Shown here: positions 1 to 64,000 of the stretch, in pieces
Numbering within the stretch: position 1 is the stretch's first letter
Layout: each line of letters begins with the position of its first letter
DNA from: Coprinopsis marcescibilis
Lineage: Eukaryota > Basidiomycota > Agaricomycetes > Agaricales > Psathyrellaceae
DNA length: 64,000 nucleotides
Direction of reading: 5' to 3'
NCBI GenBank assembly: GCA_004369085.1
Contig: ML210241.1
Span: 1-64,000, forward strand
Position numbers and translations under genes: made by a program
Notes under the pieces: model-generated
Seen by the model: the letters and a program-made list of their open reading frames with translations, nothing else
The model's database searches: none
Told to the model about the DNA's origin: nothing

Positions 1-307
1 ATTTGTGGCAAGCTATAAAGTAAATACATTGTGGGGGACAAGATCTGGGAGCGTGGGAAATATGTGACTGCCAATACTTTTGGCGACCACAAGTATGATG
101 ATCGCCTTTAGTCTCTGCAATGGCTTTCCAAAATGCGTAAAAGAATGCGAAGAAGTTTTCGACGCGCTCCATTGGACTTGCAGTTGGTGTCGTTGCTGGT
201 GGTTGGAACATATGGACTTGGTTGACGATTCGTACGCTGTGCCCTCCAACATCGCTAAACTCGTTGTTCATAAAATTCTGCGTGTCGATCGTAGGGCTTT
301 GTGGCAT
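1..307 (-). CDS. Hypothetical protein, N-terminal part, runs off the left edge
   Basis: An open frame begins with ATG at 307 (Met-Pro-Gln-Ser) and has no stop to the window edge, about 102 codons. It is richer in ordinary residues than the competing frames and contains an aromatic stretch (ENFFAFFYAFWKAI) around residues 50-63. I do not recognise a family. A 44-bp tandem duplication lies just upstream (385-472), in the presumed promoter. An intron could be hidden near the edge, so only the start and orientation are suggested. Confidence 0.35.
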   Translation of the reverse strand, partial: MPQSPTIDTQNFMNNEFSDVGGHSVRIVNQVHMFQPPATTPTASPMERVENFFAFFYAFWKAIAETKGDHHTCGRQKYWQSHISHAPRSCPPQCIYFIACHK

Positions 308-384
308 TTTCTAATTATGGCGCGAAGGGTAAGGAAGGTGTCGACGCAGAAAGTGAGAGAAGTGAGACTGAGAGGGGAGGGCCG

Positions 385-472
385 CTCAAGACTGTACAAC
401 AATCTTTTATAGGAATCGTGCTAACAGCCTCAAGATTGTACAACAACCTTTTATAGGAATCGTGCCAACAGC
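385..472. repeat. Two-unit tandem repeat, 44 bp
   Basis: Two adjacent 44-bp units (385-428 and 429-472), each beginning CTCAAG and ending CAACAGC or TAACAGC, differ at only a few positions. They contain TTTTATAGG. A third partial start (CTCA) follows. This is a recent local duplication upstream of the partial gene at the left edge. Confidence 0.85.
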
Positions 473-770
473 CTCACGGCTTTCAACAGCATCCTATGGG
501 ATGGGTTATCTGGTCTCTTGAATCTTATGATAACTGAAAATCAAGGTCAAAATTGAATGCACAGCAGCAAGTGTATTCATATAGGGTATTCATATAGTGA
601 AGCTGTTGCACATGCGCTGAGAATTAGAAGTCCAACGCAGGGCGCTACAACATGGTATTACCCTGCCACGATGAAATTAAAGGAACAACATGGTCCTTCT
701 TACTTATACTCTCCCACCATCCATAGTCCTCGTACTTGGACCTATCAGACTTGTCTCCGCCCAATGTCCA

Positions 771-1653
771 TCACCTACGTCCTCCCCCAGTCTCGTTCTT
801 CCCATCCTGTAGCCCCCTTGATCCACCCTTCAACCGATCAGGAATCTTCCCATACCCCATCCTCGAATCCTGCCTCCCATCCAGAATCCGACGGAAGCCT
901 TCTGCCACAGCCTGCGCCTTAGGCGACAACCCAGCCTGCGATTCCACCGATAAGGACCTGCGCTGCTGTTCATCATCTTCCGATTCTGAGCCTGCCACAG
1001 CCCTGGAGCTAGAGCTGGAGGGGAGCGCTACGCCCAACGCTTCTAGCTGTTCGATCGCCCCGTCCAGCGCTTCTTCCAGTCTCTAAAGGGTGAATGTGCA
1101 GTGCAGTGCAGGACAGCCCAGGTTAGGATGTCGCACTTAATTGAGAGAGGGATATACGCACGATGAAGATTATATCCCGGGTGCTGCCTATATTATCTTC
1201 GGGTAGGGTCCCGGGAGGCGATTCTGCTGCGAGGTTGACTTCGGCTGGTTGGCTCGCGAGTAATAACGAAGACGTAGTCTTCTGAGGTGGTAGAAAGTGC
1301 GGGTGTGAGCCAGGTAGAGTTGACCGAGAGCCAAGGTGGTGGATATGCAGACTCACGAGCAAATCTTTGACACCCTGCATACACGCTTCGTATTCACCCT
1401 CCGGTAACCCACTGGGCTGGTCCATCTCGCCTATGAAAGCGACAGAGTAAGTTCACAGTGGGCATAGGATATTAGGTTATATAAATAAGCGACAGGTGGG
1501 GTAACGAACTTGTGCAAGGCGAGACTACCCCGAGCGTTTGAAGACCAAGATAGCCAACTACACAGTATACGCACCAGCAACGCTATACAGCTTCTGCAGC
1601 ACTTCCAGCTTCTCAACGCACGTCGCCTCTCGTCCTGCTAGATCCAACGGCAT
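771..1653 (-). CDS. Small hypothetical protein, coiled-coil-like centre
   Basis: Four-exon model: 1575-1653, 1357-1430, 1162-1281 and 771-1082, with phases that all match, giving 194 residues. Donors are GTGCGT or GTGAGT and acceptors TAG or CAG. The N-terminus (LEVLQKLYSVAG) and the segment RLEEALDGAIEQLEALG at the start of exon 4 look helical and leucine-patterned; the tail is Ser/Gly/Arg rich and probably disordered. I do not recognise the family, and small kinetochore, mediator or trafficking subunits can look like this. The first intron (144 nt) is longer than is usual here. Confidence 0.55.
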
Positions 1654-2255
1654 TGTTATTGTTTGATAATCTCTTTCCTAAGCAGATGTGAGCTTAATAT
1701 ATGCAAATTCGAGTGCGGATTTGGCTGGTATTCAATGAATAGAATAGATGGTGATGGTTTCAAGAAGAGGCCAACCAGTCAGTGACGAAGGATTAGGCCT
1801 CGATTAGGGGTCGACGTCAGAGCTTGGTAAGAGCTCCTGCTATTTATAGGTTGGTATAGATAAGGAGTGGTTTGCGGGGTGCATTAACAAGCCAACTATC
1901 GCGCGTGCGACACTGCATACTTACCATGTATGGAGCCTCGATGGATGACGTAGAGCATGAGGTGAACTTTTAAGTATTGGGACAAAGGCATGAAGTTTGA
2001 ATCGTGTTATACATGGAGCAGAGAAAGAAAGTGGTATGTCGAGAAGTAAAATTACAGCGATTTGATATAGGTGCTTATGCAGGTTACGATTTTGACTGTC
2101 AGATCTGTTAAGGTGCGTCGTGAGATTCAGGCGAGTTGAAAGAGGAAGAGGAGCGTCGATGTACGCAGGCAAAGCCAGAGGATCTTCGTTATCTTATCTG
2201 ATAACGCCCGGAGAAACGCCAAGAGCCTAACTCGGCCATCGATTCCACACACCGA
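1654..2255. other. Intergenic, upstream of the 771-1653 gene
   Basis: No frame here shows homology, codon structure or splice logic. It separates two minus-strand genes and should hold the promoter of the leftward gene and the 3' end of the rightward one. Confidence 0.5.
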
Positions 2256-3307
2256 TTATCTCCCACCAGGCGGTGGGGTCGAAGCTCCAAACAAACCCTG
2301 TCTGGGTGGGGGAGTAGGAGCAGAATGTGGATGAGGATGTCCATGTGGGTGTCCATGTGCAGGGCTATGCGAAGTTGGGATCGCCAACAACGGATTCGCT
2401 AGAATGAAAAGACAGAATCGTCAGCGAATCCACTTGACAGCACAACCAACGCTGGACCAGTCTAGAGCCAATGCAGGGACGTAGTCGCATTGCAAACGAA
2501 AGAAAAGGTATAAACACAGAAAACCGGGCGAATAGCGAATTATGAGCGGGAAAGATGGACGTACGTCTCCATTGCGCCCATGCAGGCATGCTATTCGGCG
2601 GGTGTTCGAACATCGCTGGGCCAGGCGGTGGTGCAATGGCAGCAGGAGGAGCCTGTGGAGGAGGCGGAGCAGCGATCTTCCTCCTCCTCTCAACCTTCTT
2701 CGGCACAGTCCTCCAACCTGGTCGAGCAGGCGCGATGTCTTCTAGCATCTGATGTGGCGGTGGTGCCTCGAGTGCCATAGGCATTGGCGGGGCTTCCAGC
2801 TGTTTATCGTCATTTATACATCATAGTTTAGAGAGCCCAGAGTTAAATTGGCGATGAATAGCGAGTAGCAGCCGTAGTTCGTAAGTGTCTGGTGCAATAT
2901 TGGAGCAAGATGAGATGCGCACCGCTGGTCTCCAATTGGGGTCAATTTCCCCTCCGTTCTTCGACCTCATTGCCATAAGTTCTGCAATCTCGCTGTACAT
3001 TCAGACAAGAATTTCCATGGTAGATGCAGGCAGAGAAACATGGCGAAAGATCAACCATCAGCCAACCATCAGCAATCGCCACCAACGGCTAGAAACGCGA
3101 ACGTACATCTGCAGCTGCCTTCTATCCTCTCTCAACTTGCCCACTTCCTGGAGCAATGTCCGAATTTCAGTAGCAAGGGCTTTGCTAAACTCGATTATAT
3201 GCCTATATGTGCCAAAAACGCGGATTGTCAGAATCTGCGCCGGCAACCCTGGCGGGATGAGCATCGTACTTCGGGGTCGTCTGGTATGGTGAGCCTCTCG
3301 AGGTCAT
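2256..3307 (-). CDS. Proline-rich/coiled-coil hypothetical protein, copy A
   Basis: Five exons (3270-3307, 3107-3202, 2923-2992, 2565-2799, 2256-2398) give 193 residues with all phases consistent. The start is fixed by comparison with copy B at 10084-10881: both begin Met-x-Ser-x-Gly-Ser-Pro-Tyr-Gln. A helical segment follows (EFSKALATEIRTLLQEVGKL), then a short acidic/basic exon ending in WRPA, then a PGWRTVPKK motif followed by Pro/Ala runs, and a C-terminus rich in His-Pro (HGHPHGHPHPH) ending in PPPGGR. The His-rich stretch is absent from copy B. The function is unknown; a scaffold or adaptor with an N-terminal coiled coil is a guess. Exon lengths 70 and 96 are identical in both copies, which supports the model. 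Confidence 0.72.
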
Positions 3308-4149
3308 CGTCGTCGTTTATCGTCTGTAGTCACTGATTAAAAGAGGGTAGTGTGTACGAGGATATGAGTCCCAAGTGCAGTAAAGTGTAATGCGTTCCAG
3401 AATCCAGAAAGATCTGAGCAAGAGTGAAAGCCGCGAGGTGTGCCGACGCCCGTTTGGGAAGGTAGCCCCTATTAGTAAGCGATCGGATATGAACGTTCTG
3501 ACGATGAACGGGATAACCATGTACAGGACTGTGGTATGTAGCCGCTCCGACAGTAAGTCGACTGTCGAACTACCACCTAGCCCGAAAACGCTTGAATAGG
3601 CTAGCAGATAGAAATGGAACGCATTGCCCAGGGAATGCCTGTCACCATTTGTCGTTAGGAATAATTCAGTATCGGCGATCGCTGAGCAGCCTCGGCATTG
3701 ACCAGTTCCTGGCAGACAGTAATTTGTATACCCTGACCTCGTAGATCAACCAATAACAAAGTAGCTATGGGGAGTGGATTAGTGTAGTACTGTGTACACT
3801 GGCGCAGGGTGTGAGATTAAGCTGTTTCACGACCTCTACAAAGGTCGGAGGCGGGTAAGAGAGGAATGCGCTAAGGCAATTCCCAGATACTAATAGATAG
3901 GCATCTTTACATAGTACATGCTTTGCAAGTCACATGTATATAACGGATAGATGAATTTGAGATGAATAAGAAACCTCGACTAGGTTATAAATACTGTAGC
4001 TCGATGAGTCAGTCACCGAAGGAGACCAGTATGGAACCATAGGTAATATGGTACGGGGAACGGAAACTAGGCGAGAGATAACTAAACCGCGGGAACGCAG
4101 ACTTGCGCTTGCTTTTTCTGGGCGCCGAAATCCAACACAGGGCTCAATT
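3308..4149. other. Intergenic; duplicated promoter segment of copy A
   Basis: Positions about 3308-3480 are clearly related to about 9332-9510 and more weakly to 10882-11080, the regions upstream of the sibling copies. The duplicated unit therefore included 5' flanking DNA. Nothing else is supported in the remainder. Confidence 0.6.
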
Positions 4150-5334
4150 TCATCTTTTATACTTATACCTCGCAATCTTGCGACGCTCGTCAGTCTCAGC
4201 ATTTGGGAAGGAGGCTGAGGTTATGTTGACGAATCTGAAGGCTACTCTATGATCCCGTACTACTTGGGCCGCCTCCTCATGCACAGATGTATAAAGCATG
4301 AGGTGTTGTTGACAATGCGCAAGGGACAGCCAAGAGAACATGTGAACAGGGTTCCCATTGCGCCTTCCTTTGTTGATTCCCAATATGCGATCTTTACAAT
4401 GCGGCAATGGGTGGCGGAGTCTTTCTGTGTGTTCCACCCATCGTACCCACCCATCCAAACCTCGCGCATAAACCGCATTAGTGAGCAATGGTGAAGTTGG
4501 TAGGACAATGTATATGTCTCCGGGGTTTCCTTCTGTCGCCCTCGGTGTAGCGGTTCCCACATATTGAGTATACTTCTCGAAGTGTCGTCCAATGCTGAAG
4601 TTGCTCGTGGTGGGGGGGTACCCGCCATGTTGGGCTGATTTTACAATGCCACTGGTTGCTCTGGGCTGGTCGTCACAGGCCTCAGCTCCTGCTTCGAGGT
4701 CCCGATGTTCTTCCTCAAAATCCATTCCCCCATATTGAGTATAATTCTGGAAGTGTCGTCCAAAGCCGCCTGTGAAGCTGCTCGGGATGGGAGGGCACCC
4801 GCCATGTTGGGTTGATTCCACAATGCCATTGGTTGCTCTGGGCTGGTTGTCAAAGGCCTCAGCTCCTGCTTCGAGGTCCCACTGTTCTTCCTCAAAATCC
4901 ATTCCCATATCCTCCTCCCCTCCAATTCCTTTTCCTTTGATCAGGTGGTCCATCCGGTCATATATAACATCTGAATCATTGCCGGTCCGCTCCCATCTCA
5001 TATGTTCCACCAGCTCGGCTTCCTCCGAGTCCATCTTGTAGTCCTCAGTGTTAACTTCGAACATATTTCCATCAACGCACTGTTTGGTTACGCGCTCAGA
5101 TGCATTGGGCTGTGCGACGGGGGCTGGTGAAGGTCGGTTGAGAGAAGTCCAAAGATGTTGAACACGGTTGAGCGCTGTAAAATCCTCTGGCGATATTCGC
5201 CGTTTCCGTTCGTCCGCAGACCGTGACAAACAAGACACTGAGGTTCGAAGCAGCAAAAAACGAATCTTAAGATAGAGTTCCAGATCCACAGCGATATTAC
5301 TACCCACATAATAACGGTGCAAGAAATAGTGCAT
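4150..5334 (-). CDS. Hypothetical protein with internal 57-residue repeat
   Basis: An uninterrupted 394-codon frame from ATG 5334 to the stop at 4150. The N-terminal segment (VDLELYLKIRFLLLR) is leucine-rich; the middle is acidic; residues about 145-260 contain two copies of a unit starting MDFEEE and containing DLEAGAEA, DQPRAT and YTQY. The C-terminal part contains GWVRWVEHTERLRH. I do not recognise a domain. The frame remains open a little upstream of 5334 without another ATG, so a 5' exon is possible. It lies 176 bp downstream of the 5511-7424 gene on the same strand and could be an independent gene or once part of it. Confidence 0.6.
   Translation of the reverse strand: MHYFLHRYYVGSNIAVDLELYLKIRFLLLRTSVSCLSRSADERKRRISPEDFTALNRVQHLWTSLNRPSPAPVAQPNASERVTKQCVDGNMFEVNTEDYKMDSEEAELVEHMRWERTGNDSDVIYDRMDHLIKGKGIGGEEDMGMDFEEEQWDLEAGAEAFDNQPRATNGIVESTQHGGCPPIPSSFTGGFGRHFQNYTQYGGMDFEEEHRDLEAGAEACDDQPRATSGIVKSAQHGGYPPTTSNFSIGRHFEKYTQYVGTATPRATEGNPGDIYIVLPTSPLLTNAVYARGLDGWVRWVEHTERLRHPLPHCKDRILGINKGRRNGNPVHMFSWLSLAHCQQHLMLYTSVHEEAAQVVRDHRVAFRFVNITSASFPNAETDERRKIARYKYKR
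4557..4910. repeat. In-frame tandem duplication within the 4150-5334 gene
   Basis: Two consecutive units of 171-177 bp, starting near 4557 and 4728, share long identical blocks such as GGCCTCAGCTCCTGCTTCGA. The offset grows from 171 to 177 bp through a 6-bp length change, which keeps the frame. It encodes the 57-59 residue repeat described in the host gene. Confidence 0.85.
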
Positions 5335-5510
5335 CTTGAACCCCGACTTCCAGGTCCGGGAATGGGGAAGATGCGAGAGGCGGTAAAGCTGGGTCCGTAC
5401 AGCCGAGTGTTGAAAAGATTTCTTGCCATTCCACGATGTTCACCATCCGCTGAGCTTGATCTGTCTCGGTGATATGTTTCTCTACAACAGAGATAACATC
5501 TGGTAAGGGA

Positions 5511-7424
5511 TTAGAGATGGGCTGGCTTGTTCTTGGGCAAGAAATACTTGCCACTGAATTCTGGGTCTGCGACAACCGTGGTCTCTTTCCTAACCATTCT
5601 CAGACTTTTCATGATTGCTACATCCCAATTGCTTGTGGTGGTCGATACGCGTTGCCATTTCTTGAGCCATATATTATCGTGAATCAAAGAGAACCCCAGA
5701 ATTCGGTCCTTCGATGGAAGTTCCCGTGGTAGGGGTAAAGATGTCCCCGGAATTGGTGCGGTGTGCTGAGACACCTCATGCTTCAAAGGTACATTCAAGT
5801 CTGAAGGGCACTCGGATAACCCATACTCACCTGGCCAAACCGAGAATCCGGGACACGAGACCGAACAGCCTGTGCTATGGGCGACGAACATAGAAAAGTG
5901 TTGAGACATTCTCCAGGGCTGACCTAAAAGTTTGCGCGTGTCAAATTCGTAGTGCGAAGGAAGGGACAGTGGCCAAACCAATATGACATACCATGCCTAT
6001 AAGATGCGAAGAAAACCCGTCAAGTAACTGGGCCCGCTGAGATCCGTGACCCCCGGTAGATCTTGAGGTTGAAGATCCAGAACTTGAGGATCCCGCGGGA
6101 GATCCAGCGGATGGATTATGGCGCCCACCCTGTTCGCTAGCTGCCGAGGTTGATTCCGTACCAACGATAATGCTACTGAGGTCCCCTTGAGTGCTACTAT
6201 CCTCCTCCAGGAATGTACAGAGGCGGTATCCATTGACGAACACGGTTTGATTTTGGTCGTCCGAAGGGGAAGAGGTGTCTTGAGGGCCAGTATGCGCATC
6301 AGTTCCACTAGGCGTGGCTGTCCATTCGTATTCATAGGTCTGTATCCCCGTATTCGAACGTTGTCCAAACCGGAGGTTCTGGAGGGAAGCAGGGTTTAGG
6401 CTTTGAGCTTGCGAGGAATAGGTAGCCATTGCCCAACTCGGGGTTTTGACGCAGTCAGTGACGATGTAAAGTTGGTCATTGCGGCCGACTCCCGCCAATT
6501 CGTATAGCCTTCGACAGTTGTGCTTGAGAAAGGTCTCGATAGACCGGTTGTTATTTAACGCCTCTTTTTGCGCCCCAAACGGCGTAACAAGGATGGCGGC
6601 TTCTCCTGCGCTCAGCATATAGTGTAAGTCACAATATCTGGGTTGTAGGGCAATGAGAAAATGGACGTCACGGGAATTTAAAGCGGTTCGCGCACCGTGG
6701 GTCGGAATCCGTAAAGTTTGCGGATCTCTTTTCCATATCTCCCACCTGGAGAGAACTCATTTTGGTGAGTATGGTATCAGGTCCATCAATTTCTCGAAGG
6801 GGTGGTGGTAGAAAGTCCCTTCCTCCAGGTATATTCAAGGTCTTCAAGGCCTCCGCATCGTCCCAGATGTTGAACAGATAGGAAAAGCAAGCTCCGGCCT
6901 CTTTTATCACACCAACGTCACCCGGAACTACTCCTTTAGCCCTACGATTTGCTGGTAGCGACCTCGGCCTGGGGTTCCACATTGGGATTCCATGCTCATT
7001 GACCATGAGGCGCATGTAGACTTCGCGCCTACCAAGCGCTTTCATCTCTGAGGCCGGTCGGGGATTTTCAATGAGCTTTGGCTCCGATTTCGGGGGTGAC
7101 TGTCATGAAGCGACCAGTGAGATCCTTCCATGAGGTTGGATGGCAGTGTTCCAGAGCATAGATACTCACCAAGGCTTGTTCGCCCTTCTCTTTATCGACC
7201 TTTTCGTGTTCTGTAGTGGCATGCGTCGGTGAAAAGAGTGCCCTCCATGCCGTGAAGAACATCGTAGCGAGGCTACGAGCCAGCTGATTTGATGACGCTG
7301 ACTCGCCAGCGGGAGCTGGGTGCGTTAAATGTATATTGCAATTTGTTATCTTGATGCTGTCCCTGCCAACATCGCTCACTTCGCATTTGTCGAGCACTTG
7401 GTTCTGGCCGTGGTCGAGTGTCAT
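5511..7424 (-). CDS. Agaricomycete-type hypothetical protein
   Basis: Five exons (7170-7424, 6672-7099, 5992-6610, 5831-5923, 5511-5765) give 549 residues; introns are 60-70 nt. A TAA codon sits in frame directly before ATG 7424, which fixes the start. Recognisable blocks are an N-terminal DSIKITNCNIHL stretch, GDVGVIKEAGACFSYLFNIWDD in exon 2, an AAILVTPFGAQKEAL block opening exon 3, then LYIVTDCVKTPSWAMATYSS, NQTVFVNGYRL, a Ser/Gly-rich linker and a C-terminal SLIHDNIW block. From memory, this order occurs in an expanded family of uncharacterised Agaricomycete proteins; no biochemical role is known to me. The last exon boundary (CAG at 5766) is the least certain; AAG at 5780 is an alternative. 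Confidence 0.7.
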
Positions 7425-8271
7425 TTAACGATTGAGGGGCTGAGAGACTAGGCTGAGGAGGATCGCTGCAGAAAAGATGTGGATGGATGGGGAGGAACAA
7501 CACAAGGGATAATCTCAATCCAACTGCATTCGTTGTACTGATAAAGAACAAAGCTGTGTAGTACCTGTCAGAGGGCGACGGTTGCACAAGTCACTTGCGG
7601 GAGCTTTTGTATGGGCAAGTGAGTTTCATAAGTGCCGCTTTCCGGTTTACTTTCCTATATGTGATATAATAAGCTGTTAAGAACCCGAGACGGCCTTAAG
7701 TATGCTGTGTATGGATAATCATACTCACTGGCGGTGCACAGGCTGAATTTTTATTGTTCAGATATTGCGCGCAAGTGAGCGCAAGTTCCGCTCACAAGTT
7801 TCACCTTTGATATACTATATGGCCAGGGGACCGAATGAGTGTTCCTAGGCGCGCATACCTCAATATATCAAGTAAATTATTGGCAGTCTGAGAAAATTCG
7901 TGTCTAATATCGAATGCATTGCTTTCACCATGTAGATTATACGTGGTTGGGATAATCATTCTGTGGTATCACCATGGAACCGACAGCCAACTGGTGGAAG
8001 CTCCTTTATGAACTACCCCACCAATGAATTTGGGAGCACTGGCAAGGCGCAAGATCCTATTTATCAAGCGACGTCAAATGGAGCAGAAGTTTTCTCCCTG
8101 TATTCTGCGTAGACTTTATACTTTAATTATTATTGTTTTGTGCACATATATAGACCAGCACAAAGTTCGCATAAAGTAGCTAAACTCCTCGAAATTTGTG
8201 CCTTGACCTGAATATGTCAAGAATATGTCAACCGCACACTCAAAAGTTGCCATCAAATTGGCGATTGAGTA
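7425..8271. other. Intergenic, upstream of 5511-7424 gene
   Basis: AT-rich and without a supported frame. It ends at the TA dinucleotide (8270-8271) into which the pogo-like element inserted. Confidence 0.5.
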
Positions 8272-9150
8272 CAGTCGAACCCGCCTTAGTTCATACATGT
8301 GAAAAGGCATACCCTCCAATAGGGCATACATTTTCTGGTCCACCGACGTGGTAGGCGGGGGAAAAGTGCTCCAAAAGGCATAACCCCCGAAAGGGCATAA
8401 GGCATACCCCTTCCGGAGAAAAAGGCATACATTTGGGTAATATTTCGAAGAATTTTCTGGACTTTCTAGGATTCAGAGTGTAATATACATGAAATTGTGT
8501 TCGAAACACCCGGATTTTGTCTGAACTCCTCTCACTATGGCATCTGATCTACTCAGGACTCTTCGAAAAGGCCTTGCGGCGCTTAAGAAGCGCGTTGAAT
8601 CACGTTGAGCTTTCTCATGCTCTGGATGAGCTCGAGTGCACGGGTGCTCTTCAACGCCAAAATTGGATGGACATTTCATTTTTGGTCAACTGCCCGGAAG
8701 AGAACGTCGACATCGATTGCACCACCGATGAGGAGATTTATGAGGCAGTTATGGAAGCTCGAGCAGCCCGGGAAAACATGGATGTCAACGGCGGCGATGA
8801 TAACGAGCCACCACAGTCAGCATTGCCAGCGCCAATTGACGTACGAAAAGCCGTTTCTACAATCTCGGACTATCTCATAGAATCGAATGAGCCATATGCT
8901 CGTAAGCTAGAGGGCCTTTTGAATGCACTCCGGCATGATTTGCGACTCAAGGAAACGAGGTCTCTGAGAACCTCAAAGGTTACTGATTATTTTTCGCGCA
9001 TTAACAAGTAATTTCGGTCGTGCCTGTTGTAGAGACCTATATTATGGGAAAATGTTTCCATTTTGGGACATCCTGGCGAAGGGAATAACCTCCCAAAATG
9101 CATACTTTTGCCTGTCCACCGAAGGGTATGAACTAAGGCGGGTTCGACTG
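8272..9150. mobile_element. pogo/Tigger-like (Tc1/mariner superfamily) DNA transposon, internally deleted
   Basis: The ends are perfect 25-bp terminal inverted repeats (8272-8296 and 9126-9150, starting CAGTCGAACC) flanked on both sides by TA, the target duplication of the Tc1/mariner superfamily. The 879-bp length is too short for a full transposase gene. Inside are subterminal repeats of GGCATAC/GGGCATA near the left end and a C-terminal transposase-like frame at 8517-9011. It lies beside the truncated third copy of the copy A/B family. Confidence 0.85.
8517..9011 (+). pseudogene. C-terminal remnant of pogo/Tigger-type transposase
   Basis: The 164-codon frame has no ATG at its start (it opens with TTG) and lacks any DDE catalytic region. 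Its layout matches the tail of CENP-B/pogo-family transposases: an acidic segment with TTDEEIYEAV, a low-complexity Pro/Ala spacer, a helix with YARKLEGLLNALRHDLRL and a terminal SKVTDYF. It is therefore most likely the surviving 3' end of the transposase gene of the 8272-9150 element. Confidence 0.65.
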
Positions 9151-9302
9151 TACTTAGGGTCTGTTCGGATGCGATAATACGGTCGCGGTTTGATGCCGGG
9201 GATATCTCGCAAAAAGAGAAAGAGCTCCGGGATGCCAAGCAACAAAGACGGCATGTTACGTAGAATATAGAGATAAGATGCATTACTTGGGATTAGACGT
9301 AC

Positions 9303-9510
9303 TTGTCAGAAAGGGAGCCTCTGGAAGGCATCGCCGTCGTTTACTGACTGTCTTCACTGGCTACCAGAGGCTCGTGTGTACGAGGATACGAGTTTCGAGT
9401 GCAGCAAATTGTAGTGCGTTCCAGAAGTCCTGAGCAAGAGTGGGAAAGCTCGATGTTCCTCATCTTTTGTTCCACCTCCCTTCTAGCAAGGCAGCCCCTG
9501 TTCCTTCCAC
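9303..9510 (-). pseudogene. Remnant of a third copy A/B gene (exon 1 plus promoter)
   Basis: A 29-nt first exon (9303-9331) starts ATG-CCT-TCC-AGA-GGC-TCC, matching the Met-x-Ser-x-Gly-Ser start of the two sibling genes, and ends at a GTACGT donor in the same phase. The upstream flank to about 9510 resembles 3308-3480. No later exons are recognisable before the pogo-like element, so the copy is truncated. Confidence 0.55.
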
Positions 9511-10083
9511 GGGATGTATCGATGATGCTGTCCCTACCATGCCAAGTGCAGGGCCCATTGGGCAGTCCTGGATATTAAGGAATGGCTGCACCCATTAGAA
9601 ACTATCACAATGAAGCATTTGGCAAGGCAATGGTTACCCTTAGGCACCAAAGAAGGCGAAAGTGTCCAACTGAGAGATACACACAGTCCACCTCAACAAA
9701 TGATTGGATATTAGCTACATACGCTATGATACACGATACAAGCCGGCACCCTTCGGCAGGCAAGCGTGTCGCTACATCTGGAGTATGCAAGCGTAGAGCC
9801 CCTTCAGGCTTCAGACCCAGCATCCTTCCCCGCACAGTTGAGAGCTGTGCGTGAGGATCATGGTCAGAAACCAAATGCGGAGCGACGCAAAAAGTTAGTT
9901 AGTGACACGATAAGTTATCGGGAGGATCATCAGCCCTGGCGATTCCTCCCACACATGGGGCAATCAGAGTCGACGAACGATATTCAAACATCATAAAAAC
10001 AGTGGTCGGATACCAGGGAATCCATAGAGCGGGAGCCCAAGTCAGAAGAGGCGCAGATCCCTCATATTGTGGATCGTGCCAGT
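9511..10083. other. Intergenic
   Basis: No supported gene; contains the 3' flank of copy B. Confidence 0.5.
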
Positions 10084-10881
10084 TCACCTCCCAGGCGGCG
10101 GCGTGGAAGCACCGAACAAGCCCCCTCTAGGCGGTGGAGTGGGAATTGGCGGACTGTGTGCAGTGGGGACCGCCAATAGCGGGTTCGCTAGTGAAATACC
10201 ATACAACGCGTCAGGAGCACATATAGTATCGATGAAGAACCGGAACGTACGTCTCCATTGTGCCCAAGCAGGTACATTCGGTGGTGGCTCGAACATGGGC
10301 TGTGGGGGCAGCGCAATCGCAGCAAGAGGTTGCGGCGGCGGCGGCGGTGGAGCAGCAATCTTCTTCCTCCTCTCCATCTTCTTCGGCACCGTCCGCCAGC
10401 CCGGTCGAGCAGGCCCTATATCTTCCATAGGTGGAGGCGGCATCGGTGCCTCCAGAGCCATAGGCGGTGGTGGTCCATGCATCTGCATTCGCCAATATCA
10501 GCAATCGATAAGAGACCGCACTTTACGGGAAAGTAAACGCACAGCAGGCCTCCATCCTCCCCCAAATTCGCCACTGTACTTTGATTTGAGCGTCATCAGC
10601 TCGTCGATCTCGCTAGATATCGTTCCAGTAGGCATCAGCTGGGATGAAGTACGGGGGGGACAACAACGTACAACTGCAACTTTCTCTTCTCGTCCCTCAG
10701 TTTGCCGACTTCATCGAGTAGGATTCGCATCTCCCCAGCAAGAGCCTTGCTGAAATCAACCATATTCCTGTAGAAGATCATCAATCGTCAGCCTGGATTA
10801 TCCGTCCCACCTGATGAGTACCGCTCACTGTTTGCCAGGAGGAGCCTGATGAGACTGGTAAGGGGAGCCTTTCGAAGCCAT
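10084..10881 (-). CDS. Proline-rich/coiled-coil hypothetical protein, copy B
   Basis: Five exons (10829-10881, 10672-10767, 10543-10612, 10251-10482, 10084-10187) give 184 residues. Exons 2 and 3 have exactly the lengths of copy A (96 and 70). The N-terminus is followed by a helical exon (DFSKALAGEMRILLDEVGKL), then a short exon ending in WRPA, then GPARPGWRTVPKK, poly-Pro/Ala, and a tail ending in STPPPGR. Compared with copy A it lacks the His-Pro-Gly run but has a longer exon 1. All splice sites conform. The function is unknown. The gene is divergent from the metallophosphoesterase at 11537, sharing about 655 bp of upstream DNA. Confidence 0.72.
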
Positions 10882-11536
10882 ATTGGATATTTCGGTTCAA
10901 TCGTATGCACAAACGTTGTTTAGGAAGGCTGCTGAATGTCGAGGTGAGAGAACGCAGACAACCAGTGATTAATACAAGATACGGCCGCTCCTTGGAATCT
11001 GCCAAGCCACGAGCACCAATCACCTTCCAAAACCCATTTAGGCAAGTAGCCCCTATTGCGTTTAGCAGGGACCTTGCAACAACTAGCCCACAATTTCTCT
11101 TAATCTCATTATTTATGGTGAGGGCCTGACTCAAAAGCTCCTCACTTTAGCTATTTGAGTACGGATGAGAGTAAGTAGTCTGCAGCGTCGTGTAAGACCC
11201 TGGAGTCACACCGTAATTGACGCGATCATTGTCAGATTCTGCTGCCTTTCCCATGATGGCCAAAAGGTTCCATTTGTCACTCTGTCACTGCAGCTTCAAT
11301 GACATTCATAGAAACGAATCTTTCCGCGATGGTCTGCAACATCTTTCCTTAGCACCTCCACGGACGAACGCAGCCACCCCCTCGCAAGCGTCAGAGGTAG
11401 GTGACCCCGCCTAATTTCGAATGGCAATCACAGCGGAATGGTCACTGACGGTCGAACTCTCAGTTCAGTCATCCCGCTCTCCTGTCTCAAGCAGCACACG
11501 CAAGTTCTATCTATCCCCCAGCCCACAGGCGGAACA
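10882..11536. other. Divergent intergenic region
   Basis: It lies between copy B (leftward) and the metallophosphoesterase (rightward). The part to about 11080 is related to the upstream flanks of copy A and the 9.3-kb remnant, sharing for example GTAGCCCCTATT. No gene is seen. Confidence 0.5.
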
Positions 11537-12875
11537 ATGGACAAACGGGGCGATCCAGGACCGAACCAGGAGTTTGAGGGCATTAACCCGACTGTACTTC
11601 CTTCGGCGGATGCGGTTGTGCATTTGGATTATGACCCCGCCACGTTGCAGCCTCTGGGCGAGATGGGTTATGTGACGGATGGTGGAGAGCAGTGGACTCG
11701 ATTCGTCTGCATCAGCGACACACACTCGAGAAGCTTCAACGTTCCCTTTGGGGATGTGCTGTTGCATAGTGGAGATTTGACAAAGTTGGGAACCGTGCGA
11801 GACTTTACGGCGACGATGGAGTGGTTGTATTCTCTGCCGCATAAGGTCAAGATGTAAGTGGCGAGCATTGAGTATCTGGAATTCTGTTTACTTGGTAGTG
11901 GTAGTGGTTGTGCGCTGATGTTATTTTTGGATCTGTCTAGAATTATAGCTGGGAACCATGACTTGACGTTGCATAAGGACTATTACCAGGACTCGTGGAT
12001 GCGGTGGCATAATAAACCAGAGGTTCTATTTTTCTCTATTGCGTGTGTTGTGCATAGCTCATGAAAGTCAACAAGGATTACAAGAAGATAATTGAGCTGG
12101 TGACTGGCGAACGAGCGAAGAAGGCCGGGATTGTGTACTTGGAGAATACCAGTTGCACGTTCTCAGTGGGGCCTGGTCGGAGGGATTGGACAGCTTACGG
12201 TTCTCCGGTTCGTTTCCCTCCTTATGTGACTCCTTTCCCGCCCTTGAGATAACCCTCGATACAGTGGTCTCCGTATTTCTGCGACTGGGCATTCAACTAT
12301 AAACCTGACAAAGCTGAAGGTTCGTCGTTCTCCCGGTAACCCTGACTGCTCTCTTTGATCTGGATCCTAATAAACCTATCTCTCCAGAACTGGTCTCGTC
12401 GTTCCCCAACGCAGATCTTCTCCTCACTCATGGACCTCCAGAACATGTTTTTGACTTTACTCGGACAAAGGAGCACGTCGGATGCCCATCTCTCGCCTCC
12501 CATCTCGCCTCTGGCCGCTTAAGGCCGCGAATCCATATATTCGGCCATATCCACGAATCACGCGGGGCTAACATACATTCTTGGGATGCGAAGGATGGGG
12601 AGTCCAGACCTCCGCGTGTTCAGAATAGGTTCTATGGTGTCGAAAATTCAAAGAACTGGTTCCGTGATTCAGGACGCGACGAGGGGGAGGAGATTCTAAT
12701 GCAGTTGGAGCAGGATGAGGACGTGGAAGAAAGGAATGCGAATATTGACTTGCAGAGGACGGTGTTTGTGAATGCCGCCAACGACCCTACGGGGCCTGGT
12801 GCGTGGGTTGACCTCCGGAAGACGAAGCATGGGGGGCGCAACTTTCAGCCGATAGTCGTAGATCTCAAGGACTAG
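11537..12875 (+). CDS. Calcineurin-like metallophosphoesterase (UPF0046/MPPED-like)
   Basis: Five exons (11537-11853, 11941-12022, 12058-12207, 12265-12319, 12388-12875) give 363 residues. The binuclear-metal motifs appear in order: SDTH (residues 60-63), HSGDLT, AGNHDLT (109-115), LTHGPP and FGHIHESRG near the C-terminus, followed by TVFVNAAND typical of the family's end. The YGSPWSP block after the third exon is also characteristic. These enzymes hydrolyse phosphodiesters or phosphomonoesters; the physiological substrate is not known. The second intron would be only 35 nt (12023-12057, donor GTTCTA), shorter than all others here; either it is a real tiny intron or the exon edge is slightly wrong. 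No signal peptide is visible, so it is probably cytosolic. Confidence 0.85.
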
Positions 12876-13470
12876 GTCTTTATTGTTTATTTACCTTTGT
12901 AGTGCGTACAGAAAGACCAGAAATCTGGAGCGCGTAGAAACACAAAGTTCAGGTCTTCCAGCCCCGGACTGCCCTCTGTGGACATGTTTTATTTCAACTT
13001 TCACATGAGGTTAGATAACTGAACCATACAAGTGATTGTTCCGTCGCGAAGAGTAGCCAGTATAGTCTACAAACTGTTTTAGCAGCTCTATGACAATCCT
13101 GAGATGTGTATGTTCCCAGCAGAGATAGTGATAAATACCAATTGGATTTCCTGCGTTCGGGTAGACAATGCTAAATAAGCGCCGAGAAGAACCACCTTGT
13201 TTTGATGGCATACTTTCCAATGTCAATATTTCCAGCTTAATGATGGCACTATGACTACCAGCGACCGGACAATCCAAGAATACCACTGATGCTTACTGCT
13301 TACTCGTGGCACGTAGCAACGGGCCATTGAATCACAGCTGTTTCCACTCGCAAATCTACTAGACGACTACAATGGACATTGTATTTTTCCCCGTCACAGA
13401 TTTGATGGCAATCTATTGCTTTGCAGAATCCTCCGAGCCAGGCCACAGCTCCATTGATAGAGGTTTTTGC
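12876..13470. other. Intergenic
   Basis: No supported gene between the metallophosphoesterase stop and the promoter of the 13569 gene. Confidence 0.5.
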
Positions 13471-13568
13471 ATAAATACGGCTTGCGTCCTGTCTCTCTGT
13501 CTCTCTATCTTTCTGTCTGCCCCTCTAGACTTCATTTTAGGTCAACGCCAGGTCCGCCGCTTGACGAG
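13471..13568 (+). promoter_or_regulatory. Core promoter: TATA-like box and pyrimidine tract
   Basis: ATAAATACGG at 13471 lies about 98 bp before the ATG at 13569 and is followed by a CT-rich run (about 13488-13530), a common arrangement in highly transcribed fungal genes. Confidence 0.5.
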
Positions 13569-14227
13569 ATGTCTGACACATATGTTGTATACCGGTGAGT
13601 CAGCGTCAAACCCTTCTAAGAGCCTGTCTTCCGCTACAACAGATCTGACTAATCCAGATCAGTGAGGGCACTATTCAGTTGGCCCCTCTGAGCCTCTACA
13701 TCGTTGCAAGCATCCCACTTGAGAGACGCGCAACCCCTCATGGCTATAATCTTGCTCTCTATATTACGGACAACACCGGTCAAAGGGCAATGAAGCATCA
13801 CTGGACCAGAAACCCTGTTCCGTTTGGCTACAACGCACCGGCCGAGGCTTACTTCCAGGACCCAGTTCTCCAGCTCACAGAGGTGACCCACGATAGCTTT
13901 GAGAATGTTGTGGCCTATATCAAAATTCGAAACTTCGATATCAGCGCTGCGGTGCGCATCGAGAACTTTGCACTGGAAGCGTTCAGTCCCCACCCTAAGG
14001 GCTTCGACTGCATCGTTCGGAACAGGCAAAATGGTATCGACGGGGCAGAGTTTGTCCAGAAGATTATCTTGAGACTTCAAACCGAGGGATACCTGACTCA
14101 CACCCAAACAAATCTGGTGACGTGCGCTATTATGCGAACAGGTCTTGCAGAAGCGAATGCTAGGGTCTCAGCCAGCCACAGTACTACCTTGCCGCTTAAC
14201 CCGCTGCCCAGGACAATGGAACTATAA
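13569..14227 (+). CDS. Small hypothetical basidiomycete protein
   Basis: Two exons (13569-13594 and 13663-14227), 196 residues. The start Met-Ser-Asp-Thr-Tyr-Val-Val-Tyr-Arg joins through a GTGAGT intron to EGTIQLAPLSLYIVAS. Later blocks include GYNLALYITDNTGQ, FENVVAYIKIRN and a C-terminal GFDCIVRNRQNGIDGAEFVQ segment. The layout of a short start exon, a compact beta-rich domain and a final helix resembles small Agaricomycete hypothetical proteins; no function is known. A further intron with donor GTGACG at 14119 and acceptor CAG near 14150 would change the last 30 residues. Confidence 0.6.
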
Positions 14228-15717
14228 CGACGACCCGGTATTTCACTCCCGTTGGAATCGATTTTGTCTCTCTGTGACTGTTCGAATTTCAAGTCCGCGA
14301 CTTTCGTGTGATATGCCTTTCCGAATTATATAGCCCACCTTTTAATGCTTACTCCTTTAAATTCTTATATCTTAGGTTATGTGATTTATCTTTGAAAATG
14401 TACACATGGACTCGGCTGAATTGAAGTTAATTTAATTAAGACGCAATGGTTGAAAAGTATTGACTCCCGATGGATTATGATGGCACCTGGGTTTTTGCCA
14501 GCAGCGGCCTGCTGAAGTTTGAACTTTAGATCGGCGACAATTGCACCCAAAGTTACTCCGATTCCCTTCTTTACTTGCCCCATCTGACGGTAGACCTCAA
14601 GCCAATTAATAAGACTTCGTGACTGACTATGTACGTCCTACGTCCTGCTTTTACATACAATGAGTACCGATGTAGCCTACGCGCCCGTCGAGTAGAAGGT
14701 TCAGGGCGGGGCTATTATATTAGACCAGCGCGATGTCGACATCTCGCGTAGATTAGATTAGATAGAGCATCCAAGTGGCTTCCACCCATAATGAGAACTT
14801 AAGTGTAGATCTCCTTCTAGATTCAATCGAGCACCCTTATAATGGTCTGTGTGATAGCTTTCACGTCAACAAACTCCAATGGTCAGGTTCGGATTTTAGC
14901 CAAGGCCCAAGAGAATGTGGTTTCGGCTTCTTCCGAAAGCGGCTCATCGTGTCAAGCCGCTATCTGCGCCACCTCGCGCACGGACCACGCAAATTTTCTA
15001 TATAAGCCCGCCCCCAGCCTTCCTTGATTCCTTAGAACATACTCAGCAAGGATCTATTTTATAGAAACTTACCGAGTCTCGCATTTTTACAAATGCCACA
15101 TCTTCATATCCACTCGATGACATTCGCGCTCTCTCGTTATACTGAGAACATGGCTCTTTACTGAGTCTCGAGGACGCTTGGTTCGTCCATTGGGCATGCT
15201 CGCAAGGGCTGTTTGATGAACTTGCCAGCGAGTTGAGCGTCGGTCTGATGGATACTTTCCTTTCTTTTATTTTATTAATTCGAAAGCTTCGTACTACACT
15301 GTGGTATCTCGATTCTTATATTCGTAGCCGCTTGCAATTTGATAAAATTACGAACCAATGTTCATGTGGAATTCGCAAGTCATCCTCTGGCGTCAAAGGT
15401 TGAGACCGCAACACTCAGGGCTAGAAGTATGTGACGACGACAGTATGTATTTCATATTTACAGTTTGAACTCTGATATCCCATCTAACTTCGTAAGCTAT
15501 AGTTATACTGCGTATTAGAAGGAGAGAGCAAGTCAGAAGCGTACCCCGGCGACCGCAAACAAGCTTCGAGCAGGAGACAATGCTTTATCTACGTTCGCCT
15601 CTACCCCGCGAGCAACGGCCTGCACAAGGTTGTTATCGACCACTTGCACTTTTACGGTTGTACCCTTTTCGGCGGCCACGAGATGTGGAATTGTAGCTGT
15701 AACAGCGGTTCTGCCTG
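14228..15717. other. Intergenic with a dispersed repeat
   Basis: Holds one copy of the 284-bp repeat (14972-15255). No other frame is convincing. Confidence 0.5.
14972..15255. repeat. 284-bp dispersed direct repeat, copy 1 (partner 27901-28183)
   Basis: Almost identical over its whole length to 27901-28183 in the same orientation. It includes a TATATAAG box (14999-15006), a transcript-start-like region and a conserved 23-codon frame at 15093-15164 (Met-Pro-His-Leu-His-Ile-His...). The identity extends through non-coding sequence, so the duplication is recent. No terminal inverted repeats are visible, so it may be a promoter plus 5' UTR segment copied with a gene, or a piece of an LTR. Confidence 0.85.
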
Positions 15718-16733
15718 TCACACCAATGCTACCGGTCGAGGACATAATGAGCTAATTGTTTACACTACCGTCACTGAATTGTACTTACTGGTCCAGCCCC
15801 TCGATAGTTGCCAGGTGAGTACCCTTCCCGAGGTCTTCTCCCCAGACCGAGCTGGAAGAGTTCACCACCCCATCAGTTGGACCAAAAAGACGGCTGGCTG
15901 GAAACACGGGGCTGAAGGCGCAGGATAATAAGCGTCAGATAGAAGCATATGAAGAGGAGGGCTCACAGGAACACCAAAGTTGGATGCTGAGTAATGGACG
16001 ACCAGCTAAAGTACTGTACCGAAGGATTATTTTGGACCCTTTCGTTGAACTTGGCCATGAAGTTATGGGTAAGATTGCTGAATGCGCCATAATCTGATCC
16101 CATAATTGAGAATAACAGCTCAGAAGTTTCTAGAAATCCAAACACTACTTCAGAGTCAACAACATAAGCTGCGGCAGTACTACTCACGATCGCGAGTTGG
16201 CGAGGCGAAGTTGATCATTTTTACTCCGCGGTGTGGTGTACCCTGTCGCAGAGACGTTCACCCTGTTATATTCACATCTCCAGGATGTTTAAAGATTCGT
16301 ACAAACGTAGTCACAGTGTGGATCTTGAATCCCAAGTCACGGCTCATTGCGATCGAGGCAATGTCTCGAGCATTGATACCGCCCTACGGTTATCCTACAT
16401 GAATCTGTTCTTTTGCCATTCTAATTGATGTACATACCATAGAGTGCCCAAATAAGTGCACAGTACGCCCCGGAAACGCTTTGGAAATCTGCTGAATGAG
16501 AGACTTGGACCTCTCATCGATACTTCCATGAGGCGGAATGTGAGGTGTAAGGAATTCAATGCCCATGTCGTTCAAGACCTTCTCGGCAACACGCCAGGTC
16601 CCAGATATAGCGGGGACATCAACATAACCGTGGATGAGGACAATTGGATATGATAAGAATGTCGCTGTTAACGCCCTCTTGCCGTCAACATCGAAGCAAG
16701 CAGATGAACAGGGAATAGAAAGGACGCACCCAT
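15718..16733 (-). pseudogene. Secreted alpha/beta-hydrolase lipase, frameshifted near the N-terminus
   Basis: From ATG 16733 the frame encodes a signal-peptide-like start (MGASFLFPVHLLASMLTA) and then hits a stop. The lipase frame, one base out of register, continues with YPIVLIHGYVD (oxyanion region), LFGHSM-GGINARD across an intron (nucleophile Ser in GHSMG) and TVTTFGTPHRG, and later GPTDGVVNSSS with the acidic residue and GKGTHLATIEG. Exons read 16438-16733, 16303-16383, 16188-16242, 15967-16129, 15789-15911 and perhaps 15718-15751. This order is that of secreted triacylglycerol lipases. All downstream splice phases still fit, so the break near 16670 is either a very recent mutation or a sequencing indel. 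The C-terminal end is uncertain. Confidence 0.65.
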
Positions 16734-17119
16734 GATTTAGCCTTTGAGTGTTGCAGAGAATTGAGTTGTTGAAGTAGATGGCCTATGGAGAGAGGCTGCT
16801 TGTGGATGTCAGCTTTATAGCGATGTCGTTATCTCAGTTCATCTGTTTCAATGAAAATTTTATCTTTCAGAGTCATGTCACCTGTAGCGTCCTACGGGCG
16901 CTAAGGGTGATATGAAAAGCGCGTGTCATCCATGATTGGTGTCACTGATTCATATCTCGGGAGAATCACATAGATATTACCAAAACGGCTTGTTGTTCGT
17001 AGAAACGTTACATGTCCTACAATACATTTATTACGCATACAAGATTAGATCCGAATCATCATACATCGACCAGAAGGCTTTCCATAAGGGCTACATGTCA
17101 TGCGCAAGATCGATTCCGA
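16734..17119. other. Intergenic
   Basis: No gene seen between the lipase start and the 3' end of the decayed 5'-nucleotidase copy. Confidence 0.45.
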
Positions 17120-19396
17120 TTAAGACAAAAAGGGTTCATCAGGGAGAAAAGGACTCGGAATATCCCATTCAACTCGGAACCCAGCAATTTCAGGAAAACG
17201 GCTAGAAACATAACGCGATTGGTCAAAGACAGCTAAATGATATCAAACGAGACGCCACTCACCCTTCCTGCGCGGGCCGCTTGGATAAACCAGACTCGAG
17301 CGCATCCCAAAGTGTGTTCCCATAAATCTCAATGACGACAACTGGATCAAGGAAGGGCAGAACAGTCAAAAGATCTCCCAGGGTAAGGTTCCCGGGAGGA
17401 TAGACGCGATCGCCTCGAAGTCCGCCAGCGTTCAAGAAGACGCCATCGGCCTTGGCGTAGCCGAGTTTCGCCAAGGCCTCATCGTAGGCATGATGGAGAC
17501 AGTCGCCAACCCAGTTCGATATGGCGGCCTGTGATCTATAGGTTAACAGCCAAACGGCTTAGAATCGCTGCAACGCCTTACCTCGTGAACGCGAACGAAG
17601 GTCGATTGTACATTGAGTTCAACCTCTGTGGTGCAGATAGGTTCGACCAACGCATCGTCGATCGTCCCAATCTCCACCTCGTAGACCTCCTGGACACCAA
17701 TATGAACAGGCGTAGTCTCTGCAGTCGAATGTCGTTTGCCTACCCAAAGAGGTGTTGTCAGCATTCAGGTTGACCGCACCGCACACACCGCGTACCTGTA
17801 ATCGCAGTGTTGACCTTCTTCTTGATGCTCCCCTGGGGCGTGTCCTGAAGAGTGAGAACGACTTCGCTCAAGTCCCGGAAATCGTATCCGCTCTTCACAA
17901 CAAGTATGTCGCCTCGATCGTCTGCGTCCTCTGGGGTCGGGGTATTCACGTCGTAGCCTTCCCACGCAGTTACGCCTTTGGTGATCCAGTAGATGTGGTC
18001 ATGGCCACCTAAGATGATGTCAACGCCGTGCTCAGCAGCAATGTTCGTGTTCGCCTGCGCAGCAGGTGAAAGGGCGAACAGATCTCGAGCGAGGGCGATG
18101 TCCTGAAAGTGGATTAGAATGGATTTGTGTCCAGTTAGAAAGGGCAACATACATTCTGAATGCTAAAGTCTTAGATATCGTTAGTTTGGGTTTGGCGCTT
18201 AATGGTTAGAAGCACATACCGAGAGTGGGTCAGCGCGATTACTAAGTCACACTTGTATTCCCCTTGCGGGTCGCGCAACTTGGCCGACAGCTTCTTTCCT
18301 ATTTCAGCTATATCTTGGTAAATGAACTCCTTTGGCCACCCGGTAATTGTAGGAATCCAATCCCTAAACCAAAGGTTAGAGCCATGCTTTCGACTGACCA
18401 AATGAAAGGGTTACACATTTCCACCAGTCCAATAAGGCCGATGCGAAGCCCGACACGCTCAAGGATGTGGAATTCCTTTAAGGGCTCAGGGACTGTACCC
18501 GTTGTCTCATCGATGACGTTACTCAGCAACCACGGCTAAACACCTTCAGCTTAAGCGCCACTTCACAACAACCAAAGCATACTTACGAACGTGGTAAGGG
18601 CAATCAACTCTTTGGTGCGCGGATAACCTAGCTAATGGTAAGTTTTATTAAGCTAGACGAGTCAATGAGCCCATACCAAAATCAAATTCATGATTTCCTG
18701 AAGAAAAAAAGGCGTGAGTGGAAGACTGCTCTCGTTTAAGAGAAGCAGTCAACACTCACGGCGGACGGCACACAAACAGTGCAAATGATGAGGCGTATAT
18801 TTGTGAGAGAGAGACGTATGTGAGGGTAAGAGGGAAAAAGAGAAGAAGGAGCAGTCTATCAAGTCGCGTCGCGTCGTATATAGGTCCAGATAGTTGTCAT
18901 GTGATGGTGTCCTTACACTGAGTGCGACTATCATCATAATAACAAGTACTTAGCTACAATGCAAACTTACCAACGATAGCAATGTCAACATTCAATGCAT
19001 TGACGATAGGAGGCTAAGTAGAGTAGCAAACGACTCGTGAGAATACGATAGACGGGCAGAGACAGTTGGCCTACATACCATATGTCGTCCACGCGTAATG
19101 GAACTTTCGATTGACGGAGAGAAAAAGTCCCCGGAAAAGACAATCAACCCATCCCGGGCACCGTCGTCCCGCTGCTTCCACTTGGCTGTTATACCTTCAA
19201 GCAAGGACCCGAATTTGGTGACATCAATCGTTCCACCGCTGGTACCGACTTTCTACGACGACACTTGGTAGACGTCGTTGAAGTGGGCAATGCCAAGGGT
19301 GATTGGGGTGCTAGAGGACGTGGACACAAGTTAGCGTCATAGAGCGAATGTATTAAAGGTGGGCGGAGCCTAATACCTGGTGTTGTTGGTGGACAT
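17120..19396 (-). pseudogene. 5'-nucleotidase-type metallophosphoesterase, paralogue 1: nonsense codon and truncated C-terminus
   Basis: Twelve exons can be laid out: 19377-19396, 19079-19310, 18971-19013, 18677-18697, 18587-18627, 18417-18535, 18220-18363, 18153-18162, 17796-18102, 17582-17739, 17263-17528 and 17120-17201. Most lengths equal those of the intact paralogue at 20079-22760. Motifs present are FNDVYQ, SGDFFSPS, GNHEFDFG, THSR, GGHDH and the C-terminal NAGGLRGDR. However, exon 2 has a TAG at 19253-19255 where both paralogues encode Gln, and the protein ends soon after GFRVEWD, lacking about 235 C-terminal residues of paralogue 2. Splice sites remain good, so decay is young. Read-through or a downstream start cannot be excluded. 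Confidence 0.8.
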
Positions 19397-20078
19397 TGTT
19401 TCTGCCTTCCAAGTGACAAAAAGATGCTCTGGAGAAGAAATGCCCTGAGTGTGTTATCGGGCTTATGGATTCCAAAGAGAATTTCAGGCCTGGTATTTGT
19501 ACTTTAGTCGACAGATTTCTATCAGAAGACGAAGCTTGCGTACATTATTTTTAGGGAAGGAATGGATACAACTATGAGGCGACTTGGGTAGTGAAACAGT
19601 TCACATGTACAACTCCAGTGGCGTCGCTTCCCAATCTTTTTCTGGTGCGAGGACGGAGTTTGTGCTACAGTACTCGATTCCTTCGAGTAATTAGAACATG
19701 CGTTTTCCCGTGCCATTCATTCCATGACGTATCGAACCAAGGTTTAAAAGTAGAACACGCAAGTTGGAGTCTTCCGTGTCCAAGAGACTTTGCATGAAGC
19801 CTCCTATCTTCCTGGTAAGGAATTCATTAGTCCTCGTCACCATCGTTGTGCAATACTTGCGCAATTTGACAATGTTTGGTGAAGATACCTTGAAGTAATG
19901 AAAACATAACCCTGTCGAAGCTTCGAGGCCAAGTGAAGCGCCAAGCAAGTAAGTCCCAATCAAAGATTACATACATGAATTGATCGGACCAACCAACCTC
20001 CCGAGTCCCCACGTTCGACACTCGCCACTCCCAAGTTTCCGCCATTGCATAAACATCGCGCCGCCAACACCTATCTTG
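19397..20078. other. Intergenic
   Basis: Between the two 5'-nucleotidase paralogues; no supported gene. Confidence 0.5.
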
Positions 20079-22760
20079 TCACGCCTTCGCTAACCCAGCA
20101 CCCAGATCCCGCAACCTCCCATCGACCATGGGCCTAATGACTGGAAGTGTCTTTATTGCTTCTTTCTCGGCAGCATTCAGAGCAGAGAGCCTTGCCACTA
20201 ACTCGGGATCCATTTCCACCTTTTCCTTCTCCTCACCAAGTTTCATCATAGATTCGCCCTGGCCCTGTATCTCTTCTCGCGCTCTCGACCGCTCGTACGG
20301 ATCAAGCAAACACAGATTCTCCGTTTCTGCAGCACTGAACGTAGCACCTGCCAATTGACGAGACGATGGTCCCACCGTGCTCGACCCTTCGTAGACAGCT
20401 CCTGGTAACGGAGCGACAAAGAACGACTTGAGCGTCGCAAACAGACTCGTACACCCTTGAGCCTGTGATGTATCTGCAGTCGCAAGTTTTCGATTTAACA
20501 ACTGCACGCCTTGAAAATTAAGGAGTTAAAGCTGGACCCAAATGACACGCTAAAAGGAATTACCAGCCAAATATTTCCTGAGAAGCTGGCTCTTCGACTG
20601 CCCATTCTCGCCGTTTATCACCAGCTTCCCGTCCTTCAACGCATCATACCCATCCCCGCCTTGCGTCAAGTACTCCCCAGTGACGATGAGGTACTTCCTC
20701 GTGCTCGCTCTTGTTACTGGTTCAAGATCGACAAGGACAGGAACGCCATCTGCTCCAACTTGACTTGACTCGGAAAGGAGCCAGATGCCAGAAACCCGTT
20801 CCCCAGGAGGCTTGCCGTGATCCCACTCAACTCTGAACCCCGATATCTGCGGGAAACGACTGCAAGCGGGGCATCAGCCAAACGTCCAGAGCCAGCGCAG
20901 GAACCATACCCTTCCTGTGCAGGCCACTTGGACAGCCCAGATTCAAGTGCATCCCAGAGCGTGTTCCCGTCGATCTCTGACACCACAACAGGGTCGAGAT
21001 AGGGCACGATCGTCATCAGGTCGCCGAGCGTGATTTTCCCTGGCGAATACACACGATCTCCGCGAAGACCCCCGCTGTTCAAGAGCACACCATCTGCCCT
21101 GCCGTACCCGAGCCTCACCAACGCCTCGTCGTACGCGTGTCTCAGGCAATCGGCAACCCAGTTGGATATCGGCGACTGGAACATATCAGAATATAGCCGA
21201 AACGCCGGGTACGCAACTCACCTCGTGAACGCGAATGAACGAGGATTTGACATTCAGCTCGACCTCTGTTATGCAGATTGGGTCTTTCATCGCTCCGTCG
21301 ATGGTCCCGATTTCCTTGTCGTAGACCTCTTTCATGCCAGGATGAACAGGCGTCCTCCCTGCGGTGGTATGTCGTTTCCCTGTCCGAATCAGCTGCCGAT
21401 TCGTACGGGGACAACACTGCGACGTACCTGTAATCTGCGTGATCACCTTCCTCCTGACGCTTCTGGGGGGCGTGTCTCGCACCGTGAGCACGACCTCGCT
21501 AATATCCTGAAAGTCGGTCCCACTCTTCACAATGAGAACGTCGCCTCGGTCGTCTGCCGCATCGGGGAGCGGCGTCTGCACGTCATATCCGTCCCACTCC
21601 GTCACGCCCTTTGTGATCCAATAGATATGGTCGTGGCCGCCTAGCAGCAGATCGACGCCGTGCTCAGAGGTAATGTCGGTGGTGGCTTGTGCAGAGGGCG
21701 AAAGCGCGAGCAGGTCCCGGGCGAGGGTGATATCCTGGATCGTACCTATTAGTCAGTGCTACTTCCCAGCGTCAGGGTACTGACATTTGGAATCCTGCAA
21801 GTCAACAGTCAGTGGCGGACGCGCAGTGGCCATAAGAAGCCGCCGCACCTGGAGTGGGTCAATGCGATCACCAAATCACATCTATGCTCATCTCTTAGCT
21901 TCCGTGATAGTCGTCGTCCAGTTTCGGCCATGTCCAAGAAGGTAAAATTCGGTGGCCAGCCGGCGATTGTCGGTATCCAGTCCCTGCCAAACGGTGAGTC
22001 AAATGCCGATGGTTGAGAATACAACCCCTACTTCTCGACCAGCCCAATCAAGCCAATGCGTAGCCCTGCCCGCTCGACAATATGAAATTCCTTCAAAGGT
22101 TTCGGGATAGTGCCGGTATCCTCGTCGAGGATGTTGCTCAAAAGCCAGGGCTGCAGAACTGTCAGCGCTTGTAGTTACCACAACGGTTGACATACAAAGG
22201 CTGTCAGGTTGACCAGCTCAGCGAGTCGTGGATAGCCTGGACAAGCCGTGAGCTACCAGCCACAGGATCGTGGTCATTACATACCGAAATCGAACTCGTG
22301 GTTCCCTAAACAGTGCAAGGTCAGCCCAGGGCATCCGGATGTCAAACGGTGCAGACCAACCAACAATCGCAATGTCTACGTTCAGATTGTTGATGATACG
22401 AGGCTACAATGGTCATATTAACTTGTATAGAGCCAAAACGTGCAGTCAGCAACGTACCATATGTCTTCCCCGCGTTATCGAGCTCTCAATCGAGGGAGAG
22501 AAAAGGTCCCCCGAGAACACAATCAGGCCTTCATCCCGCTCCTCCCACTTGTCTGTGATACTCTCCAGCAGAGACGCGAATTTCGTGACATCGATAGTCT
22601 CGTCCTTGTTAATCTTCTGCGAAGAAACTTGGTACACATCATTGAAATGCGCTATGTTCAAGACGGTGGACACTCCGGGTCTGCAACAGTTACGCTTGTC
22701 CAAAGACTCTGAAACTAATGGTACGTACCTAGTCTTCTCTGCGCCAATATCTGACTCCAT
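20079..22760 (-). CDS. 5'-nucleotidase/UshA-type metallophosphoesterase, paralogue 2 (intact)
   Basis: Thirteen exons: 22729-22760, 22458-22680, 22361-22403, 22285-22305, 22196-22236, 22032-22150, 21849-21983, 21785-21794, 21428-21734, 21222-21379, 20910-21175, 20564-20859 and 20079-20509. They encode 693 residues, with introns of 45-55 nt. The N-terminal metallophosphatase motifs are FNDVYQ (23-28), SGDLFSPS, GNHEFDFG (100-107), THSR and GGHDH (240-244). The C-terminal nucleotide-binding domain has NSGGLRGDR and DGNTLWDALESG, followed by an Agaricomycete-type extension with QGGDGYDAL and NGQSKSQLLRKYL. Such enzymes remove phosphate from nucleotides, including NMN, or cleave nucleotide diphosphates. 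There is no obvious signal peptide, so it is probably intracellular. An alternative upstream start is unlikely because the intron after residue 11 matches the paralogue. It is divergent from the coiled-coil gene at 23026. Confidence 0.88.
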
Positions 22761-23025
22761 TTCGCGACCTTTGAGCCCTAGGATAGTCGATGCAAGATGC
22801 AAAGAGTGTTCATCAGCAACGGCACCAGTGCTGACTGCTAATAGTACTTTGAATCGGAGCTGAAATATATCTGTGCACGGAGCTCTCTGTTCATGAATGG
22901 GTTTCATTTCCAAGCAACGGGTAGCGACGTCCGACTCTTGGACACTTCTATTTCTTCGAACACCAGAGACTCCAAAAAATCTCTCAGAGAGGGTCTCTAA
23001 CTGGCGGACGACCAATTCCAAGACG
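22761..23025. promoter_or_regulatory. Short bidirectional promoter region
   Basis: Only 265 bp separate the divergent start codons of the intact 5'-nucleotidase (22760, minus) and the coiled-coil protein (23026, plus), so they must share upstream elements. I do not see a clear TATA box. Confidence 0.5.
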
Positions 23026-24019
23026 ATGAATCAATCAGGACCTATGCAGGTATGGGGAACTTTTAAGGATGCTTGGGCATACTAATACAATATGTCTAGG
23101 AATTTCATCCCCCAATGAGACTGGCCTCCCCGAAATCAACATGCATGAAGGTCGCGGACATTTGCACCTCTCAGGACGATTTCCTCATTGCTATTGTTCC
23201 AAAAGATGCAAAAAGAGAACTTTATCCGCAGGGAATTGTCTGTCTCGAGCAGAAATCTTCGCAGGCCAATCTGGAGGTGGGGCTGGAGCGAACTGTTTCG
23301 CCAGTGAAGGCGCCAAAGAGTGATGTGTCGGAGAGAATAGCCAGGATGTTTAAGGAGTTGGAACAGGAGAAGGTGCAAGTCCAGCACGAGCTTGGGGAGA
23401 TGAAGGTGGGATTCAAGGAGATGCGGCATGAACTTGGGGAGATGGAGGTGGGAGTCAAGGAGATGCNNNNNNNNNNCAAGGAGATGCGGCATGAACTTGG
23501 GGAGATGGAGGTGGGAGTCAAGGAGATGCAGCATGAACTTGGGGAGATGGAGGTGGGAGTCAAGGAGATGCAGCATGAACTTGGGGAGATGGATGTAGAA
23601 GTCAATAATATGCAGCATGAACTTGGGGAGATGGAGGTGAAAGTCAAGGCGATACAGCAGGAATCTTGGGAGATGGAGGTGGAACTCGGGTCCTTGATGC
23701 AGCAGGAACCTGGGGAGGTGAAGGGGGAACTCAACGATACGGGCAAGAGTAGGGAGAACGAGTGCGTGCATACTAAAAAGCGAGAAGCAGCATCCCTGGA
23801 AGCTCTCATGAAGCAAGAGAGGCAACGAGAGAGGGAGAGTGCTGAGGTTAAAGCGCAGCTTGCAGAACACGACGCTGTCCTCAAGGGGCTCCGACACCAA
23901 ATGCAGTTTCTTCAAAATGTTGTCTACATCCTTATTTCAAGTACGTCCTTCAACCCTGAGATTTCTCCATCCTCGAGCCCTCTGACACTGTTTATGGTGC
24001 AGATTCAGCTATCTACTAG
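23026..24019 (+). CDS. Coiled-coil repeat protein, interrupted by an assembly gap
   Basis: Three exons (23026-23049, 23100-23940, 24003-24019) give at least 293 residues. After a globular-looking N-terminus (IAIVPKDAKRELYPQGIV) comes a long Glu/Lys/Met-rich coiled coil built from 14-residue units of the type KEMxHELGEMEVGV (two heptads each), then a charged helix (KQERQRERESAEVKAQLAEH). A final 17-nt exon ends the protein. Ten Ns at 23467-23476 lie inside the repeats; the frame shown is kept only because of the arbitrary gap size. No function is known; self-association is expected. Confidence 0.7.
23371..23705 (+). repeat. 42-bp tandem repeat (two-heptad coding unit) with gap
   Basis: At least six units of 42 bp based on CATGAACTTGGGGAGATGGA are visible, degenerating towards the 3' side. 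The gap at 23467-23476 falls within them, so copy number is unresolved. Confidence 0.85.
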
Positions 24020-24680
24020 TTTGCATTTAGAGTGAGTGATGGCCCTGACAAAAGTATAAGGTCTGTATAATTCTCCGCCGTATAGAAGCTACTAGGATCG
24101 ATAGAAATAATAGTAATGCGTGGAATTGAACTTTGAGAACCACGGTGGCCATTGAAAAGTAATCGAGAACTTTGCTCAGCGCTTCCGGCAGCGACCGAGA
24201 ACTGGATTGGTTCCAGGGCCACGGAATCCCTTGACAGTATTGCTGGCAATGCCGGATAGAATGCACGCAGGTCTCCCGCAAATGCACAATCACGACCAGA
24301 CCAAGACGTCGGATTCGGCTGGCTTCGGTTGTACACCTCTCCGCGATAAGTACTGACAAGGGACGCCCATTTTTGGACACCATTAGTTGGTGCTTAAGTC
24401 ACATGGGCTCGATTTAGCTCACCACACTTCTCCGCCCGTAGGCTGCTCATCAGTTCGCTCGGTTTGAAGTGGTGTAGGGAAACGAACCAGTAGATGACAA
24501 TGATTCATTAAATATCCGCGACGGATCGACCCAGTGACCGTTTTCTGTGCGAGCATCCTCTGGGTACGCAAGTCAAGATCTTGCAAGCTGCTGACCAGCC
24601 GTCATGATAGGCCAAGTCGGCATAGGCTATCCTGCTCACCTGAGAAGTTGATTCATTTATGGCTTCCGACGATGATACAG
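24020..24680. other. Intergenic
   Basis: No supported gene; promoter of the 24760 gene begins at its right end. Confidence 0.5.
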
Positions 24681-24688
24681 ATATAAAA
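24681..24688 (+). promoter_or_regulatory. TATA box of HAD-ART gene 1
   Basis: ATATAAAA lies about 75 bp upstream of the ATG at 24760, which itself is in a good context (CCACCATG). Confidence 0.55.
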
Positions 24689-24759
24689 GAAGGCACCGCC
24701 ATGCTCAGTTGTCATCCACTCGTCAACGAGTAAAACCTCTTCTACTTTATCCAGCCACC

Positions 24760-26456
24760 ATGTACCCCAAAGTTGTTGCACTAGACACCGAGTAAGCACT
24801 TTTGTGTATGTGGAAGAATCCCTCCTTGACTGACATTTGTCCACCAGCTGGACCATCTTCAGCGGATGGCTCTCCAAGGATAAATGGGGCAAGGGAGCCG
24901 GAGCAGCGCAGAAGATCGAGGATAATATCAAGGAGATAAGCTCGCGAGAGGTTCAAGACAAAACGTGAGTTATATGAATAACCCTCGTGATTGCTTACAC
25001 TCACGGTCAGGGCCCTAGTAATGCTCAGAACAAATGTGTCATGTACGAAGATGTCCCAAGAATAATCGAGGATATCCTAAAAAACGGGGCCAAACTCGCC
25101 ATTGTTTCTTGCAACACCAGCAAGGATTTGTGAGTAAAGATGTATCTGTGTGGTGCGTTTGCTTCTGACCCCCTGTGATAACAGGTGCGACAGGGCTCTC
25201 TACTTCTTCAAGGTGAAGGATGGTAGTGGAAAGGAGAAACGACTGATTGAACTCGTCAGCTTCGACGAGGTATACAACTGTTAGTATCCCTCCCTAGATA
25301 TATCCGTTTTCTTCAAAGCTCACACTCGCCTCCAGCGGAGAAGACTGTCCATTTTGAGAAGATAAAGGGTTGGGCGAAGTGCCACTACACCGACATGGTA
25401 AAGGATCGCTATCGCCACGCAACGTCATCCGTATTTACTTCTAACCTTGTTCCAGATCCTATACGACGACGAAGCCATCAACAACATCGTCGAAATAAAA
25501 CTCGGTAATTATTCTACAGCTCCCATCTCAGCGTATCTCTTACTTCCGATAAAAGGTGTGACTTTCCAGGTCTCCCGCGACCAGAAAGGCCTAACGTGGG
25601 CAAACTACCAGCAAGGTATTTCGGTCTGGCGCCGCAACAAGGAAATTGAAACCCCGTGGCTTGGGAATGACGCGAAGCTCTATCCCAAGAAGAAGTTCAT
25701 CGGATACTCGGGCATGGACCTCGACACTATCAACCTTTTAGAAGCTGGGGGTAGACGCCATGATCGCAAGGAGGCCGCGCGATGGGGCTATTCAATGTAC
25801 ATCGCGGACGACCCTCTAATGTAAGTCTGGGCACTGCCACTACTGTCAAGTGAAAGACTGATGTCATAAACATCAAACTATAGCGCGAAGTACTTCTCTG
25901 ATTGGATAAAGGACCCTACCGTCGGACTCGGGCCCAGCGCCAAGACAGTCGTCTGTGCAATCTACTTCAGAGACGAGTCGATCTTCAATAAGATACCAAA
26001 AGTCAGGATCATTCTATTACATGCTCACTACTATAGTCATGACTGACACTAACTGTTCTGCAGATCTGGGTCCCGGAGGACAAGACCCTCCAAACTAACA
26101 ACGTTTCTGGCAAGCCCTTTGACATCGCCTGGAGCCAAGAGAATCGAGACCTCAAAGTTGAATCGTGGGGCGTAAAGAAGCCCTACATTCTCTTCGCCCG
26201 CCACCACAACATGCCCAAGGAGAAGTGGGGCCTCCCGTTCCCCATACCTTACCCTCAGCGCTTCAATGAAATGGTCATATATCCCCAGGTCCAGGAGGCC
26301 CAGATCCTTATTGTCCGACTCTCGGATGCGGACCTGGCGAAGCATATTCGCGATGGACCCCATCTGCATTACGAGAAGAAGTTGACGGAGTGGAATATTA
26401 CGGTACCTTCGGAGACAAAGAAGGATTTCGTGGCGAATAAAGAAAGCTTCGCGTAG
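24760..26456 (+). CDS. HAD phosphatase (MDP-1-like) fused to ADP-ribosyltransferase-like domain, gene 1
   Basis: Nine exons: 24760-24791, 24848-24964, 25019-25129, 25185-25279, 25336-25397, 25456-25504, 25556-25820, 25884-26001 and 26064-26456; 413 residues. Residues 1-180 form an MDP-1/Acid_PPase-type HAD domain: LDTDWT (nucleophile D9, general acid D11), AIVSCNTS (S80), HFEKIKGW and LYDDEAINN (D143-D144), all intact. Residues about 200-400 resemble an ADP-ribosyltransferase fold: FIGYSGMD (203-210), WGYSMYIADDP (232-242) and FNEMVIYPQ (350-358, candidate catalytic Glu352). The ART assignment is pattern-based. It likely acts in the cytosol, with no signal peptide. A near twin lies at 28501-30150 and a broken copy at 27067-27720. 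Confidence 0.82.
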
Positions 26457-27066
26457 ATTTCCTTCTGTATTTACTTGTACAGTATTGCCGGGCGTATGAT
26501 ACGTTGACGTTAACGTCAATTAAACCGCGACCTCAAGCGAATCTGCCAGACTAGTCAGGAGATCAGCGGCTCCAGTCCAAGTCCGCACACCGATGTGCCT
26601 CCTCTTTTTTCTAACCAAATCAAAAGAGCCTTGACCCGGCGACTTCGAAGACTATGTGATAAGTATCGGCCTAGTTGGATCTCCGGTGAACAGCCAAAGA
26701 ATTCTTTGAAGACCTAATAGGGTCGCTTCGGAGGATATTGCCACTTAGATAGATACTATTTTTGGCCCGTCTCAAGCTTTCATGGAAACCTCGAATAGGT
26801 GTGAAGGTACGTCGAGAAGCGCTGCGAGCGATTAAACTTCTCTGCATGAACCGTATTGCTACATGAGTAGAATCCCCCAGCCACTGCAAGAAGCGTGAAA
26901 GGCTACGGTTTGGCTCCCGAGTCCGGATAGACCAGCACAAAGAAAGGAAATATCAAATTGTGTTGTCCCATGTATTAGGCATCCAATAAATATGCGCTCA
27001 GATGAACATTCCAACCTGAGCATCTCGTCCCTTCTCTGCCTGTATCTATCTAATCAGAACGAATAT
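26457..27066. other. Intergenic
   Basis: 3' flank of HAD-ART gene 1; nothing supported. Confidence 0.45.
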
Positions 27067-27720
27067 ATGACATCCCCCAAGATTCAATGTTGCCCTTGAT
27101 ACTGAGTAAGCCGGAAGACCTGCACGTTATCATTCTGGTTGAAGCGATTTAGAGTATGTGGCGCCGAAACAAGGGTATCGAAAGCCCATGGCACGGCTTT
27201 GGACCTCAACCTCTACCCGAAGAAGAAACTGATCGGTTACTCTGGGATGGACCTCGAGACCATCAAGCTTCTGGAAGCTGGAGGCAGGCGCCACGACCGT
27301 AAGGAGGCTGCGCGATGGGGTAAGTTACCCATGTACGTCGCGGATGACCCTCTAATGTAAGTCTATGCAACAGTTTAGTAGTAAAGATTGAAAGCTGATC
27401 TCCTGTAATAGTGCAAAGTACTTCTCGGACTGGATCAAAGATCCCAGTACGGACTCAGGCCTACCGCCCAAACAGTTGTCTGTGCGATCTACGCCAGAGA
27501 GGAAATTTTTTAACAAGATGAATAAGGTATGAGGTCTGAACACTCACTCCCCGCTGATAGATACCAACGTCGCCTATTTCTATAGATTTGTGCCCCAGAC
27601 GACACTTTCATCAGTGACGGACCCCACTTGCACTATGAACAGAAATTTAAGGAATGGGATATCACGGTACCCTCAGAGGCGGTGAATGATTTCCAAACCC
27701 ATAACGAGAACTTCTTGTAG
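27067..27720 (+). pseudogene. Decayed HAD-ART copy
   Basis: A degraded first exon at 27067-27105 retains the VALDTE-GTAAGC boundary. Nearly all HAD exons are missing. From about 27150 the ART-like region follows (WRRNKGIESPWH, KKKLIGYSGMD, MYVADDP), closer to the gene at 28501-30150 than to gene 1. An extra T in GGCTTTGGACC shifts the frame, later sequence (AKYFSDWIKDP) is shifted again, and most of the last exon is deleted before HYEQKF and the stop at 27718-27720. Confidence 0.85.
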
Positions 27721-27900
27721 ATATCCTTCTGGATTATAGTACTCCCTTCAATGAACAACAACTTGGGATTGAATTTGCTTTCACGATGTTCGAGTAATCT
27801 ACAAGACTTTCAAACAAGCACATCCGCCATGACCGTCACGGTATGACGCGGCACAGCCAAGAGATTGCATCGTCAAGCCACTTTCGGCGCCCACGCGGTA

Positions 27901-28183
27901 CCTCGCGCACGGACCACGCTCATTTTTTATAAAAGGCCGCCCCCAGCCTTCCTTGATTCCTTAGAACATACTCAGCAAGGATCTATTTTATAGAAACTTA
28001 CCGAGTCTCGCATTTTTACAAATGCCACATCTTCATATCCACTCGATGACATTCGCGCTCTCTCGTTATACTGAGAACATGACTCTTTACTGAGTCTCGA
28101 GGACGTTTGGTTCGTCCATTGGGCATGCTCGCAAGGGCTGCTTGATGGACTTGCCAGCGAGCTGAGCGTCGGTCTGATGGATA
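27901..28183. repeat. 284-bp dispersed direct repeat, copy 2 (partner 14972-15255)
   Basis: Near-identical to 14972-15255, same orientation. The TATA box here is TATAAAAG (27928-27935). The 23-codon frame is at 28022-28093 and differs by one Ala-to-Thr change. It lies between the HAD-ART pseudogene and the 3' end of HAD-ART gene 2. Confidence 0.85.
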
Positions 28184-28500
28184 CCCTCTTTGCTTTGGCT
28201 TTTTTACTTCAGTACTACGTTTCGCAAGCCTCATCTAGTCGTCTCTGCCCTTCTTAATAGCCTGAAATTTATAATTTCACCGGAACTTGTACAATTGGTC
28301 CCCGTTTCATCTTTGAAAGCAAATTGCGCGGAAAGTTGGGGATACGAGTAGTTATACATAAGGCTTTACATCGCAGCACTGGTGACGTGGGAGTATCAAT
28401 TTGATATGGACACAAAATACAACAAACGATTCCAAGAGAATGAAGTCAGCCAGACGGGTATACAACACCTGAGGCCTGAGCCCTGGACTGTGGATAGCAG
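28184..28500. other. Intergenic
   Basis: 3' flank of HAD-ART gene 2; nothing supported. Confidence 0.45.
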
Positions 28501-30150
28501 TTAAAAATTTTCATTCCATCGCCTGAAGTCCGCCCTAGCTTCGTTCGGGACGGTGATATTCCACTCCGAGAACTTCTGCTCGTAATGAAGATGAGGACCA
28601 TTCTGAACGTGGTGATTAAGCTCCTGGTCCGACAAGCGGACTGTGAGCATGAGGGCTTCTTGAACTTGGCCATAGACAACCATCTCGTTAAAGCGCCAGT
28701 TGTTGGGAACAGGGAATCCCCTGCCCATATTCGGGTGTCGAGAGAAAAGGATGTAAGGCTTTTTCACGCCCCAGGATGCAACTTTGCGGTCCCGGTCCTC
28801 TTGGCTCCAAGCGACCTGGAACTTATTTGGAGAACTGACGTTGGTCTTCATGTCATTCTGGTCCGGAACCCAGATCTAAAGCAAAGCTCGAGTCTGAGTC
28901 TCGACAAAAGACTGATGAATAACGCAACACAAACCTTGGGCAAGCTGTTGAAAATGGAGTCATCTCTTGCATAGATGGCACAGACAATCGTTTGAGCTTG
29001 GGGACCAAAAGCAGTCTGCTTGATCCAATTCGCGAAATATTTGGCGCTGCAGGGATCGGATGAGCTTTATTCCCAAGAAATGATGCAGGAGGTATACGCA
29101 CACGGCAGGATCGTCGGCGACATACATTGCGTATCCCCAACGCGCTGCTTCGATTCGGTCGTGCCGTCGGCCCCCCGCTTCCAGAAGCTTAATGGTCTCG
29201 AGGTCCATACCAGAGTAACCAATGAGCTTCTTCTTCGGGTAGAGGTTGAGGTCCAAGCCGTGCCATGGGCTTTCGATAGCTTTGTTTCGGCGCCACATGT
29301 CGAGACCTTCCTGGTAGTTCTCCCAAGTGAGTCCTTTCTGGTCTCGTGAGACTTGAAAGGTAACGCCTATTAGTTGGCTTGGAGGTCAGCATACATCGCT
29401 TATGTAGCGTTGGCAGCACGAACCGAGCATCATTTCGACTATGTTGTTGGGGGCCTCGTCATCGTAATGAATCTATCAAGCTGTTAGACGCCGTCTGTGG
29501 CCCATATAATGAGTGCTCACCATCTCTGTGTAGTGATGACCAGTATACCCTTTGATTTTCTCAAAGTGAACAGTCTTCTCAGCTACGTAGAAATTGCAAG
29601 TGAGAAGACGTTTAGAGGGTTTATATCGATTTACTGACAGTCATAGACTTCGTCGAATTTTACGAGCTCGATAAGCCGTTTTTCCTTTCCGTGATCGTCT
29701 TTGACTTTCCAGTACCAGAGCGCCCTGTCACACCTACGAAGCAATGATTAGCTACGCTTTATTTACTTGAGGCTATTAGTCCCCTTACATGTCCTTGCTC
29801 GTGTTACGCGACACGACTGCAATCTTCGCGCCATTCTTCAAGATATCTTCGACGATGCGTGGGATATCAGCATACATGCCGCATTTGTTGTTGGCGTTAC
29901 TGCACCGTCATCAGCGTTGGCGAGGCAGATACGAGATCCGAAGCTCACGTTCTATCTTGGATTTCCCAGTAGTTCACCTGATTAATGTTATCTTGAACTG
30001 GGTTGAAGGCTCCCGCGCCCTTGCCCCAAGTGTTCTTGTTGAGCCATCCCCAGAATATGGTCCAGCTAGAACATACGTCAACCTGAGGGGGCCATAAGAT
30101 ACATAAAGAACCTACTCAGTGTCAAGGGCAACGACCTTCGGGTAAGCCAT
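28501..30150 (-). CDS. HAD phosphatase (MDP-1-like) fused to ADP-ribosyltransferase-like domain, gene 2
   Basis: Nine exons: 30116-30150, 29949-30065, 29789-29899, 29639-29733, 29521-29582, 29424-29472, 29102-29366, 28935-29046 and 28501-28875; 406 residues. Six internal exons have the same length as in gene 1. HAD motifs are intact: LDTDWT (D10, D12), AVVSRNTS and HYDDEAPNN. The C-terminal domain has LIGYSGMD, WGYAMYVADDP, QTIVCAIYARDDS and FNEMVVYGQ (candidate catalytic Glu). The pattern suggests a phosphatase acting on, or regulating, a product of the ART half, for example an ADP-ribose or nucleotide phosphate; this is inference. It is divergent from the HAD-kinase gene at 31105. Confidence 0.82.
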
Positions 30151-31104
30151 TTCCTATACTCAGTAGGGTTAAGTTGGATTCGAGAGGAACGGAACGCTGT
30201 ATTCGTCCTGTTAACTGACTGCTTATTTATTACAATTGCTTCAATACATTTGATTGGTATGAAGAGGTTCGTTTATCTGGCTGTCCATCCGCTTTCTGTT
30301 GACCTGGTCCGTCCGGGCTCGGCAGCCAAACCTTTAGTCTTTCCTGTAATCGAATAATGCGCTAGTAATGATCAGCTGAGGGGCTTTCCATTGAGCTATC
30401 CATACCCCAGCTGTACGGGGAGAAATCTCCGCCGATGGCACCTTGCAGGGAAGACCTGTCGTTTCGTTATCCAGGCTAGAATTGGTCGCCGTTTCTACTC
30501 GTGCTATTGTTCTCGTCCACCCTAGTGGGAGGAGTCCTCGGACGAGCTATTGGCTCGGGTGATTTCAAAAGGAACTTGGTTCTCGCGGTCATTTCTTGTA
30601 CCGGCGTGTTACAATCCCGGCCGTTCTTCACGATGTTATCGCCATCTCGGTTCCGACCACCCTGCGCTTTCGTATTCGTGCATGGGAAAGATTCTTTTCA
30701 GAAGCTCCAGCTTCGCAAACTCGAAAGTTAGAATTGACAACTATCTCACTTTGACAGGCAGTCTGCATCGAAGTGCCGACACGAGTTCAAGCCTCAGGCC
30801 TCCTGAGCCTCGCTAGTCCAGATCTGCTCATCTGAGATTTTGCTCAGCAGACGCGTAGTACAGGATCTTCGAATTCCGAATCTCCCCGCCCACTTGATCA
30901 TAGTTTCAGCTTCAAGTCAATGCTTGGAGGTGTGGCTGCTACTTCTCACGTTATTATGGGACTGGATTGGCTAGTAGGCAACAATCGAATTGCTTATAAT
31001 GAGCTGTTTTCTACGTACTCATTTAAGCACAGTACATCGCCAGCAAGGTACTGTATCCGAAACCTTATACCCGTTCACCTACAAGCTGCTAGTCATTCGA
31101 GACA
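30151..31104. other. Divergent intergenic region between two HAD-fusion genes
   Basis: About 950 bp separating the start codons of HAD-ART gene 2 and the HAD-kinase gene. No supported gene. Confidence 0.5.
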
Positions 31105-33012
31105 ATGCCCGTCCGAGTAATTGCCTTTGAAGTCGAGTGAGTCCTCGAGAGGTTCTTCCCTGCAACGCAGTGCCATCGGCCGATAGCCACTAATACTTCC
31201 CTTAGCGACACACTATGGCGAGGTCAACTTGATGAGAACAAATTTGGCAAAGGTCGCGACGCCCTACCAAAGCTTGAGGACAATCTTGAGAAGATCGACG
31301 ATTATGAAATCCGCGACAGGAGGTTTGTGTTCAATACTTTCGTTGAGCGCCTACTAAGTCAACCCTTTAGCAACCATAAGAACTCTATCACTCTTTTCAG
31401 AGATGTGCCCAAGATTATTCACGATATCCGCAAACGAGGAATCAAGTTGGCTATTGTCTCGAGTAACTCGAGTAAGGCTTTGTACGTAAAGCCACCTGAG
31501 TGACGCTGTTCGTCGCTGTACGACGTCCTAACCTTTCAAAAGGTGCAACAGGGCACTTTATCACTATAAGGCATACGACACCGACAATGAACTGAAGCCC
31601 ATCATCTCTATGGTGGTATACAACGAGTTGGGGAAGGACCAACGTTCGTACATTTTGGTATTCAAGTCGCATCAAGTACTCACACTAATGACCATGCGCA
31701 CTGCAGGCGCCAAAGTCGAGTCCTTCAAACAAATCCAGGAGTGGAGTCAAGCGAGCCACAAGGATATAGTGGGTGTTTGACTCTGACGCTCATGCGTGAC
31801 GCTAGTTGACATGGCTTAGGTCTACTTCGACAGCAACCCAGACAGCAAGGAGGTCCAAGATAAACTGGGTTAGTGCACCGTCTTTCCCGGAGGCTAAGTT
31901 GCTCCAAGACTGAAACTTGATGATTTACAGGCGTCAAGTTCGAACAGGTCAGCAGATCCCGAGGGATTACCTGGGACGACTATCGTAAGTCCGTTGAAGA
32001 CCACTCTGGAGGCGGCGATCCGTACGACACGCCATTCTGTAAGCGGGTTGCTTTTCTTTAGCTCCTGTACATGGCATCTCATCATCGCGTAGACAACCAG
32101 CCCGAGGTCGGCAAGGCTCTTGGGTCTGGAAAGTTTGGCACCGTCTATGAATCTCCGGACGATCCGCAATCTGTGATCAAAGTTCTCAAGTTCTGGACGA
32201 AGGAAAGTCGTCGCAGATTCCTCGAAATATACTCCATCATTAAGAAAGGAAAGCCCTTCGATCCCGGCAACAACAACGATGACCAGTATATTCTGATGGT
32301 CGCCTTTGAGATTCGAAACCTCGAGGCCGTCGGGCAGCTCTTAGCTCCGAAGCCAGAGCAGTTCACTGGCTGGTTGAGGATGACCAAGATTGCTGGTACT
32401 CGGATCTGGAAGACACCGCTCTACAAAAAGCATCCCTTCAGTGTCTCATTCCAAGAGTTCATCAAAACTGCTTTCCATCTTGCTGTTGACGAAATTGAGG
32501 ATGCGGTTAAGAAGTACGGCCTCGAGCACAGGTGAGCTTTAAATTGCCTGATTTTACGTAGACATTCCACTAAAGGGTATACGCAGGGACGCTCACCTTG
32601 CCAATGTCTACTTCACGATGGACGGTGACCAACCAGTGAAGGGGCATTTGCTCGACTGGTCAGTAGTTTTTCTGCTTGCCGTTGTTCCATGACGACGTTG
32701 CTAACGCAACTTTCTATTCAAGGGGTATCGCGGTCAAAATGAAGTGGGACGGAAAATACTACATTCGAGGCGACGATAAAATTCTGTGGCAAGATAGCGA
32801 GGCTGGGGCCAAATACACAAAGGAAGAATTCGTACGTTTCAGACCAATCACAATATTGTTTACAGCTCTAATGATCCTTGTGATTTCAGAGACGCTACTG
32901 GATAACCTGGATGGTGAAGACAGAGTACGAAGCCAATATGAAGAGGAACGCAATTACGGAAAGCGATGGGTATAACTTCCTCAAGGACCTCGATTGGTGG
33001 TTTAAGCGATGA
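31105..33012 (+). CDS. HAD (MDP-1-like) domain fused to a kinase-like domain
   Basis: Eleven exons: 31105-31136, 31206-31322, 31371-31481, 31543-31643, 31707-31768, 31820-31868, 31931-32038, 32093-32531, 32587-32658, 32723-32831 and 32890-33012; 440 residues. Residues 1-180 align with the neighbouring HAD domains, but motif I reads FEVDDT, so the nucleophilic Asp is Glu (E9), and motif IV reads YFDSNP, keeping only one acid. From about residue 197 a kinase-like fold follows: LGSGKFGTVYE (203-213), VIKV (candidate Lys223), HRDAHLANV (339-347) and LLDWG (361-365). The splice into the kinase part uses the acceptor at 32092, giving a 54-nt intron in phase; using the nearer TAG at 32060 would break the frame. 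It is tail-to-tail with NRK1. Confidence 0.8.
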
Positions 33013-33046
33013 AGGATTAGTTAGCAACTCTTTTAATCGTTGGCCA

Positions 33047-34111
33047 CTAGGTGGATAACTCCCTTCCACTGAACTCAAGAGCCTTCTCCATGACCGTGTT
33101 TACCATATCAACCATCTTCGCTTCCGTACTTTCAAATAGAATCACATCCTTGACTTTCCCACTCAGCCCACCGGACTTTGCGTCCTCATTCTCAAACAAG
33201 TGCTTGTGAGCGTTGATGTAAGCAGGCCAAACGATTTTCTCCCAGTAATTCGGTGGATCTGTCCAAGTGTCGCCCTCTAGTAACATGATGAACGGTGTTG
33301 ACTTGAGTGCATTCGGCAATAAGCGCTCACCTGGGGTGAAGTAAGATCGGGACTCGCGTCTCGCCCTTGCGATATCCTCCGGAACACGGAGGAAAACGCG
33401 GGTGTCCAAGTTCGATACAACGCGCTACACAAAATGGTCAGAAATCGAATAACTTTCACACAAACAATGGAGCACAGCGCCAATACCTCGTCCCAATACA
33501 TCAGAAAGCCGTCAATGAGAACCCACACAATCTTCTCGTTACGTTTCTCGAGATACTCTCCAGCGAGCTTCTCGCTCTTCTCCTTCCAGCTCTTGACGAC
33601 ATCGTCATCGATCGGGACAGGACCAGTTTCATTGAAGCTATCGAAAGACTGGTGGTCACCTGGAAGTTCCCCTGTCTTTCTCAGCTCGGATAGAAAGGCG
33701 GACATCCGGTCCCAATCGATTGCCGTGGGAGCACTATCCCAGTCCGCGAACCCATATTCCGGATCCACAGGCAACTGTTCGGCTGGCTATACAAAGAGAT
33801 AAGGATAAGCCAATGAAGCGAGTGAACCTAAGGACAAGGCACGTACAGGTACGAAATCCTGACACGAACAGAATCATTCTCAACTTTCTAGAATGCATGT
33901 GAAAGAAAGGTTCGACGCACGTCTTGGTGAATGATTACACTTCCGTGAAGACACTTTCGAAGATGCTTTGCCAGGGTCGTTTTACCCGAGGAGGTAGCTC
34001 CTCTGACATACCACACAATGACGATCAGATAACGGAGAAATGAAAGCTATTCGCCCCCGGAACTTACCCAACACCAATCGTGATAACTCTAGTCTGAGTC
34101 GGATTCAACAT
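33047..34111 (-). CDS. NRK1: Nicotinamide riboside kinase
   Basis: Six exons: 34068-34111, 33921-34002, 33847-33858, 33487-33786, 33331-33424 and 33047-33276; 253 residues, normal for eukaryotic NRK1. The Walker A loop GGATSSGKTT spans the first intron (residues 15-24). IIHQDDFVP carries the Asp of the substrate site, WVLIDGFLMYWDE the Walker-B-like part, and YFTPEGDTWTDPPNYWEKIVW the lid/base-recognition region. The enzyme phosphorylates nicotinamide riboside (and nicotinate riboside) to NMN or NaMN with ATP. The 54-nt intron at 33277-33330 is inferred from family alignment; reading through it would stay open but insert 18 residues. Its stop lies 34 bp from that of the HAD-kinase gene. Confidence 0.9.
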
Positions 34112-34655
34112 GGTGATTGTGTGAAACAAAGAGTCGAGATGTTACGAAAGAGGACCACGACAGAGCGATGGAACAGAGCAGAGTGCGCGTGAGAAGTCTG
34201 GGGCGTCCGAATAGACGTGACAGTTTAATCTCAAAGTTCAAGTTCTCTTATGCGAGCCAAAATTCCATCGATATCGAAAATAGGCCATGACCCGACTGGT
34301 TCCTGGCCTGATGACTTTATCGATGAAAGTTTATCCTTCCATTTAAACCGCCAACATTCAATCTTGACACAGGGTTTACATTAGCGGCGTTGGTGATGAA
34401 AGCCAATACGGAGAAGACAGAAAGGTAAAGCATGTATAGGCGGAGCACACAGATACGCACACGTCCAAAGTCGAGCCGAGCCGAGCCAAACCAAGAGCGC
34501 GTGAGCCTTTGTCTACTTTGTCTCTTGTCTAATCAAGTGTCGGCTAGAATTGAGCATACCAGGTACCGACCAATTAATTCAGAACTAGAGAGTCGAAAAC
34601 ACATTCATTCATTGCTAATAGTACATTCGTAATCGTGACCAACTCAAACATATGA
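34112..34655. other. Intergenic
   Basis: Promoter region of NRK1 and 3' flank of the HAD-5'-nucleotidase gene; no gene seen. Confidence 0.5.
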
Positions 34656-37600
34656 TCATCCCTTCGAAACATCCTTCAACCTGCCATCTACAACAGGCCG
34701 AATAACAGGAAGAGTCGCCTTGCCCTCCTTGTCCGCCGCATCCAAAGTTGCCAACCTCGTCTTGACGTCATCACTAGCCGCGTTCGAGCCGGGAGAACTT
34801 ATCATCCTCGCGGATTTGGAAAGCACCGACACGCCCCTCGCAATCCCGGTCTGAATGATCGAAACAACCCCATACGTCTTGCACTCCAAACATCCTTGGT
34901 CCTTCTTCTGGCAGTTGGCGATATGCCTCCGGGCCCTGCGACGTTCATACGGGTCCAGTAGTCCCAGATCCACGTTGTCGACAAGCGAGAGAGCAGCGGG
35001 GATAAATTGGGAGGGAGCAAGTAGTTCGAGCACATTTGTCGGGGCGATGTTGGCTGTGGCAGAGCGGGTGAGGCCAGGCAACCCAGCAGCAAAAGTGGAG
35101 ACCATGGGAATGCTGAACGATCGCTGAGCTTGTTGCATTTGGTCGGCAACGCCTGCGACGATGCTTCGCGCTTTCGGCTGGGAGTTGGGTTCAATTATAG
35201 TGAGACCGCCTCCGCCTCCGCCGCCTTGGAGTTCCTTGTTCAAGAGTTGTGCACCTAGATTGAAGTGTATAAATTCAGAAAATAGTTCCTTGAAACTATG
35301 AAATTGCGTACCCGAGAGGAACTTCCTAACCAACTGACTCTTGGATTGACCATTCTCGGGGGTAATGACCAGCTTTTGACCCTTGAGAGCAGCATATCCA
35401 TCGCCTCCCTGCGAAAGGTATTCGCCGGTCACGATGAGATACTTCTTGTCGGAACGAGTCACTTTCTCCTTATCAACCAAGACTGGGATGCCATTCGGTC
35501 CGACTTGCGATGAATCTTCCAGCATCCAAACGCCGAGGACACGCTGGTTAGGTGGCTTGGTGCTGTCCCATTCAACCCGGAAACCTGAGATCGCAGGGAA
35601 GCGTCTATAATAAAAAATTAGAAGTAATCTACGGAAGGATGGCCAAATACGTACCCTTCCTGGGTTGGCCATCGAGAAAGACCGGACTCGAGAGCGTCCC
35701 ATAAAGTGTTCCCGTCAATCTCGAGAACGACCACAGGGTCGAGGTAGGGTAAAATCGTCATCAAGTCTCCGACGAAAATCTCGCCTAGTAGACGGTTAGC
35801 AATGATCAGATACGATGGAACATAGAAGCATACCAGGACCGAAAAGGCGATCTCCCCGGAAGTCACCGTTGTTGCATAAGACACCGTCAGCTTTACTGTA
35901 GCCTAGCTTGGTCAAGGCTTCGTCATAGGCGTGTCTCAAGCAATCAGCGATCCAATTTGCAATAGGTGACTAGACAGGAACCCTATGTCAGCGAACCGGG
36001 TGGGGTGAAAAATAACGCGCACCTCATTCAATCGAATATAAGAAGAATCGAGGTTGAGTTCTACATCCGAGATAAAGATGGCTTCTTGCATAGCATCGTT
36101 AATGGCCCCAATTTCTTCGTCGTAGACCTTCTTCATGGCTACATTCACAGGGGTATTCCCTCTGGTGACGTGTCGCTTGCCTACCCAAATTGTCAGTCAC
36201 TGGTAAAGGCCCAACACGACGACGATTTACCTTGGATGCCCGTAATGACCTTCTTTCTGATGCTCCCAGGGGGAGTATCTTCCAAGGTCAGCACGACCTC
36301 ACTCAGATCCTGGAAGTCGGTCCCGCTTTTGACCACCAAAACATCGCCTTGGTCGCCCGTTGCGTCGGGCAGCTTGGTCTCTAGATCATAGCCTTCCCAT
36401 TTCCCAACGCCCTTGGAGATCCAATAAACATGGTCGTGACCTCCTAAAAGGATGTCGACACCGTGCTCTGACGCGATGTTCCTCGTAGCTTGAGCAGTTG
36501 GGGAGAGTGCACCGAGCTCCCGAGCGAGTTTGATATCCTACATGTGGAAATTAGCACGAGAAAAAGAAGGAATGAACGATGGCTGACATTTGGGATGCTA
36601 GATGGTACGAACGATCAGGCAATATCCGGAATGCAGAAGAGGGACCACGAACCGAGAATGGGTCAACGCGATGACCAAGTCGCACTTGTGAGGTCCAGCT
36701 GGATCACGAAGGGTTTGGGAGAGCTTCTTTCCTACTTCGGCCATCTCCACGAATTTGAAGTTTTCAGGCCAGCCAGTGATGGTTGGGATCCAATCCCTGG
36801 CGAGAATATCAGCTATACAAGAACAATCACCGTCAAAGAATATTTACCTTTCTACCAACCCGATCAAACCAATCTTGACCCCAACTCTTTCGATGATGTG
36901 GAATTCTTTCAAGGGTTCAGGAACGTTCCCGGTTTGTTCGTCGATGATGTTGCTGAGAAGCCAGGGCTAGATATATATGGATTAGAACATGCCTAGAAGG
37001 GATACAATAGTGACCTACAAAAGTGGTGAGGTTGATCAGGGTCTTGAGTGTCGGATATCCGAAGTCAAACTCGTGGTTACCTAGATGAATAATGTTAGCG
37101 GCAAAAAGGATGAAGACCTATATAACTTACCAACGATGCCGATATCAACTTTCATGGCATTGATGATAGCAGGCTACGGAGGACGATCGGTCAGAAGAAG
37201 AATGCGCTGCGATCCTTTGAAGGCTCACCATGTGCTTTCCTCGAGTCACGGAGCTTTCCGTAGAAGGAGAGAACAAGTCACCAGAGAACACAATCAAACC
37301 ATCCCTACTCCCGTCTCCTCTGGCACTCCACTTCGTGGTTATTCCGTCTAACAGCGACGCAAACTTCGTAACATCGATGCTCTCTTCCTTGTTGATCTTC
37401 TGAGCTGACACCTGATAGACGTCGTTGAAATGGGCGATCCCGAGAGTAGTTGCTTTGGGTTTGGTTTTGGAAGCGCGCCAAAGCTCTAAGCCTTGGTTAT
37501 AGGCTGCCAGGGTCAACCCAGTCTGCCCATTGCTGGGATGGTTGATTACGCCCAACCCTTGGGCAGCAAGGCCGTTCGGGGATTCAGCACTATAGTAGAC

Positions 37601-38284
37601 CTAGAAGACAGTCAGGAAGTGCATACAGAGAAAAGGTAGCGGCACGCACCATATCTGAGTAGTCGAATTTGCTCCAGCCATGGATACGCTTGAAATGTTC
37701 TGTCACCGGTTCTGACGTACGATTACGGTTAGACACGCATAGAGCAGGCGATGGAAACACATACCATCAATGACTTCGTCGTATCGTACCAAACTGATGA
37801 TTGACGCTTCTTGTCCAGTCTTGGGGTCTACTGCCTTGAAGTAGTAAAGAGCCCGATCGCAGCTGGCAAAAGACGTGTTAGCACACTGACGATTATTCAT
37901 GACTCTCCGCCACTTACAGAGCTTTACTGGTATTGCGGGACACTATCGCTAGTGACGCCCCGCTCTTAAGGATGGCCGTCACTATCTGTGGTATGTCTTT
38001 GTTGAGATGTATCTGTACTGCATTATCGCTGCGAGAGTCAATACATGACAACCAAATTCAGAACCAAGATCGCTCTACCTTCTGTCGCGGAGCGTTAACG
38101 CATCGACTTGCTGGATGTTATCTGAGAGCTTCGGCTTGGCGTTCGGGCCTTTGCCCCACAGTTTTTCGTTCAACTGTCCGGTCCAAAAGGTTCCACTGTA
38201 AAGAACATGAGTGAATGGGTATACAAGTGCGGAACACAGAACATACTCAGTGTCTAAAGCGACGAGCTTTGGGTGCGAAGCCAT
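34656..38284 (-). CDS. Fusion of HAD (MDP-1-like) domain and 5'-nucleotidase
   Basis: Seventeen exons fit in phase: 38247-38284, 38079-38195, 37918-38028, 37765-37862, 37650-37711, 37229-37600, 37131-37173, 37019-37080, 36848-36966, 36653-36796, 36588-36597, 36231-36537, 36023-36180, 35834-35969, 35655-35784, 35312-35604 and 34656-35254; 932 residues. The HAD part begins LDTDGTFWTG (D11, D13) and keeps AIVSRNTS, but motif IV has become VYYSAES, without either acid. The junction is inside one exon (37229-37600): LTLAAYNQGLELWR of the HAD end runs directly into LGIAHFNDVYQV (from about residue 195). The nucleotidase keeps SGDLFSPS, GNHEFDFG, THSR, GGHDH, GNTLWDALESG and the Agaricomycete-type tail. 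Exons 4 and 5 of the free paralogue are fused here and one extra intron is present. Confidence 0.82.
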
Positions 38285-39079
38285 TGTTTCTTGTATCCTC
38301 GGGAAAAGAAACGACGAATAATACTTGTGCAGACGGTGAATTTCAAGATATATAGCATTCACGGGGCCCGGCAGTAGAGAATTCTAGCGTTCAGGGTGTC
38401 AAACTGTAAACCAAGAATGTGGTCAGTGGTCCGGTCACCTGGCTTTCTAGAAGGCATAATTTCGACATACTGCGAGTTCATATCGATAATCAAATCAAGA
38501 ACCTCCCGCAAATCGAACTTGTCGTCGAGATCGAATGGAAGCATCGCGAGCTTGTCAAGTCCACCTGACATTGCTACAAAGGTCTGTGGTTCTGGACGCC
38601 ATACGTTGCATCCTGAACCAGTTCACTGAGCTAGGCGGGTGAGCTACTTAACCGAAAAATGAACCCTTGCCACTGCCATCCCAGCCTTTGACATCGGTTC
38701 AAATTCTTGATTGTTGTGGAGAGCGAGAGAATTCAGATCAGAGCTGGTTCCGTTTGAGCTGGTTGTTGGCCGGGCTGTGGCACTGTTTGCACCCTACCTT
38801 AAACGAGTAATGTAGCCCCTATCCCTCCCTCAGCCTACTAACTTGGCCTCCTTCGAGCTCGCATATAAAGCTAGTCAACGAGTATTATTCATAAATGCAT
38901 TGTGATTCGGAATAATAAGACGCCGTTCAGAATCTTGCAAGGACCCCGCCGCTCGTTCACAATATCTAAAAGCCTAATACCTTCTACAAGTCATTTCTTC
39001 TATAATCCCAGTGCTATCTCGCATTCTGACTACTCAAGGACCTTTCCAACGAGCCCCACACAGCGAGGCCAGCCAATGA
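38285..39079. other. Intergenic
   Basis: Promoter of the HAD-5'-nucleotidase gene, with ATATAT at about 38350, and 3' flank of F-box gene 1. A 70-codon minus-strand frame at 38359-38571 starts with ATG but has no support. Confidence 0.45.
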
Positions 39080-40727
39080 CTACGCTGGGTTTTTAAACAT
39101 GGAATAAAGCTGAAATATCTCCCGCAATGCCGCTTCCCCTCCCCTCCCTTCCCCTCTAGAGTTCCTATGAAGTCCACAAGCCTGGATGCGTGGAAAAAGG
39201 CAATAAAGAAATTTGGCCATGAGGATGGAGTCGTTGACGGTAAACGGCTGGTCTCCTGCAGAGTCATTGATATAGAGGAAGCTGAGTGGGTGATGTTTCC
39301 TTCCTCTCGGCGAATCCTCCTTCGATTCTTCGCACTCCACAGGCCCAAGATTGAGTGAAATCCGAACTTCCATAAGCCTGCAGCAATGGGTTGCGATGGA
39401 CTTTAAGCAGCGCAAATCTGGGTTATCTCTTCCAGGGCAGGCTGGTAAGGCGAGGTAGGTAAGATTTGGAAGCCCAGCTGCGAGGGCAGCGACAAACCCG
39501 TTGGATCCAGATATGTGCCCTGCGTTGATGGAAAGGCTTGTGATACTCTTTACTTCAAACAGAGGCGAGACGACTGGGAGGGAGAATGTGATGTCCAAGC
39601 TCATTGTCGTTCGATTTGTTTGTGTTACCTGTACGACCTGGAGGTTTGGTGATCCCTCTGCAAGTGTGCGGAAGCAGTTTTCTAAATGTGTCTGTGGATC
39701 CCTCTTGCGCATGGTGACAAGACAAACGTGTTTGACTGTCGAAAGCAGGATAGAAGAAAGGGCCAATGTTATCTCCTCTGCGCTGCCCCCAACCTGGAGG
39801 TACGAAAGGGACGGGAAAATTGGATGTGTGGAAGCGTCTTCTGCGACGATCGAATACGAGGTTGAAGGCAGAGTTGAATCCGGGGAGATATTCCGAGCAT
39901 TCATAGTGATTGAAGATAGTTCCGGAAGACGCCCCAGTGTCCTGATAAACGCTGTCGGTATTGAGAGCCGACCCGCTCGAATCGTAAGGTTCGTCAACTT
40001 CGTCAAGAGGCCAATGTAAGATAGCGGCCCCATGACACTGGGATCCAAGTTCCCATGCAGGTGTAACACACGCAGACTCTTCGCCTTCGATGCAATTGCG
40101 ACAATGAAGGCACGAAAGAAATCAAGGTCTGTGCCCTGAGAGTTTGCGTACCCAACCTCCTTCAACTCCACGACTTCCAACGATGCCGATAACGCGAAGA
40201 GCGCTGACGGATAGTCCACCTGTGGCGAACATACCACTCTCAGTGTCTTCACGTTGGGCAAGAAACTCGAGAGGCGCGGTCCGACGAAGAGGGAGATTAC
40301 TTGATGAGCGAATGGTGAAATCGGGTTTGGCGGTCGTTCTTGAGGCGTCATGATGATGGCTCTGACCCGGCGGCCAGTTCGCTCCGCACATTGCCAATCC
40401 TCGTCGGAAATGGCGCCGTTAAAGACCTGAAATGAAGCAGAATGAGTCTTTCTCGGAAATAATGAAATATATTCCACCAACCCATACATCGCCCAGTAGA
40501 ACAAAGTTCGACAGGAGCCTGTATAGAGGCAGAACGCCTGGAAGACAGGCCCACAGCAGGTTCAATGCCGTTTCCCGAAAGGTTCTACACGTCAATGCGA
40601 GGCACAGAAGTTGGCTTCTGGTGTCGTACGATGTGTAGCCGTTGACCTTGTACACGACCAGGTGGTTGAAGATACAATCGAGCAGGTCTTCGTTCGAAAG
40701 CACGTCTGAGGTGACTGTCGAGAGCAT
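39080..40727 (-). CDS. F-box-type protein, tandem copy 1
   Basis: Two exons (40482-40727, 39080-40426) separated by a 55-nt intron; 530 residues. The N-terminus (SDVLSNEDLLDCIFNHL ... LLCLALTCRTFRETALNLLW) is a degenerate F-box: an acidic lead, a Leu-rich helix, then the SRxxFxExALxxLW block that follows it. The rest contains leucine-rich segments such as LKTLRVV, LRVLHLHGNL and LTNLTIRAGRL, consistent with LRR-like repeats. Such proteins probably recruit substrates to SCF ubiquitin ligases. Tandem copy 2 at 41739-43400 shares intron position and layout. Confidence 0.82.
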
Positions 40728-41006
40728 AGGTTATAGAGGATGTGTGCTATGACGACCAGCGGTCACCACCGATGCGTAACGCATTGGATGGGTGAAACGA
40801 GTTCCGCAGTCCTAACGAAGATAGATTCGCTGGGAAGGGTTTGTTGATGTATATCAAGCCCGATTGTGATATTATCTTTCAGAATGTAAAAGATGATGAA
40901 ACATCTTCGAACAATTTAGTAGGTAGTCGTTTGACATGATAAATCCCCTGATCTTTGCGTCTGAAACGGGAACAAGGCGCATGCCGCGAGAGTGAGGAAC
41001 GATTTA

Positions 41007-41627
41007 CAGTCAACACCGCAATAAGCCATACCCGTGGAAACCCATAACCCGTTGTAACCCATACCTTTTTCGATCCACCAGGTCGGTGGGCGGGGATTTC
41101 GGATCCATAACCCATAACCCCGCCATACCCCATAAGCCATACACGCCTAAGACAAAAACCCATACATTTCGTGCATATTTTCACGGTGTTTCGCAGATAT
41201 TCTGCTCGGTTTCCGTGCAATTATATATATTATATGCCGTGCGCCCTTTCCCGACTGAAGTCTCACACTTTATCCCACATACTCGTGCATTTAGAGCAGT
41301 TACGTGAGTTGGCGGGAGACGCCAGTGAGCAACCGGAAGAAGTGTGAGTTCGATCCCCATCCCGTGCATGTACTTTTGAGCACACTTAGCCGCCCATGAT
41401 ATTCGATCTGGCATTCTCAATCGAGCCCAGGACAATGAAAAATACATTACTTACTGAATACTTTACTAAAGCTACAAAGTTCGTTGCCTCTGCTTTGCTA
41501 CACCAGTGCTCCCTTATACTATGGGAAACTATATCTATTTTGGGTAATACCGTGCTAACCCATGACCTATGATAACCCATACATTTTCGTGTCCACCAAG
41601 GGGTATGGGTTATTGCGGTGTTGACTG
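41007..41627. mobile_element. TA-flanked MITE, pogo/Tigger-type, with tRNA-like promoter boxes
   Basis: The left end starts CAGTCAACACCGCAATAA and the right end is its inverted complement with one mismatch in about 26 bp. TA lies on both sides (41005-41006 and 41628-41629). The 621-bp interior has no transposase. Subterminal GGTATGGG/CCCATACC repeats recall the pogo-like element at 8272-9150. Around 41290-41375 a GTTGGCGGG stretch and a GAGTTCGATCCCC box resemble pol III A and B boxes. It inserted between the two tandem F-box genes. Confidence 0.8.
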
Positions 41628-41738
41628 TATTATAACTTATGTATCCCGATCATCGCTATATACGAGTACATCAGATGTGAGGTGGGTTGCAAAAATAGAA
41701 ACAGAAAATGAGTTTATCGCCACTCAGCTTACATGCAC

Positions 41739-43400
41739 TCATACGCCCTCTCTAACCGCACAGAGTATACTAAAGATATCCTGAAAAACGCTCGCCTTTC
41801 CCTTTCCCTCGCCTCTCGAGTTCTTGTGCAGCCCAAACGTCTCCAACTGAGGGAAAAGCACAAGCAAAAACCTAGCCATAGCAATCATCTCTGCAACAGA
41901 GAAGCCCCTATCCCCACCCGAGTCGCTGATCCACAACGACTGCAACCCGTGGCTCGACTTCTCCCGAGTGTGTTTGATGGAACGCTGGCCCGGATTGGTT
42001 TCCCCATCTCCAGAGGAAGGAAGAACCCGTCCAGGTGGGGTGTCCAAGTTGAGGCAAATCCGCACATCAATGAGGGAAGGACAGTGGCTTGCCAACAGAA
42101 TCAAGCACCCAAGGTCCGGGCTTTGGGAGCCAGACACCGCTGGAAGATGAAGGGTAGTAAGGTTGGGCAGTGAAGTTGCTATGGTTGCGACGAGCTCGTT
42201 GGAACACGACAAAATTCCGGCGTCGATCCTAAAAAAAGTCAGAGCCTTGAGGTCGAGTAAAGGCAGGATGCTAGGGATGATTTTTCCTTTGATGGTACAA
42301 GATATTTCAAACGCTTGGAGATTGGGACACATAGAAGAGATCCTTTGGAAGCAGTCGACCAGATGAGCCTCCGATTCCCGTTCGGATTTGAGTAAAAGGG
42401 AAAGTTTTTGGATCCTGGGCGAAATCGTGTAAGAAAGGGAAGTGGCGATATCACCAGGACTCCCTCCAATCGTAAGATAGGACAAAGCAGGGAACATTGG
42501 TACCGACCCGCCCTCCATTTTGACAGGGGGCACGGAGAAAAGATATGGGGATGACGAGGTCGAAGCGATGTTCGTGGGGTGGAGGGTAAGGGACGACAGA
42601 TTTCGAAGGCGACCAAGTGCGACAAGGAGTTGAAGTGGAATCGACACGTCCGATAGCATAAGAGTGAGGTCCGATAATCCTTTGAAATGATGTATCTGGA
42701 ACAGCGAATCCACCACTGACGCATCACCCTTCCCCGACAATTCCAACTTCCGCAGATTCTTTGCTTTCGCCGGGAGAGCTGTAAGGAAAGCTCGTACAAA
42801 CTCTGCATCGTTACTCCCCTGTATATGTATCAACTCTATCTTCTCCAGACAAGACGATAGCGCAAGGAAGGCGGACGCATAGTCGCGCCAGCCAGTTAAG
42901 TTGACGGTCAGGGTCTTCAAGTTTGGAAATAAATTGGTTGCCTCGCTGCCGGCGCACATGGAGATGACCTGATAAGCGAAAGGGGAAACCGTCTGGGGCG
43001 GTTGGGACTTGTGCTCAATCACGATGGATCGCACACGCCGACCATATGCTTGCACCTTGTCCCACTTTCTGTCGTTATTGGAGTTGCCGATTACCTGCGA
43101 ACAAGAGGGAACATCAGTTAAACAGCACCCAGTGAAGCAATGGTGACTAACATAGGTATCTCCAGCCAATGAGAGATTTGGAATGAGTTTTAAGAGGGGT
43201 GGGAGGCCAGGAAGGCTTGTCCAAAGCGCGTCTAAGGCAGGCTCGAGGAACGACTTGCAGGTTAACGCTACCCATAACAATTGCCGTCGAGATCGATATA
43301 ATGGGGGGAAGTCGACGTCTTCAAGCAGATATCCAAAGACTACGTTCATCAAATCTTCGTTAGACAAGACATCGTTCGATACGGCACTCGAGCATGACAT
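41739..43400 (-). CDS. F-box-type protein, tandem copy 2
   Basis: Two exons (43152-43400, 41739-43094) with a 57-nt intron that is also in frame; 534 residues. The start Met-Ser-Cys-Ser-Ser is chosen by alignment with copy 1 (SNDVLSNEDLMNVVFGYL against SDVLSNEDLLDCIFNHL). The F-box-following block LLWVALTCKSFLEPALDALW and later leucine-rich strands (LRKLELSGKG, LSDLTLMLSDVSI, LTTLHLPAV) are conserved. The C-termini end similarly (LETFGLHKNSRGEGKG). It would act as an SCF substrate receptor by family inference. Confidence 0.83.
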   Translation of the reverse strand: MSCSSAVSNDVLSNEDLMNVVFGYLLEDVDFPPLYRSRRQLLWVALTCKSFLEPALDALWTSLPGLPPLLKLIPNLSLAGDTYVSHHCFTGCCLTDVPSCSQVIGNSNNDRKWDKVQAYGRRVRSIVIEHKSQPPQTVSPFAYQVISMCAGSEATNLFPNLKTLTVNLTGWRDYASAFLALSSCLEKIELIHIQGSNDAEFVRAFLTALPAKAKNLRKLELSGKGDASVVDSLFQIHHFKGLSDLTLMLSDVSIPLQLLVALGRLRNLSSLTLHPTNIASTSSSPYLFSVPPVKMEGGSVPMFPALSYLTIGGSPGDIATSLSYTISPRIQKLSLLLKSERESEAHLVDCFQRISSMCPNLQAFEISCTIKGKIIPSILPLLDLKALTFFRIDAGILSCSNELVATIATSLPNLTTLHLPAVSGSQSPDLGCLILLASHCPSLIDVRICLNLDTPPGRVLPSSGDGETNPGQRSIKHTREKSSHGLQSLWISDSGGDRGFSVAEMIAMARFLLVLFPQLETFGLHKNSRGEGKGKASVFQDIFSILCAVREGV

Positions 43401-43856
43401 CTTGTCGAAGTAAGATTGAGGGAATGCGAGCCTGTGGGAATCAGTCAAGCAGCGAGAAACGCACCAAGCGAAGACCTGGGTTATAACTGGCAATGTGCCA
43501 TAACTGAACCACACAGATCATAAACAGAAAGACATGAGGCTGTAGAAGGCAGACGGAAGATCAACGTCCAGCATCTATTACGATAACTAAAGGCACACGC
43601 CAAAGCACATAGTACTTGGACATGAAACAGGACACAGTATACACAACAACATACCTGGTAATACAAGCGGGCTTTCCCAAAAGTCCATTTCTACATTGCA
43701 TAACCACTATTAGCAGCCGAGTCATCAACAAAAATCGAGAAAGAAAAAAAGCAGGAGAGAGCAAGAGAAGGGAGAAAGTTTGGTGGGTGAGTGATCCACC
43801 CATCTATCGTAGATCCACTGCAAAACCCCCCCACCAAACCAAAGGATTAGGCGAAA
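43401..43856. other. Intergenic
   Basis: Promoter of F-box gene 2 and 3' flank of ERT1; no gene seen. Confidence 0.5.
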
Positions 43857-45736
43857 CTAGCAAGCAATAAAATTGCCAACAATCATGCTCGGAATACCCC
43901 ACTTGTCCCTTCGAATCGTGAACGAGAAGCAACAGTTAATAAAGCGTTCTTCAGTCGATTGCTTGGGAACGGTCGATTCATCCGTGGTGGTAGCTGCAGG
44001 CGTGTCGCCTAACTTCGTCTCCGGTCCAGGATTGAGCACAGGCTTATATCGTAGCACACACGACGTGAGCACGGCCTTTTGCGTCGAATCAAACGCAACA
44101 TGCCCGTATTTCTGCCAACAATCCAATTAGACGATGGTCCCGGCAAAAACAAAAACTGGTATACCTCCCAATAGTTGACAGCAGATTCCTCCGCCATCAG
44201 CTCGTAGATACATAGCCTGCCCTAAACAGATGTCAGTTGTGACACTAGACCCAGAGTGACGGACTACGCACGTCACGCATCGTGGCGCCATCCAACCCTA
44301 TAAGCTCGCAAAACTCTCTGTTGGCCTTGTATATCTCGCCTGTCCGTCTCCAGAGGCAGGCAGGCACGCCCATTGCCGAAAATACGCGGTCGTAATCGAG
44401 GAGCATTCGCTCAAAGGCTTCTTCAATGAAGACAAGATCCTGGAAGAGACATGAGCAACAGATGGTACAGCGGGGAGGAGTGACCCACAATGTCGCGCAA
44501 AGACTGGGCAACAGCCTATGACATAGTTAGGCCCAAGAAATCGACAATAACCGATAGACCCGTACCCTAAATTTCGGCCTCAACACTGATAATGGCTGCA
44601 GGATTTGCTGCTTCGATTCTTGAGAAACACTGCTTTCCATTAGCACCAGTACAGTTCACGAAAAAAGACGCGCTCACTTGCTATCCATCCATTTTGACAG
44701 TCTAGCATACCCCTTGACATAGTTGTATGGTTTGAGCAAACCCGCCTCGTATTTGCTCCTGATAACACGGCTTAGGCGTTCATCTCGTGACCCGGATTCT
44801 TGGTCCGCAGCCGTCAACAGGAACCTTTCAGTTTTGGTAGCGGCGGGGAGAATAATGGCAGAAGACTCCGTTGATGACTGTTCGCTAACTGTTGGTGCGT
44901 CGGTAACAGCTGTTTCTTGATGTTGTTGAGGCTGTACCTGGCCTTGAATTTGCGACTGCAGGGCAGCAGCGGCAGCTACGATCTGTGTCGGGTTGAGCGT
45001 TGGCGCTGCAGTCGTCGTGGCAAAGTTTGCTGATGATATTAATGAAGGAACCACGGTTGTCGGAGGAGTAAAAAATGAACCATCGTCCAGTGTTTCAAGA
45101 AAGTCACTGAGGGAGATAAAGATAAGGAAATGGGGGAGCTGAGCATCAAAAAGCACGCACGTAAGGACAGAGAACTCGCTTCCAAACGTTTCTGGCTGGT
45201 ATAAAAACGGTTGCTGGGGTGCTGCTGCAGTCGTGAGGGGCCATGTTGAGGCCGCAATTGGTGCAGTTGGATATATCGTCACTGAAAGACAATCGGAACG
45301 GTTTCGACCCTGGTGCTTATCGAGAACACATACCAGGACCGTACGTCGCCGCCGATAACCCTACAGTTGGCAACCCAGCTTGCACTGGCTGGTTCGCCGG
45401 AGTTGGAGTTGGTGCCTTTTCTGCAGGCTTTGGACGTCGTTCGTCGTGACATAAATGCCCGATTTCTCGCTTAATGCTGCAAAACGACGTCAAAAAAAGG
45501 AATATATATACAAACTACAGGGTGCGGACTGACCATCGCTGACACGGCCTGCCCTCATCGCAGGTCATATGGCTACGACGACAATACAAGCAGGCGTGGT
45601 TGACCTTGCGCCGCTTTGCTGTCTTTTTCTTCTTTCCTGCATCGTCGTCGCCGCCCTTCCCCGTCGGGTTCGTTTCAGGCCTGGTGTCGACTGTTTTGGC
45701 CGAAGATGAGGCGGTCGCTGGTGTAAACGTCGACAT
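43857..45736 (-). CDS. ERT1: ERT1/AcuK-type zinc-cluster transcription factor (gluconeogenesis regulator)
   Basis: Nine exons: 45534-45736, 45334-45476, 45161-45281, 44678-45106, 44566-44632, 44489-44515, 44272-44439, 44165-44221 and 43857-44111; 489 residues. A Zn2Cys6 cluster has the exact spacing C49-x2-C52-x6-C59-x5-C65-x2-C68-x8-C77, with the ERT1-specific context KRRKVNHACLYCRRSHMTC. Then come FGSEFSVLTDFLETL, a Gln/Ala/Thr-rich linker, ERFLLTAADQ, LKPYNYVKGYARLSKWMDS and a C-terminal PAS-like domain (FSAMGVPACLWRRTGEIYK ... CCFSFTIRRDKWGIP). Known members activate gluconeogenic and non-fermentable-carbon genes in the nucleus. The last cysteine of the motif is reached only after the first intron. 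Confidence 0.92.
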
Positions 45737-46154
45737 GGCTGTCTGGAACGATCAACTGGGCCACCCCTGGATGCTAGCAAGTAACAAGAACGCCGTAGTC
45801 GATGGCCACAGTCGATATCATCGACGGTGATGACGGTAAGTGGCAAAAAGTGTTCGCGGACCAATCCACCAAATACAATCGTATAATTTACTCGGCTCTT
45901 GGCATCCGTTGCTTAATTGGGCTTAAAATCGAGGGATATTCAAATCAGAGTGAATTTGGCTGCGACTAAGTATTTACAGAATGACACTAAATCACTAGAC
46001 ATGACGTCTATGCTACGCGGTACAAATACAATGCGTGTTGCTGAATGGAGCGATGATGATAAAAAAGAGTCAAGACCGACAAACATGTCATGATCTGGTT
46101 AATAGGTGCCATCAGAACGCGCTATAACCTGGTAATGAGAAGATTATAGTTACC
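45737..46154. other. Intergenic
   Basis: Promoter of ERT1 and 3' flank of the GH1 gene; no gene seen. Confidence 0.5.
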
Positions 46155-49117
<2,963 letters not shown>

Positions 49118-49608
49118 AATTCCGGAAGTTTCAAGTAGTGGGTTGAAAGGTAGGCAAAGTAGACATCCGGTTACGTCTTCCCTCTTAAACGAACTGGCAA
49201 TCTCCCGATTCACTTTCTTGTGGGGAAAGAGAAATTATGGCTTTCCCGAGGATAATCCGTCGTCGCATTTGGCGGATGAGGAAAGAAGTGCCTATAGTGG
49301 CATCGGTGAGGCTTCTATGGTGCGTCGTGGTGACCTATTGATTGTTACGAATGGAATCTGGATCCCGGGGAACAAATCCCAGAGATTCTCCGTGGCCTAT
49401 GCTGTTGGACATAGAGGTAGGAAGCGCCTGCTTGATTGGTGGTAGGTGAGGAATTTGGCGGACCAGCCAGTGGGTCGGGACATTGTCGGATAAATACACG
49501 TGATCCACATGTCTCCTAACTCCTTTTATTCGTTACTGTAACGAAATTCGTTTTGCCAAAAGGTTCAATAGAATCTGCGACCCACCTTAACCTTGACTCC
49601 GTACTACC
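49118..49608. other. Divergent intergenic region
   Basis: 491 bp between the GH1 start (minus) and the oxidoreductase start (plus). No gene seen. Confidence 0.5.
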
Positions 49609-51004
49609 ATGCCCTCAAAGTCTGGAATTGCTATCCTTGGTGCCGGCATCTTTGCAAAGGAAGGTTCGTTAGTCCTTTTGTCACACTCTCCCCCGCCACA
49701 TCCATCATCACCATGCCAAAGTCCGAGTATTCACCATACCACATGGATTCAGCCCACCTCCCCGCATTAGCTGTCTTGAAGGATGCCGCCCCCGCACTGA
49801 AAGTGGTTTATTCACGTTCGGAAACAAGTGCCAAGGATTTGGCAGGGCAAGCTCAGGAGGTCTTGAATCTCCCTGACTCGCCAGGGATTTATCACGACGG
49901 TGGTGCTCCGTCTACAGGCCTTGACGCTCTTCTCCAACGCGATGACATCTCGGCGGTTATCATCGTCATGCCCATCACCCTCCAGCCTGGACTCGTAATC
50001 AAGGCACTTGAAGCAGGTAAACACGTTTTAAGCGAGAAGCCAATTGCCCCCGATGTCGCGGGGGGTCTGGATCTCATTCAGCAATACAAGACGCGTTTCA
50101 AGCCAAAAGGCTTGGTCTGGCGAGTCGCAGAGAATTTCGAGGCCGAACCGGCGGTCCAGTTCGCAGCCGAGGTCATCCGTTCTGGGAGGATAGGCGATGT
50201 AACATTTTTCAAGGCCGTCGCCATCAACCACATTGACAAGGATTCCAAATGGTACAAGACTGCATGGAGGACTGTGCCTGATGTGAGTTTCTTTGGCTGT
50301 ATGTACTCCGGTTTTGTATCGAACCCACACTTACGGTCGTGTAACGAAATCAACAGTATCAGGGTGGTTTCTTGGTAAGCCGTCCGAGTCGCACTTGGTT
50401 GTCGGATTCTAATATAACCACAACTAGTTGGATGGCGGTGTGGTAAGCATATATCATCCTCGATGCATGAAATCACTGACGGGATTTACCGAAGCATACG
50501 ATTGCTGTCCTTCGAACAATCCTTCCCAAGCCTCTAACCCATTTATCCGCATTCCCTTCCTTGAATAAGGACTACTTGAAGCCTCACGACACCATTCACG
50601 CCATTATCAAGGCGGAAGGGTCCTTTAATGGAACACTGGAGATGACCTGGGCTTTCCCGACGGAGAAGAAACCGCAGGCGGACCAGTTTGTTGTAACCGG
50701 TACTCGTGGATGGTTGTCGATCAATTCTTCTTGGTCACCTCCGGTCTTTCGAGTCACGATCGCCTCCATCGGCAAGGGAGGCGAAGGAGGTAAAGAAGAC
50801 GTTGTGGAAGAGATCGTTGAAAAGCCGATGAAAGGAGTTGAAACAGAGCTCAAGAGCTTCTTCGACGCCATTTCCGGAAATAACGAAACCCTTCCTTTCG
50901 GAGATCCCGACGCAGCCCTTCAAGACGTTGCGGTTATTCAAGCCGCATTGAATAGCGATGGTCATCTCGTCGATCTGGTTAGATTGCAGTCCACAGGACG
51001 ATAA
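49609..51004 (+). CDS. Gfo/Idh/MocA-family NAD(P)-dependent oxidoreductase
   Basis: Five exons (49609-49663, 49753-50282, 50357-50374, 50428-50442, 50495-51004) give 375 residues. The Rossmann glycine motif AILGAGIFAKEAHLPAL is split by the first intron; GKHVLSEKPIAP is the conserved EKP motif that closes the cofactor site. The C-terminal dimerisation/substrate domain has FFKAVAINH, GGFLLDGGVHTIAVLR (catalytic His region) and TWAFPTEKKPQADQFVVTGTRG. Such enzymes oxidise or reduce sugars, inositols or diols. Two very small exons of 18 and 15 nt encode YQGGFL and LDGGV and are supported by the family motif. It is divergent from the beta-glucosidase gene, which may indicate shared carbohydrate use. 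Confidence 0.9.
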
Positions 51005-51140
51005 CTCCTCTCAGAACAAGCCCTGCTCGGAGAAACTCGAACACGTTGTTGGTGGCGGAGTTGTGTCGGGATTGGATGTATATTAGTGCTGATAATCATA
51101 CCGAGATGCGAGAAAGTTTGCCTCGCTGGTAATCCAATGT

Positions 51141-51523
51141 CTACGGATACAGGACCTTCGCTTGGTGCCAAGGTTTTGGGAGCAATTTATATCCCAACAT
51201 TGGATTACGGGAAGGCTGTAGAGCGGATGCAGTAGAATGGAGAACGCCTGGATTCGCGACCCCAGACTCCAACAGGGCTTCCTGAGCGAAATGTGGAGAA
51301 GCGAGAAGGGTATACGGTGCGTGTGCTCCAGTCTGATAGAAGTGAGCGTGGATGGCGAGTATTATCCGGTGCCAGGTGGAAGAAGGTTCGATCGCTGTAG
51401 TGGCATGGCAGGAGAGCGCTCTAATGACAGTATCCAGATCTGGCAATGTTTTATGAAACGGCAGGGGACGTACAGGGGGACTGACCATTACTTGAGTGCT
51501 AGGGCGAGGATGTCCCCTGCCAT
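51141..51523 (-). CDS. Possible small hypothetical protein
   Basis: Two exons (51492-51523, 51141-51420), 103 residues, start Met-Ala-Gly-Asp-Ile-Leu-Ala-Leu-Ala-Leu. The intron (71 nt, GTAATG...TTAG) restores a continuous frame through HATTAIEPSSTWHRIILAIHAHF and ASPHFAQEALLESG. Not recognised; it could equally be the transcribed 3' side of the oxidoreductase gene on the opposite strand. Confidence 0.35.
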
Positions 51524-53007
51524 CTTAGGAGTTTTAGTTTGAAGATTTACGGGGGATAAAGCTGCATACCTCGAGGCCTGTCTCCCGTCTTGAAACACCT
51601 TGAAAATTGACTCCCATGAAACGTAACGCCCCCTCGCACCAAGTAGTCCGCCTGATCAATGACATCTTCTTGTTTTAACATGAGGCAAATGCCGTCCATT
51701 TTCGAATAGATTGGGCACCAAACGCGAATACATGCCCGTCAATCACGCTAGAATAACCTAGACGTTGAGCTGAGCTCCCAACTCAGGATCCCAAGGTTCC
51801 GCCGTTGGGCCACGATGTTGGGTTGATCGACGATTACGATACGTTGACCATGATTGTCTGCTTTAACACATAGGCAGAAGATCAATAGCGAATAATTCGA
51901 GCACAAAGGCCAAGCGGGCAAGTAAAACACACACCATCGGTACGGTGTAGAAATAGAAGCACCTCGAGGCATATCAGCTTCCCTGAAACATATCTGCATC
52001 GATTTTCGGGCATGAAATTACCTGGAACGTGTTATGCGCTTCAGCTCGACGAACCATAAAACATGGTCCTATGTTACCTTCAGTGGGTCATGTTAGGGTC
52101 CCATATCACGATGTCAGTCTAGATACTTTAGAGCAGGCAGACATCATGTGTTCCTCCAGACTCGAAGAAGAAGCTGATGAAATGACTGGGCTGGGAGACG
52201 GTACGTTCAAGCCTGCAGGACCGTCGAACCCATACATAGACTCCCTGCACTCCTAGCTTTTCCTCTTCAATCGTTGTCAGTTACAGATCGAGTATGTGGG
52301 GCTGATTTCCAGAGTTACGGATATGATTCAGGGTTGCCCTAGCATGGGCGATTCACCGCCGTGGCGCAGTGGTTGTTGCGGGGAACAGCGAGTCCGACCA
52401 GGCGGCCGTTGATTGCACGTGTTTGCGTCGAAGGCTAACTTGGTCATCAGCACAGCCATGCTGCCAAGCCCAGCGCTTATTTTTAACGCCAAAAGTGCAT
52501 CGTTCAACGCCATGACATCCAACTTGAAACCAACAAGAAGCAAATGCGACCAAGATTGAAATATAAGACCTTCGGGGGAATGTAGGTGTATTCTCGGACT
52601 ACATTGAGCTGACACTCGACGGTCACTTTCCGAAGAGCGGAGAAATCATGTCAGCACTGGAATGTCTGGACATGAGTGCTTCGTGCGTTCGGTGAGGACA
52701 ACTGCATGTTGTTTCAGTGGCAACCCACCAACTTCGAGCTCTTTTTGATACCAGGTACATTTTTAGCCCCTAGGGAGCCCATATAAGTCCATATGACAGC
52801 TCAGGGTAACCTGTCAGATTAAAGTTGTTATAGCCGGGCCACGGCGACATTCCGTGAAACCATACCAATCTGATGCAGGCGCGTCGCGACCATCGACTCA
52901 GCTTCTGGTGAAATTGATTATTTCACGAGTTCTTTGTATCTGGTACTATAATACACTGTTCCACACGATGGAGAGACAAACTCCGGCGCTTGGACCATTG
53001 CGGTCAG
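51524..53007. other. Intergenic, about 1.5 kb
   Basis: No supported protein gene. Contains a tRNA-like stretch at 52358-52440. Confidence 0.5.
52358..52440 (+). other. tRNA-like sequence, possibly SINE head
   Basis: GCCGTGGCGCAGTGGTT at about 52361 is a strong match to a tRNA 5' end with a pol III A box (TGGCGCAGTGG). About 28 bp later GAGTCCGACC is only a weak B box, and a cloverleaf is not convincing, so a tRNA-derived SINE or relic is more likely than a functional tRNA. Confidence 0.3.
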
Positions 53008-54293
53008 CTACAAGCTGTTAAAGGCGCGAGCAAGCGACTTTGCCGCATCATCGACCAATCGCTTCCCTATTTCAAGAGCCCTACAGATTGTTTGAGTCAA
53101 TAAGAATATCTCGTCTGTGTAGTGCTCACCCTAACAAAAAGGAGACGTATATGGTCAGATCACAGCTCAATGACGCACGCCCGAAGGAGACTCACCGTCC
53201 ATAGCCATAATAGGGTGAGGAGCTCCTATGTACTCTTCAATATCGACAGTCACGCCAGCCTTGCGAAGATTGTCCCCGTATGCCTTGCCTTCGTTTGCCA
53301 GAATGTCGCACCCAGCAACAGCGATCCAAGCTGGAGGTAAACCCACCAAGTACTCTGGTGGAGTGAAAATCGGAGAGGCATCCCATTTGGACCAATCGTC
53401 TTCGTTTGGTAAATACTTTCGCCTGAACCACATCATTCTGTCCGGTGATAGCCATGGCGTGAGCTGGTTCTCGTTCCATCTGTTCTCAACCGATGCTGTG
53501 TTATCAGTGACCGGTACTATGAGCAACTGGAAGATGAGAGGGATCGGCCTCTCCATCTGCTTCGCCTTTATTGCCAAAATGGTTGCCAGGTTTCCGCCGC
53601 TATGCCCAGCTTCAACGTTGTATCTGAGCTGTTGAGAGGAAGGCGCAGAATGGGACGAACCTCGATGACCCACCAACAGCCAACTTGCTCAGATTGAGAT
53701 TCAGAGCAGCTGCGCCGGTATTGACAGTCCACGAGAGAGCGTCGACGGCATCGTCAACGGCTCCTGGGTACGGATGTTCGGGCGCAAGGCGATAGTCAAC
53801 AGTTATGACCACACAGCGGGCACCTTTGAAGACAGTTAGTCAGTACTGTTGTAGAGCCACATCACAACAGTAACGAATGCCTTACCAACGCACATATTCG
53901 TGCAGAACGAATTCTCGCTTCCAATGCTCCCAAGCGTCCAGCCACCTACATATTTAAACATTAGACTCGAAGAATTAAGAGGGGTGTGCGCTAACCTCCA
54001 TGGAAGAATATGAACACCGGCCAGCCCCCCACTGGTGGTTCCCCGATTGGCGTGAAGGCCCGAACCTTGGTATATGTGATGTCGAAATCCTCTATCTTTC
54101 CAACAGTCAACGGATCCGAGCCCCCAGGAACGGCCGGCGCATTGCGTATCTCAGAGCTCCAGGGCAGTGTATGAGGCGGAGTCAAGTGGACGACATGCTT
54201 GTTGTGGAATTCAATGTACTCTGGTACGAGCCTCTCAAGAAACGAAGGGTGTATGGGCTGCTTTGGTGCACTGGACTCGTCTGTCGACGACAT
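53008..54293 (-). CDS. Alpha/beta hydrolase, hormone-sensitive-lipase/arylacetamide-deacetylase type
   Basis: Five exons (53996-54293, 53886-53945, 53661-53823, 53179-53599, 53008-53130) give 354 residues. The oxyanion motif HGGGW spans the first intron (residues 98-102); [17 protein letters not shown] is the typical HSL block; VGGSSSGGN carries the nucleophile (Ser173); GCDILANEG carries the acid and APHPIMAMD or the following HYTDE the His region. Predicted to hydrolyse short-chain or xenobiotic esters in the cytosol. The donor of intron 4 must be GTGCGT at 53178; the nearer GTGAGT at 53195 would shift the frame. The usual GDSAGG reads GSSSGG here. Confidence 0.88.
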
Positions 54294-54433
54294 TATGTTC
54301 AGAGGGATGATGGGGCGAGCAGAAAGAAGCACATCGTAGTTTAATGACTCAGACTCGGAGTCACAGAGCCGGAAGCCCTTGGCCGGAAGTTCAACTACTA
54401 GCCGAGAACGGACCGCAAAACGAACATAATCTA

Positions 54434-54939
54434 CTGAGGGTTCACAAATTGTCACGTCACACCGACCGATTGCACTTCTATTTTCCGAAATTGTCATGTC
54501 ACATTCCGTCCAAATTGCTACGGGGGTGCCTAAGTGTCACGCCAAATCAACTGAGGTATTTTAAGTAAAAAATTGTTAATCATCCTCAACTGCTGTTTCT
54601 GCTCGTTAAGGCGGATCTTTTGTTGAGTTGTTTCCAGTCTTGAGCTGATTGTTCAGCAAACTCTTTTGGTGTTGCCTTCTGGAAGAATGAAGTGATTTTA
54701 CTGCTCATTGCACGACAAAGGAGTTTACAGAGACCTCGCAGGACACCTCGAATTGCAGCCAAAAATGGTTCAATTACCCGCAACCAATTGTTCAGGGATA
54801 TCACATCTGTACTAGAAAATTCCTCGAAATTCTATCAAAATTGCTAGTGTCACAGCGGATCAGTGCCCGATTGCTGTGACAGAACATAATTGCTATGTCA
54901 CACTCCAAACCCTGATTGCTACAATTTGTGAACCCTCAG
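54434..54939. mobile_element. TA-flanked MITE (506 bp)
   Basis: 19-bp perfect terminal inverted repeats starting CTGAGGGTTCACAAATTG with TA at both ends (54432-54433, 54940-54941). The interior has several GTGACA/TGTCAC and ATTGCTA motifs in both orientations and a short minus frame (54586-54804) with SSKITSFFQKATPKEF, resembling the tail of a transposase. Confidence 0.78.
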
Positions 54940-54941
54940 TA

Positions 54942-55584
54942 TTTGAGAACGAATGGGCCCAGAGTCAGTTTACTCCGTGAAATAGAACAAATACAATACT
55001 TCATATCTCCACATAGTCCAACCTCGAGAACACAATGTCCGGATTGAGTGTTGCTGATGAAAGTTAGCTCATTGCTGGCAGCCACCGATGGATGCACCAC
55101 GGTATTGGCTCGTGTATTTGAGCTGAGATTTGGGGCGCAATCGGATGGGCTGAGGTATTCAAAAGAGAAGTACCGCCACATCCAAGGGGCGCCTGATCAA
55201 CGTGGTTCCTCGTAATCGGATAGGGTCCACTGAGTGAAGCCCTCGGTGGTACACTCAAAAGATCGGGGCGTCAATAATTACTTGATTTGGGTCGATTCGT
55301 TTCAATTCCCTTAACCACCACAGCACGTGCCCGGAAGAGGCCACACTAGGGCGTTAATTTTCTCGGCGCTTGTCTTGGTATTTCATCTCGCACGGTTGAT
55401 GAACACCGCTCGCGAGCGCAGACCCCGATGTACTTCTAATCATCGATCTTACACTTACAAGGAAGAGAATGAATTAAACGGCTGTGGCGAATGTAGTAAA
55501 AGCCCTAGTCTGTAGATAGACCGCTATGGTGCGTGTTAGTCGTCGTTTGAATGTTTGAAATGGCCCAATTATTACAGGGATACT
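54942..55584. other. Intergenic with duplicated segment
   Basis: Positions about 55138-55505 are a diverged duplicate of about 57706-58008 (shared blocks include GGTATTC, GTCGGATAGGGTC, GCCCGGAAGAG, TGAACACCGC and AAACGGCTGTG). No gene seen. Confidence 0.5.
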
Positions 55585-56111
55585 CTATTTACTGAACGTC
55601 ACCAGTGAGGTCTTCTCATCCAATGACCGGATACAATTTAAGGATTCGTTGAATATAAAGTGTATGCGAATCCAAATTATGTACTGCTTTGAGAGATGCT
55701 GCACGATTCCATCGTAAGGTATATCGTCGGGCCAGGAATACTGGAGAACCAAATGGGAGGAGGCAAAAACTGACGCGCCCTTTCGATAACCATACCATTG
55801 CAGCTTATTCATACTAGAGAGTTGATATTTCCCTTGAACCAGCCTCGCCACTTCTATAGGCCAATTACACGACGACCCCTTGTAAAAGCAGGGTACCACA
55901 ATACCGTCAAGTCCGCTTCCAGTGGGGATAACGATCCGAACGGATTCGCGAATAAATAATTGGGTAAATCTGCGGAAAATAATGAAATCGTCAAACGTCC
56001 TGTTCAAGCTGGGTTCAGATGGTCAGATCTTTGCCTCCTGGAAGGCAGGAGGGAGGTCGAGCGAACGTTGGTGCCGGCCCTCGAGTCATGGAGAGATTGG
56101 CCCAATGACAT
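55585..56111 (-). pseudogene. Decayed duplicate of the 59964-61669 F-box-type gene
   Basis: A first-exon relic (ATG at 56111, Met-Ser-Leu-Gly-Gln-Ser-Leu-His) matches the start of the gene at 61669. The whole middle (about 290 residues including the F-box) is missing, and the sequence resumes at 56007-55585 with FIRESVRIVIPT, IEVARLVQGKYQL, LQWYGYRKGAS and LVLQYSWPDDIPYDGI, closely matching the C-terminal exon of the intact gene. The deletion leaves no functional F-box. Confidence 0.8.
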
Positions 56112-58318
56112 GGCTAGAGAAAGCCCAAGGCACAGTCGTCATATTCCACGGACTCTGGATGCTACGTATGCCGATTGTCAGTTCGCTGCCAGGCTCGAGA
56201 TGGTGAGTTGAAAGTTTGGTATAAATGTTGAAAGGGAGCGTACCAGCACAACACAATGTCGGACCCAATCAAGGTTCGACGTTCTCATGAGGCACTAGAT
56301 CCACGTCTCAAGGGACTCCAGCCTGCCACCCGGGCCACCACTGGGCAGTGGGTCAACTTCACGACTTTAGTCCATTCAAGTCCTAATAAAAGCCACGGAG
56401 ACTAGCACCATACATCAATGTGGCTTTTTGAGAGTGGATTTACGCGAGAACTCGAAATAACACGATCAGGTGTCAGCCGTCTTTATTATTTAAGAATGAT
56501 TCTCTCCTTGAGAATTCATTGCTCCGGCTGAATACCATTTGAGGGTGACGTTCCCATTGAAATGGCCAAGACTTTGCAGCCGATTCTGGACGATGGCCTC
56601 ACGAGTCACACTCCCCCGACGTTGGATCATGGAACAACAGTAACCACTACACCTTTTAAGTTCATGTCGCTTTCCTGCAAGCGGCAGCACCCTCGATCGC
56701 TTGGAGATGGACAATCAAACGTCGAATTGAGTACAGGTCTGGAGAGTTTGGTGTAGTTATGACTTGAAAGTCTATGACATAGCATATACCCTTTGCTCTG
56801 TCTTGTACTGTGTACACACAGGGCCGTAGAATGGGCTGTCGGCGAATAGATCAAGGTGTTCACGAGCGGTACCGCAATCAAGCTTCGTCCTGTGTGCAGA
56901 AGAGGAAGGATGATATAGTCGGATTTAGATCGACTTCCATGCTTGGGGGAGAGGGCGAGCGAAAGGTGCAATCGGATGGGCTGAGGTATTCTGACAGAAG
57001 GGTATCGACAGCCACTGAGAGGCGCCTGACCACCATTCAAGTGAGGTGTTCGGTGCTATTTTAAAAAGAACGGGTTGTCAATAATCATTTAATTTTATGT
57101 TTCGTTCAGACCCCCTCAACCGCAAGGAAGAGCCCAGACTGTCGTTTCTCTCGAAGCTTGCATTGGTGCTTCGTTGATGGCGAGCCCAAACACCGCCTGG
57201 TTTGCTTCTATAGACCGATCTGACAAGGAGGTAAATGGGGTGGGGGTCCCGCAAGTACTGTAGAGACCATGCTGTGACAATGGTGCATGCTTTCGGAAGA
57301 CTTAAATGAGATCCTTGTGACTGGTTCAGCATTGAACTTTGGCGCGATCGCATTGGGCCTGAGGGGGCTTGATGACTTTCTCGCACAAGGAACAGCAGGT
57401 AAGGCATAGATATTCGGTTTTCACGCCCAATTGCGGCTACTACACTGGGCCTGGCTTGAGCGCAATAACTCAAATTAAGGCGACCAGGGAATAGTAACAT
57501 ATAAACATTATTTTACACTAGTTGTTTGCAAAGGTTTTCCCCTGTGATCTCACCATATTGATATATTTGAAAAGCTGTCCATGCCATACGGTCGCTCAAG
57601 CGCTCAAGCTCAGCCCATCAATGGGCCTGTGACAACGATAATTGTTCCTGTATATGCACTGAAATTTTGGGTTCATATTCTGAAGGGTGGCAAGGACCCA
57701 ACCAAGTGGCTGCCTGATCGATGTTCTTCATCGGAGTCGGATAGGGTCATAGTGAAGCCCTCAACGGTGCTAGATCAAGCCATCAGTAATCAAATAACTT
57801 GTGTTTCGTCCCGATTAAACTTCAGATTCCTGCCCGGAAGAGCTCAGATTGGCTGTTGTTCACTCTTGACTCTTAAACTTCTTGGCGCTTGTCTCAGTAT
57901 TATATCGAGCACTATATGAACACCGCCATCAATTATATTCTAGAGCTCCTGAAATGCTTCTACGAGGGAGGGTATGAAGTAAACGGCTGTGACGGATATA
58001 GTAAGGCCTTGCTGTGGACATGAACGACCGTTGTGTTTTGTGATAATTGCCGTGTCTGTGTGCGAGGACTTCTGTGTCAATGTGACCACTGACAGGTTTG
58101 GCTTGTGTTGGGCAACTTGGACAAGAACCTTCGCTTTTCAGATCTGAGATTGTTTCCTCTGCTCTCGAGCACAATTTTGAGCCTCATGGCGAATATTCCT
58201 ATTCTGAATTAATCGTTTCTGCATTGCCTGAAGTCCCTTATATACTGGTTCTCGAGACGCCAAGTATCCTCATCTCCTTCCCTCTCAAAGTATACCTTAC
58301 CAACCCATCGTCCTCGAC
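56112..58318. other. Intergenic with duplicated flanks, 2.2 kb
   Basis: 56112-56330 matches the region upstream of 61669 (61670-61900). About 56640-56760 matches 62130-62240. About 56969-57105 and 57706-58008 match parts of 55138-55505. These are diverged copies of the F-box locus flanks; no intact gene is seen. Confidence 0.55.
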
Positions 58319-59808
58319 ATGAATACCCGCTCCATCACAAAGTCTGGTGCATCTGTTGCCCCTGGTAGCGCCAGTTTCGTCAGTGACCCTGATGTCGACG
58401 TCCTCTCCACGCTGGTTGAGGCCATCAGCATTGGAAACGAGCCGGATACATATGCTGTACGTGCCCTAGTTGAGCCAGGCGCGTTGCAGATGCATCGTTT
58501 TGCTGATGCACCGACCTGTAGAGATCGACATTTTCGACAGTGCGCAGAGAGGATCTCATTAAGGTTGGGGTAGTCGTCCCAACCGGGAAACATGACTTGT
58601 CCATGTTCCCGGTCCTTAACAGGGAGACTCTTAAAACCCTTATAGAGGGTTTCCACGAAGATTCTCAGCGACTTTCTGGGATTGACACAGAGCTTGAATC
58701 TCAAGGGAGAAAGAGAATGGATGCAGAGCTAAACATGTATTGCGAGACGGAGATGCAGATCATAAAGTTTGCAGAGGATCGCGAGTTGTTGACGGAGAAC
58801 ACTGGCACTCAGGTGAGAAAAGCCATTTACGCAAGCCTTACACGCTCTCATTACGTCGTGTCCTAGAGCGAGGCAGTTGCGAGAATTCTCATCAACCCAT
58901 TCGTATACGGAGCGATACGGTTTCTCAAGACTAGTGGAGTTCGCCATGTAATAAACTTTCCAGAGGTTACCGTCGCTTCTGAGCCAACTAATCCCGTCAT
59001 TATCGAGGGGCCACATTCAAGTCTTTCTCTCACTGGGTCTGTTGATTACGCAATTGTTTCGTTAGAGAAAGAGCACTGGAAAACATTGAAAGGTAAGCAT
59101 TGGTGCACTTTCTGTCTTTCCTTTGTTGAATCAGCGCTCCGTCTCTAGAGGAGTCGCTGGGTTGCGACAAGCCGGCCCTAATGAAATGCAACTCTCTCGT
59201 GGGGGTGGTCGAAAAGGGGCGGTTGGGTCGAGCAAATGCCCACGTCTCCATCTTGGAGGCCAAGCCATTGTTAGGGGTGGCATCCCCTGTCAAGTTGGAC
59301 CTCTGCTTTGCCCAAGTCACCGCAGAGTGTATTGGGAGGTGAGATCCGAGAGTTTTTATTAACAATGCGCTCAGTTCTCACTGACATCATCTTTGCTTCG
59401 TGGACTTCAGCCATCGTTTCTTTACCCGGTGAGTAACAGGTTACATTCTGGACTCTGTATTGACTGCCGCCTAACATCGTGTCTTGTCACTAGCGGAGGT
59501 CCCGGTGTCACATGGATTATTGCTGATGGGTATAACTGGATTTTTGGGGTCTGCGTCAGCTTGCAGTTGCAGGGAAGGGAATCCAGAATCCAGATGAAGA
59601 GTGTTGTCATTGGGGTCGCCACTATTGATGTCACTTCTGACGGAGACGGTGGAAACGGTATGTCTCCCGCAGATGTTATGAAGATCGTCACATACTGGGT
59701 AGGTCTTATCTTTGTTTTTGTGAAGTTCAATGGCAGCTGAACTTACGATTTTAGACTCTGGTTGAACCCAATATCATTTTGGATCTAGCGGAAGCGATCA
59801 TTGGATAG
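58319..59808 (+). CDS. PD-(D/E)XK nuclease-like protein
   Basis: Seven exons (58319-58456, 58522-58812, 58867-59092, 59149-59338, 59411-59428, 59494-59698, 59755-59808) give 373 residues. The core is GSVDYAIV (Asp203), HVSILEAKPL (Glu255-x-Lys257) and AQVTAEC (Gln274), the spacing of PD-(D/E)XK enzymes, followed by TWIIADGYNWIFGV. Many Agaricomycetes carry uncharacterised proteins of this layout; DNA cleavage is not shown for them. The first intron (GTACGT at 58457) avoids an apparent frameshift near 58540. The gene ends 155 bp from the stop of the convergent F-box-type gene. Confidence 0.72.
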
Positions 59809-59963
59809 TGATACGGTGATACCAGCCTTCAAAAGGTTGAGATCTACGATTTGTCCTCGGGAACTTCAATATGCAGCCTGCTGGTGTGGATTCATAGATA
59901 TATGCTACACATAGAAAGAAGGCAAACAACGAAGTACTTTCAACATAGAGAATTATGACATTC

Positions 59964-61669
59964 TTAAATAACGGGCTGGCTACTAAGGTCGACTATATGG
60001 TACTGTAAAGTGTGTTCGTTGAATGTTTGAATACGGTTCAATGCTTCGTCGAAGTGAAAGTATGTGCAAACCCATTTCTTGTGTTGTTCAGGGATGATTC
60101 GTGCAATTCCAGCAAAGGGTATATCGTCGGGCCAGGAGTATTGGAGGACAAGATGAGAGCGATTGAAACCCGATGCGCCCTTTCGGTAACCGTACCATTG
60201 CAAGTTATCAGCACCAGCGAGCTTGTATTTCCCCTGGACCAAGCGTACCACCTCGATCGGCCGATCAATATGTGTTCCTTGGGAAAAGCAAGGCAAAAGC
60301 ATTCCGTAGAGGCCTCTGAGGGTGGGGATAACGATCCGAATGGAATTTCGAATGAAGAAGTTGGTGCCTGTGCCAAACACGATTGGACAGTCAAACAATT
60401 TCATCCAGGCTGGTACTACGGAGAGAACGCGTTGTCGTCGGGAAGGCGGAAGAGCATATGAGGGAGTTCCTTGCGCCAAGCTCCAGATTCCAACGCTCTG
60501 GTGATACACAACCATAATGCGAGATTCAGGTAGAAGCGTTAAGTTCTGCCAAAGGACGTCAGTTGTCTGGATTCAACAGATGCGAATGCGTGCAAACCCA
60601 CTTCAGCTGGATCAATTGGTAAGTACACGCGATGGTCTGGAAATGAACCTCTGTTAAGGCCGGCCCAGTTCACAACGACAACAGCGGGATTATTAGCCAA
60701 CGTAGCTCCAGGCATGCCATAGGCAACCTTATCACCAAGGATAGCACAAGAGATAATAACCCCGTACGGATCCTCGTTAAAAGATGATAGCCTTTGACCT
60801 AGATATCCCACTAGCTCGCCGCCAACGACCTGAGGCAAAAGTGTCCATACTTCGATGACAGTTTCCCGAACATCTGGAGACATGGTTTCATAGCTATGCC
60901 ACGCCAATACCAGATTCAGGGACCGCGGAAACCATTGGTCCTCCAACGCTTCACACTTGAGAAAGTCGCTGTTGCGAGGGAAGAGCGGTTCAAAGGAGAA
61001 GTTCATGTCGACCTCATACCTCGTCAAGGAGTCGTAAAATGGTGATTGAATCAGCAAGATTGGCGGGGCATTGGAAACATTTTGGGGATCCTGGTAGTAA
61101 ACACTGCCTTCATGTGCCGAGTACAGCATGAAGCGACCACCAGGGATCGTACCGAGCTTTTTGTGTTCTTTGATGTTTACTTGGAGTGTCGACGTCTGTG
61201 GCGGGGAGAATTCGTCCGAGAAGTCGCGCACGTCTCGAAACCAGCCCGTGATGAGAGCTTCCAGTTCGCTCGACGCGCAGTGTTCCAAAGGTTTTGGCAG
61301 AAGGAAAGGCCTTGGGAAAACCGTTAGGTAGTATCGGTGAAGCAAAGCGACCCAGACGGATCTCGCTTGTGATGTCGAGTGCAGAACTTTGCAACACTGA
61401 AAGCACAGGCATTAGATTACGTCGAACGCCGTAATGTAAGAACACTCACGCGTCGCATCCTTAGGATGTCACTCCACTCGGAAAACTCCATGACCGCAAT
61501 GATGAGTTCCTCTGGTAGACTGGTAATGTTGGTGATCTTAACCTATATCCGACTGTTTAAGCCTCCAATGCCTCAGGCAGACTTGATTCTGTGCTCACCG
61601 TTGTGGTATTACGCGACAGTGAACGTTGGTGTCGGCCTCCGAGCCATGAAGAGATTGTCCCAATGACAT
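59964..61669 (-). CDS. F-box-type protein, intact member of a duplicated pair
   Basis: Four exons (61613-61669, 61450-61542, 60602-61396, 59964-60545) give 508 residues. The F-box reads ITSLPEELIIAVMEFSEWSDILRMRR ending at an intron, then CCKVLHSTSQARSVWVALLHRY. The remainder contains FLKCEALEDQWFPRSLNLVL, IVIPTLRGLYG, RLVQGKYKLAG and YSWPDDIPFAGI, of unknown fold. It presumably recruits targets to an SCF ligase. Exon 1 and its GTAATA donor are the least certain parts, though exon 1 is conserved in the pseudogene at 56111. An extra intron after residue 361 is possible. Confidence 0.72.
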
Positions 61670-62539
61670 GGCTGGCCAAGGACCAAGGCACAGTAGCCAT
61701 AATCCACAGGCTCTGGGTGCTACGTATGTTGATTGATAACCACAGGATTCCCTCTGAGTGGGATGAACAGCGTACTAAGCACACCGCGATGGCGGACCCC
61801 AACCAACATTTAAAGTTCTCACGAGTTATACATAGACCCGCGTCTCCGAGTCAGCGGCCGGGATCCCAGCCTCTGCCACCGCTGAATGGCACAATTCCAA
61901 CGCGACTTTGATACGGACTAAAGCCATGTTTATAGTCACGGTGAGTAACAACATCAACGTACGACGATGTGACTTTTGAAAATGCCCTTACGCAAAAATT
62001 CAAATAGTGCGATCGCGGTCATGAGCGTCCTGGAAGATTTATTCCTCGCGAATTCAAGGTCAATTCCATTTCTCTAGCTGAAGACCACGAGGACGAGCTT
62101 CCATTGCGACGGGCATGTGACTATGGCATCGAGTATATGCCTCTTTCACACAAGCGGCCACGCCCTCGATGGCTTGATGATGGGCAAATCAAACGCGAAT
62201 CGAGAATAGCTAGAGTTTATAAGTCTGGGGACATACCCTTTTTCCTGTCTCCGGTTGTGACCGCACGCGAAGAGCCACGTTGATCACCGCTATTCGATTG
62301 TTTTCATAATCCAGTGGAATATAGCAAGATGTTCAAGAGCGGTACGTATCAACAGTCGACCGTAGTGTGGGATAGAGCCAGTCTTGAATAGTGAGTAGTG
62401 TTGATGAGATTATTTAACAGCACAGTGCGTTGTCATCTTGTTGTAGTGTCGGATAGTGTGTAAAAGGCGAGGGGAGAAGGATGCATGAGGAAGGTAGATA
62501 TAAAGTAAATATAATGTCGATTGGAGGTTGAAAAGCGCG
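61670..62539. other. Intergenic
   Basis: Promoter of the F-box-type gene, duplicated upstream of the pseudogene at 56111, and 3' flank of the right-edge gene. No gene seen. Confidence 0.5.
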
Positions 62540-63422
62540 TCACCGCACGTAGTACGCGGGTTGTCGGGGCGGGGTCCAAGTCGGGTGTCGCGAAGAGCCT
62601 TTCAAAAATTCTCTGAACCTCCGGAAATGTCTCTGGAACATGGTTTACTTGTCAGATTCAAATCTCGACTCCGCGCAACCTAGCAACTCACCCGGAATAT
62701 TCTTCGCCAATGTGGTACCGGCGCGTCGTTCAGAAAGTCGTATGTATCATCAGACATCATGCTGGACGTCCATCCAGAACGAAACGTTTCCGTTCTGCTG
62801 ATTTCGCTGATGTCTGAACGGGCTGAAGGGGGAGGGCGCGGGTAGCGTTTTTGAAGCCGGCGAGGGGGTAGTGTCGCAATGCTTCCAGCTTCTGATATGG
62901 TAAACGACGATCTTTCCTCCATCACCTACAACGTGTAATGAGCATCTCCCTATCTGAACACGACGAAAACATGCTTACCGGTGACAAGAGGCTATATGAA
63001 AGTGGGGATGACGGGGCCGATACTGAGCGAGCCGACCATGTGGAGGTAGTGGATATCTTGCGAGAGCGAAGTGGGGGAACATCGTCCTCTGACTGTGACT
63101 TGTGTTTAGTACAAGGACACCATGATACCGCCTGTAGGCACCATACCTCGCTTCTACATTCGTAGCTCGCAGGTCCATTGTAAGGGTGGGCAGCGTACAG
63201 CTGTCTTCGCGACATCGTGTAAGGGTGGCTGGAGCTTTGCTGAGAAACAGAGAAAACCCTGGAGGAGAGAAGGCCCTGAGAAAGGCTGGCAAGTCTGGAA
63301 AACGACTGCTCACTCTAATATGCGAAACCATGGCAGCACCGACGAATCCCCTCTTGACAAAGATTAATGAAAATGCCCGGATCCAGCCCACGCCGACGGA
63401 GATAAGAGCCTCGCACAGTAGC
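62540..63422 (-). CDS. C-terminal exons of a possible membrane protein
   Basis: Five exons join in phase: 63329-63422, 63147-63275, 62979-63098 (or 62979-63092), 62692-62925 and 62540-62632. The first encodes a hydrophobic stretch ALISVGVGWIRAFSLIFV followed by KRG, suggesting a last transmembrane segment. The rest is a Ser/Arg-rich, probably cytoplasmic tail (RSVSAPSSPLSYSLLSP, SEISRTETFRSGWTSSMM) ending in a basic HFRRFREFLKGSSRH segment. The upstream exons between 63423 and about 63881 could not be resolved, although another hydrophobic frame (WLILVTILPLL) is there. Family unknown. Confidence 0.5.
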
Positions 63423-64000
63423 CTGCCAGGGTGTTAGTCCTCCGGAAAGCTCTTCTTGAGTCGTACTCCGAGACGAGGGTGTGATTGTCGGTTGAGAAGC
63501 GGCAGTATAGTCACCAGGATGAGCCAAAAAGTGGTTCTTGAGGGGACGATCAGGGAAGGATGTGGATAAGCGTAGCAATTGCCTTCGTAGCAGCGCAATA
63601 GCCGGTCGGCCCCACAGTCCCATACTGCCAATCTTTGACAACCATTTAACCGATTCGGTTCAACTTCGCATGCCATAGGCCATTGAACGCGGCAGTTCCT
63701 CGACATCAGCGACAATCGACTGTTCACCGAGGGACCTAGATTCCATTGGTGACGAAGAGACTCACGACGGTTACGATAGGTACCGTTAGACACGGTCATA
63801 TCTACACCTCGGTTCGAGTATCCAGGAGGCGTTGAGAGCGCGAACATCGTCGGTGTGAATACAGCAGGTAGCTGTAGCCATTTTCTGCCGATTACAACTA
63901 GTATCTCCGTCAAACCTTTAGGTTATCCCTGGGCCTATTCGCGTTTTAGTAGGAAAATCTCTGATAATTCTGCTGGCATGGTGGTAGGAGAGATGGATGA
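63423..64000. other. Unresolved 5' part of the right-edge gene
   Basis: Minus-strand frames around 63434-63881, including a candidate start at 63881 (Met-Ala-Thr-Ala-Thr-Cys-Cys), look coding in pieces, but no set of introns joins them cleanly to 63422. Confidence 0.3.

What the first reader, a model, noticed from the sequence alone, without database searches (positions are those of the whole stretch)
24760..38284. One HAD phosphatase module attached to three different C-terminal enzymes in a single cluster
Four genes within 13.5 kb begin with the same MDP-1-like HAD domain. Exon lengths are nearly superimposable (first exon 32-38 nt, then 117 and 111, later 62 nt). The domain is followed by an ADP-ribosyltransferase-like module (two intact copies and one pseudogene), a kinase-like module, or a full 5'-nucleotidase. 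With NRK1 inside the cluster and more 5'-nucleotidase copies beside it, the locus looks like a module-swapping system around NAD, NMN, NR or ADP-ribose chemistry. The shared exon structure is seen in the sequence; the metabolic theme is inference.
Basis: partly seen in the sequence, partly recalled or inferred. Interest (0 to 1): 0.92.

Follow-up and report, generated by a model that had tools for sequence, protein, structure and literature searches.

The report
Shared phosphatase domain, three enzyme partners
A mushroom genome carries neighbouring genes in which one phosphatase-like domain is fused to a toxin-like ADP-ribosyltransferase fold, a kinase or a nucleotidase; the same kinds of fusion sit together in other mushroom-forming fungi, which points to an undescribed enzyme system whose job is unknown.

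Summary
Four genes (24760-38284, Coprinopsis marcescibilis) start with the same MDP-1-like HAD module, with shared intron phases, fused in frame to an ART-fold domain (two genes, plus a decayed fragment), a kinase or a 5'-nucleotidase. Structure prediction supports the HAD, ART (exotoxin A-like) and kinase folds; Pfam supports the 5'-nucleotidase. It is not a local oddity: three searches returned 148 proteins, nearly all with these fusions. In named genomes HAD-kinase shares a contig with HAD-ART in 14 of 16, and a 5'NT fusion with another fusion in 9 of 11; all three lie on one contig in 5 of 35. Two chains join HAD, ART and 5'NT.

Active sites follow the partner: the HAD nucleophile is mostly kept beside ART, but is Glu in 21 of 24 and never Asp beside the kinase; kinase and nucleotidase sites are intact; the ART domain keeps Tyr and Glu, never the motif-I His.

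'Module swapping' is not supported: HAD trees show few partner changes. The NAD theme is plausible but unproven; one of two NRK1 paralogues lies in the cluster. Most likely HAD is the common recognition or docking part of an intracellular enzyme set; this is inference.

The parts
24760..26456 (+). Gene A: HAD-ART fusion, 413 aa, 9 exons (first six 32/117/111/95/62/49)
   Evidence: model identical to public P0005; PF12689 100.4 bits
27153..27714 (+). Fragment B: decayed remnant of a HAD-ART gene (end of HAD plus parts of ART only); described, not mended
   Evidence: tblastn pieces; stop codons in the three-frame view
28501..30150 (-). Gene C: HAD-ART fusion, 406 aa, 9 exons
   Evidence: model identical to public P0001; AlphaFold pLDDT 95.8, pTM 0.92
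31105..33012 (+). Gene D: HAD-kinase fusion, 440 aa, 11 exons; HAD nucleophile position is Glu
   Evidence: model identical to public P0103; AlphaFold pLDDT 91.6; motif columns
33047..34111 (-). NRK1-like kinase, 271 aa, 5 exons; a second paralogue lies on contig C40
   Evidence: PDB NRK1 2p0e E 2.4e-13 over residues 4-78; C40 pieces 41, 49 and 69% identical
34656..38284 (-). Gene E: HAD-5'-nucleotidase fusion, 932 aa, 17 exons including a 10-nt exon 36597-36588
   Evidence: PF12689, PF00149 and PF02872; residues 142-932 equal public P0148
20094..22670 (-). 5'-nucleotidase paralogue; no HAD match upstream
   Evidence: main pieces 51-76% identical to E; no HAD match between 22670 and 24760
17150..19300 (-). 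5'-nucleotidase paralogue; no HAD match upstream; matches stop at residue 465 of the 744-aa nucleotidase part of E
   Evidence: pieces 46-80% identical to E

Best explanation
This is a recurring gene cluster of mushroom-forming fungi that makes a small set of probably intracellular enzymes built on one MDP-1-like HAD module. Shown by computation: the module is fused to an ART-fold domain, a kinase, a 5'-nucleotidase, or an ART domain plus a 5'-nucleotidase; partners are mostly stable in the tree and the fusions recur on the same contigs. Inferred: the HAD is the common recognition or docking part, so that the enzymes meet the same phosphorylated ligand (a nucleotide or NAD-derived compound, or a modified protein) or assemble with one another. 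Where the HAD is intact (most HAD-ART proteins) it removes phosphate. In the kinase protein the nucleophile is Glu, so the HAD would hold the ligand without cutting it while the intact kinase adds phosphate; kinase and phosphatase would then be opposed, ligand-matched activities. The ART-fold domain, without the motif-I His but with Tyr and Glu kept, would bind NAD or an ADP-ribosyl compound, or act by changed chemistry. The 5'-nucleotidase would clear the nucleotide product, and the NRK1 paralogue could return riboside to NAD.
Against: No substrate, expression or interaction data. HAD-kinase has pTM 0.59, so its domains may not be coupled. Of 34 genomes with HAD-ART, 18 gave no HAD-kinase hit, 24 no 5'NT fusion and 14 neither (counted by hand; search sensitivity is limited), so the full set is not always present. 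Five of the 14 co-located genomes have contigs over 1 Mb, where sharing a contig alone says little. Only 52 of 82 scorable HAD-ART rows have the exact D-D-S-K-D set; motif IV is degenerate in part of HAD-5'NT. No shared upstream motif was found. Whether NRK1 is in the clusters of other species could not be checked.
Confidence: 0.35

Rival explanations
1. Intracellular defence or self/non-self system: the ART-fold domain and nucleotidase attack NAD or nucleotide pools (or a translation factor) when triggered, the kinase and HAD set the trigger, and NRK1 restores NAD.
For: Patchy spread, several paralogues per contig and a decayed copy. Fungal cell-death genes are often clustered with their regulators (PMC10197012, passages). 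ART fold like that of exotoxin A.
Against: Motif-I His absent in 93 of 93 scorable ART domains. PADLOC scan of A, C, D and a relative of E (P0141) gave only a weak kinase-part match for D (mad6, E 0.0016). I recognised no NLR, HET or gasdermin gene beside the cluster, but only by eye in the ORF lists.
Confidence: 0.22
2. Metabolic cluster making or degrading a nucleoside or NAD-derived small molecule: each fused protein does one step and HAD removes a protecting phosphate or keeps the enzymes together.
For: Kinase, phosphatase, 5'-nucleotidase and NRK1-like proteins together suit nucleoside handling (inference); a PDB relative of the 5'-nucleotidase is the NAD nucleotidase 3ztv; NRK1 paralogue in the cluster.
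Against: I recognised no backbone or tailoring enzyme, transporter or regulator next to the fusions, but only by eye in the ORF lists. The kinase matches protein-kinase-like folds.
Confidence: 0.22
3. Ordinary tandem gene family: one HAD gene picked up different neighbours by chance fusions; HAD is now mostly a passive leftover and the proteins work apart.
For: Nucleophile lost in HAD-kinase and motif IV decayed in part of HAD-5'NT. Duplicated HAD-ART genes lie side by side. Partners change rarely.
Against: A HAD part is found in 146 of 148 hits (in a few only in part), and Glu rather than assorted residues fills the nucleophile place in 21 of 24. Different fusion types stay on the same contigs.
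Confidence: 0.15

Closest known systems
MDP-1 / PF12689 Acid_PPase (HAD phosphatase)
   Different: The solved MDP-1 chains are lone domains of 164-187 aa; here it is the first part of a larger enzyme, 21-25% identical, and its nucleophile is Glu in HAD-kinase proteins
H-Y-E ADP-ribosyltransferases (exotoxin A class, PARPs)
   Same: Fold match of the C-terminal domain; a Tyr and a Glu kept
   Different: Motif-I His replaced by Ser, Ala, Val or Thr in 93 of 93 scorable; no secretion or entry part seen; fused to HAD
RIO / NleH-OspG type compact kinases
   Same: Fold and full catalytic residue set
   Different: Fused to a HAD whose nucleophile is Glu; Pfam Pkinase only weak (12 of 31 members at E <= 0.01; D itself 14.5 bits, cut-off 31.7)
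5'-nucleotidases (CD73, UshA, NAD nucleotidase)
   Same: Metallophos and 5_nucleotid_C domains and metal ligands
   Different: N-terminus is a HAD domain; about 220 further residues after 5_nucleotid_C
Polymorphic toxin systems (PMC3482391, passages read)
   Same: One N-terminal module with different C-terminal enzymes in one locus
   Different: No trafficking part recognised; partners mostly stable in the tree; fungal

Membership tests
MDP-1 / Acid_PPase HAD | Family profile above curated cut-off | tested here: met
   A, C, D, E: 100.4, 99.0, 75.4, 59.2 bits against 27
MDP-1 / Acid_PPase HAD | MDP-1 fold | tested here: met
MDP-1 / Acid_PPase HAD | Asp nucleophile of the DxD motif (motif recalled) | tested here: inconclusive
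   Met in A, C, E (family: 77 of 89 HAD-ART, 14 of 14 HAD-5'NT); not met in D (family: Glu in 23, Asp in 0 of 26)
H-Y-E ADP-ribosyltransferase | ART fold | tested here: met
   Foldseek 9g7m E 3.0e-4 prob 1.00, 3b78 E 4.9e-4; by sequence only weak, E 0.05-2
H-Y-E ADP-ribosyltransferase | His of motif I | tested here: not met
   Ser 66, Ala 13, Val 11, Thr 3 of 93 rows with all three motif columns filled, of 102
H-Y-E ADP-ribosyltransferase | Tyr of motif II and catalytic Glu | tested here: met
   Y and E in 93 of 93; that this Glu is the catalytic one is inferred from its strand, not from coordinates
H-Y-E ADP-ribosyltransferase | Transfer of ADP-ribose from NAD | not testable with these tools
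   needs an assay
Protein-kinase-like kinase | Fold and Gly-loop/Lys/Glu/Asp/Asn/Asp set (motifs recalled) | tested here: met
5'-nucleotidase | Metallophos and 5_nucleotid_C domains with metal ligands | tested here: met
   35.2 and 85.7 bits, cut-offs 21.5 and 23.6; ligand set in 14 of 14 scorable rows of 15
5'-nucleotidase | Secreted or periplasmic place | not tested
   no signal-peptide program here; the chain starts with the first HAD strand
Polymorphic toxin system | C-terminal enzyme exchanged often by recombination | tested here: not met
   HAD tree: 5 label changes where the least is 4, shuffled mean 36.8
Polymorphic toxin system | Trafficking domain and immunity protein | not tested
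   none recognised by eye; no systematic search
NRK1 | Similarity to solved NRK1 | tested here: met
   2p0e E 2.4e-13 over residues 4-78; activity not testable

The most novel reading that the evidence does not exclude
A matched writer/eraser set in which one HAD module serves as the common ligand reader: intact, it is the eraser; with its nucleophile turned to Glu, it becomes the substrate holder of the fused kinase (writer), while a re-purposed exotoxin A-type ART fold without His and a 5'-nucleotidase feed or clear an NAD-derived phosphorylated signal inside mushroom cells.
Probability: 0.2. Interest if true: 0.9.

Novelty: categorically new. Interest (0 to 1): 0.75.

Why it matters
If right, fungi have an undescribed, recurring enzyme set built by fusing one phosphatase module to opposing enzymes, with the module changed at its key residue where a kinase is attached. 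It gives a clear test: same ligand, different fate. It also adds a fungal branch to the exotoxin A-type ART fold and may link it to NAD salvage. The label 'categorically new' is for the arrangement; each fold is known, and my paper searches cover open-access papers only.

Tried and rejected
Gene models: a simple splice finder gave wrong starts or exons; these were corrected by hand from the exon pattern, with a further slip in C and E, and checked against public models.

HAD-less ART copy elsewhere in the genome: a weak hit on contig C114 was read and looks like chance. The Pfam-family search of the own genome found nothing, not even this cluster, so absence elsewhere is weak evidence.

Bacterial, archaeal and viral relatives: pattern scans with alignment A1 gave 63 and 26 candidate stretches, none confirmed. 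The structure search in viral models gave mostly HAD-type or unnamed proteins and one ART-PolyVal-like protein at rank 31 (E 0.014). Absence in these collections is not proof.

Shared promoter motif among seven upstream regions of 500 bases: not above shuffles.

Defence library: only a weak match for D, not pursued.

Literature: eight completed searches; judged by titles and abstract starts, none of the papers listed is on these fusions (one search listed 15 of 30). DUF5910, the weak Pfam match of the ART part (18 of 79 members at E <= 0.01), is in no held paper. PMC3482391, PMC10197012 and PMC13324453 were seen as passages only.

VIA-align rows for the ART part of C do not appear among the 50 shown because HAD fills the list; this is no evidence against the ART fold. 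In the Foldseek list the ART matches follow the MDP-1 ones and have modest TM-scores.

Full report
WHAT IS THERE. The window is bases 1-64000 of a 107,028-base contig of Coprinopsis marcescibilis, since proteins translated here equal its public records; it is an Agaricales species. Four genes between 24760 and 38284 begin with an MDP-1-like HAD domain: A (24760-26456 +, 413 aa), C (30150-28501 -, 406 aa), D (31105-33012 +, 440 aa), E (38284-34656 -, 932 aa). All four exceed the Pfam cut-off for PF12689. The first six introns have phases 2,2,2,1,0,1 in A, C and D; E has the first five. Their HADs are 31-74% identical to each other and 21-25% to MDP-1 in the structure alignments of C and D. The public model of E lacks most of the HAD; ours adds upstream exons whose product 14 HAD-5'NT relatives also have.

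WHAT THE C-TERMINAL PARTS ARE. C was modelled with 79 of the 102 HAD-ART hits (mean pLDDT 95.8, pTM 0.92). Foldseek gives MDP-1 for the first part and exotoxin A-type catalytic domains for the second (9g7m E 3.0e-4; 3b78 E 4.9e-4). By sequence the profile match to exotoxin A chains is weak (E 0.05-2); one of 79 members matches Pfam Exotox-A_cataly at E 0.0058 and 18 match DUF5910. D was modelled with all 31 HAD-kinase hits (pLDDT 91.6, pTM 0.59) and matches MDP-1 plus compact kinases. E has Metallophos and 5_nucleotid_C; its solved relatives are 5'-nucleotidases, among them NAD nucleotidase 3ztv (run with P0148).

NOT A LOCAL ODDITY. Three searches returned 102, 31 and 17 proteins, 148 different ones, the window's own included. 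By domain mapping 99 are HAD-ART, 29 HAD-kinase, 15 HAD-5'NT (three with a split match), 2 HAD-ART-5'NT, 1 HAD-ART-HAD and 2 kinase only (some are fragments, and P0148 counts as HAD-5'NT by its last 47 HAD residues). I tabulated the 117 proteins that carry an organism name; 31 metagenome proteins without one were left out. They fall in 35 genomes (Marasmius tenuissimus counted as two assemblies): 34 with HAD-ART, 16 with HAD-kinase, 11 with a 5'NT fusion (one of them only as HAD-ART-5'NT). Same contig was judged by organism plus contig length. HAD-kinase shares a contig with HAD-ART in 14 of 16 genomes (17 of 23 proteins); a 5'NT fusion shares one with another fusion in 9 of 11 genomes (10 of 12 HAD-5'NT proteins). 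Counted by hand from that table: all three types lie on one contig in 5 of 35 genomes, and in Paxillus ammoniavirescens a HAD-ART-5'NT chain lies with a HAD-kinase; 14 of 34 HAD-ART genomes gave neither other type. Five of the 14 co-located genomes have contigs over 1 Mb, where this says little, but locus numbers are often close: Pleurotus djamor g2927-2930; Marasmius oreades 5022, 5025, 5026, 5029, 5030; Collybiopsis confluens 6404, 6406, 6409, 6410. Orders looked up: Agaricales, Boletales, Polyporales, Corticiales, Russulales; HAD-ART alone also in three Ascomycota genomes, two of them looked up.

HISTORY. In a careful tree of 84 HAD rows plus two MDP-1 outgroup rows, HAD-kinase is one clade (100/100). 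HAD-5'NT and the two HAD-ART-5'NT chains form one clade (100/99) inside HAD-ART. The 84 rows were chosen by me from 130 (odd, long-branched and many near-duplicate HAD-ART rows left out), and the 130 from 148 by length; the quick tree of all 130 gives the same picture. The ART domains of the two three-part chains are sisters (99). The label needs 5 changes where 4 is the least. So the fusions are mostly stable: one possible path is HAD-ART, then HAD-ART-5'NT, then HAD-5'NT by loss of ART. Both three-part chains are truncated models, one from an unnamed metagenome, and one has a sister HAD in another Paxillus that is HAD-5'NT, so this path is not firm. Deep root order is unresolved.

ACTIVE SITES BY PARTNER (motif roles recalled). 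HAD beside ART: nucleophile Asp in 77 of 89; exact D-D-S-K-D set in 52 of 82 scorable rows. HAD beside kinase: Glu in 21, Asp in 0 of 24 scorable rows (23 and 0 of 26 for that column alone). HAD beside 5'NT: Asp in 14 of 14, but motif IV Asp in 8 of 14. Kinase set intact in 28 of 28, nucleotidase metal set in 14 of 14. ART: Ser/Ala/Val/Thr-Tyr-Glu in 93 of 93, His in none. A kinase whose phosphatase module is changed in a uniform way, next to the same module in mostly intact form, is the main reason for the writer/eraser idea.

NRK1 AND NUCLEOTIDASES. The cluster gene 34111-33047 is NRK1-like, and a second copy lies on contig C40 (pieces 41, 49 and 69% identical), so the cluster copy is not the only NRK1 of the genome; which one does the household work is not known. 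Two further 5'-nucleotidases without a HAD match lie at 17150-19300 and 20094-22670, and one on C46. Whether NRK1 sits in other species' clusters could not be tested: their DNA is not held here.

HOW IT MOST LIKELY WORKS. See Best explanation. Shown by computation: fusion, folds or profiles, co-location by proxy, history, motif pattern. Inferred: shared ligand, opposed kinase and phosphatase, NAD link, intracellular place. I give 0.35 to the whole statement; that the fusions exist and recur together is near certain.

NOVELTY. Eight completed searches of open-access papers listed nothing on these fusions, judged by titles and abstract starts. Each fold is known; the arrangement fits no known system that I tested.

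Noticed in passing
window 23384-23757: Tandem repeat with 21/42-base units inside an open frame 23100-24035 (+) beside the cluster; it reads as a long charged repeat protein, and 10 N lie at 23467-23476.
   Followed up: partly
window 39080-40561 and 41739-43517 (-): Two neighbouring long open frames that look like related F-box-type proteins (recalled resemblance, no profile run).
   Followed up: no
window 55585-56022 and 59964-60572 (-): Two open frames with similar unknown protein sequence by eye, a likely duplicate pair.
   Followed up: no
window 2365-2820 and 10084-10497 (-): Two proline-rich open frames that share a stretch by eye, about 7.7 kb apart.
   Followed up: no
window 34656-38284 (-), public record P0148: The public model of the HAD-5'-nucleotidase gene starts inside the HAD domain and hides the fusion.
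   Followed up: yes
P0038 (Panaeolus cyanescens): A protein with HAD-ART and a second partial HAD behind it, perhaps two genes joined by the annotation.
   Followed up: partly
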